Positions 1 through 33,579 of a stretch of 33,579 nucleotides of DNA are shown piece by piece; within the stretch, counting starts at the first letter, position 1; every line of letters starts with the position of its first letter. Made by a program: the position numbers and the translations under genes. Source of the stretch: Bacteroidaceae bacterium (GTDB taxonomy: Bacteria; Bacteroidota; Bacteroidia; Bacteroidales; Bacteroidaceae); contig JAFXTC010000063.1 in the NCBI GenBank assembly GCA_017525235.1, positions 1 through 33,579 on the forward strand, written 5' to 3'. The notes beneath the pieces were generated by a model, which was not told where the DNA came from, made no database searches, and worked only from the letters and a program-made list of their open reading frames with translations.

Positions 1-20
1 CTCGGAAAAGTGCAAATAAA

Positions 21-52
21 TTTGGCTTTTCTCTTGCTTATTCGTACCTTTG
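21..52 (+). promoter_or_regulatory. Bacteroidetes-type promoter of efp
   Basis: TTTG at 21-24 and TACCTTTG at 45-52 are separated by 20 nt, matching the Bacteroidetes vegetative consensus (-33 TTTG, -7 TAnnTTTG). Transcription would start near 58-62. This rules out the in-frame ATG at 50, which lies inside the -7 box, as the efp start. Confidence 0.8.
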
Positions 53-94
53 CACCCGAAAAAGTATAAAACAGTACAAAATAAAGGTAATTTT

Positions 95-661
95 ATGATT
101 AATTCACAAGACATTAAGAAAGGTGTTTGTATCCGCATGGATGGAAAGCTGTACTTCTGTATCGACTTCCTGCACCGTAAGCCCGGTAAGGGAAACACCA
201 TCATGAACGTAACCCTGAAGGATGTTGTTAACGGCGGTGTAATCGAGAAGCGTTTCAACATTGGTGAGAAGCTGGAGGATGTTCGTGTTGAGCGTCGTCC
301 CTATCAGTATCTCTACAAGGATGGTGAGGACTTGGTATTCATGAACAACGAAACCTTCGAGCAGATTAACATCAATCCCTCTTTGGTTAACGGTGTTAAC
401 TTCCTGAAGGAGAGCGAGAACGTTGAGGTTGTTGTTGACGCAAGCTCTGAAACCGTTCTGTATGCTGATGTTCCTGTTAAGGTTCACCTGCAGATTACTT
501 GGACAGAGCCCGGCCTGAAGGGCGATACTGCTACCAACACCCTGAAGCCCGCTCGTGTTGAGACTGGTGCCGAGATCCGTGTTCCTCTGTTCATCGAGGA
601 GGGCGAGATCGTTGAGGTTGACAGTCGCGACGGTTCTTACCTGGGTCGAGTAAAAGCATAA
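95..661 (+). CDS. efp: Elongation factor P
   Basis: This 188-residue protein matches EF-P in length and sequence. EF-P binds between the ribosomal P and E sites and rescues stalling at polyproline stretches. The N-terminal KOW-like domain carries the loop KPGKGNT, whose tip lysine (K32) corresponds to the modified lysine of E. coli EF-P. The C-terminal OB domains end in the typical GEIVEVDSRDGSYLGR. An in-frame upstream ATG at 50 would add 15 residues but overlaps the promoter -7 box, so ATG 95 is the start. The gene has its own promoter and is followed by heptamer repeats and a strong intrinsic terminator, so it is probably monocistronic. No gene for an EF-P lysine-modifying enzyme is seen in this window. 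The identification is secure; the modification state is unknown. Confidence 0.97.
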   Translation: MINSQDIKKGVCIRMDGKLYFCIDFLHRKPGKGNTIMNVTLKDVVNGGVIEKRFNIGEKLEDVRVERRPYQYLYKDGEDLVFMNNETFEQININPSLVNGVNFLKESENVEVVVDASSETVLYADVPVKVHLQITWTEPGLKGDTATNTLKPARVETGAEIRVPLFIEEGEIVEVDSRDGSYLGRVKA

Positions 662-671
662 GACTTCGTCT

Positions 672-706
672 AATTGATAATTGATAATTGACAATTGATA
701 ATTATT
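672..706 (+). repeat. Heptamer repeat array (AATTGAT family)
   Basis: Five consecutive 7-nt units in perfect register: AATTGAT, AATTGAT, AATTGAC, AATTGAT, AATTATT. They sit between the efp stop and its terminator. The same unit family, in the same gene-sense orientation, fills the spacer at 29273-29307 on the minus strand. Confidence 0.85.
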
Positions 707-721
707 TTGGCTTTATGATAT

Positions 722-750
722 AGTCCTGGGGAAAATCCCAGGACTTTTTC
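722..750 (+). terminator. Intrinsic terminator downstream of efp
   Basis: A perfect 9-bp stem (AGTCCTGGG at 722-730, CCCAGGACT at 737-745) encloses a 6-nt loop and runs into a T tract at 745-749. It lies 61 nt after the efp stop and just before the next gene. Confidence 0.9.
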
Positions 751-763
751 ATTCTTATTCTTA

Positions 764-1549
764 ATGGAAAGTTACGCATTATTTTTTGATATCGATGGTA
801 CTTTGGTGAGTTTCAATACGCATCAGATTCCTGATTCTACCATACAGGCGCTTACCCGGGCTAAGCAGGCTGGGCACAAGGTGTTTATTGCCACAGGTCG
901 TCCGCCCCTTATCATCACCAATCTGGGAGCCATAGAACATCTGATTGACGGCTACGTAACCATCAACGGTGCCTTATGCTTTGTGGGTGATAAGGTGATA
1001 AGTTGCAAGGAGATTGCTAACGAGACAGCTCGTTTTGTGGTAAAAGATGCACAGGAGAAGAACTACGGATTGATTATGGTGGGCGAGAAGGATGTGGCTG
1101 TGATGGATCCGCAAGGCGAGGTGGACAAGATTTTTCGTCAGGAGATATGCGTCGAGAATCTGAATCAGGCCCGTCCTGTTGAGGAAGTGCTCCAACAACG
1201 TATCTTCCAACTAACGCCTTTCTTCGATGAGGATTACGAGAGGGAAATAATGGCTCGCCTTACCGATTGTACCGTAGGACGTTGGCATCCTGCCTTTACT
1301 GATATTACGGCTCTTGGGGCTGATAAGGGAGAAGGCCTTCTGGCAATGACAACACATCTGGGACTGAACCCACAGCGCACAATGGCTTTTGGCGATGGAG
1401 GTAACGACTCTTCTATGATTCGTACTGCAAGTATCGGCGTGGCTATGGGTAATGCGCTTGAGTGCCTGAAACAGGAAGCAGATTACGTTACAACGTCTGT
1501 TGATGAAGACGGCATTCTAAAGGCCTTGCAGCACTTCCGATTGATATAA
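764..1549 (+). CDS. Cof-type HAD-IIB family sugar/nucleotide phosphatase
   Basis: This 261-residue protein is a cytoplasmic haloacid-dehalogenase phosphatase of the Cof (IIB) subfamily. Motif I is FFDIDGTLVSF (catalytic aspartates D9 and D11). Motif II is in IATGRPP. The conserved lysine lies in the ADKGEGL stretch. Motif IV is FGDGGNDSSMI, the Mg2+-binding aspartates. The length is typical for Cof proteins with a C2 cap. Members dephosphorylate phosphosugars, pyridoxal phosphate or flavin intermediates, and the substrate cannot be predicted here. The start follows the efp terminator by 14 nt, and no clear separate promoter is visible. It converges on the TraB/GumN gene across a 124-nt spacer that holds four hairpins. 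Confidence 0.92.
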   Translation: MESYALFFDIDGTLVSFNTHQIPDSTIQALTRAKQAGHKVFIATGRPPLIITNLGAIEHLIDGYVTINGALCFVGDKVISCKEIANETARFVVKDAQEKNYGLIMVGEKDVAVMDPQGEVDKIFRQEICVENLNQARPVEEVLQQRIFQLTPFFDEDYEREIMARLTDCTVGRWHPAFTDITALGADKGEGLLAMTTHLGLNPQRTMAFGDGGNDSSMIRTASIGVAMGNALECLKQEADYVTTSVDEDGILKALQHFRLI

Positions 1550-1562
1550 GGTTGAGATTATT

Positions 1563-1646
1563 GTCCGTAACGTACGGACTTTTTGTCCGACAGTTTCGGA
1601 CTTTAAGTCCGTCCCCGTACGGACTCGGTGTCCGTCCCTTACGGAC
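1563..1646. repeat. Four tandem GTCCG...CGGAC hairpins
   Basis: Four consecutive inverted repeats of 17-18 nt start at 1563, 1585, 1607 and 1630, a spacing of 22-23 nt. Each has a 6-7 bp stem of GTCCGT/ACGGAC (GTCCGA/TCGGAC in the second) and a different 3-6 nt loop. The first is followed by TTTTT and could terminate the HAD gene. The array fills the gap between two convergent genes. It resembles a tandem REP-like or multi-hairpin bidirectional terminator. It is not a CRISPR: units are too short and the stems themselves are the repeats. Confidence 0.8.
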
Positions 1647-1673
1647 AATTTGATTAAACAAGATGCAGAATTG

Positions 1674-2750
1674 TTATTTCTCGTAGATATCCACAGGCTT
1701 TACTGTATAGCCTTCTTTACGGATCAGATTAATCAATCCCTCTTTGCCAGGCAAATGTCCAGCACCAACGGCAATCAGGCAAGGACATTCCTGAATATTG
1801 GATTTGATAACCGGTATCCATTTTTTATTCCTTCCGGAAACCATGTTATAGAGTCCTTTCCTTTGATAATCATCTGAAATATCTGATGGCAGACTTGCCA
1901 TTGTTTCAACACTCTTATAAAGTGAATCAATTTCCCCGTTCTTATAGAGCTCTATTTGTTTGTTTGTGTGTGTCTGGGCAGTCTTGACTGCTTTTCGTTT
2001 ATTCTCTTTTTGAGATGCAAGATTCTTGCAGGTGAGATAAAGCAGACGACTCTGCCTTGTTAGGTTGCAGGTATCAATATACAATGAATCTTCCTTTTCG
2101 TCACTCCTGTCCTCCAAAGTTTCCAAGTATAAAAGGCGCTTTTTCCGTTTCCGTGCCTCATCCTCTATTCCTTTGTCCATTTGCACAAAGTTAACAGGGA
2201 GACTGCTATCAAACGTTCTCTCCATCATACCCATAAATCTGTAATATGATTGCAAAATCATCATTGTGTAAATTGGCCTTAGTTCTTCGTGATTAAAGTT
2301 TGCGGCATTTTGCTCTTTCTTATATTCACGTATAAAACGATCCACATAATAATACTCCTCCTCACTTGCATAAATACTACAATCGCTCTTTACCCCTTCA
2401 GGCATGAAAACATGTGAAGGAATTTTATTGTTTTTTGCTTCAAAGAAAGCTTGTAAAGCTGATTTCGCAAATGCTTCCCCATCATGCTCTACTGCAATTG
2501 CATCAACATTATTTATTATTGACTGGAATTGAGGTATGGAGTCCAGGAAATGATAATTAACAATGTGATGTGTTCCTAGTAGGTAAGATTTCTGCGTGAG
2601 TCCCTTGCCTGAAATCTCCCAGAGGATGCTGTTTTCTTTTTTTCTATTCTTTGTGGGTTGAGATTCTTCCTTGTTCTTTGTAGGTTGAGAACTACAAGAA
2701 AGAAATGCCAGACAACAGACAAAAGTGAATAGAAGGGTGGATGCTTTCAT
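1674..2750 (-). CDS. TraB/GumN family lipoprotein
   Basis: A 358-residue protein. The ATG at 2750 is chosen because it opens directly onto a lipoprotein signal peptide (MKASTLLFTFVCCLAFLSC, lipobox FLSC); the longer frame adds 13 non-signal residues. The mature protein is therefore probably a membrane-anchored lipoprotein. TraB/GumN hallmarks are present: LLGTHHIV near the N-terminus, a following AVEHDGE acid cluster, and a C-terminal GAGHLPGKEGLINLIRKEGY. This family shares a Tiki-like metal-protease fold with conserved GxxH motifs, but the substrates of most bacterial members are unknown. The middle is charged and Lys-rich. It lies downstream of the M56 gene on the same strand, but a hairpin terminator separates them. 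Confidence 0.88.
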   Translation of the reverse strand: MKASTLLFTFVCCLAFLSCSSQPTKNKEESQPTKNRKKENSILWEISGKGLTQKSYLLGTHHIVNYHFLDSIPQFQSIINNVDAIAVEHDGEAFAKSALQAFFEAKNNKIPSHVFMPEGVKSDCSIYASEEEYYYVDRFIREYKKEQNAANFNHEELRPIYTMMILQSYYRFMGMMERTFDSSLPVNFVQMDKGIEDEARKRKKRLLYLETLEDRSDEKEDSLYIDTCNLTRQSRLLYLTCKNLASQKENKRKAVKTAQTHTNKQIELYKNGEIDSLYKSVETMASLPSDISDDYQRKGLYNMVSGRNKKWIPVIKSNIQECPCLIAVGAGHLPGKEGLINLIRKEGYTVKPVDIYEK

Positions 2751-2773
2751 AATATCGTTGTTTGAAGGGAAAT

Positions 2774-2828
2774 AAAATAGGCTGCCCAATTAGTTGTGTC
2801 AATTATCTTTTTTTGGACAGCCTATTTT
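2774..2828 (-). terminator. Hairpin terminator downstream of the M56 gene
   Basis: An 11-bp stem pairs 2774-2784 (AAAATAGGCTG) with 2818-2828 (CAGCCTATTTT), extended by CC/GG after one mismatch. The loop is about 27-33 nt. On the minus strand the second arm runs into TTTTATTT, giving a U-rich tail for transcripts coming from the BlaR1-like gene; the plus-strand arm also ends in T5. Confidence 0.6.
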
Positions 2829-2852
2829 TCCTATACCTTATTATATATATAA
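2827..2852. repeat. 26-nt 3'-flank element, copy 1
   Basis: The 26 nt starting TTTCCTATACCTTATTATAT recur at 5153-5178 with a single difference (A2847 versus G5173). Both copies lie just downstream of a minus-strand gene and next to a hairpin terminator. This copy also contains a CCTTAT/ATAAGG inverted repeat. Confidence 0.75.
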
Positions 2853-2859
2853 GGGAAGT

Positions 2860-4356
2860 TTATTCTTTACTGGGTTCGGGGGAGCTTAGCCTGAAACTTA
2901 AGGGTAGATTGAAACTGCTTCTAACTATCTCACCTTTGTTTTTGGCAGGCTTCCACAAGGGCATAGACTTAACCACGCGCTCTGCTTCCTCGGCCAAAAG
3001 GGGATTGGGGGAACGCAAAACCTTGACATCTGTGATTTCTCCGTTCTTCTCTACCACAAAGTGAACATGTACTCTGCCTTGAATTCCATTCTTTTTGGCT
3101 TCTTCTGGGTATTTCACATGATCTGCTAACCACTTATAGCAAGCCTCGTCTCCACCTGGGAACTGAGCAAGTTCCTCTGGGCAATCAATGATGGCAGACT
3201 GAGCTTGCAGAGCTTGATCGACAGACTCGTAGGCAGTACCTTTTATGTCCTCCTTTTTGATGTTCTGAACAGTACGGTCTTTGGGTGTTGATTCTGATAG
3301 TGTAACTTTAACCTTATTTCCAAACTTGGCTTCAGTATCCTTTTTCAGTTGCTCAGCTTTCTCTTTCGACAGCGTGCCTTGACCTGTTTTATCACCCATC
3401 TTTATATTAACTGTAACATCTTTCTTCTGTGGGGCGGGTGTTGCTTTCTTTTGCTGCGTAACAGCAGTTTTCTTTACTTGCTGAACTTGTGCATCTGCCT
3501 CTGGAGTTGCAAATGCGTAGATTGCAAAACATGTCACGGGAAGGATGAACAAGGCTTTGAGCATCATCCATCGGTTGGATTTTTTCTGATACATCATAAT
3601 AATACGTTTTTTAAGTGAGCCCCGTCTGAGGTTATTGGCAAATGGCTGCAGACGATTGCCGACGGCCTTCACGACGAGAAGTTGTTGATATTGTTTTGCA
3701 TCGATGCCTTGATTAATGACGGCCTCATCGGCCTGATATTCGTGTAGCGCCTTCAGATCGTTCTCCAGGAACCACACAAAGGGGTTAAACCATTGAAGCA
3801 CTTTTACTACCTCGAGGAGCAACAAATCGTAGCTGTGACGCATACGAATGTGTTCCTGCTCGTGGGTAAGTATGTTCTGACGGTGTTTCTCGTAGTCCTC
3901 CACACTCATAACTATAAAGTGGAAGATGCTGAAGGGCGACTTTACATCATCCTTCAGGATGATGGTGTTGCCAAACTTATCGGTATGCCGCAAACCACCC
4001 TTTAACAGCAGGTACGTCTGTACAATCTGCAAAGCCAGATAAAGCAGCATTACGCATAAGCCAATCCAGTAGATCCAGGCAAGTACATCGTTCCAAGTGA
4101 ACAAGGGCGCCTTGGTTTCTGGCGTTATTACTATGGTTGGCAACGTGGTAACGTAAGTTGTACTTGCCATTACTGCCTGGTTCACAGCCGTGGGATGTGA
4201 AAGCGTAACGTGCACCAAGGGCAATACTAGGGAACCCACCAAGGTGAAGAGCAAACATACACGGTTGAACTTGTGAAACGTCTCTTTCTTCAGGAAGAAA
4301 AAGAACAGGCTGTATAGTAAAGCCAATGTAACGGCGGATTTTAAGATGTACTCCAT
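2860..4356 (-). CDS. BlaR1-like M56 peptidase with C-terminal TonB domain
   Basis: A 498-residue inner-membrane protein with two fused parts. Residues 1-285 are a BlaR1/MecR1-type M56 peptidase: hydrophobic segments near 4-22, 34-52 and 90-115, the zinc motif HEQEH (165-169) with the distal ligand in HEYQADE (around 206), and a further membrane segment near 268-283. After a Lys/Gln/Ala-rich linker, residues ~390-490 form a TonB C-terminal domain (FPGGDEACYKWL, VKYPEEAKKNGIQGRVHVHFVVEKNGEI, MPLWKPAKNKGE). There is no penicillin-binding sensor domain, so it is not a classical beta-lactam receptor. Known M56 partners cleave a BlaI-family repressor, and one is encoded directly upstream. Co-regulation is likely. 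What the TonB domain senses or contacts is unknown. M56-TonB fusions are frequent in Bacteroidetes. Confidence 0.93.
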   Translation of the reverse strand: MEYILKSAVTLALLYSLFFFFLKKETFHKFNRVCLLFTLVGSLVLPLVHVTLSHPTAVNQAVMASTTYVTTLPTIVITPETKAPLFTWNDVLAWIYWIGLCVMLLYLALQIVQTYLLLKGGLRHTDKFGNTIILKDDVKSPFSIFHFIVMSVEDYEKHRQNILTHEQEHIRMRHSYDLLLLEVVKVLQWFNPFVWFLENDLKALHEYQADEAVINQGIDAKQYQQLLVVKAVGNRLQPFANNLRRGSLKKRIIMMYQKKSNRWMMLKALFILPVTCFAIYAFATPEADAQVQQVKKTAVTQQKKATPAPQKKDVTVNIKMGDKTGQGTLSKEKAEQLKKDTEAKFGNKVKVTLSESTPKDRTVQNIKKEDIKGTAYESVDQALQAQSAIIDCPEELAQFPGGDEACYKWLADHVKYPEEAKKNGIQGRVHVHFVVEKNGEITDVKVLRSPNPLLAEEAERVVKSMPLWKPAKNKGEIVRSSFNLPLSFRLSSPEPSKE

Positions 4357-4361
4357 TATAA

Positions 4362-4425
4362 AGTTTATAGTTTATAGTTTAAAGTTTAAAGTCAGTTTAT
4401 TTAGTTTAGAGTTTACAAGTTGGTA
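4362..4425. repeat. Heptamer repeat array (AGTTTAT family)
   Basis: Units AGTTTAT, AGTTTAT, AGTTTAA, AGTTTAA occupy 4362-4389 in strict 7-nt register. Degenerate continuations (AGTTTAG, AGTTTAC) follow to about 4425. The array starts 5 nt from the M56 start codon and, with the next array, makes up most of the blaI-M56 spacer. Confidence 0.8.
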
Positions 4426-4477
4426 ACTTTCATTGCCACTTCGTTCTCGCGTTTCGCTCGCGACCCCTTCGGCGTTC

Positions 4478-4498
4478 TTCACTCTTCATTCTTCACTA
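4478..4498. repeat. Heptamer repeat (TTCACTC family) overlapping the blaI stop
   Basis: Units TTCACTC, TTCATTC, TTCACTA are in 7-nt register. The stop codon of the blaI-like gene (minus strand, 4486-4488) and its last residues SEE are encoded by the repeat. The same family overlaps the RND permease stop at 26115-26142 and lies inside a coding region at 21601-21621. Confidence 0.8.
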
Positions 4499-4878
4499 TT
4501 AATAAAAGAAAGTATTTCTTTTAATTCTTCATCCGACAGTTTCTCTTCCTTAGCAAAGAAGGAGATGAGCGATTTAACGGAACCTCCGAAGAAGGTTGTC
4601 TTAACCTGGTTCATGAACTTGCGTGTATATTCCACTCTGGTGATAAGGGGATAGAAGTAGAATGTCTTGTCGCGTTCTTCTCCTTTACGGAAAGATACAA
4701 ACTCCTTGTTGGTGAGAATCTTCATAAAGGTTGCAATAGTTGAGTAAGCTGGCTTCGGTTCTGGATACCTTTCTATTATAGCGTGCGTGCTCATCGGCTC
4801 CTTTGCATCCCACAAGGTGTTCATGATTTCCATCTCGGCCTTGGTGAGCGTGTTTATTTCTTTCTTGTTCTTAACCAT
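4486..4878 (-). CDS. BlaI/MecI-family transcriptional repressor
   Basis: A 130-residue winged-helix regulator of the BlaI/MecI (penicillinase repressor) family. The N-terminal domain (residues ~9-80) includes LTKAEMEIMNTLWD, the recognition-helix region PAYSTIATFMKILTNKEFV, and a wing with FYFYPLITRVEY. The C-terminal helices mediate dimerisation and, in family members, carry the site cleaved when the partner M56 protein is activated. It is the first gene of a two-gene unit with the M56-TonB gene. A promoter with a candidate operator lies upstream, suggesting autorepression. The C-terminal SEE and stop are contributed by a short tandem repeat, so the tail is probably variable between strains. 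The regulon beyond this pair is unknown. Confidence 0.94.
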   Translation of the reverse strand: MVKNKKEINTLTKAEMEIMNTLWDAKEPMSTHAIIERYPEPKPAYSTIATFMKILTNKEFVSFRKGEERDKTFYFYPLITRVEYTRKFMNQVKTTFFGGSVKSLISFFAKEEKLSDEELKEILSFINSEE

Positions 4879-4907
4879 ATTATTTAATGTTTTCGATTTT
4901 CCTGTTG

Positions 4908-4940
4908 CAAATGTAATTTAAATGTTTAAATCACGCCAAA
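4908..4940 (-). promoter_or_regulatory. Promoter and candidate operator of the blaI-M56 unit
   Basis: Read on the minus strand, TTTG (4940-4937) and TACATTTG (4915-4908) are 21 nt apart, a good Bacteroidetes promoter. The spacer holds an AT-rich inverted repeat at 4916-4931 (ATTTAAA-TG-TTTAAAT), exactly where a bound BlaI-type dimer would block the polymerase. The promoter match is seen; the operator role is inferred. Confidence 0.65.
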
Positions 4941-5015
4941 TAAAAGATAAGAAAAATATACCTTTACCAGCAACTTTAACATTTATTGTTAGATATTGCA
5001 GCGCAATTATTAGAT

Positions 5016-5085
5016 GTTAATGGTTATGGGTTAGTGGTTATAGGTTATTGTTTATAGGTTAATGGTTATTGATTATAGGTTAGCG
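5016..5085. repeat. Ten-unit heptamer array (GTTATNG family)
   Basis: Ten consecutive 7-nt units with no indels: GTTAATG, GTTATGG, GTTAGTG, GTTATAG, GTTATTG, TTTATAG, GTTAATG, GTTATTG, ATTATAG, GTTAGCG. The first two positions of the TTA core are nearly invariant, while the others drift. This is the longest array in the window. Confidence 0.9.
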
Positions 5086-5145
5086 ACTAAAGCCTAAGGT
5101 CTTTTTCGTTTTGGTTTTGGTTTTCGTTAACTAAGGCCTAAAGAC
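5086..5145. repeat. Octamer and hexamer repeats
   Basis: Octamer pairs ACTAAAGC, CTAAGGTC (5086-5101) and ACTAAGGC, CTAAAGAC (5130-5145) flank hexamers CGTTTT, GGTTTT, GGTTTT, CGTTAA (5107-5130). The same octamer/hexamer combination recurs near 30632-30666. Confidence 0.75.
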
Positions 5146-5152
5146 TATCGGC

Positions 5153-5178
5153 TTTCCTATACCTTATTATATGTATAA
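5153..5178. repeat. 26-nt 3'-flank element, copy 2
   Basis: It is 25/26 identical to 2827-2852. Here it lies beyond the hairpin at 5182-5215 with respect to the minus-strand gene that ends at 5242. Confidence 0.75.
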
Positions 5179-5181
5179 AGA

Positions 5182-5215
5182 GGAATCCCCCCTTGCCAAT
5201 GCAAGGAGGGATTCC
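5182..5215 (-). terminator. Hairpin terminator of the GLUG-like gene
   Basis: GGAATCCC (5182-5189) pairs with GGGATTCC (5208-5215) and CCTTGC (5191-5196) with GCAAGG (5201-5206), giving 14 bp with one mismatch and a 4-nt loop. On the minus strand it is followed by the only moderately T-rich CTCTTTATAC. Confidence 0.65.
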
Positions 5216-5241
5216 AATATTAGTGGTTTCAGTAAGTGTGA

Positions 5242-8200
5242 TTACTTGTTAGCAACTTTTTTGCCGTCGATAATGTAAATACCCTTCTGAGCCTTGTTTA
5301 CACGAACACCAGTGATGCTGAAGATTTCAGCCTTCTTGTTATCAGTGTTGATACCGTTGATAGCAGTAGGATCGTTGGCCTTTGCAAATTCTGCTGCCTC
5401 GTTAATTGCGATAGAAAGCAAGCTTCCACCCTTGTATTCGCCAATAACGTGCTCTTTCCAAACCTCGCCGTTAACTACCAAACTACCAGCATAGATAAGA
5501 ACGACGTACTCGGTGTTAAGATCAACGTCACCAACATCCTTTCTGTCCAAACCTAAGCTGTCTACGAAGTTGGGCTGATCTGTGTGAGTGCTATAGCTGG
5601 TGAAGTTAATCTTTACCTTGCCGTCAGCCTCTACACTGAAGTCGCCGTTCTTAGCTACAGCGCCAAAGAGGTGCTTAGCCTTGTAGATACCGTTTGTTGC
5701 ATAGTCTGTAGCATCCATAATGAGAGCTACGGCATTTTCTGTAATGGCATCAGGTGTTGCACTGAGTTGGAAGGTTCCTTCAATATCAGCACTCTTAATC
5801 TCTCCTTCTTCACTTTCAGCATTCTTAAATTCGCCTTCGTCCATAATCTTCAGTGGCAATGGGTTGTAGTAGCCATATTCCTCATCAAAGACAACTTCTG
5901 TTGTACCATCGTTGGTTGCAAAGGTGGGATAGGAATCGCCTTCGGTCAGGTTCTGACCCAGAATAACCTCGCCTGCATTTTGGTTGAATGTGTAGCAGAA
6001 CTTACCGCTCTTGACATCCTCTTCTTTAATCTTGTTGACACCGTTCTGCTGACCTACAGTTTCAATTTCGTAGCAGTTGGTAGTGGTAGCACCACCACGA
6101 GTGAAGGAACCTGTTTCATAAATACCTTTCAAGGTGGCTATACTCCAGCAGTTTACAATCTGTGAACTACCGTTTGACCAACCGCAGACAGTGGCTGATT
6201 CGCGATCACCCGAGATGTTACCAGTTACGTAGCAGTTGGTGATGTACAGTGTTGCAGAACCGCCCATGTCAACACCCAGAATACCGCAAACGTTCTGTGC
6301 AGTACCAGTAACGTTACCTTCGTTACCAACATTGGTAATGTAAACACTGCCGCCACCATTGGTACCACCAATTGCACCACAGAATGCGTTACCATTGATA
6401 GAGCAAGTGTTATCGAGAACAAAGTTCTTGATGTCAGCACCATCACCGATTACACCAAACAGACCAGTGTAGTCGCCGCCGTTGATAGTCAGATTGCTAA
6501 TAACGTGCTTCTGGCCGTCGAACTCACCTTGGTAGATGCTGCTTTGTGTACCAGCAGGAGCATAATCTACCCCTAGCATGTCAATATCTTGGTACATACG
6601 AGCCTTCATGTTACGCTTGCCTTCGTTAACGAGTGCAGAGAAGCGTGCCAGAGTCTTAGAGCCAATAATCTTTGCGTAGCCATCTTCGTCTTCCTCAATG
6701 TTACCGCAATTAGCACAGATACCGTCAACGAACTGATGGTCGGGCAGAACAGGAGTGGTCTCCTCATTTACGTAAGTGGTATTACCCTGAGGTGTACCGT
6801 CGCAAGAGTAAGAATCAGCAACGGTATAAATCTTGGCACCGTCCTTAGCAAAAGGCATAGGCATAGGATCAGTTCCAATAAGCTGATAGAAGTTTTCGCC
6901 ACCCTGCTTGCTTTCGTTCAGCAAGAATGCCAACTCACCACTTGCAATACTTTCTATATTCTCGATTGCGGTGTACTTGTTATGGTCACCAATAGAATTA
7001 CCCTTGATGGGATATGCAACATAAACGTTCTTTGTGATAACGTTGCCATAATTACGGGCAATGTTGCCAGAGTTCTCCGTATCGTTATCCAAAGTTTGGT
7101 CACCAGCACCATAGATATGACCAAGGATAGCACAATTGGTAATATTGGTAGAAGCATGTGTCCAACCAGCGAAACCACCGATACGTGCACATCTTGAACC
7201 ACCCTCCTTACCTGGCAAGGTGATGGTACCTGCATAGATACAGTTTTCAATGTTCTTGCTGGTACGTATCATACCAAACAAGCCACCTCCCGTGTTGTCG
7301 CCTACTTTGGCAGAGGTGATGTTGATGTCAGAGTAAACATTGCGGACAGCTGACTCGTAGCTGTCGTTGGAGATAGAACCCCAATATTGACCGTTTACTT
7401 CAATCTTACCATGCATGATAAGGTTCTCTACTGTACCATAGTGACGCACGGGGAAGAGTGCGGCATTATTGCCCATTTCGGTCATCTCAATGGTAAGTGC
7501 ATGACCGTCACCATCAAAGTTACCTTCAATCCAGTCGTTAGTGTTGAAGAGGAACTTACCAGGCTCTGCGACGTATGTGATGTCGTTCACCATCTTCATG
7601 TGGAGCTTGAAGCCGTTTACAACACGACTTAAACCTTCTGCCTTATCGATGTCTTCCTTTGAACCCAAGAGAACAGAACGGCTAACCTTGTCGAACTTCG
7701 TTGCATCATCAGGATCGAAGGTGTTGAAGTTGTACAGACCGCAAGTGGTGCAAAGACCATACTTGTCGAATGTGTGTGATGTAGGTACTCCATTGTTGGG
7801 AGTGTTACTGTAGGTGAGACCTTCACCAAGACCGTTACAACCGGTTGCACCAGAAGCATAAACCTGACCGCTACCGAATGCTGCGGGAACGGGGAAGGGG
7901 TCTGTGCCAATGGTCTGTACCCAGTTGACCTTGCTTTGGTCGGTGTTCAACTGATAGCAAACTTTACCGTCAGCAAGGTCTGCAAGAGGAACAATGGTTA
8001 CGCCCTTGGTGTTGGCGTTATTAACATCCCAGTTAGTGGTTGCGTAGTTGTTGTAGCAGAAAGGAGTAGGACGGGTGTTGTAGGAGTCTGCATTGTAAGA
8101 ATTAAGGTTAACAATGCCAAGCACATTGCCATCGTTACGGGCAAGGTTACGGCTGTTACCGTTGGCTGTGTTGATGGTGCTACCGTCACTGACAACAAGA

Positions 8201-8808
8201 CAGTTCACAATGTTTGGTTTGGAGTCTGCCCAACCGATGACACCACCGCAGTTCTCAGTGCCTTCACCTAACATGATGACCTTTACCAGACAGTTCTCGA
8301 TGATGGAACCGTTCGTGCAAGTACCTGCCAGACCACCGTGAGTGGCATCGCCAGTCACGTTACTGTTGATGGTAATATCAGCATAGCAACCACGGATAGT
8401 TCCACGGACACGTCCAGCAATACCTGCTGCGAACTTACCGGTTGTGGTAATAGTACCTTCAACCTTCACGTTCTCGACTACAGCACGCCAACCAACATAA
8501 CGGAAGACAGCAGTGTAGTTCTCTGTCGTGTTCATGGCGATTGTAATGGTGTGTCCTTGACCATCGAAAGTACCTTGATAGGCACCTGCACCGTCATTTG
8601 TACCAATCATGGTAACACCAGCACTTACATCAATGTCGGCGGTCAGCACGGCATTGGCTGTGAAATTACCACCATTTACGAGTGCGGCGAACTCGTTGAA
8701 GTCCTCCGCAGTACCAATCTGATAGACACCATCCACTTCGGAAAGCGCAAATACAGATGTGCTGACAGACATCAGCATCACGAGTAATGAAAACAGAATT
8801 TTTTTCAT
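5242..8808 (-). CDS. Large secreted beta-helix protein with GLUG-like repeats and sorting tail
   Basis: A 1188-residue protein with an N-terminal signal peptide (residues ~1-21, cleaved near VFA-LSE). Three homologous modules follow (about 25-300, 385-645, 705-930). Each opens with a [DN]-x-F-x-x-[FL]-x-x-x-V-N-x-G stretch and a TFDGQGHTI-type turn, then right-handed beta-helix strands of the GLUG type (GGLAGTCTNGSIIENC, GGFAGWTHASTNITNC). Modules are separated by linkers with H-x-F-x-x-x-G-x-C-x-x-CG (Cys pairs ~353/356 and ~698/701). The C-terminus (FSITGVRVNKAQKGIYIIDGKKV) resembles the short tail of Bacteroidetes secreted proteins and suggests sorting by a type IX-like route. GLUG-type proteins are usually surface-associated adhesins or binding proteins. 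No catalytic motif is visible. It is divergent from the CotH-type gene. Confidence 0.85.
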   Translation of the reverse strand: MKKILFSLLVMLMSVSTSVFALSEVDGVYQIGTAEDFNEFAALVNGGNFTANAVLTADIDVSAGVTMIGTNDGAGAYQGTFDGQGHTITIAMNTTENYTAVFRYVGWRAVVENVKVEGTITTTGKFAAGIAGRVRGTIRGCYADITINSNVTGDATHGGLAGTCTNGSIIENCLVKVIMLGEGTENCGGVIGWADSKPNIVNCLVVSDGSTINTANGNSRNLARNDGNVLGIVNLNSYNADSYNTRPTPFCYNNYATTNWDVNNANTKGVTIVPLADLADGKVCYQLNTDQSKVNWVQTIGTDPFPVPAAFGSGQVYASGATGCNGLGEGLTYSNTPNNGVPTSHTFDKYGLCTTCGLYNFNTFDPDDATKFDKVSRSVLLGSKEDIDKAEGLSRVVNGFKLHMKMVNDITYVAEPGKFLFNTNDWIEGNFDGDGHALTIEMTEMGNNAALFPVRHYGTVENLIMHGKIEVNGQYWGSISNDSYESAVRNVYSDINITSAKVGDNTGGGLFGMIRTSKNIENCIYAGTITLPGKEGGSRCARIGGFAGWTHASTNITNCAILGHIYGAGDQTLDNDTENSGNIARNYGNVITKNVYVAYPIKGNSIGDHNKYTAIENIESIASGELAFLLNESKQGGENFYQLIGTDPMPMPFAKDGAKIYTVADSYSCDGTPQGNTTYVNEETTPVLPDHQFVDGICANCGNIEEDEDGYAKIIGSKTLARFSALVNEGKRNMKARMYQDIDMLGVDYAPAGTQSSIYQGEFDGQKHVISNLTINGGDYTGLFGVIGDGADIKNFVLDNTCSINGNAFCGAIGGTNGGGSVYITNVGNEGNVTGTAQNVCGILGVDMGGSATLYITNCYVTGNISGDRESATVCGWSNGSSQIVNCWSIATLKGIYETGSFTRGGATTTNCYEIETVGQQNGVNKIKEEDVKSGKFCYTFNQNAGEVILGQNLTEGDSYPTFATNDGTTEVVFDEEYGYYNPLPLKIMDEGEFKNAESEEGEIKSADIEGTFQLSATPDAITENAVALIMDATDYATNGIYKAKHLFGAVAKNGDFSVEADGKVKINFTSYSTHTDQPNFVDSLGLDRKDVGDVDLNTEYVVLIYAGSLVVNGEVWKEHVIGEYKGGSLLSIAINEAAEFAKANDPTAINGINTDNKKAEIFSITGVRVNKAQKGIYIIDGKKVANK

Positions 8809-9085
8809 ACGTTTTCAGTTTAAGTTAATGAATAATTTAATTAAATATTGTTTTGAATATTTCTCTCGTATTTTCAGTCAACGATGTACAAAGATAGGGA
8901 TTTTATTATAAATACAATAATGTATGGTAAAAAACTTCAAAAAAAGTGAAAAAAAATGTCTTTTCGTGTCGTTTTTTCTGTTTCTTGACATCAAATGCCC
9001 TTGTTTAGTAGGGAAAACATGAGTCTTTTTTGCTTGTTATGATTATAATTGTGTATCTTTGCCATCAAAATAACACAGAAAATAG
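8809..9085. promoter_or_regulatory. Divergent promoter region between the two giant secreted-protein genes
   Basis: This 277-nt AT-rich gap has no gene. The plus-strand promoter is TTTG at 9029-9032, 21 nt, TATCTTTG at 9054-9061, 24 nt before the CotH-type ATG. On the minus strand TATCTTTG at 8896-8889 is preceded 18 nt upstream by a weak ATTG (8918-8915), giving the GLUG-like gene a leader of about 75 nt. Confidence 0.75.
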
Positions 9086-12000
9086 ATGAAATTCTATATA
9101 AAAAACCTTCTAATGCTATTGTTGCCAACGGGTATGTTGGCGCAAGAAACTACAGACACGACCCTTGTTATCAATGAGGTTCAGGTTGCTAATATTGACC
9201 AGTATTTGGATTATGCAAACTGTTATGGCGGGTGGATTGAATTGTACAACCCTTCGTCGGTAGCTGTTTCACTAAAAGGAATGATTTTGTCAGATGGCGT
9301 AAACGAGATGCGTTTTATGGCTGCCCATGGCAGTGTGCCTGCAAAGGGTTTTAAGACGGTTTGGTTTGATCACAATCAGGCTTCAGGAACATACGGAACT
9401 AACTCAAGAGCGCAGGTCCCTTATAAATTGGAGGTCGAGGGCGGAACCATCAGTTTGTTGACTGCAGAAAAGTCGGTTGTCGCCTCTGTCTCATATCCTC
9501 CGGCAATTCCCCGTTGTTCTTGGGCACGCATTCAAGATGGCGCAGAAAAGTGGGGTACCACGAGCGAACCTACACCAGATGCGACGAATGCGACTAGTCA
9601 TTTTGTTACGGATCGGTTATCGGCTCCAGTAGTAGATACGGATAGCAAGATTTTCACCGATGAATTTCAGGTTCGTGTAAAAATTCCCTCAGGCACTACA
9701 TTGCGATATACTACAGATGGTAGCACACCAACGGCAACTCATGGCGAGACAAGTTCCGACGGACGGTTCACAATCAGTTCGACCACTATCTTGCGCTTGT
9801 GTCTTGTTGGGAAAGGATATTTGTCCAGTCCTGTTGTAACACGTAGTTACATATTCCAGAATCACAACTATTACTTGCCAGTTCTTTCTGTCTCTTCTGA
9901 GCCCAAGAATTTTTTTGATGACAAGGTGGGTATTTTTGTAAAAGGTACCAACGGCGTAAGTGGAAACGGCCAGAGCAGTGCTTGTAATTGGAACATGGAT
10001 TGGGAACGCCCGGTGAATATTGAATATTTGGTTCCTGAGAAGGATAAGAATGGTAATGTCCACTATTCAATGGTGTTAAACCAAGAGATGGATTTGGAAA
10101 TTGCAGGAGGATGGTCACGTGCTTATGGAGGAGGGACTGTGGATGGAAGATATTGGCAGACAAGGAGTTCGTTCCGTATTAAGACCGATAAGAAGTATGA
10201 GGGAGTCAATTCGATAGACTACCCTGTTTTCCCTTTGAAAAAACATAACAAATATCGTTGTTGGCAGGTGCGTAATGGAGGAAATGATACTTATGCGCGC
10301 ACAAAAGATGCCACCATACAGACGATTGTGCTGAAAAGTGGATTCTATGTTGATTGTCAAGACTATCAGCCAGCTCATATTTTCCTGAATGGAGAATATT
10401 ATGGTATGCTCAACATCAGGGAGAGCAATAACAAGCATTTTGCTTATAGTAACTATGGCATCGATTTCGACGATATGGACCAGTTTGATTTGAGCAATTC
10501 TCAGTATAATCAGAAAATGGGTGATAACGAAGCCTGGTTGCGATTGGTGAAGTTGGCATCAACTCTGGCTCAGACAAAGTCGGCAGATACTTATAGGGAA
10601 ATATGCGACCTCTTGGACATGGATGAGTACATTAACTACATGGCCTTGGACTGCTATGTGGGACCGTCAGACTGGATAACCAATACCAATAATGTAAAGG
10701 GGTTCCGTAGTCGTACGGACGGAAAGTTCCATTTTGTGCTCTTTGATGCTGACTCGGCATTCGGATCGGAAAGTATGCTCACCCAAGTGCTGAATACAAG
10801 TGGAGGCGCAAATGTCGACGATTTGTTCCGTTACCTGATGAAGTACGACCCCTTCCGTCGTCAGTTTATGGATGCCTATTGCATTGTGGATGGTAGCGTG
10901 TTTGAACCAACGCGTTGTGAGGAGATTGTCAGGGAGATTGCTCAGAACGTGAATCCGGCATTGGCATTTGAGGGTAGTAGCGCAGGTACTGGTTTGGCAA
11001 GAGATATACGGTCGGCATATAATGGGACGCGTATGAGCACCCTTCGTAACTATTTTGGGTTTAGCTATAACCTCTACGCTACCCTTTCTGCAAATATACC
11101 AGAGGCACGCCTTACCATTAACGGACAAGAAGTGCCAACGCGTAAGTTCGCAGGTTATCTCTTGTCCTACGGAGGTCTTCCCATACAACTTACGGCAAAA
11201 GCTCCCGCAGGATATACCTTTCAAGGATGGCAGTCTGAAGACCTGACAGCATCCACAAAGACATTGATTTCTCTAGGTTCCGACTGGATGTATTTCGATC
11301 AGGGTTCTATGGATGGCTTTGATTGGAAATCTATCACTTTTGCAGAGGAACAAAACGGATGGCGTATGGGTAGTGCCCCCTTTGGCTATGCGAATGAAGG
11401 ATACTTTATGCAAGAAAATGCTGCTACGAAATTGGATTATGGTCCCAATAGCAGCAAGAAGCGTCCAACCTATTATTTCCGCAATACATTCAACTTGACC
11501 ACAATCCCCTCAGACAATGATATCCTTACATTTAATTTCCAGGTAGATGATGGTATGATGTTATATGTGAACGGTCATGAGGTTGGTGGCTACTATATTG
11601 CCAGTGGTTCTAAATATGAGGATTATACCATGAACGGTCATTATGAATCACAAGAACCTTACCAAGGGAGTTTTGTTATTCCGCATGAATATCTGGTGAA
11701 AGGACAAAACCAGATAGCGGTAGAGATAAAGAATACATCAGCATCGAGTACCGATATGTGGTTTGACGGCAGCCTTACCCTATCCGGAAAAGAAGGGGTA
11801 ATAATTGCAGCAGAAGAGTCTATTGATTTACACAAAATCTTTAGCAGTAACAGTAAGGTAGTGCTGCGGGCTTTGTATGAACCTATTTCAGATGAACAGC
11901 AAAGATGGGCAACAGGTGCTTCGCCTTTACGTATCAATGAGGTAAGTGCCGGCAACGACATTTATATTAATGATTATGGAAAGAAATCGGATTGGGTGGA

Positions 12001-13441
12001 AATTTACAACACTTCAGATCAAGATATTAACTTAGAAGGATTCTATTTGAGCGATAACCGCAGCAAACCACAGAAATATCAATTGCAGCAAGGTGTAGTG
12101 CCTGCTCATGGAACTTGTGTTATTTGGTGTGATGGCAAAGATAGCTATAGTCAGTTGCATGCACCGTTCAAATTGGAAAATGCTGATGGTGCCAGTGTCA
12201 GCATTCAGGCAGCCGATGGTTCTTGGGCTGATTGCATAGAGTATCTTGAACAAGGCAAATGGCAAACCTACGGAAGGTATCCTGACGGAGGAAATATGGC
12301 TACTATCCTGAATCAGCCTACCATCAATACAACCAACAAAATAGGGATGATGGATTTCAATGCAGTAACAGAGGACGATTGGCTGGGTAGAGAGAAAACT
12401 ATTACGCTGGCTTTGGCCGAAGGTTGGAACTGGACCTCGCACAATATGGCTCAGAATGTGGATAAAAGCCGATTCACCACAAATGCTCTGTGTCTGCGGG
12501 GGCAGACAGACAGTTTATGGCGCAGCGATGAGGCTGTTTGGCAGGGAAACCTACAGGCGTTGGAGGCTGCTAAGGGTTACAAGATAAAGATGCAGAAAGT
12601 TTCTGACGTTATACTTCGTGGTGCTGTATATGATGTTAGTCAACCCGTTAGCTTGCAGCAGGGATGGAACTGGATAGGTTGTCCGCTCTACAACGCAACG
12701 ACCTTGGAGGCTGCCCTTGCCAACTATCAACCTCAAGACGGTGACAAGGTGGTGGGACTTGATGCATTCGCCACTTATGAGGACGGGCAGTGGCACGGTT
12801 CTCTTAACACGTTGCAGCCAGGTCAGTCGTACCTCTTCTATACCAAACAGGAGCAGGAATTCTGTTGGCAGAGCCTGAGTCCGCTTAAGTCGCGTAACAG
12901 ACATTATGCTCCAACGGAGCAGACGGAGGATGGTGCTTGGGAGACCGATATACATGCCTATCCAGATGTTATGACATTGATTGCTAATGTACAGGGCGAA
13001 GGTCAAGTATCTTTAGATGGCCGCTATTATGTGGGTGCTTTCTGCGGAGATGAATGTAGGGGCGTTGGTGTCTTGGATGGTGATTTACTCTTTATGAATA
13101 TTCATGGTGAGGGACCTGAACGTCTTGTGTTCCGTTTGTTGGATGCTCAGGGCGAGGTTTATGGGGCTGTAAATACCGCCGTATTCCAAGCGCAATCTCA
13201 GTTGGGAACGGTTCAGCAACCTTATCCTTTGATATTTGCGAGCGAAGATGTAATAGATGAGATAAAGCCTGTTATTGCTTCTTCCTCTAAAATACGTGCA
13301 GTCGAGTATTACAATCTTTCCGGACAACGAATGTCTAATGTTCAAGAGTTCAAGGGTTCAATGGCTCAAGGGTTTAATGGCATTGTTCTTCGTAAGGTAA
13401 TCTATGAGGATGGAAGCGTGAAGGTTTCTAAATTTCAATAA
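9086..13441 (+). CDS. Giant secreted lamin-tail/CotH mosaic protein
   Basis: A 1451-residue secreted protein with a signal peptide (MKFYIKNLLMLLLPTGMLAQ). Visible order: lamin-tail domain ~25-135 (LVINEVQVAN, GGWIELYNPS, LKGMILSDG); chitobiase/hexosaminidase C-terminal-like domain ~190-255 (LRYTTDGSTPT); CotH kinase-like region ~265-600 (HIFLNGEYYGMLNIRE, then FHFVLFDADSAFG, the metal-site-type acidic motif); a lectin-like insert ~760-860 (FQVDDGMMLYVNGHEVGG); a second lamin-tail domain ~940-1050 (LRINEVSAGN, SDWVEIYNTS, LEGFYLSDN); two GWNW repeats ~1110-1200; and a sorting-like tail (YYNLSGQRMS). CotH of Bacillus is a spore-coat protein kinase; activity here is only inferred. Five octamer repeats have expanded inside the tail. 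Its 3' end overlaps the convergent phosphoesterase gene by 14 nt. Confidence 0.87.
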   Translation: MKFYIKNLLMLLLPTGMLAQETTDTTLVINEVQVANIDQYLDYANCYGGWIELYNPSSVAVSLKGMILSDGVNEMRFMAAHGSVPAKGFKTVWFDHNQASGTYGTNSRAQVPYKLEVEGGTISLLTAEKSVVASVSYPPAIPRCSWARIQDGAEKWGTTSEPTPDATNATSHFVTDRLSAPVVDTDSKIFTDEFQVRVKIPSGTTLRYTTDGSTPTATHGETSSDGRFTISSTTILRLCLVGKGYLSSPVVTRSYIFQNHNYYLPVLSVSSEPKNFFDDKVGIFVKGTNGVSGNGQSSACNWNMDWERPVNIEYLVPEKDKNGNVHYSMVLNQEMDLEIAGGWSRAYGGGTVDGRYWQTRSSFRIKTDKKYEGVNSIDYPVFPLKKHNKYRCWQVRNGGNDTYARTKDATIQTIVLKSGFYVDCQDYQPAHIFLNGEYYGMLNIRESNNKHFAYSNYGIDFDDMDQFDLSNSQYNQKMGDNEAWLRLVKLASTLAQTKSADTYREICDLLDMDEYINYMALDCYVGPSDWITNTNNVKGFRSRTDGKFHFVLFDADSAFGSESMLTQVLNTSGGANVDDLFRYLMKYDPFRRQFMDAYCIVDGSVFEPTRCEEIVREIAQNVNPALAFEGSSAGTGLARDIRSAYNGTRMSTLRNYFGFSYNLYATLSANIPEARLTINGQEVPTRKFAGYLLSYGGLPIQLTAKAPAGYTFQGWQSEDLTASTKTLISLGSDWMYFDQGSMDGFDWKSITFAEEQNGWRMGSAPFGYANEGYFMQENAATKLDYGPNSSKKRPTYYFRNTFNLTTIPSDNDILTFNFQVDDGMMLYVNGHEVGGYYIASGSKYEDYTMNGHYESQEPYQGSFVIPHEYLVKGQNQIAVEIKNTSASSTDMWFDGSLTLSGKEGVIIAAEESIDLHKIFSSNSKVVLRALYEPISDEQQRWATGASPLRINEVSAGNDIYINDYGKKSDWVEIYNTSDQDINLEGFYLSDNRSKPQKYQLQQGVVPAHGTCVIWCDGKDSYSQLHAPFKLENADGASVSIQAADGSWADCIEYLEQGKWQTYGRYPDGGNMATILNQPTINTTNKIGMMDFNAVTEDDWLGREKTITLALAEGWNWTSHNMAQNVDKSRFTTNALCLRGQTDSLWRSDEAVWQGNLQALEAAKGYKIKMQKVSDVILRGAVYDVSQPVSLQQGWNWIGCPLYNATTLEAALANYQPQDGDKVVGLDAFATYEDGQWHGSLNTLQPGQSYLFYTKQEQEFCWQSLSPLKSRNRHYAPTEQTEDGAWETDIHAYPDVMTLIANVQGEGQVSLDGRYYVGAFCGDECRGVGVLDGDLLFMNIHGEGPERLVFRLLDAQGEVYGAVNTAVFQAQSQLGTVQQPYPLIFASEDVIDEIKPVIASSSKIRAVEYYNLSGQRMSNVQEFKGSMAQGFNGIVLRKVIYEDGSVKVSKFQ
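13340..13379 (+). repeat. In-frame octamer array in the CotH protein tail
   Basis: Five 8-nt units, GTTCAAGA, GTTCAAGG, GTTCAATG, GCTCAAGG, GTTTAATG, encode VQEFKGSMAQGFN. They lie exactly between the GQRMS and GIVLRK segments of the sorting-like tail. The same octamer occurs in the EEP gene at 21525-21556. Confidence 0.85.
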
Positions 13442-13913
13442 CCTCAAGATTTTTGAATTCCCCTTTGTCGACAGAGAAGCGGACTAAGGTGCGCACTGTC
13501 TGCCAGCCTTGAAGTCCGGCAGCTCCAGGATTGATGTGCAAAAGTTGTAGCTGTGGGTCGAACAGCACCTTCAGGATGTGACTATGTCCGCTAATAAAGA
13601 GTTTTGGCGGTCTTTCGTACAATTGTTTGCGTATGCGAACATCGTATTTGCCTGGGTAGCCTCCTATATGTGTCATCAATACATCGGCTCCCTCACAAGT
13701 CCAACGTAGTTTTTCGGGGAACATGCGTCTAACATCACCTCCGTCGATGTTACCATGCACAGCTCGTAGGGGAGCTATTTCTTGCAAACGTGTTACCACT
13801 TCCATACTTCCTATGTCTCCTGCGTGCCAAATCTCATCGCATTCGCTGAAATACTTGACATAGCGCTCATCCCAATAAGCATGTGTGTCGCTAAGCAATC
13901 CTATACGCTTCAT
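13428..13913 (-). CDS. YfcE/MJ0936-type metallophosphoesterase
   Basis: A 161-residue calcineurin-like phosphoesterase of the small YfcE/MJ0936 class. All metal-site motifs are present: LLSDTHAY (D9, H11), WHAGDIGS, VHGNIDGG, MTHIGGYPG and ISGHSHI. There is no signal peptide, so it is cytoplasmic. Family members hydrolyse phosphodiesters such as bis-pNPP or cyclic nucleotides in vitro; the physiological substrate is unknown. Its ATG overlaps the MATE stop codon (ATGA, 13910-13913), implying translational coupling. The 3' end overlaps the CotH-type gene by 14 nt on the opposite strand: the last codons LEVIEI are read antisense to that gene's final codons. Confidence 0.93.
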   Translation of the reverse strand: MKRIGLLSDTHAYWDERYVKYFSECDEIWHAGDIGSMEVVTRLQEIAPLRAVHGNIDGGDVRRMFPEKLRWTCEGADVLMTHIGGYPGKYDVRIRKQLYERPPKLFISGHSHILKVLFDPQLQLLHINPGAAGLQGWQTVRTLVRFSVDKGEFKNLEVIEI

Positions 13914-15406
13914 TCTTCTTTGTCTTCTGGTTGAAACATGGAAAAGAAAGGAATATAGGGTGCTACGCGGTTGACCGCAAAGTACTGAATGCGACGGGGG
14001 AGACGGAGAAAGTTATGAGTCCACGAAGTATCACGTGGAGCACTTGCCACATTATGAGCCTTAAATTTCTGTATCTGCAGGTACAGTAGTACTGCGGCGT
14101 TCAGGGATGCGAGTCCGTCACTGACAGGGAGGCTGATCCATACACCGTCGAGTCCCCAGAAACTGGGGAAAACAAGAAGGCTGGGCACGAGGAAGATTAG
14201 CTGGCGTGTTAGCGAGAGGTAAATGCTTTTACCAGCCTGCTCGATACTCTGGAAGAAGTTACCTGTCACAATCTGGAAACCAATGATGGGGAATAATGCG
14301 ACATCGATACGCATACCATGGGCAGCCATCTTGATAAGTTCTGTATCTGTTGTGAAAGCTCGCACAATAACTTCTGCAAAAAGTTCACAAACGATAAAGC
14401 CAACAGTCATTACCACTGTGGCGTAACCAATGGTTTTGTATAGCACTTCGCGCACACGATTGTGCTGCTGTGCACCATAGTTGTATCCTGCTATTGGTTG
14501 CATCCCCTGATTGAATCCCATGACAATCATGGCAAAGATAAAGAGGATACGGTTTACGATACCGTATGCACCTACTGCCAGGTCTCCGCCTTGTTCTACC
14601 ATTCCCCGATTAATTAAAAGCACGACAAGACAGGAGCATGCATTCATGAGAAAAGGTGAGAGCCCGATTGAGAGAATGCCGCCCACGATGTGTGAACGCA
14701 AAGCGAATGTATCCTTACGGATGAAGACGACTTCTGTAGGCTGTGTGAAAATCCATAGTTGCCAGCATAGTGAAACACTTTGTGAAAGTACAGTAGCAAT
14801 GGCTGCACCTTTGATGCCCATGCCAAGTCCGTATATGAAGAGCGGGTCGAGGGCTGTGTTAAGCAGTACTGTGAGTATTGTTGCATACATTGCTGTGCGG
14901 GGATGTCCCGCAGAACGGAGCACAGCATTAAGGCCAAAGTAAAGGTGTGTGAAGACGTTGCCGTAGAGAATCCATTCCATATACTCCCGCGCATAGGGCA
15001 ACGTCTGATCAGAAGCGCCAAAAAAGCGTAGGATAGGATTAAGGAAGGTGAGCACGACCCCCATAAATAATACACCAATAAGCACGTTCAACGTTAGCGA
15101 ATTACCAAAGAAATGCTGTGCTTCCTCATTGTTTTTCTGTCCCAACTTCACACTGATCATCGTCGCTGTGCCAACACCAACCATTGCGCCAAAGGCTGCG
15201 CTAAGATTCATCAGCGGAAATGTGAAAGCGAGGCCGGCAATAGCCATCGGACCAACACCCTGGCCGATGAAAATGCTATCCACCATATTATATAGAGATG
15301 AAGCCACCATCGCAATGATAGCAGGTAGCGAGTACTGCCAAAGCAAAACCCCAATAGGTTTTGTGCCAAGTTCTGCATGGATATGTTGTTGGGCCATTTG
15401 TGTCAT
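13910..15406 (-). CDS. MATE-family multidrug/metabolite exporter
   Basis: A 498-residue polytopic membrane protein with about 12 hydrophobic segments and MATE-type motifs. The first half starts LGTKPIGVLLWQYSLPAIIAM, followed by SLYNMVDSIFIGQGVGP and FGAMVGVGTATMIS; the second half has GFNQGMQPIAGYNYGA. MATE proteins export cationic drugs or metabolites using Na+ or H+ gradients. It belongs to the DinF/NorM-like Bacteroidetes branch by these motifs; the substrate cannot be read. The C-terminus carries a charged extension of about 50 residues (FKAHNVASAPRDTS onward) beyond the usual ~450. It is the first gene of a two-gene unit with the phosphoesterase and has a strong promoter. MTQ at 15406 or MAQ at 15397 could be the start. 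Confidence 0.94.
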   Translation of the reverse strand: MTQMAQQHIHAELGTKPIGVLLWQYSLPAIIAMVASSLYNMVDSIFIGQGVGPMAIAGLAFTFPLMNLSAAFGAMVGVGTATMISVKLGQKNNEEAQHFFGNSLTLNVLIGVLFMGVVLTFLNPILRFFGASDQTLPYAREYMEWILYGNVFTHLYFGLNAVLRSAGHPRTAMYATILTVLLNTALDPLFIYGLGMGIKGAAIATVLSQSVSLCWQLWIFTQPTEVVFIRKDTFALRSHIVGGILSIGLSPFLMNACSCLVVLLINRGMVEQGGDLAVGAYGIVNRILFIFAMIVMGFNQGMQPIAGYNYGAQQHNRVREVLYKTIGYATVVMTVGFIVCELFAEVIVRAFTTDTELIKMAAHGMRIDVALFPIIGFQIVTGNFFQSIEQAGKSIYLSLTRQLIFLVPSLLVFPSFWGLDGVWISLPVSDGLASLNAAVLLYLQIQKFKAHNVASAPRDTSWTHNFLRLPRRIQYFAVNRVAPYIPFFSMFQPEDKEE

Positions 15407-15422
15407 ACTGAGTTTTATGGTG

Positions 15423-15454
15423 CAAAGATACGGGTATATGAGAGATTTTCCAAA
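15423..15454 (-). promoter_or_regulatory. Promoter of the MATE-phosphoesterase unit
   Basis: On the minus strand TTTG (15454-15451), 20 nt, TATCTTTG (15430-15423), followed by the MATE ATG 17 nt downstream. This is a near-consensus Bacteroidetes promoter with a very short leader. Confidence 0.8.
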
Positions 15455-15521
15455 TATATTTGAGAAAAAGCGAACGTGGGTATTTTAAGATGAATGCCTA
15501 AAATGTGCGAATAACCTTTCA

Positions 15522-15559
15522 AAAAAAAGCAATAGATGAGTCGTTGTATTGCTTTTTTT
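15522..15559. promoter_or_regulatory. Long hairpin within the decarboxylase promoter
   Basis: A perfect 13-bp inverted repeat (AAAAAAAGCAATA at 15522-15534, TATTGCTTTTTTT at 15547-15559) has a 12-nt loop. It ends 2 nt before the -7 box. Read forward it looks like an intrinsic terminator, yet nothing upstream on the plus strand needs terminating. Confidence 0.65.
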
Positions 15560-15569
15560 CATAACTTTG
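15544..15569 (+). promoter_or_regulatory. Promoter of the methylmalonyl-CoA decarboxylase genes
   Basis: TAACTTTG at 15562-15569 is a clear -7 box. The only -33 candidates are TTG at 15544-15546, 15 nt away, inside the hairpin loop, so the -33 is weak. The leader to ATG 15607 would be about 30 nt. Confidence 0.6.
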
Positions 15570-15606
15570 CACCGGAAAATACAATATAACATTATTTATA
15601 TAAGAA

Positions 15607-17178
15607 ATGAGTACTCAAGCAGAAAAGATTAAGGAGTTGATTGAACTCCGTGCCAAGGCCCGTGTGGGTGGTGGCGAAAAGGCTATTGAGAAACAGCATG
15701 AGAAGGGTAAGTATACTGCCCGTGAGCGTATTGCCATGTTGCTGGATGAAGGTAGTTTTGAAGAGATGGACATGTTTGTACAGCATCGTTGCACAAACTT
15801 CGGTATGGATAAGAAGCATTATCTGGGCGATGGCGTAGTAACAGGTTGTGGTACTATCGATGGACGTCTGGTTTACGTCTTTGCTCAGGACTTCACTATC
15901 AGTGCAGGTTCTTTGTCAGAGATGTTGGCAAGCAAGATATGCAAGATTATGGACATTGCTATGAAGGTGGGTGCTCCTGTGATAGGTCTGAACGATTCTG
16001 GTGGCGCACGTCTGCAGGAGGGAATCAACGCTTTGGCTGGCTACTCCGAGATATTCCAGCGTAACATCATGGCTAGCGGTGTAATTCCTCAAATTAGTGC
16101 CATTATGGGTCCTTGTGCCGGTGGCGCCGTATACAGTCCTGCGCTTACTGACTTTACTCTGATGATTGAGAATACCAGTTATATGTTCCTTACAGGCCCT
16201 GGACCAGTCAAGGCTGTTTTGGGCGAGGTTGTTACTCAGGAGCAGCTGGGTGGGGCCAGTGTTCACTCTACCAAGAGCGGTGTAACACACTTTACTGCCA
16301 GCACAGAGGAAGAGGGCATTGCTCTTATCAAGAAGTTGCTCAGTTACATTCCTCAGAACAATATGGAGAAGACTCCCCGTGTAGAGTGTACTGATCCTGT
16401 TGATCGTACCGAGGATTTCTTGAACGAGATTCTTCCTGACAATCCCAACCATCCTTACAATATGTACGATGTAATTGCTGGTATTGTTGATAACGGCGAG
16501 TTCTTGGAGGTTCAGCCTAAGTTTGCCAAGAATATTATTATCGGTTTTGCCCGTTTCAATGGTCAGAGCGTAGGTATCGTAGCCAACCAGCCTAATCAGT
16601 TGGCAGGTGTGCTTGATTGCAATGCCTCACGTAAGGGTGCCCGTTTTGTTCGTTTCTGTGACGCATTCAATATTCCTATTGTAACTTTAGTTGATGTTCC
16701 CGGATTCTTGCCTGGAACTGGTCAGGAGTACAATGCAGTTATCCTTCATGGTGCCAAATTGCTCTATGCTTACGGAGAGTGTACAGTGCCCAAGGTAACC
16801 GTTACTTTGCGTAAGAGCTATGGTGGTAGTCACATTGTGATGAGTTGTAAGCAGTTGCGTGGCGATGCCAACTATGCATGGCCTAGCGCAGAGATTGCCG
16901 TTATGGGTGCCAGCGGTGCAGCTTCTGTTCTCTATGCCAAGGAGGCAAAGGAACTCAAGACAGAGGGTAAGGAAGAAGAGGCAAAGCAGTTCATGGCCGA
17001 CAAGATAGCCGAGTATGAGAATCTGTTCTCTAATCCCTATCAGGCAGCTAAGTATGGTTACATCGACGATGTTATTGAGCCTCGCAACACTCGTTTCCGC
17101 ATTATCCGTGCTCTGGAGCAGTTGCAGAACAAGAGGTTGACCAACCCTGCTAAAAAGCATGGTAACATTCCTTTGTAA
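15607..17178 (+). CDS. mmdA: Methylmalonyl-CoA decarboxylase carboxyltransferase (alpha) subunit
   Basis: A 523-residue acyl-CoA carboxyltransferase of the PccB/MmdA type. It moves the carboxyl group from methylmalonyl-CoA to the biotin of the carrier protein. Crotonase-fold oxyanion-hole motifs are visible in both halves: NDSGGARLQEGINALAGY and GPCAGGAVYSPALTDF in the first, VDVPGFLPGTGQEYN and YGGSHIVMSCKQLRGDANYAWPS (from about residue 407) in the second. By sequence alone it could be a propionyl-CoA carboxylase beta subunit. The three following genes (OadG-like, biotin carrier, OadB-like pump) and the absence of biotin carboxylase point to the Na+-translocating decarboxylase, as in Veillonella mmdADECB. 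It is the first gene of the operon, with its own promoter. Confidence 0.93.
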   Translation: MSTQAEKIKELIELRAKARVGGGEKAIEKQHEKGKYTARERIAMLLDEGSFEEMDMFVQHRCTNFGMDKKHYLGDGVVTGCGTIDGRLVYVFAQDFTISAGSLSEMLASKICKIMDIAMKVGAPVIGLNDSGGARLQEGINALAGYSEIFQRNIMASGVIPQISAIMGPCAGGAVYSPALTDFTLMIENTSYMFLTGPGPVKAVLGEVVTQEQLGGASVHSTKSGVTHFTASTEEEGIALIKKLLSYIPQNNMEKTPRVECTDPVDRTEDFLNEILPDNPNHPYNMYDVIAGIVDNGEFLEVQPKFAKNIIIGFARFNGQSVGIVANQPNQLAGVLDCNASRKGARFVRFCDAFNIPIVTLVDVPGFLPGTGQEYNAVILHGAKLLYAYGECTVPKVTVTLRKSYGGSHIVMSCKQLRGDANYAWPSAEIAVMGASGAASVLYAKEAKELKTEGKEEEAKQFMADKIAEYENLFSNPYQAAKYGYIDDVIEPRNTRFRIIRALEQLQNKRLTNPAKKHGNIPL

Positions 17179-17186
17179 GCAATTAA

Positions 17187-17528
17187 ATGATTAAAGTTAT
17201 GACAGTATTAACGATAACTCCCACATCATGGTATATAGCTGGTATCAGCCCATGTGTGGTATTTGCCATACTGGTTTTGCTGGTGTTGGTATTGATCGGT
17301 TTCGGCTTTATTGCCAGGCGTTCTAATGCAAATAAGCCAGCAGGCATTAAGGCACCAGCACTTGCTCCTGGCAAGCATGCCGATGCTGCTGATGGTGACG
17401 ATTTAGTAGTGGTTGCCACAGCCCTATACCTCTATCTCAATAGTGCTCACGATGAAGAAAGCGGTGTTATTACTATTAAAAACACCCAGCCTTCTAACTG
17501 GCACGCAGTATTAAACCCAAGATTTTAA
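17187..17528 (+). CDS. OadG-like small membrane subunit of the decarboxylase (delta/gamma)
   Basis: A 113-residue protein with one membrane span near residues 18-43 (IAGISPCVVFAILVLLVLVL), followed by a short soluble segment with DGDDLVVVATALYLYL. This layout is typical of OadG/MmdD subunits, which anchor the carboxyltransferase and biotin carrier to the membrane pump. The soluble tail ends in a WHAVLNPRF-like motif, a family feature. Position between mmdA (8-nt gap) and the biotin carrier supports the call. The start could be ATG 17187 or ATG 17199; no Shine-Dalgarno site decides. The Veillonella epsilon subunit has no separate counterpart here. Confidence 0.85.
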   Translation: MIKVMTVLTITPTSWYIAGISPCVVFAILVLLVLVLIGFGFIARRSNANKPAGIKAPALAPGKHADAADGDDLVVVATALYLYLNSAHDEESGVITIKNTQPSNWHAVLNPRF

Positions 17529-17540
17529 TTAGTACACAAA

Positions 17541-17969
17541 ATGAAAGAGTTTAAATTTAATATAAGTGGTAAAGAACATTCTGCTCATGTTGTAGAGCAC
17601 GAAGATACCCTCGAGGTAACCGTCGATGGCAAAATCTATACCGTAACCCTGCCTGAGCGCAAGCCCGCAGCTAAGCCTGTTGTTAAGCCTGTTGTAGCTA
17701 GTGCTACTCCTGCTGCAGCACCCGTTGCTGCTAAGCCTGCAGCTGCTCCTGCTGGTGGTAATGTTGTTACAGCTCCCCTGAATGGTAAGATTACGCAGGT
17801 ATTGGTAAAGGCCGGTGACCAAGTGGCTGCCGGTGATACCGTAGTGATGCTCGAGGCCATGAAGATGGAGAATAGTATTACTGCTGAAGCTGCTGGTACC
17901 GTAAAGGCTGTTCTTGTTAACGTGGGTGACCAGGTTGATGGCGGTCAGGCTCTTGTTGAGCTGGCATAA
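17541..17969 (+). CDS. mmdC: Biotin carrier subunit of the decarboxylase
   Basis: A 142-residue biotin carboxyl carrier protein. Residues 1-40 form an N-terminal beta domain, 41-73 an Ala/Pro/Lys-rich flexible linker typical of swinging-arm carriers, and 74-142 the biotinyl/lipoyl domain with the biotinylation motif EAMKMEN (K108 predicted biotinylated). It shuttles the carboxyl group from the carboxyltransferase to the membrane beta subunit, where decarboxylation drives sodium export. The gap to the previous gene is 12 nt, consistent with one operon. The Pro/Ala linker uses repeated GCT/CCT codons and may vary in length between strains. Confidence 0.95.
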
Positions 17970-18015
17970 GGCAATACAGAATATAGCAGATAGTAAAGTT
18001 AAACTAAGTATTGCC

Positions 18016-19302
18016 ATGAAACTGTTTAAGTTTTTCAGCGTATTGGCCTTAATGCTTTTGGTTTGCACACCTGTTATGGCAGCCGGCTTTAATGCAGAAG
18101 AGGGTATAAGTAAGTTTGTTGAGGAGATGGGTTTTGTATCCTTCTTTATGGGTGAGGGGTGGAAGAATGCCGTGATGATTCTCATTGGTTGCTTCCTGCT
18201 CTATCTTGCCATCAAGAAAGAATATGAGCCTCTGTTGCTCCTTCCCATAGCTTTTGGTATGATTCTCACTAATCTGCCTGGTGCCGGTATGTACGATTCA
18301 GAGATGTGGAACAATGAGTTCCTGAACCCTGCTAGCCCAAACTACCATAGCTATGGTTATATCATGGCGCATGGAGGTTTGCTGGATATCCTCTATATAG
18401 GTGTCAAGGCAGGTGTCTATCCTTGCCTTATCTTCCTGGGCGTGGGTGCCATGACCGACTTTGGGCCACTGATTGCAAACCCCAAGAGTCTTTTGTTAGG
18501 TGCTGCCGCACAGTTAGGTATCTTTGCCACTTTCCTGGTAACACAGATGGATCTGCCTATCTTTGGCTTCACCGCTGCACAGGCTGCTTCTATTGGTATT
18601 ATTGGTGGTGCCGATGGTCCTACGGCTATCTTCCTCACTAGTAAGCTGGCTCCCGAGTTGTTGGGTCCCATTGCCGTTGCAGCTTATAGTTATATGGCTT
18701 TGGTTCCTGTTATCCAACCTCCCATCATGAAGTTGCTTACTACTGAAAAGGAACGTAAGATTCGTATGTCACAACTGCGTGAGGTTAGCAAGAAGGAGAA
18801 AATTCTTTTTCCAATTATTGTTGCCATTGTAGTTTCATTGGTTGTTCCTTCTGCAGGAACCCTTGTGGGCTGTCTCATGTTGGGTAACCTTATGAAGGAG
18901 AGTGGTGTGGTAGAGCGACTGAGCAAGGCTGCACAAAACGAATTGAACAACATTGTTGTTATTTGTCTGGGTCTTACCGTAGGTGCTACAGCGACAGCTA
19001 CTTCATTCATGAATTGGCAAACATTAGGTATCCTCTGTGTAGGTGTTGTTGCTTTTGGCATTGGTTCTGCGGGTGGCGTGCTCATGGCTAAGATTATGAA
19101 CCTTTTCCTCAAGGAGAAAATCAATCCTCTGATAGGCTCTGCAGGAGTGAGTGCCGTTCCTATGGCTGCACGTGTCAGTCAGACTGTGGGTCAGGAAGCC
19201 GACAAACGCAACTTTCTGCTTATGCACGCCATGGGTCCAAATGTGGCCGGTGTGATTGGCTCAGCTGTTGCAGCTGGTATTTTACTTAGTTTCCTTGGTT
19301 AA
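18016..19302 (+). CDS. mmdB: Sodium-pumping beta subunit of the decarboxylase (OadB family)
   Basis: A 428-residue inner-membrane protein of the OadB/MmdB/GcdB family. It decarboxylates carboxybiotin and couples this to Na+ export. Hallmarks are [41 protein letters not shown] (the conserved Asp region) and [20 protein letters not shown]. At least nine hydrophobic segments are visible. ATG 18016 is chosen because the longer frame (from 17914) overlaps the biotin-carrier gene. From 18016 the protein begins with a signal-peptide-like segment ([24 protein letters not shown]). It closes the operon, and a large palindrome follows. Confidence 0.94.
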
Positions 19303-19309
19303 TTGAATC

Positions 19310-19335
19310 CGTTATTACGTCATGACGTGATAACG
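19310..19335. promoter_or_regulatory. 26-nt near-perfect palindrome
   Basis: Positions 19310-19335 form an inverted repeat with a single mismatched pair; the core at 19317-19328 is ACGTCATGACGT. It starts 8 nt after the mmdB stop and 32 nt before the histidine-phosphatase ATG. There is no T tract, so an operator for the downstream genes fits better than a terminator. Confidence 0.6.
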
Positions 19336-19366
19336 ATATTACGAAAAACATGCAATTAAAATTAAA

Positions 19367-20662
19367 ATGAGAAAAATCTTTATATTCTTACTGGCGGCTT
19401 TTCAAACCGCCAGTATGCTTTTAGCTCAGCCGGACTGGAGCAAAGCACGTCAGGAAATTCACGATAATATCCGTCTCTCTGCCAGCAATCTTTTGGCTTA
19501 TCAAGACCCTACAGATGCCGATGTGTTAACACCAACTCCTAAGGGTTATGAACCCTTCTATATGTCGCATTATGGTCGTCATGGCAGTCGTTGGCTTTGC
19601 GGTGACGGAGAATATCAGGATGCTCTGAATCCCCTTCGAAAGGCTAAGGCATTAGGTAAATTGACTGCAACAGGTGAGCAGATGCTGGCCGATATGGAAA
19701 AGTTCTACCTTTGTTGCAATAAGCGTGCTGGCGACCTTACAACGGTAGGCGAGCGTCAGCACCATCGTATTGGTAAGCGAATGACGGAACGTTTTCCCAC
19801 TATCTTTAATTCCAAAAACAGCGAGGTAGATGCTCGTAGTACCGTAGTAAAGCGCTGCATAATGTCTATGATGGCCGAGTGCGAGGAACTGACCGCCTTC
19901 AATCCCAAATTGAAGATTCATAACGATGTGGGTGACTGTTTCCAGTACTATCTGGCTCCCAGTATGCCTTCTGAGATTAGAAAGGCCATCAATAAGAGAG
20001 GCAATCTGGTAAATGACTATCGAAAGAAATTTATTCACCCAGAGCGTTTTATCGGTTCCATTTTCAACGACGAGGTTTATGTTCGCGACAGTGTTGAGCA
20101 GGAGCGTTTGATGCGTCACATCTTTAATGTTGCTAGCAATATGCAGAGCCATGACAATGGCATAGATATGTACCATTATTTCACAGAAGAAGAGTGCTAC
20201 GATATCTGGCGCACGCATAATATTGAATGGTACTCTGGTTATGGCGCTTGTCCACTTAGTGACAAGAAGGCTCCTCTCCGTGTTAGCGGTTTGCTGAAAA
20301 ATTTCATTGAAACGGCAGACACCATTGTAGGCAGTAAGACCTTCCACGGCGCTACCCTTCGCTTTGGACATGAGGTTTATGTGCTTCCAATGGCAACTTT
20401 GATGGAATTAGGTGATGCAGGCAGGGAGATTTCCGATATGGACCGTCTGGATTACTCTTGGGCTAATTACCGCATCTTTCCCATGGCAAGTAATATACAG
20501 CTGATTTTCTATCGTCCTAAGAAGGGAAAAGATGGAGACGTTCTTGTAAAGGCACTCCTTAATGAGCGTGAGGTAACCCTGCCAGGCACTCCTGTTACAG
20601 GTCCTTATTACAAGTGGGCAGACCTAAGAGCATACTATCTAAAGAAGATGTCCATCTTATAG
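19367..20662 (+). CDS. MINPP/phytase-like histidine phosphatase
   Basis: A 431-residue secreted clade-2 histidine phosphatase. It has a signal peptide (residues 1-20, cleaved before QPDW). The catalytic RHGSR motif is at 71-75 (phospho-accepting H72). The C-terminal proton-donor motif is H335-E336 in LRFGHEVYVLPMATL, resembling the His-Ala-Glu class of multiple inositol polyphosphate phosphatases rather than the His-Asp of AppA-type phytases. Family members remove phosphates from inositol hexakisphosphate, and a Bacteroides thetaiotaomicron homologue is a known phytate degrader. Phosphate scavenging from plant phytate in the gut is the likely role; it may instead act on other phosphate esters. 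The gap to the downstream EEP gene is 67 nt and contains short repeats. Confidence 0.88.
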   Translation: MRKIFIFLLAAFQTASMLLAQPDWSKARQEIHDNIRLSASNLLAYQDPTDADVLTPTPKGYEPFYMSHYGRHGSRWLCGDGEYQDALNPLRKAKALGKLTATGEQMLADMEKFYLCCNKRAGDLTTVGERQHHRIGKRMTERFPTIFNSKNSEVDARSTVVKRCIMSMMAECEELTAFNPKLKIHNDVGDCFQYYLAPSMPSEIRKAINKRGNLVNDYRKKFIHPERFIGSIFNDEVYVRDSVEQERLMRHIFNVASNMQSHDNGIDMYHYFTEEECYDIWRTHNIEWYSGYGACPLSDKKAPLRVSGLLKNFIETADTIVGSKTFHGATLRFGHEVYVLPMATLMELGDAGREISDMDRLDYSWANYRIFPMASNIQLIFYRPKKGKDGDVLVKALLNEREVTLPGTPVTGPYYKWADLRAYYLKKMSIL

Positions 20663-20729
20663 ACTTTAGGCTTTAGACGTTAGAATTTAGTTCCCTCTTT
20701 CGGGGAGGGGCTAAGGGTGAAACTTTATT
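20662..20729. repeat. Repeat-filled spacer between phosphatase and EEP genes
   Basis: Octamers GACTTTAG, GCTTTAGA, CGTTAGAA plus TTTAG run from 20662 to 20690; they are the reverse complement of the octamer family at 5086-5145. A CCCTC/GAGGG inverted repeat follows near 20693-20709. Confidence 0.65.
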
Positions 20730-21671
20730 ATGAAATACACAAAATGGTTTTTTCTTTGCTGTCTGATTTCTTGTTTGACGGCTTATGCGCAGGACGATGT
20801 GATGACGCTGCGTATGATGACCTACAACATTCAGCATGGGGCGGGATCCGATGGTGTGATAGATCTTAATCGTCAGGCAGCGATTATTGGTGATGCTACG
20901 CCCGATGTGGTAGGACTGCAGGAAGTGGACAGTTGCGTAAAACGTTCCAGCTATGTACACCAGGCCGCTATTCTGGCAAAGTCACTTGGAATGTACAGCA
21001 CGTTTGGTCCTGCCATTCCACTTACTGGAGGAAAGTATGGAGTGGCAATCCTCAGCAAGGAAAAACCTTTATCCCATCATAATATACCTTTGCCCGGAAA
21101 TGAAAAAAGAACCCTGTTGGTATGCGAGTTCGAAGAGTATGTTTTTGCCTGTACACATCTTGCTCTTGAAGAGGAGAATCGTTTAACCTCGTTAGACATT
21201 ATCTTGGAGGAAGCTGCTCAGTGGGATAAGCCTTTCTTTATCTGTGGTGACTGGAATGATGAACCATCTTCTACGTTCATAACTAAAATGAAGAAGAAGT
21301 TTTCCATTCTGAATAATACTTCAAGTAGCAGTGCCAACTTTACGTTTCCAGCTGGTACCCCCAAGAAAATTATAGACTATATAGCCAGCTATGGACGTGT
21401 TTATAAATCTGTACGTAAACGTCAAGTTCTTAATGAACCGGAGGCTTCAGACCATCGTCCTGTTCTGGTTGAAATAAGAATGGATCGTTATACAACCCCC
21501 ATATTCTCTCTTACGGAAGATAATGTTCAAGGGTTCAAAAGTTCAGGGGTTCAATCAGACGCAGTCTACGATATGGGTGGAAGAAAAGTTAATTCCTCGC
21601 TCTTCACTGTTCACTCTTCACTCAAGAAGGGACTCTACATTGTGAATGGTAAGATAATTCAGGTGAGGTAA
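20730..21671 (+). CDS. Secreted endonuclease/exonuclease/phosphatase-fold enzyme with sorting tail
   Basis: A 313-residue protein with a signal peptide (residues 1-20, ending AYAQ). The EEP catalytic domain covers ~25-250: MTYNIQHG, VGLQEVD (catalytic Glu), GGKYGVAILSK, CTHLALEE, CGDWNDEP and the terminal EASDHRPVLV (Asp-His pair). EEP enzymes cleave phosphodiesters in DNA, sphingomyelin or phosphoinositides; the substrate is not readable. Adjacency to the MINPP-like phosphatase hints at phosphate or phosphoinositide scavenging. After the domain come four in-frame octamer repeats, then a sorting-like tail (YDMGGRKV...GLYIVNGKI) interrupted by heptamer repeats encoding SSLFTVHSSL. The 3' end overlaps the convergent SpoIIE gene by 13 nt. 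Confidence 0.88.
   Translation: MKYTKWFFLCCLISCLTAYAQDDVMTLRMMTYNIQHGAGSDGVIDLNRQAAIIGDATPDVVGLQEVDSCVKRSSYVHQAAILAKSLGMYSTFGPAIPLTGGKYGVAILSKEKPLSHHNIPLPGNEKRTLLVCEFEEYVFACTHLALEEENRLTSLDIILEEAAQWDKPFFICGDWNDEPSSTFITKMKKKFSILNNTSSSSANFTFPAGTPKKIIDYIASYGRVYKSVRKRQVLNEPEASDHRPVLVEIRMDRYTTPIFSLTEDNVQGFKSSGVQSDAVYDMGGRKVNSSLFTVHSSLKKGLYIVNGKIIQVR
21525..21556 (+). repeat. In-frame octamer array in the EEP gene
   Basis: GTTCAAGG, GTTCAAAA, GTTCAGGG, GTTCAATC encode VQGFKSSGVQS between the catalytic domain and the tail. It is the same unit as the array in the CotH protein tail at 13340-13379. Confidence 0.85.
21594..21621 (+). repeat. In-frame heptamer array in the EEP sorting tail
   Basis: TCCTCGC, TCTTCAC, TGTTCAC, TCTTCAC occupy a 7-nt register and encode SSLFTVHSSL. 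The insert lies between GGRKV and KKGLYIV, the same tail position as the octamers in the CotH protein. Confidence 0.85.
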
Positions 21672-23425
21672 GAGAAGAACTTGCATTTGATAGCAAGCAT
21701 CGTGAGGTCATCGTTCTGTTCAGCATTGCCTACAAATTGGCATAAAGCTTCTTTTTGAAGTTTAATAATAGTTTCCGGATCGAATGATTTGTCTGCAAGT
21801 GCCTTACGTGCAATTCTTAGTATCCGTTGTTTGCCAAATTGTGTGTGGGCATAATTCTCTGCCTCTGAGAGTCCATCGGTATATAGGAAGATGGTAGTCT
21901 CTGGGTATATCTGTGTTTCTTGACCCTCATAGTTCCATTTAGAGATCATCCCGACAGGAATGTTATTGTTAGAAGGAAGCAACCCTACACCTTTGCCAAT
22001 GAGTAATGGCTCTTCGTGGCCGGCATTGCAATAGCGCAATCGTCCTGTTGCCAATTCGAGCACACCAACAAATAGTGTTACAAACATGTCTGAATCATTC
22101 ATGTCGGCTATAGACTCGTTCAATGCTGTAACGATGGTTTCCGGTAGATCTTCATGAGCCGAGACGGTGCGGAAAAGGCTACGTGTGACAGCCATTACCA
22201 GCGAAGCAGGTACACCTTTACCAGAAACATCGCCTATGCAAAAGAAGAGTTTTTCGTCGCGTATGTGAAAATCGTAGAGGTCACCTCCTACCTCCTTGGC
22301 TGGTACAAGTGATGCAAAGATGTCCACATCCTTTCGATCAGGATAGGGGGGAAAGGTCTTAGGCAACATACTTTCCTGAATGCTCCGGGCTATGCGTAAT
22401 TCACTGCCTATACGTTCTTTTTCAGCTGTAGCCTCCCGTAGTGAACGTGCACTCCGAGCGGTGCGGTAAACAATATAACAGAGCAATGCCAGACCAGCCA
22501 ATCCAAGTAGTAATATGTATGTGGCAGATTTTCGCAGACTAGAATATATATCTTTGTCATTACAAACAACAGCCATTGACCATCCCGTTTCACCGTCTAT
22601 CGGGGCATAGAATACACACTTCTTTTGACCGTCGATGCCCACAATATTTTTATGACCGCTTTTCCCGTTCAACATCTGCTTGTTTATAAACTGGATCGTG
22701 GTATCGGCAGCAGAGGAGGTGATTTCCTGAATAGTGTTGCGCATAATAAAACGACTGTCAGGACCTACTAAGACTTTACCTGTGCGTGAGATGACAATAT
22801 TAAAACTCTGTGGATAGATGTTATTTGTATTTATTACGTCAGAAAGCCAGTCGAGCGAAACGTCGGCTCCTAACAAACCTACGATCTTTCCCCTTCCGTC
22901 ATGCACAGGTATGGTATATGTGCACAGCATCATACGTGCTCCTGCCTCGTCGAAATATGGCTCACTCCATCTTCCCTTTCCTGCTTTAATGCCGTTCTGG
23001 TAGAATTCCATCTCCAGGTAGTTGTGATGGGCACTTCCTATCTGCTCCTGTTCTATAATACCAAAGGAACGTCGTGCTACATATGGTTCATACCAATGCC
23101 CTTTTTGCGGATAGTAATCGGGCTCAAACATCAATCCCACACCCACGACGGTTGGGTTCTGTTCCAGCATCCTGCGAATATCTGTGTAAAGCGAATCGGG
23201 CCATTTTAATCTACGTTCTATCGTCCAGAGAGTGTTGGCCATAGCGGTCTCAACGGTAATCATTACGTTTCTGACCTCTAAGTTTTTTACCTGTAATTCG
23301 CTCTTTGCCCTGCTCTCCACCTCACCACGTATACCTTTTTGGGCAAACATGAATTGAACAGCAAAGATAAGTTCCAGTAGTGCTGCTACGGTTATAATGA
23401 TGGCAACACTATATTTTGATTTCAT
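21659..23425 (-). CDS. Cache-sensor SpoIIE-type PP2C phosphatase
   Basis: A 588-residue membrane sensor phosphatase. TM1 is near residues 5-26. An extracytoplasmic double-Cache-like region spans ~30-295 (VGVGLMFEPDYYP, GLLGADVSLDWLSDVI, NIVISRTGKVLV). TM2 is near 300-322, then a coiled linker (SLREATAEKERIGSELRIARSIQESMLP) leads to the SpoIIE/PP2C domain at ~365-585 with metal motifs EVGGDLYDF, GDVSGKGVPASLVM, YCNAGHEEP and LYTDGLSEAEN. Such phosphatases dephosphorylate STAS-domain proteins. ATG 23425 gives a 4-nt ATGA overlap with the upstream STAS-kinase stop; a TTG at 23434 is the alternative. The coupling makes that STAS domain the obvious substrate. The ligand is unknown. Confidence 0.93.
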   Translation of the reverse strand: MKSKYSVAIIITVAALLELIFAVQFMFAQKGIRGEVESRAKSELQVKNLEVRNVMITVETAMANTLWTIERRLKWPDSLYTDIRRMLEQNPTVVGVGLMFEPDYYPQKGHWYEPYVARRSFGIIEQEQIGSAHHNYLEMEFYQNGIKAGKGRWSEPYFDEAGARMMLCTYTIPVHDGRGKIVGLLGADVSLDWLSDVINTNNIYPQSFNIVISRTGKVLVGPDSRFIMRNTIQEITSSAADTTIQFINKQMLNGKSGHKNIVGIDGQKKCVFYAPIDGETGWSMAVVCNDKDIYSSLRKSATYILLLGLAGLALLCYIVYRTARSARSLREATAEKERIGSELRIARSIQESMLPKTFPPYPDRKDVDIFASLVPAKEVGGDLYDFHIRDEKLFFCIGDVSGKGVPASLVMAVTRSLFRTVSAHEDLPETIVTALNESIADMNDSDMFVTLFVGVLELATGRLRYCNAGHEEPLLIGKGVGLLPSNNNIPVGMISKWNYEGQETQIYPETTIFLYTDGLSEAENYAHTQFGKQRILRIARKALADKSFDPETIIKLQKEALCQFVGNAEQNDDLTMLAIKCKFFSYLT

Positions 23426-24636
23426 AATGTCCAATCTTTGAACGTCTTACATACGTCTTTGATATAATCATAGCGCTGAGTTACGTACCCGTCAAACAGC
23501 TCTTGGCACTCCTTAATTACCGACTCGGGGAAAGAGTCCGATAGCGATAGCCAACTGAACTTCCTGACACATGATGCTACCATAATTTGTTCTTTTCGTT
23601 GTGCAGCCACGTTGGCTGGCAGATCTGCCATATAGTAATCCATTGCCTTGTCCCAAAGGCGCTGCCCCATTTCGCGCGGCATACCGATTGTCTTCTCGTA
23701 GTCTCCTACAAAACCTACCATAGCCGAGTATGCATGAGCCAAATCAAGCATCGGATGTCCATAGCCCACCTCACCCATGTCTATGAGCATCAACTCATCG
23801 TCCTGCACCATTACATTCTTTGTCTGCAGATCCATGTGAAGCAGGCGATTCCCAGTCGGGATGCTGTCTACAATATTGAGCAGCATTTCAATACTCTCGT
23901 TTGGGAAATAACGGCGAATATGCTCAATCTGCTGTCGTTCACGCTTTATGACTGCAGGAACATTTCCTTCTTCTGGAACCTCAATCTGATGCATTTGCAG
24001 GAAAAGGTCGGCATATTTTTTTGCGAAGACATCCAATTGTTCGGGATGTTTCTTAACGTAAGTGCTCAGCGTCTGAGCCTTCAGTAGTTCATAAACCAGA
24101 CCGTAACATTCTGTTCCGCCTTCTTTATTCGGTGTCACTTTAACCACGTCGAATGAAATGGCTGTGGGCATTCCCAATACAAAAGCTTCTTTTGATAGGG
24201 TAATCTCCCGACGCACCTCATCCATGGTTGTTCCCTCGCGAAATACTTTTATAATTGTATCGCCGTCCAACCTGTATACTTTTCCAACACCGCCAATGCC
24301 TATGAGTCTGCAACCGTTCACACTTAACTTGCGCATTGCGCGTTCTACAATCATAATTTTGGTGAACCCCGTTGTTTCCAGAACTTCATATACTTGTGAC
24401 TGTACATTAATCACCTTGAACATTTTGTAACGTTTTGCCAGAGAAAGCAGAATACGTAAACCAGAACTTGATATATATTCTAGTCGCGATGCATCGCATA
24501 TTAGCAATTCTATCGTTTCAATATTATCTAGTTCGCAATTAATCTTTGTATTAGCCTCTGGCGATGTAGCCGTATCTAAACGTCCTGCAAAGGTGATCGT
24601 CACTTCATTGCCGTTGGTCTGAATAGTCGTGGTCAT
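23422..24636 (-). CDS. STAS domain fused to an APH-fold kinase
   Basis: A 404-residue cytoplasmic fusion. Residues 1-100 are a STAS (anti-sigma-factor-antagonist) domain: VTITFAGRLDTATS and the phospho-site loop LEYISSSGLRILL, where S57 aligns with Ser58 of SpoIIAA. Residues ~105-400 are an aminoglycoside/choline-kinase-fold domain: Gly-rich loop GIGGVGKVYRL (113-123), putative ATP lysine K130 (TIIKVF), catalytic HMDLQTKN (H267, D269, N274) and metal-binding LIDMGEVGYG (D286). This resembles the APH-like paralogous family first noted in Fibrobacter (TIGR02172, recalled and not checked). All kinase residues are intact. It overlaps the SpoIIE phosphatase gene and follows the RND pump genes with a 21-nt gap. 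Inference: kinase and phosphatase set the phosphorylation state of S57. Confidence 0.9.
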   Translation of the reverse strand: MTTTIQTNGNEVTITFAGRLDTATSPEANTKINCELDNIETIELLICDASRLEYISSSGLRILLSLAKRYKMFKVINVQSQVYEVLETTGFTKIMIVERAMRKLSVNGCRLIGIGGVGKVYRLDGDTIIKVFREGTTMDEVRREITLSKEAFVLGMPTAISFDVVKVTPNKEGGTECYGLVYELLKAQTLSTYVKKHPEQLDVFAKKYADLFLQMHQIEVPEEGNVPAVIKRERQQIEHIRRYFPNESIEMLLNIVDSIPTGNRLLHMDLQTKNVMVQDDELMLIDMGEVGYGHPMLDLAHAYSAMVGFVGDYEKTIGMPREMGQRLWDKAMDYYMADLPANVAAQRKEQIMVASCVRKFSWLSLSDSFPESVIKECQELFDGYVTQRYDYIKDVCKTFKDWTL

Positions 24637-24657
24637 TATATTTTTTGAGTTGAGAAT

Positions 24658-26064
24658 TTACTTCGTTCCACCACCTAAGGCGATGTAGAGGGCTATCACA
24701 GCCTTGGCCCCGTTGTAAAGGTTAGAAGCCTCATCGAGTTGGGCAGAAAGGAGCGACTCCTGAGCGGTGAGCACCTCCAGATAGTTGGCTTTGCCGTTAT
24801 CCATCAGTTCGTGGGTGCCTCGGTAAGCTTCGTGGAGCACATCCACCTCACGACTGTAATAGTTATGCTTCTCACGGGCAGCTAAGCAGTCGGCAATAGC
24901 CTCGTTCACCTCGTTTCCAGCTTCGATGACGGTCTGCACGTACTGCTTCTTCAGATCCTCCTCATAAAGCTTGGATGTCTTCAGGTTAGCCTTCAGTTTG
25001 CCTCGAGTGAAGAGGGGCTGAGTGAGCTGACCCACGAAGTTGAGCAGTAATCCGCCTGGATTAACTATCGCCCCACCACCGCTGTTGGTCCAGCCTAACG
25101 TTCCAGCCAGGGTGATACTGGGGAAGAAGGCGGCGCGTGCCGTCTGGGTATTGTAGAATGCCTCCTCCATAGCGTAGTTGACCATGCGAATGTCGGGGCG
25201 ATTCTCCAGCATCTGAGCAGGAACGCCCAGTTTCAGGTAGTTGGTATCGAACATACGCTGTCCTTCGGTGGCAGAATGGTACTTGTCGGCAGCGCCCCAG
25301 TGAGCACGCGCTATGTGTTGAGGTGCTACAGCGAGCATCTTGCAGATGGCGTTCTCAGTGGCACGGATGCTGCGGCGCGTGTCCACAATCTGGGTCCTGA
25401 CGTTGAAATATGAGGCCTCCAGTTGATTAACAGCTGTGCTGTAAGCCTTACCATTTTCATAAAGACTCTTCTCGGTCTCTAAGGATGCCTTCCAAAGGCT
25501 GTCGGTCTGCATAAGAATGTCCAACTGACGGTCCAACAACTGAAGCAAGAAATACTGCTGGGCTACGGTACTGATAAGGTTGGAACGAACGGATTCCTCG
25601 TAGCACTGTGACTGGAGGAGCACGGCCTTGGCTGCACGTTTCTTATTGGTAAGGCTACCGAATGCATCAACGTCCATCGAAAGCTGGAGGGGAAGTTCGT
25701 AGCTTTTCGTCCAAGGATTGTTGTCGAATTTACTGAGGGCTCCCTGAGGCGACAGGCTGAGCATAGGCAGATAAGCCATCTTAGCCGTCTTTAATGATGC
25801 CTCACTCATCTCCACGGTGATGCGGGCTGAATTCAGATCGGTATTATTAGCCAGCACTTGTTCGATGAGTTGCTGTAGCAATGGATCGGAGAAAAACTCG
25901 CGCCATGATAATTTGGCTAGCGACTCACCGCCCATTGGGACTTCTGTCACTTCACCAAAGGCGTTGGCAGGTGCCTCCACTTCCTGCTTGTATTTCTTGA
26001 ATAGACCGCAACTCGTGAGCATCAGACTTGCGGCTACGATAGCGAATATACTTTTATAGTTCAT
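24658..26064 (-). CDS. RND efflux outer-membrane factor (OprM/NodT type)
   Basis: A 468-residue outer-membrane lipoprotein channel. The signal peptide ends in lipobox LTSC (residues 16-19), so the N-terminus is lipid-anchored as in OprM. Two OEP (TolC-like) repeats are visible, with family stretches WREFFSDPLLQQLIEQVLANNTDL, RPDIRMVNYAMEEAFYNTQTARAAFFPSITLAGTLG and NGKANYLEVLTAQESLLSAQLDEASNLYNGAKAVIALYIALGGG. The trimer forms the exit duct of the tripartite pump encoded by the two upstream genes. The length is normal. The gap to the permease gene (58 nt) contains heptamer repeats. Confidence 0.95.
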   Translation of the reverse strand: MNYKSIFAIVAASLMLTSCGLFKKYKQEVEAPANAFGEVTEVPMGGESLAKLSWREFFSDPLLQQLIEQVLANNTDLNSARITVEMSEASLKTAKMAYLPMLSLSPQGALSKFDNNPWTKSYELPLQLSMDVDAFGSLTNKKRAAKAVLLQSQCYEESVRSNLISTVAQQYFLLQLLDRQLDILMQTDSLWKASLETEKSLYENGKAYSTAVNQLEASYFNVRTQIVDTRRSIRATENAICKMLAVAPQHIARAHWGAADKYHSATEGQRMFDTNYLKLGVPAQMLENRPDIRMVNYAMEEAFYNTQTARAAFFPSITLAGTLGWTNSGGGAIVNPGGLLLNFVGQLTQPLFTRGKLKANLKTSKLYEEDLKKQYVQTVIEAGNEVNEAIADCLAAREKHNYYSREVDVLHEAYRGTHELMDNGKANYLEVLTAQESLLSAQLDEASNLYNGAKAVIALYIALGGGTK

Positions 26065-26114
26065 AATTCACATATTTATATTTAGCTGCGCATAGCGATA
26101 GCGGCAGCAAATTC

Positions 26115-26142
26115 TTCACTTTTCACTCTTCACTCTTCACTT
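26115..26142. repeat. Heptamer repeat (TTCACTC family) overlapping the permease stop
   Basis: TTCACTT, TTCACTC, TTCACTC, TTCACTT are in exact 7-nt register. On the minus strand they encode the last permease residues (VKSEE) and its TGA stop (26125-26123). Confidence 0.85.
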
Positions 26143-29100
26143 CTTTTCCCTGGAACCTTTCGTGCAGTTTCTGGAACACGATGAAGAAGGCTGGTACTAC
26201 GAAGAGCAGGGCAATCGTACCCACACTCATGCCGCCTACAACACCCATTGCGAGTGCACGGTTACCATTAGCACCTGCACCACCTTCTATAATAAGAGGT
26301 ATCATACCGGCAATCATGGTAACAACCGTCATCAGAATGGGGCGCAAGCGTTCCTTGCAAGCCTCAAATGCTGCATCTACGATGCTGAGGCCTTGGGCAC
26401 GGCGTTCACTCGCGAACTCGGTAATCAGGATGGCAGTTTTGGCCAACAGACCAATAAGCATGATGACACCAGTTTGAAGATAGATGTTGTTATCCGAGCC
26501 GGGCAGGCTGAACTTTGAGCAGACGTAAGCCATGATGAAGGCACCCATCAGTCCAAAGGGCACACTCAGAAGCACGGCCATAGGCGTAAACCATGAATTG
26601 TAAAGCGACGCGAGAATCAGATAAATCAGTATGACGCAGATGCCGTAGATTAACGAGGTCGTGTTGGAGTTAGCTGACTCCTCCACCTCGCGTGACATGT
26701 CGCTGTACTCATAGGTGGCTGTGGCGGGCATTTCCTGACGGAATACCTCTTCAATAGCCTTGTGAGCTTGGCCCTCGCTGTAGCCGCCAGCCGTGGTGAT
26801 ACTGGTGGTAATACTCTGGAAGAGGTTAAAGTGCTGTATGTTCGACGGGCCGACAATCTCTTTCAGCGAGACAAACTCGGAGAGAGGTGCCATCTTGCCA
26901 CCCTTTACCTTGACAAAGATGTTTTGCAGCGATGATGGGTCGAGTCTGCTCTCTGGCGTGCCGGCTGACATGATACGGTATACCTTACCAAACTGGTTGA
27001 AGTTGCCGATGTAGCTTCCGCTGCAGTAGTTGCCAAGGGTGCTGAGCACCGTCCTGGCCGATACACCAGCGCGGTCACATTGTGCAGCATCCACATCAAC
27101 TTTGTATTTGGGGAATCGCTCAGAGTATGTAGAGACGGCCGAGGCTATCTCAGGACGCTCTGTTAGCTTGGCCAGGAACTTGTCTGTTCGCTCAGCAAAC
27201 TCCGTCAGATTGCCATCCGTAGGGTCTTGAACGATGAGGCTCACGGCGTTACTTGTACCGTAACCGGGGATCTGCGGCATCTGGAATGGTATCACCCTCG
27301 CATTCTTGATGCTCAGGCAGTCCATATAGAAGCGGTACATGACCATATCGATGCTGTGGTTCATACCTGGGCGTTCATCCCAGTTCTTCAGACGCACAGC
27401 GAGGAAACCGTAGCTCGAACCATAACCGGAAATCAGACCATAGCCACTCGATATAGCATAGTTCTCCAACTCGGGTATGTTCTTCACCTTCTCCTCCACC
27501 TGTTTCATCAGTTCGTCGGTCTGCTGCAGAGTGTAGCCCTCCGGTGCCTGTATCTCACCCAAGAATACGCCCTGATCCTCCTGTGGAACAAGGCCCGATG
27601 GCAGGTTCTTCATAAAGAACATCAGCAGGAAGACAGCGACAGCCAGCAAGCCCCACGACAAAATGGGTCGCTTAATGAACTTCTGAACAGCCTTCGTGTA
27701 TTTCGCTAAGATGGCGTTGTAGCTTGCGTCGTAAGCTTTCTTCGTGTAGTAGGTCAGCGACTTGCTTTGCTTTCCTTCCTCCATCTTCAGCATGATGGCA
27801 CATAGGGCGGGGCAGAGCGTCAAGGCCGATACACAGGACAGGCCGACACTGGAGGCTATCGTCACACCAAATTGTGTGAAGAACGTTCCCGATGTGCCGC
27901 CCATAAAGGTCACCGGGATGAACACGGCCATGAAGACCAGGGTACACGATACGACAGCTACCGACACATCGTTCATGGCCTCACGGGTAGCTTGACGCGG
28001 GTCGCTTACACCATTCTCCATCTTCGCCATTACAGCCTCCACAACCACGATGGCATCATCCACCACCGTACCGATGGCCAGCACCAGGGCGAAGAGCGTA
28101 AGGATATTTAATGAGAAGCCTGAAATAGACACGACGGCAAAGGTGCCCATCAGCGACACGACAATAGAGATAGACGGGATAATCGTTGCCTTGAAGTTCT
28201 GCAGGAAGAAGAATACCACCAAAATCACCAAGATGATGGCGATAATCAGTGTCTCCACCACGTTGTGGATAGCAGCAAAGAGGAAGTCGTCTGAGGTCTG
28301 CATCGTAGAGATTTCTATGCCTGCAGGCATGTTCTGCTTCACTTCCTCACACATTTGAGTGATGCGAGCGTTGACCTCTGTAGCATTCGCACCAGGTGCC
28401 TGGAATATCAGCATCATGGCACCAGGCTTTCCCTTGACTTTCGAAATGAAGCTGTAGCTTTGGGCACCAATCTCCACATCGGCCACCTCGCCTAAACGCA
28501 GCAGATGGCCGCCGTCGGTAGTTTTCAGCACGATATCCTTGTACTCATCGACCTCTTTCAGCGTACCCTTGTACTCCATGGTGTACTTGTACTTGTTATT
28601 CGACTGATCGCCGAAACTACCTACAGCGGTAACGAAACTCTGGCTGTTGATGGCATTTGTCACGTCATCAGGTTCCAGACCATACTGCGCCATCACGTCG
28701 GGCTTCATCCACACACGCAGAGCGTAGGTATTACCTAATGACATCACGTCGCCCACTCCGTTTATACGTTGTACACGGGGTTTGAGGTTGATATCCACGT
28801 AGTTAGAGATGAAGTCGTCGCTATACTTGCCGTCTGTGCTGCTGATAGCGAGGATACGCAGAATGTTGTTCTGTCGTTTCTGTACCTCGATGCCCACCTT
28901 GATTACGTCAGAGGGCAGCTGCGATTCGGCTTTCGATATGCGGTTCTGCACGTTCACCGTTGCCATGTCAGGGTCGGTACCCTGCTTGAAGTACACGTCG
29001 ATGGACACGTTACCTGTCGATGTCGCCTTCGAACTTATATACGTCATGTTGTCTACACCGTTGATACTCTCTTCCAACGGTTGGATAACGGACTTCATGA

Positions 29101-29272
29101 TTGTGGAAGGGTCGGCTCCCGTGTAGGAGGTTGTTACACACACCTGTGGTGGTGCTATATTCGGGTATTGCTCTATGGACAGCGAATTCATGCAGATGAA
29201 GCCACCCAGTACAATCACAATACTGATGGCACACGCCATCACGTATTTATTGATGAATATGTTATTCTTCAT
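26123..29272 (-). CDS. RND multidrug efflux permease (HAE1, AcrB/MexB type)
   Basis: A 1049-residue inner-membrane proton-driven pump with the full HAE1 architecture: TM1 (VMACAISIVIVLGGF), porter domain starting IEQYPNIAPPQVCVTTSYTG, TM4 with the proton-relay Asp pair (GTVVDDAIVVVEA), the large loop (MGGTSGTFFTQFGVTIASSV), a second porter half (LPSGLVPQEDQGVFLGEIQAP) and TM10 with the conserved Lys (LIGLLAKTAILITEFA). ATG 29272 (MKNNIFINKY) is preferred over the TTG at 29281, which lies in a repeat. Substrates cannot be read. The start codon abuts a heptamer array that is the entire spacer to the adaptor gene. The C-terminal SEE comes from another repeat. Confidence 0.97.
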   Translation of the reverse strand: MKNNIFINKYVMACAISIVIVLGGFICMNSLSIEQYPNIAPPQVCVTTSYTGADPSTIMKSVIQPLEESINGVDNMTYISSKATSTGNVSIDVYFKQGTDPDMATVNVQNRISKAESQLPSDVIKVGIEVQKRQNNILRILAISSTDGKYSDDFISNYVDINLKPRVQRINGVGDVMSLGNTYALRVWMKPDVMAQYGLEPDDVTNAINSQSFVTAVGSFGDQSNNKYKYTMEYKGTLKEVDEYKDIVLKTTDGGHLLRLGEVADVEIGAQSYSFISKVKGKPGAMMLIFQAPGANATEVNARITQMCEEVKQNMPAGIEISTMQTSDDFLFAAIHNVVETLIIAIILVILVVFFFLQNFKATIIPSISIVVSLMGTFAVVSISGFSLNILTLFALVLAIGTVVDDAIVVVEAVMAKMENGVSDPRQATREAMNDVSVAVVSCTLVFMAVFIPVTFMGGTSGTFFTQFGVTIASSVGLSCVSALTLCPALCAIMLKMEEGKQSKSLTYYTKKAYDASYNAILAKYTKAVQKFIKRPILSWGLLAVAVFLLMFFMKNLPSGLVPQEDQGVFLGEIQAPEGYTLQQTDELMKQVEEKVKNIPELENYAISSGYGLISGYGSSYGFLAVRLKNWDERPGMNHSIDMVMYRFYMDCLSIKNARVIPFQMPQIPGYGTSNAVSLIVQDPTDGNLTEFAERTDKFLAKLTERPEIASAVSTYSERFPKYKVDVDAAQCDRAGVSARTVLSTLGNYCSGSYIGNFNQFGKVYRIMSAGTPESRLDPSSLQNIFVKVKGGKMAPLSEFVSLKEIVGPSNIQHFNLFQSITTSITTAGGYSEGQAHKAIEEVFRQEMPATATYEYSDMSREVEESANSNTTSLIYGICVILIYLILASLYNSWFTPMAVLLSVPFGLMGAFIMAYVCSKFSLPGSDNNIYLQTGVIMLIGLLAKTAILITEFASERRAQGLSIVDAAFEACKERLRPILMTVVTMIAGMIPLIIEGGAGANGNRALAMGVVGGMSVGTIALLFVVPAFFIVFQKLHERFQGKEVKSEE

Positions 29273-29307
29273 AATTGTCAATTATCAATTATCAATTGTC
29301 AATTATT
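29273..29307. repeat. Heptamer array forming the adaptor-permease spacer
   Basis: AATTGTC, AATTATC, AATTATC, AATTGTC, AATTATT in strict register. The array begins at the base next to the permease ATG and contains the adaptor stop codon (29305-29303), so the intercistronic region is nothing but repeat. It is the same family and gene-sense orientation as 672-706. Confidence 0.9.
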
Positions 29308-30424
29308 TTGCCGGCTTAGCCGGGAAAAGCACCTTCTGTCCTTCGTGTACGTTGTTGGCTCCCACGGTTACAATCTTGTCGCCGACATTCAGACCGCTGG
29401 TGACAATAAAGTCCTTACCGTTCGAGATGTCCTGTGTCGTCACCGTTACAGCCATTACTGTGCTGTCGGGCTGTACCTTATACACTTGCTGCTTGTCCTG
29501 CAACTTCACTACAGCTACCTGTGGAATCACCATCACGTTCTTTTCGTCGTACGGCATCACCACAGTACCCTGTATGCCCGAGTAGAGCAATCCGTCGGGG
29601 TTCGGGAACGTTGCCTTGCAGGCGATGGTACCAGTGGTAGCATTTACCATTCCAGTGATGCTGGTAATGCGGCCCTTGTGCTGATATTCGGTACCGTTCT
29701 TCATGATGAATATTACATCGGGTAATCGTTTCAGTGCATCATCCTTCTTGGTGCTGACACCTTCGGCAATGGCATCTTCAATAAGAGACTCCGACACCGA
29801 GAACTCAGCGTTCATCATCGTGTTGCCGCTAACGGTAGTCAAATACGAAGAGGGGGAAACCTGATCGCCTGTGCGAACGGGAATTTCGCCTATCATACCG
29901 GCAACGGGCGCCGTAATGGTACAGAAACCAAGGTTCACTTTGGCACGGTTCATCGATGCACGGGCCTGTGTAACCGAGGCCTTTGCCTGCTTGTACGAGT
30001 TTTCCGAGTCATCCAGCATATATTTGCTCACAATCTTTTTCTCGTACAGGTTTTTGTTCGACTCGTACTCCAATTTTGCGCTGTTCTCCGAGGCCAAAGC
30101 AGCCTGGAGGTTAGCTTCTGCAGCCTCCAAGTCTAACTGAGCGTTGCGCGAGTCAATCATGAACAGCGTCTGTCCCTTTGTTACTTGCTGACCCTCGGTC
30201 ACGCAAATCCTTGTTAACTGTCCGCTCACCTGTGGCGTAATAGTCACATCTGTCAGTCCTTTCAGTTTTGCACTGAACTTAATGGGCATCGTGATGTCCT
30301 GTTTCTCAACCGTTATCGTCTCATACGATGTCAGTTCTTCCTTGGGCATATCAATCCCACATGAGATAAGAGTTGCCGCAGTACCAAGCAGCATTGTCCA
30401 TGTCGTTAAATGATTTTGTTTCAT
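29303..30424 (-). CDS. RND efflux periplasmic adaptor (membrane-fusion protein)
   Basis: A 373-residue lipoprotein adaptor. ATG 30424 is chosen because AGAAGGA lies 4-5 nt upstream, a rare clear Shine-Dalgarno site, and because a lipoprotein signal follows (lipobox LISC, Cys ~22). A TTG at 30439 is the alternative. Family features in order: barrel-sandwich half (VSGQLTRICVTEGQQVTKGQTLFMID), alpha-hairpin coiled coil (~95-160, LEAAEANLQAALASENSAKLEYESNKNLYEKK is its first helix region, given by position), second half (ITAPVAGMIGEIPVRTGDQVSP), then beta-barrel and membrane-proximal domains. It links the permease and outer-membrane factor. It is the promoter-proximal gene of the five-gene minus-strand run. 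Confidence 0.95.
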   Translation of the reverse strand: MKQNHLTTWTMLLGTAATLISCGIDMPKEELTSYETITVEKQDITMPIKFSAKLKGLTDVTITPQVSGQLTRICVTEGQQVTKGQTLFMIDSRNAQLDLEAAEANLQAALASENSAKLEYESNKNLYEKKIVSKYMLDDSENSYKQAKASVTQARASMNRAKVNLGFCTITAPVAGMIGEIPVRTGDQVSPSSYLTTVSGNTMMNAEFSVSESLIEDAIAEGVSTKKDDALKRLPDVIFIMKNGTEYQHKGRITSITGMVNATTGTIACKATFPNPDGLLYSGIQGTVVMPYDEKNVMVIPQVAVVKLQDKQQVYKVQPDSTVMAVTVTTQDISNGKDFIVTSGLNVGDKIVTVGANNVHEGQKVLFPAKPAK

Positions 30425-30480
30425 GGTTCCTTCTGTCAATTATCTTATTTTTTTATTATATGGTATTTTTTTTACTACTG

Positions 30481-30515
30481 CAAAGTTACGAAAAAGAAAT
30501 CACACTTCCATCAAT
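30481..30515 (-). promoter_or_regulatory. Probable promoter of the efflux/signalling operon
   Basis: On the minus strand TAACTTTG (30488-30481) is a good -7 box. The best -33 candidate, ATTG at 30515-30512, is 23 nt away and weak, which might indicate activator dependence. The leader would be about 50 nt. Confidence 0.55.
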
Positions 30516-30550
30516 TTATGTGTTTTTTTTACAAGTATGACAAAAAGAAC

Positions 30551-30592
30551 GGTTATGGGTTGTTGATTTTAGGTTAGCGGTTAGTGGTTATT
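30551..30592. repeat. Heptamer array (GGTTAGT family)
   Basis: Six 7-nt units: GGTTATG, GGTTGTT, GATTTTA, GGTTAGC, GGTTAGT, GGTTATT. It is the same family as the ten-unit array at 5016-5085. Confidence 0.85.
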
Positions 30593-30596
30593 ATTA

Positions 30597-30727
30597 AATT
30601 GAAAATTGAAAGTTGAAAGTTGAAAATTGGTTTTCGTTATCGTTTTCGTTCACTAACGCCTAAAGTCTTTTTCTTTTTCGTTATCATTCAATAATTTTCA
30701 ATTTTCAACTTTCAATTTTCAATTTGC
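30597..30727. repeat. Inverted pair of heptamer arrays
   Basis: Left arm 30597-30631: AATTGAA, AATTGAA, AGTTGAA, AGTTGAA, AATTGGT. Right arm 30693-30727: AATTTTC, AATTTTC, AACTTTC, AATTTTC, AATTTGC. The arms are reverse complements with few differences over about 30 nt and could pair around a ~60-nt loop that holds hexamer and octamer repeats. Confidence 0.8.
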
Positions 30728-30770
30728 CAAAGCCTAACGTCTAATCAGAACTCCGCGGATCCGTAAATTC

Positions 30771-30812
30771 ATTAACCATTAACCCTTAACCATTACTCAT
30801 TAACCCTTAACC
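30771..30812. repeat. Heptamer array (ATTAACC family)
   Basis: ATTAACC, ATTAACC, CTTAACC, ATTACTC, ATTAACC, CTTAACC in strict 7-nt register. This is the reverse-complement orientation of the GGTTAAT-type arrays at 5016-5085 and 30551-30592. Confidence 0.85.
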
Positions 30813-30865
30813 ATAGTTGTTCCGTAGCTCCGTGAATCCTTTTTCGCAGAAAAACTCCCTTTTTC

Positions 30866-30896
30866 TTTGTGCAAATTAGAATAAACGTTATTTTTG
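30866..30896 (+). promoter_or_regulatory. Promoter of the exonuclease gene
   Basis: TTTG at 30866-30869, exactly 19 nt, TATTTTTG at 30889-30896: a consensus Bacteroidetes promoter. Downstream, an inverted repeat TGCCA-N5-TGGCA (30940-30954) and a second -7-like TACTTTTG (30965-30972) suggest an operator or an alternative start closer to the gene. Confidence 0.7.
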
Positions 30897-31000
30897 TCGA
30901 AAGAAATTTAGCTAATATCATCAAAAAAGTAATACCTCTGCCACAGTTTGGCATACCATTAAGCTACTTTTGCCGAAAACGAATACAAAGATGATTAGAA

Positions 31001-31492
31001 ATGAGAGATTTTGCAGCTATAGATTTTGAAACCGCTAACAATGAGCGAAGTAGCGTTTGCTCAGTGGGTGTAGTTATCGTGCGTGATGGTGAGATTGTGG
31101 ATTCATTCTATTCTCTCATCCAACCAGAGCCGAACTATTATAACTATTGGTGTTCACAGGTTCATGGTCTCTGTCATGAAGATACTGACGATGCACCAGT
31201 TTTTCCAAAAGTATGGGCGCAGATAGAGCCATTAATCCTGGGATTGCCTCTTGTGGCCCATAACAAGCCTTTTGACGAGGGATGTCTGAAAGCCGTCTTC
31301 CGTGTCTATCGGATGGACTATCCCGACTATGAGTTCTACGACACTTTGGCAGCCTCACGCAGAGCCTTCCGCTATCTGGAGAACCACCAACTCCACACCG
31401 TTGCCGCCGAGTGTGGTTTCTGCTTAGAGAACCATCACAACGCCCTTGCCGATGCAGAGGCCTGTGCTTGGATTGCGAGGGAAATATTGTAA
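31001..31492 (+). CDS. DnaQ-like DEDDh 3'-5' exonuclease
   Basis: A 163-residue stand-alone exonuclease domain. All catalytic residues of the DEDDh class are present: D8 and E10 in FAAIDFETAN, the second motif HNKPFDEG (D92) and the third HHNALADAEA (H146, D151). It resembles DNA polymerase III epsilon and would remove nucleotides from 3' ends of DNA or RNA. It has no polymerase-binding tail, so a free-standing repair or defence-linked role is possible. The stop is 21 nt before the RhuM-Fic gene, so they are probably cotranscribed. A decayed copy of its last 14 codons lies at 32502-32543. Confidence 0.9.
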   Translation: MRDFAAIDFETANNERSSVCSVGVVIVRDGEIVDSFYSLIQPEPNYYNYWCSQVHGLCHEDTDDAPVFPKVWAQIEPLILGLPLVAHNKPFDEGCLKAVFRVYRMDYPDYEFYDTLAASRRAFRYLENHQLHTVAAECGFCLENHHNALADAEACAWIAREIL

Positions 31493-31513
31493 GAACTATA
31501 TAGAACACAAAAT

Positions 31514-32503
31514 ATGGAAGAAGAAAAGATTATTATATATCAGACGGAGGACGGACAAACGCAGATTGATGTCCGCCTGGAGAACGAGACGGTGTGGTTG
31601 ACGCAAGCTCAGATGGCTAAGTTGTTTGAAACTGACAGGACCTCAATAGTTCGTCACATCAACAATATCTATCGAGTTGACGAATTAGACAGAGTGGCAA
31701 CCTGTGCAAAAATTGCACAAGTTCAAACCGAAGGAAAAAGACAGGTAACCCGTACTGTCCCATATTTCAATTTGGATATGATTATTTCAGTAGGGTATCG
31801 TGTCAATTCTAAGCGTGGCGTAAAATTCCGTCAATGGGCTAATCGGGTGTTGAAGGACTACCTCGTGAAAGGCTATGCCGTAAACGAGCGAATTAGAAAG
31901 GAGCAGATTGGCGAGTTGCGTCAACTGGTGGGAATGTTGGGGCGCACAATACAAAGCCAGCCTCTGCTGTCAAACGACGAGACGAATGCCCTCTTCGAAG
32001 TGGTGACGAATTATACCTACGCTCTGGATACCCTCGACAACTATGATTACGAGCGACTGACTATCGACAAGACGACAAAGGAAGAGCCCTTCCACGCTAC
32101 ATACGAGAATGCAATGGAAGCTATCAATGGCTTGCGCGAGAAATTCGGTGGTTTATCACTCTTTGGTAATGAAAAAGATGACTCCTTTAAGAGCAGCATC
32201 GGACAGATTTATCAGACCTTCGGAGGTGAAGAACTCTATCCCAGTGTGGAGGAGAAGGCTGCCATGTTGCTTTATCTGGTGACTAAGAACCATTCTTTTA
32301 GCGACGGCAACAAACGTATTGCCGCCACACTCTTCTTGTGGTTCCTCAATAACAACGGCATCCTCTATCGTCCAGATGGCTCGAAGCGCATAGCAGACAA
32401 CACCCTCGTGGCCCTTACCCTGATGATTGCTGAGAGCAAGACAGAAGAGAAGGACGTGATGGTAAAAGTTGTTGTGAATCTGATTAACCAGAGGAACGAG
32501 TGA
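31514..32503 (+). CDS. RhuM-Fic family protein (virulence RhuM/Fic/DOC)
   Basis: A 329-residue two-domain protein. Residues ~5-125 are a RhuM domain (IDVRLENETVWLTQAQMAKLF, a winged-helix-like start, and VGYRVNSKRGVKFRQWAN). Residues ~195-325 are a Fic domain with an intact catalytic motif HSFSDGNKR (260-268; catalytic H260), which in active Fic proteins transfers AMP or another moiety to target proteins. No canonical inhibitory S/T-x-x-x-E-G/N motif is obvious. RhuM proteins were first noted on a Salmonella pathogenicity island and have no settled function. Fic/Doc proteins often act as toxins, and no antitoxin-like small gene is seen beside it. The flanking exonuclease and duplication relics mark this as an accessory locus. 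Confidence 0.9.
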   Translation: MEEEKIIIYQTEDGQTQIDVRLENETVWLTQAQMAKLFETDRTSIVRHINNIYRVDELDRVATCAKIAQVQTEGKRQVTRTVPYFNLDMIISVGYRVNSKRGVKFRQWANRVLKDYLVKGYAVNERIRKEQIGELRQLVGMLGRTIQSQPLLSNDETNALFEVVTNYTYALDTLDNYDYERLTIDKTTKEEPFHATYENAMEAINGLREKFGGLSLFGNEKDDSFKSSIGQIYQTFGGEELYPSVEEKAAMLLYLVTKNHSFSDGNKRIAATLFLWFLNNNGILYRPDGSKRIADNTLVALTLMIAESKTEEKDVMVKVVVNLINQRNE

Positions 32504-32543
32504 TACTGAGGCTTGTGCATGGATTGCGAGAGAAATTTTGTGA
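32502..32543 (+). pseudogene. 14-codon relic of a second exonuclease gene
   Basis: Read in frame, this encodes DTEACAWIAREIL and a stop, versus DAEACAWIAREIL and stop at 31451-31492. By eye 35 of 42 bases match and most differences are synonymous. It begins at the stop codon of the RhuM-Fic gene and precedes the second RhuM gene, exactly the order of the intact pair upstream. Confidence 0.8.
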
Positions 32544-32612
32544 AATTGTAACAAAGTTGCTTTTCAGATGTGACATTTACGATTTTTGCATACTTAATTG
32601 GTAGAAATGACT

Positions 32613-32620
32613 TATTTTTG
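32613..32620 (+). promoter_or_regulatory. Possible -7 box upstream of the second RhuM gene
   Basis: TATTTTTG fits the -7 consensus and lies 36 nt before ATG 32657. The nearest TTTG (32585-32588) is 24 nt away, longer than usual, so the assignment is weak. Confidence 0.4.
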
Positions 32621-32656
32621 CGGCATGATTGCTGCAATGCGAACGAAAAGAAAGGT

Positions 32657-33016
32657 ATGAAAGAAGATCAAATCGTAATCTATCAGACAGAGGACGGACA
32701 AACACAGATTGATGTTCGGCTGGAGAATGAGACGGTGTGGTTGACACAGGCTCAGATGGTTGAATTGTTCCAAACTACGAAACAAAATGTAAGCCTTCAC
32801 CTAAATAATTTATATAAGGAAGGTGAACTAGATAAGGAGGGAACCGTCAAGGAATACTTGACAGTTCAACAGGAAGGCAAAAGGAGTGTGTCTCGTACAA
32901 TAAAATACTACGATCTCGATGTCATCATCTCCGTTGGTTATCGCGTTCACAGCAAACGTGGTACCCTTTTCGATTATTATGGTGGTATACTTTTCAATTA
33001 CTATTTACAATCCTGA
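32657..33016 (+). pseudogene. Truncated second RhuM gene
   Basis: The first ~103 codons match the RhuM domain of the upstream gene: residues 6-32 (from YQTEDGQTQIDV) are nearly identical and [10 protein letters not shown] is conserved. After SKRGTLF the match stops. The frame continues only as [14 protein letters not shown] to a stop, while the intact paralogue continues for 225 residues including the Fic domain. The reading frame overlaps and is out of register with the MutS-like fragment that follows, so a deletion or recombination junction lies near 32965-33005. ATG 32657 is the start, by alignment with ATG 31514. The remaining domain might still bind DNA or protein, but the gene is best called broken. 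Confidence 0.8.
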
Positions 33017-33323
33017 TGCGCTTCTCCTCTTCCGCTGCGGTGATTTCTACGAATGTTACGATGAAGATGCCAAGAAAGCCGCTGATGTCCTCGGCATCAC
33101 ACTGACAGTGCGCAATAGCACTGGCCGCAAGATGGCTGGCTTCCCGTACCACGCACTTGACACGTACCTTCCGAAGCTCATCCGTGCAGGTCACAGAGTT
33201 GCCATCTGTGATCAGCTCGAAGAGCCGAAAGGTCACGCTAAAGTTTCTGAAGTCGTAGAGCCTGCTTCGAAGAAGCGCTCCCGCAAGCAGGAGCAGCAAG
33301 AGGAATTGTTCTTGCGCTCTTGA
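32979..33323 (+). pseudogene. 5'-truncated gene for a stand-alone MutS domain-I protein
   Basis: From [20 protein letters not shown] through [20 protein letters not shown] to [12 protein letters not shown] (about residues 11-85 from ATG 32979) this is the MutS mismatch-recognition domain I. It then ends in a basic tail ([12 protein letters not shown]) and a stop, with no MutS connector, lever, clamp or ATPase domains. Single MutS-I domain proteins occur on Bacteroidetes mobile elements (recalled, not checked). The usual start of the domain, a helix ending K-x-x-H-P-D-A, is missing, and the upstream bases belong to the truncated RhuM frame. A short product starting [14 protein letters not shown] remains possible. 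Confidence 0.75.
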
Positions 33324-33324
33324 A

Positions 33325-33352
33325 AGTGCTCAGGCGGCATAGCCGGAGCACT
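33325..33352 (+). other. Hairpin after the MutS-like fragment
   Basis: AGTGCTC (33325-33331) pairs with GAGCACT (33346-33352), with an inner CGGC/GCCG stem around an ATA loop and a 3-nt bulge. No T tract follows, so it is not a standard terminator. Confidence 0.5.
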
Positions 33353-33390
33353 GAATAGTGGACAGTTCCTTTCTTATTCTGCTATCTGCT

Positions 33391-33419
33391 AACTCACGGT
33401 TCTGCCGTGAGTTTTTTTG
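33391..33419 (+). terminator. Strong intrinsic terminator
   Basis: A perfect 9-bp stem (AACTCACGG at 33391-33399, CCGTGAGTT at 33405-33413) with a 5-nt loop and a T7 tract. It closes the accessory segment before the next promoter. Confidence 0.92.
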
Positions 33420-33427
33420 TGCAGGGC

Positions 33428-33458
33428 TTTGTGGTTTAATGATTTTGTCGTACCTTTG
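33428..33458 (+). promoter_or_regulatory. Consensus promoter of the acyltransferase gene
   Basis: TTTG at 33428-33431, exactly 19 nt, TACCTTTG at 33451-33458, 20 nt before ATG 33479. This is a textbook Bacteroidetes promoter. Confidence 0.85.
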
Positions 33459-33478
33459 CAAACAGACAATCGGAATTT

Positions 33479-33579
33479 ATGGAACAGAAAGTTATCAATA
33501 ATCGCTTAGACTGGATGGATTGGGCCAAGTCCATTGCCATTACGCTCGTTGTCTTCGGCCACATCCTCATGCCGTTTTC
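33479..33579 (+). CDS. Acyltransferase-3 family protein (5' end only)
   Basis: Only the first 33 codons are in the window. They read MEQKVINNRLDWMDWAKSIA followed by ITLVVFGHILMPF. The R-x-x-W-x-D-x-A-K-x-I-x-I-x-L-V-V-x-G-H pattern is the N-terminal catalytic-His segment of membrane acyltransferase-3 (OafA-like) proteins, which acylate sugars of surface polysaccharides using acyl-CoA. The conserved His is in VFGH. ATG 33479 follows a consensus promoter and a terminator, so this is the start of a new transcription unit. Confidence 0.75.
   Translation, partial: MEQKVINNRLDWMDWAKSIAITLVVFGHILMPF

Follow-up and report, generated by a model that had tools for sequence, protein, structure and literature searches.

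A conserved STAS-APH kinase fusion beside a Cache-SpoIIE phosphatase in Bacteroidales, most likely a partner-switching module with a kinase output

The locus and the fusion protein

The window, which is the whole 33,579-nucleotide stretch of contig JAFXTC010000063.1 analyzed here, comes from a rumen gut bacterium of the family Bacteroidaceae. On its minus strand, positions 23422 to 24636 encode a 404-residue protein, called STAS-APH below, in which a STAS domain is followed by an APH-fold kinase domain (Table 1). Residues 5 to 97 match Pfam STAS (PF01740) with 38.3 bits against a cut-off of 22.6, and residues 120 to 305 match Pfam APH (PF01636) with 47.3 bits against a cut-off of 23.2, which confirms the domain fusion described in the first-pass annotation. 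The match to choline kinase (PF01633) is 21.2 bits, under the cut-off of 29. The kinase domain has its best NCBIfam match (residues 111 to 335, 100.7 bits) in the APH-like proteins of TIGR02172. Unlike members of that family, however, the fusion is far under the 228.2-bit cut-off, and in a quick, midpoint-rooted tree 18 of 20 STAS-APH kinase domains form a clade of their own (SH-aLRT 99).

Table 1. Coordinates of the fusion protein and its neighbors in the window
Feature	Position	Strand	Details
STAS domain (SpoIIAA-like), fusion aa 1-100	24337..24636	-	S57 codon 24466-24468
APH-fold kinase domain, aa 101-404 and stop	23422..24336	-	K130 24247-24249, D269 23830-23832, D286 23779-23781
Cache-SpoIIE phosphatase, 588 aa from ATG 23425	21659..23425	-	PF22673, PF02743 (Cache), PF07228 (SpoIIE)
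RND efflux genes (periplasmic adaptor, pump, outer-membrane channel), upstream of fusion	24658..30439	-	Context only

S57 lies inside the motif YISSSGL. This residue and K130, H267, D269, N274, and D286 are all found where they had been placed at first reading, and the catalytic residues are intact; the five APH residues are assigned the roles that they have in APH kinases. S57 presumably corresponds to SpoIIAA S58, a match made by residue numbering and supported by a structure search, in which the STAS model aligns to SpoIIAA. S57, K130, E144, H267, D269, N274, and D286 are identical in 81 of 81 sequences, which are the window's protein and the best 80 of 205 loci (a count that includes the incomplete L072 and L100, both from one isolate). 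Since the two-domain architecture recurs in relatives, chance is no sensible explanation of the fusion. The AF2 model of the protein (pLDDT 93.1, pTM 0.80) has a short inter-domain link, with strands at residues 96 to 99 and 102 to 105. The best structural matches listed for the APH domain are small-molecule kinases, many of them aminoglycoside or macrolide kinases, and E. coli YihE is also in Foldseek's top rows.

The neighboring phosphatase has its SpoIIE domain (PF07228, 155.8 bits) at 21683 to 22258 and its Cache region at about 22565 to 23179. It carries the acidic motifs GGDLYD, GDVSGKG, YTDGL, and NDDLTML, which are presumably catalytic, as in PPM phosphatases. The ORF caller puts the start of this gene at TTG 23434 instead of ATG 23425. 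The latter sits inside TTATGAAATC, which gives the 4-base ATGA overlap with the fusion gene that had been reported for the pair. Elsewhere, the window encodes a BlaI-like repressor and an M56 peptidase protein with a TonB C-terminal domain at its end (2860 to 4878), a 1451-aa protein with CotH kinase and lamin-tail domains (9086 to 13441), and a RhuM-Fic domain protein (31514 to 32503).

Occurrence of STAS-APH proteins and of GHKL kinases

Among 301 genomes sampled from the family, 24 have STAS-APH, and in two of these the identity is 23 to 29%. Order-wide, 9 of 295 genomes match, with both domains covered in 2 (G944 and G000, which is the window's genome and is 72.7% complete). Phylum-wide, 2 of 395 genomes match, namely the window's own and one with a hit on the STAS part only. 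A profile search of 389 genomes detects more fusions, plus many stand-alone APH relatives. The loci compared below are the best 80 of 205 STAS-APH loci, which come mostly from Bacteroidales MAGs and from genomes of Prevotella or Xylanibacter, with many of rumen origin and one from Kiritimatiellae.

In the classical RsbUVW and SpoIIA switches, a GHKL kinase phosphorylates the STAS Ser and a SpoIIE/RsbU phosphatase reverses this. The window's locus resembles the Bacillus systems (RsbU/RsbV/RsbW and SpoIIE/SpoIIAA/SpoIIAB) in its STAS domain with the conserved Ser and its sensor-bearing SpoIIE-class phosphatase, and in the existence of a GHKL kinase, which is found here in the operons of relatives and in the window's genome. 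It differs from them in that STAS is joined to an APH kinase, in that no sigma factor is found in the 19 window ORFs scanned, and in that the GHKL gene is off-locus. The first-pass annotation had stated that neither a GHKL kinase nor a sigma factor is encoded here. This is correct for the window: a custom GHKL HMM, which was used for the window and the loci and was built on nine seeds without the C48 GHKL described next, has no match in the window's ORFs of at least 60 aa, and both GHKL ATPases and sigma factors are absent among the 19 ORFs scanned against Pfam. The genome, however, has two GHKL kinases that match PF13581 above cut-off. One (G000:C48:65330-65704) forms part of a Cache-SpoIIE protein whose gene is near a lone STAS, and the other (G000:C12:26082-26438) is a free gene near SpoIIE and STAS. 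In the C12 stretch (L055:6071-12970), GHKL, STAS, and SpoIIE lie amid an alpha-amylase gene and a phosphofructokinase gene, together with a 720-aa frame that by eye resembles a glycogen-debranching enzyme.

Neighborhoods were counted in those 65 of 80 loci that extend 2.5 kb or more to either side of STAS-APH, and a GHKL gene or domain was called close if it lay on the same strand no more than 2.5 kb away. By this measure, GHKL is close to STAS-APH in 25 of these 65 loci (7 free and 18 fused to Cache-SpoIIE). SpoIIE is near in 35 of the 65. SpoIIE lacks a close GHKL in 12 of the 65, as it does in the window, and 28 have neither. At L034:5815-6177, a 23S rRNA-intervening-sequence-protein gene (PF05635) lies between STAS-APH and SpoIIE.

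At the level of whole genomes, which were searched with alignment A2 (full C48 domain included), GHKL is found in 23 of 24 STAS-APH genomes versus 83 of the other 277 among the 301 genomes sampled from the family. The Fisher p value of 1.2e-10 is only a guide, since these genomes are not independent of one another, a good number are incomplete, and the searches are unequal in sensitivity. Fifty-one loci have no GHKL in the fetched stretch; 28 of them were traced to genomes, and GHKL is found elsewhere in 27 of the 28. The lone exception in both counts is G187 (81% complete; the record behind L074), which has STAS-APH and no detected GHKL.

In a quick tree (no bootstrap), the window falls in a five-row clade (SH-aLRT 95) with L057, L058, L062, and L117. 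L057 has GHKL, STAS-APH, and SpoIIE in a row, and the same three-gene row is found in L056, which is next to the window clade (support 86). Because L057 has this row while its clade mates L058, L062, and L117 have no adjoining GHKL, the GHKL neighbor of the window's fusion was probably lost or moved. The C48 GHKL of the window's genome groups weakly with the GHKLs adjacent to STAS-APH genes (SH-aLRT 83).

Roles of S57 and of the APH domain

The Ser and the APH catalytic base do not always occur together. In L049, L051, and L251 the Ser is kept and position 269 is K, N, and N, respectively; position 274 is C in L049 and L251, and position 286 is G in L251, a 469-aa STAS-APH protein with losses like those of L049. 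L049 and L051 are inside the main STAS-APH clade (L251 is outside the tree sample). L049 adjoins SpoIIE and GHKL genes, and its STAS-APH protein (L049:5623-7056) ends in an AraC-like region, by NCBIfam matches that are under cut-offs. SpoIIE and GHKL are absent from the fetched stretches of L051 and L251. Conversely, the APH residues are intact but position 57 is Phe in L052, L053, and L252. These three give a weak comparison for the main clade, since L052 and L053 lie outside it and represent a second, separate type of STAS-APH fusion (L252 is outside the tree sample). Small as this sample is, the retention of Ser where D269 is replaced, together with intact APH domains that have Phe57, speaks against a kinase-substrate relationship between the APH domain and S57.

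What we observed is the domain make-up, the conserved residues, the gene overlap, the recurrent GHKL/SpoIIE neighborhood, and the co-occurrence. The fusion is real and conserved, and it most likely belongs to a partner switch whose output is a kinase, rather than to one that does without GHKL. The reading that we favor, with a probability of roughly two in three, is a partner-switching module that has an APH-fold kinase as its output instead of a sigma factor, in which GHKL and SpoIIE proteins act on S57 and STAS gates APH. A GHKL kinase of the RsbW/SpoIIAB type, whose gene adjoins the fusion in some relatives and lies at other loci in the window's genome, would phosphorylate S57 in trans. The Cache-SpoIIE phosphatase would take this phosphate off once its Cache domain senses a ligand, and the phosphorylation or GHKL-binding state of STAS would switch the attached APH kinase, which may act on a small molecule and perhaps, more speculatively, on a nucleotide. 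We infer all three parts (phosphorylation of S57 by GHKL, its reversal by SpoIIE, and gating of APH by STAS) from protein anatomy and gene context. The neighboring position of the phosphatase gene fits with phosphatase-STAS docking as described in PMC11418112.

We favor this mechanism because GHKL is near the fusion in 25 of 65 loci and present in 23 of 24 genomes and 27 of 28 traced ones, because L057 has the complete three-gene row, and because the APH residues are intact in 81 of 81 sequences and Ser is kept in L049, L051, and L251. Against it are the window and the 12 loci in which SpoIIE has no close GHKL, the 28 loci with neither, the weak grouping of the C48 GHKL, genome G187 with no detected GHKL, and L051 and L251 with neither SpoIIE nor GHKL in the fetched stretch.

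One alternative, which we consider unlikely, is that STAS is an ordinary antagonist that titrates GHKL off another target and that APH is an independent or structural passenger. The three loci in which the catalytic base is replaced and the STAS Ser kept are consistent with this, as is the AraC-like end of L049, where APH may be a non-catalytic relay. However, a passenger has no need of catalytic residues that are invariant in 81 of 81 sequences, and related APH kinases are also found encoded on their own next to modules of this kind.

The first-pass annotation offered two alternatives, that the APH domain is the STAS Ser kinase in cis or that the STAS state gates a kinase acting on another substrate. 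In the first, the APH domain would be the kinase for S57, either in cis or from one subunit to another, and SpoIIE would reverse this, which would be a partner switch that needs no GHKL. The intact S57 and APH sites of all 81 close homologs, the short link between the domains, the window and the 12 loci among the 65 that have SpoIIE without close GHKL, and the one STAS-APH genome without detected GHKL (G187) are each compatible with such a kinase, and there may be a parallel in the Hanks-type kinase PknD, which reportedly phosphorylates an anti-anti-sigma homolog. Nevertheless, we regard it as quite improbable. GHKL is beside or fused in 25 of 65 loci, and 23 of 24 STAS-APH genomes and 27 of 28 traced ones contain it. 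A conserved GHKL partner, named beforehand as evidence against phosphorylation in cis, is thus present in the form of genes, whose products may act on S57. In addition, L049, L051, and L251 retain S57 with D269 replaced, which weighs more than the intact APH with Phe57 of L052, L053, and L252, two of which are of the separate type, and the best listed structural matches are small-molecule kinases, though YihE is in the top rows. The second alternative, a STAS-gated kinase with another substrate, is, judged by anatomy and gene context, the better fit.

Very improbable, too, is a resistance-type role in which APH cooperates with the RND efflux genes upstream, and we rejected an efflux link. In its favor, the fusion starts 21 bp after the stop codon of the efflux channel gene on the same strand, and the fold matches include many kinases of aminoglycosides or macrolides. 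However, in a comparison of the window with 35 of the 80 relatives (three genes either side), only the window has efflux genes next to the fusion, the nearest exception being a 185-aa channel-like ORF three genes upstream at L068.

The favored partner switch with a kinase output has precedents. CapS is a STAS domain fused to a DNA-binding domain and is phosphorylated by the GHKL protein CapK (PMC13373217). It is like STAS-APH in that STAS is fused to its output, and CapK acts at the equivalent Ser; it is unlike STAS-APH in that its output is a winged-helix DNA-binding domain, and the available part of that paper mentions no SpoIIE gene. STAS or STAS-like proteins also control the diguanylate cyclases BgrR, HsbD, and SiaD (PMC8457831). 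In SiaABCD, HsbA/HsbD, and BgrV/BgrR, the phosphorylation state of the STAS or STAS-like protein controls an enzyme rather than a sigma factor, but the enzyme is a diguanylate cyclase and is a separate protein.

Stand-alone APH kinases and a lead toward alarmone signaling

We fetched 20 regions with stand-alone APH kinases, of which 17 were picked for APH near GHKL or STAS and the other 3 were tandem APH hits (L218 and L220) and a GHKL-STAS pair (L221). Fourteen of the 20 (L203 to L208, L210 to L214, L216, L217, and L219) hold GHKL, a lone STAS, a RelA/SpoT-type synthetase, an HD hydrolase, and APH in one stretch. These labels are by sequence match, with Pfam run on the synthetase, hydrolase, and APH proteins of L206 and L213 and on two L219 proteins; the families in the proteins scanned are PF04607, PF13328, and PF01636. 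In these five-part cassettes GHKL comes with SpoIIE (SpoIIE/GHKL) and the APH kinases are TIGR02172-like, and two of the loci (L213 and L217) belong to the window's own genus. L203, L204, L207, and L208 have an opposite-strand gene between STAS and the synthetase and are therefore not single operons. L216 begins at a contig end, so that of SpoIIE/GHKL only the GHKL part is visible. In L219, SpoIIE and GHKL are encoded separately, and hydrolase and APH form one protein. Several cassettes also have an NMT1-like binding protein and a Na/H exchanger (Pfam-checked in L206).

A fusion of an HD_4 domain (SpoT-like hydrolase) to APH adjoins a RelA_SpoT-type gene at L139:1444-2853 and L219:6755-8179, and L220 has a similar HD_4-APH ORF by sequence match. 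All three order-level APH hits inspected (L139, L141, and L142) have a RelA_SpoT-type gene and an HD_4-type domain, with the RelA_SpoT match under cut-off in L139 and the HD_4-type domain fused to APH in L139 and recognized by reading in L142. Among 20 further stand-alone APH loci taken in order of score, skipping those already fetched, one (L238) has SpoIIE-GHKL and an HD hydrolase nearby, 8 have a Y_phosphatase3-like gene near APH (L233, L235, L238, L239, L241, L242, L248, and L250), and 12 have neither. The five-part cassette is one context among several for this kinase family. A Y_phosphatase3-like gene is also near some STAS-APH genes (L044 to L047, L254, and L255).

Near STAS-APH genes, the synthetase query matches in 3 of the best 80 of 205 loci (L060, L084, and L133). 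In P. communis, GHKL, STAS, and the synthetase are together, about 395 kb from the STAS-APH gene. The query for the small RelA/SpoT-type synthetase matched G233 and G281 and had no match in G152, G082, or the 72.7%-complete genome of the window, where the hydrolase query matches only within a 766-aa frame that we read as a long Rel protein. There are two PADLOC matches (PDC-S33, 54.9 and 52.7 bits) among the synthetase proteins. The cassette APHs fall in the other half of the APH tree from the STAS-APH clade, and we rejected a simple Rosetta-stone reading, in which the cassette APH would be the direct sister of the fused APH, because the tree separates them. As judged from the tree, what links fused and cassette APHs is that one kinase superfamily associates with one type of module, rather than direct descent.

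These arrangements hint at a partner switch that may feed alarmone-linked signaling, which is a lead for the module type and not a result for the window's protein. In its broader form, the idea is that partner switching in Bacteroidales (Cache-SpoIIE, GHKL, and STAS) controls an alarmone-linked kinase circuit, either in the STAS-APH form or in a split form, in which STAS, RelA/SpoT-type synthetase, HD hydrolase, and APH kinase each have a gene of their own. APH would then add phosphate to a nucleotide or similar second messenger, steered by an extracellular ligand. We offer this as a tentative proposal, with about one chance in three of being right.

To our knowledge, the targets of partner switching in Bacteroidales are little worked out, and in our searches of the open-licence PMC literature we found no report of a STAS-kinase fusion or of a link between partner switching and alarmones. 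In STAS-APH, STAS is covalently attached to a kinase of the small-molecule type, beside its likely phosphatase, so that the output can be assayed directly. Should the connection with the RelA/SpoT-type cassettes prove true, an extracellular sensor would be tied to alarmone-type signaling via a partner switch.
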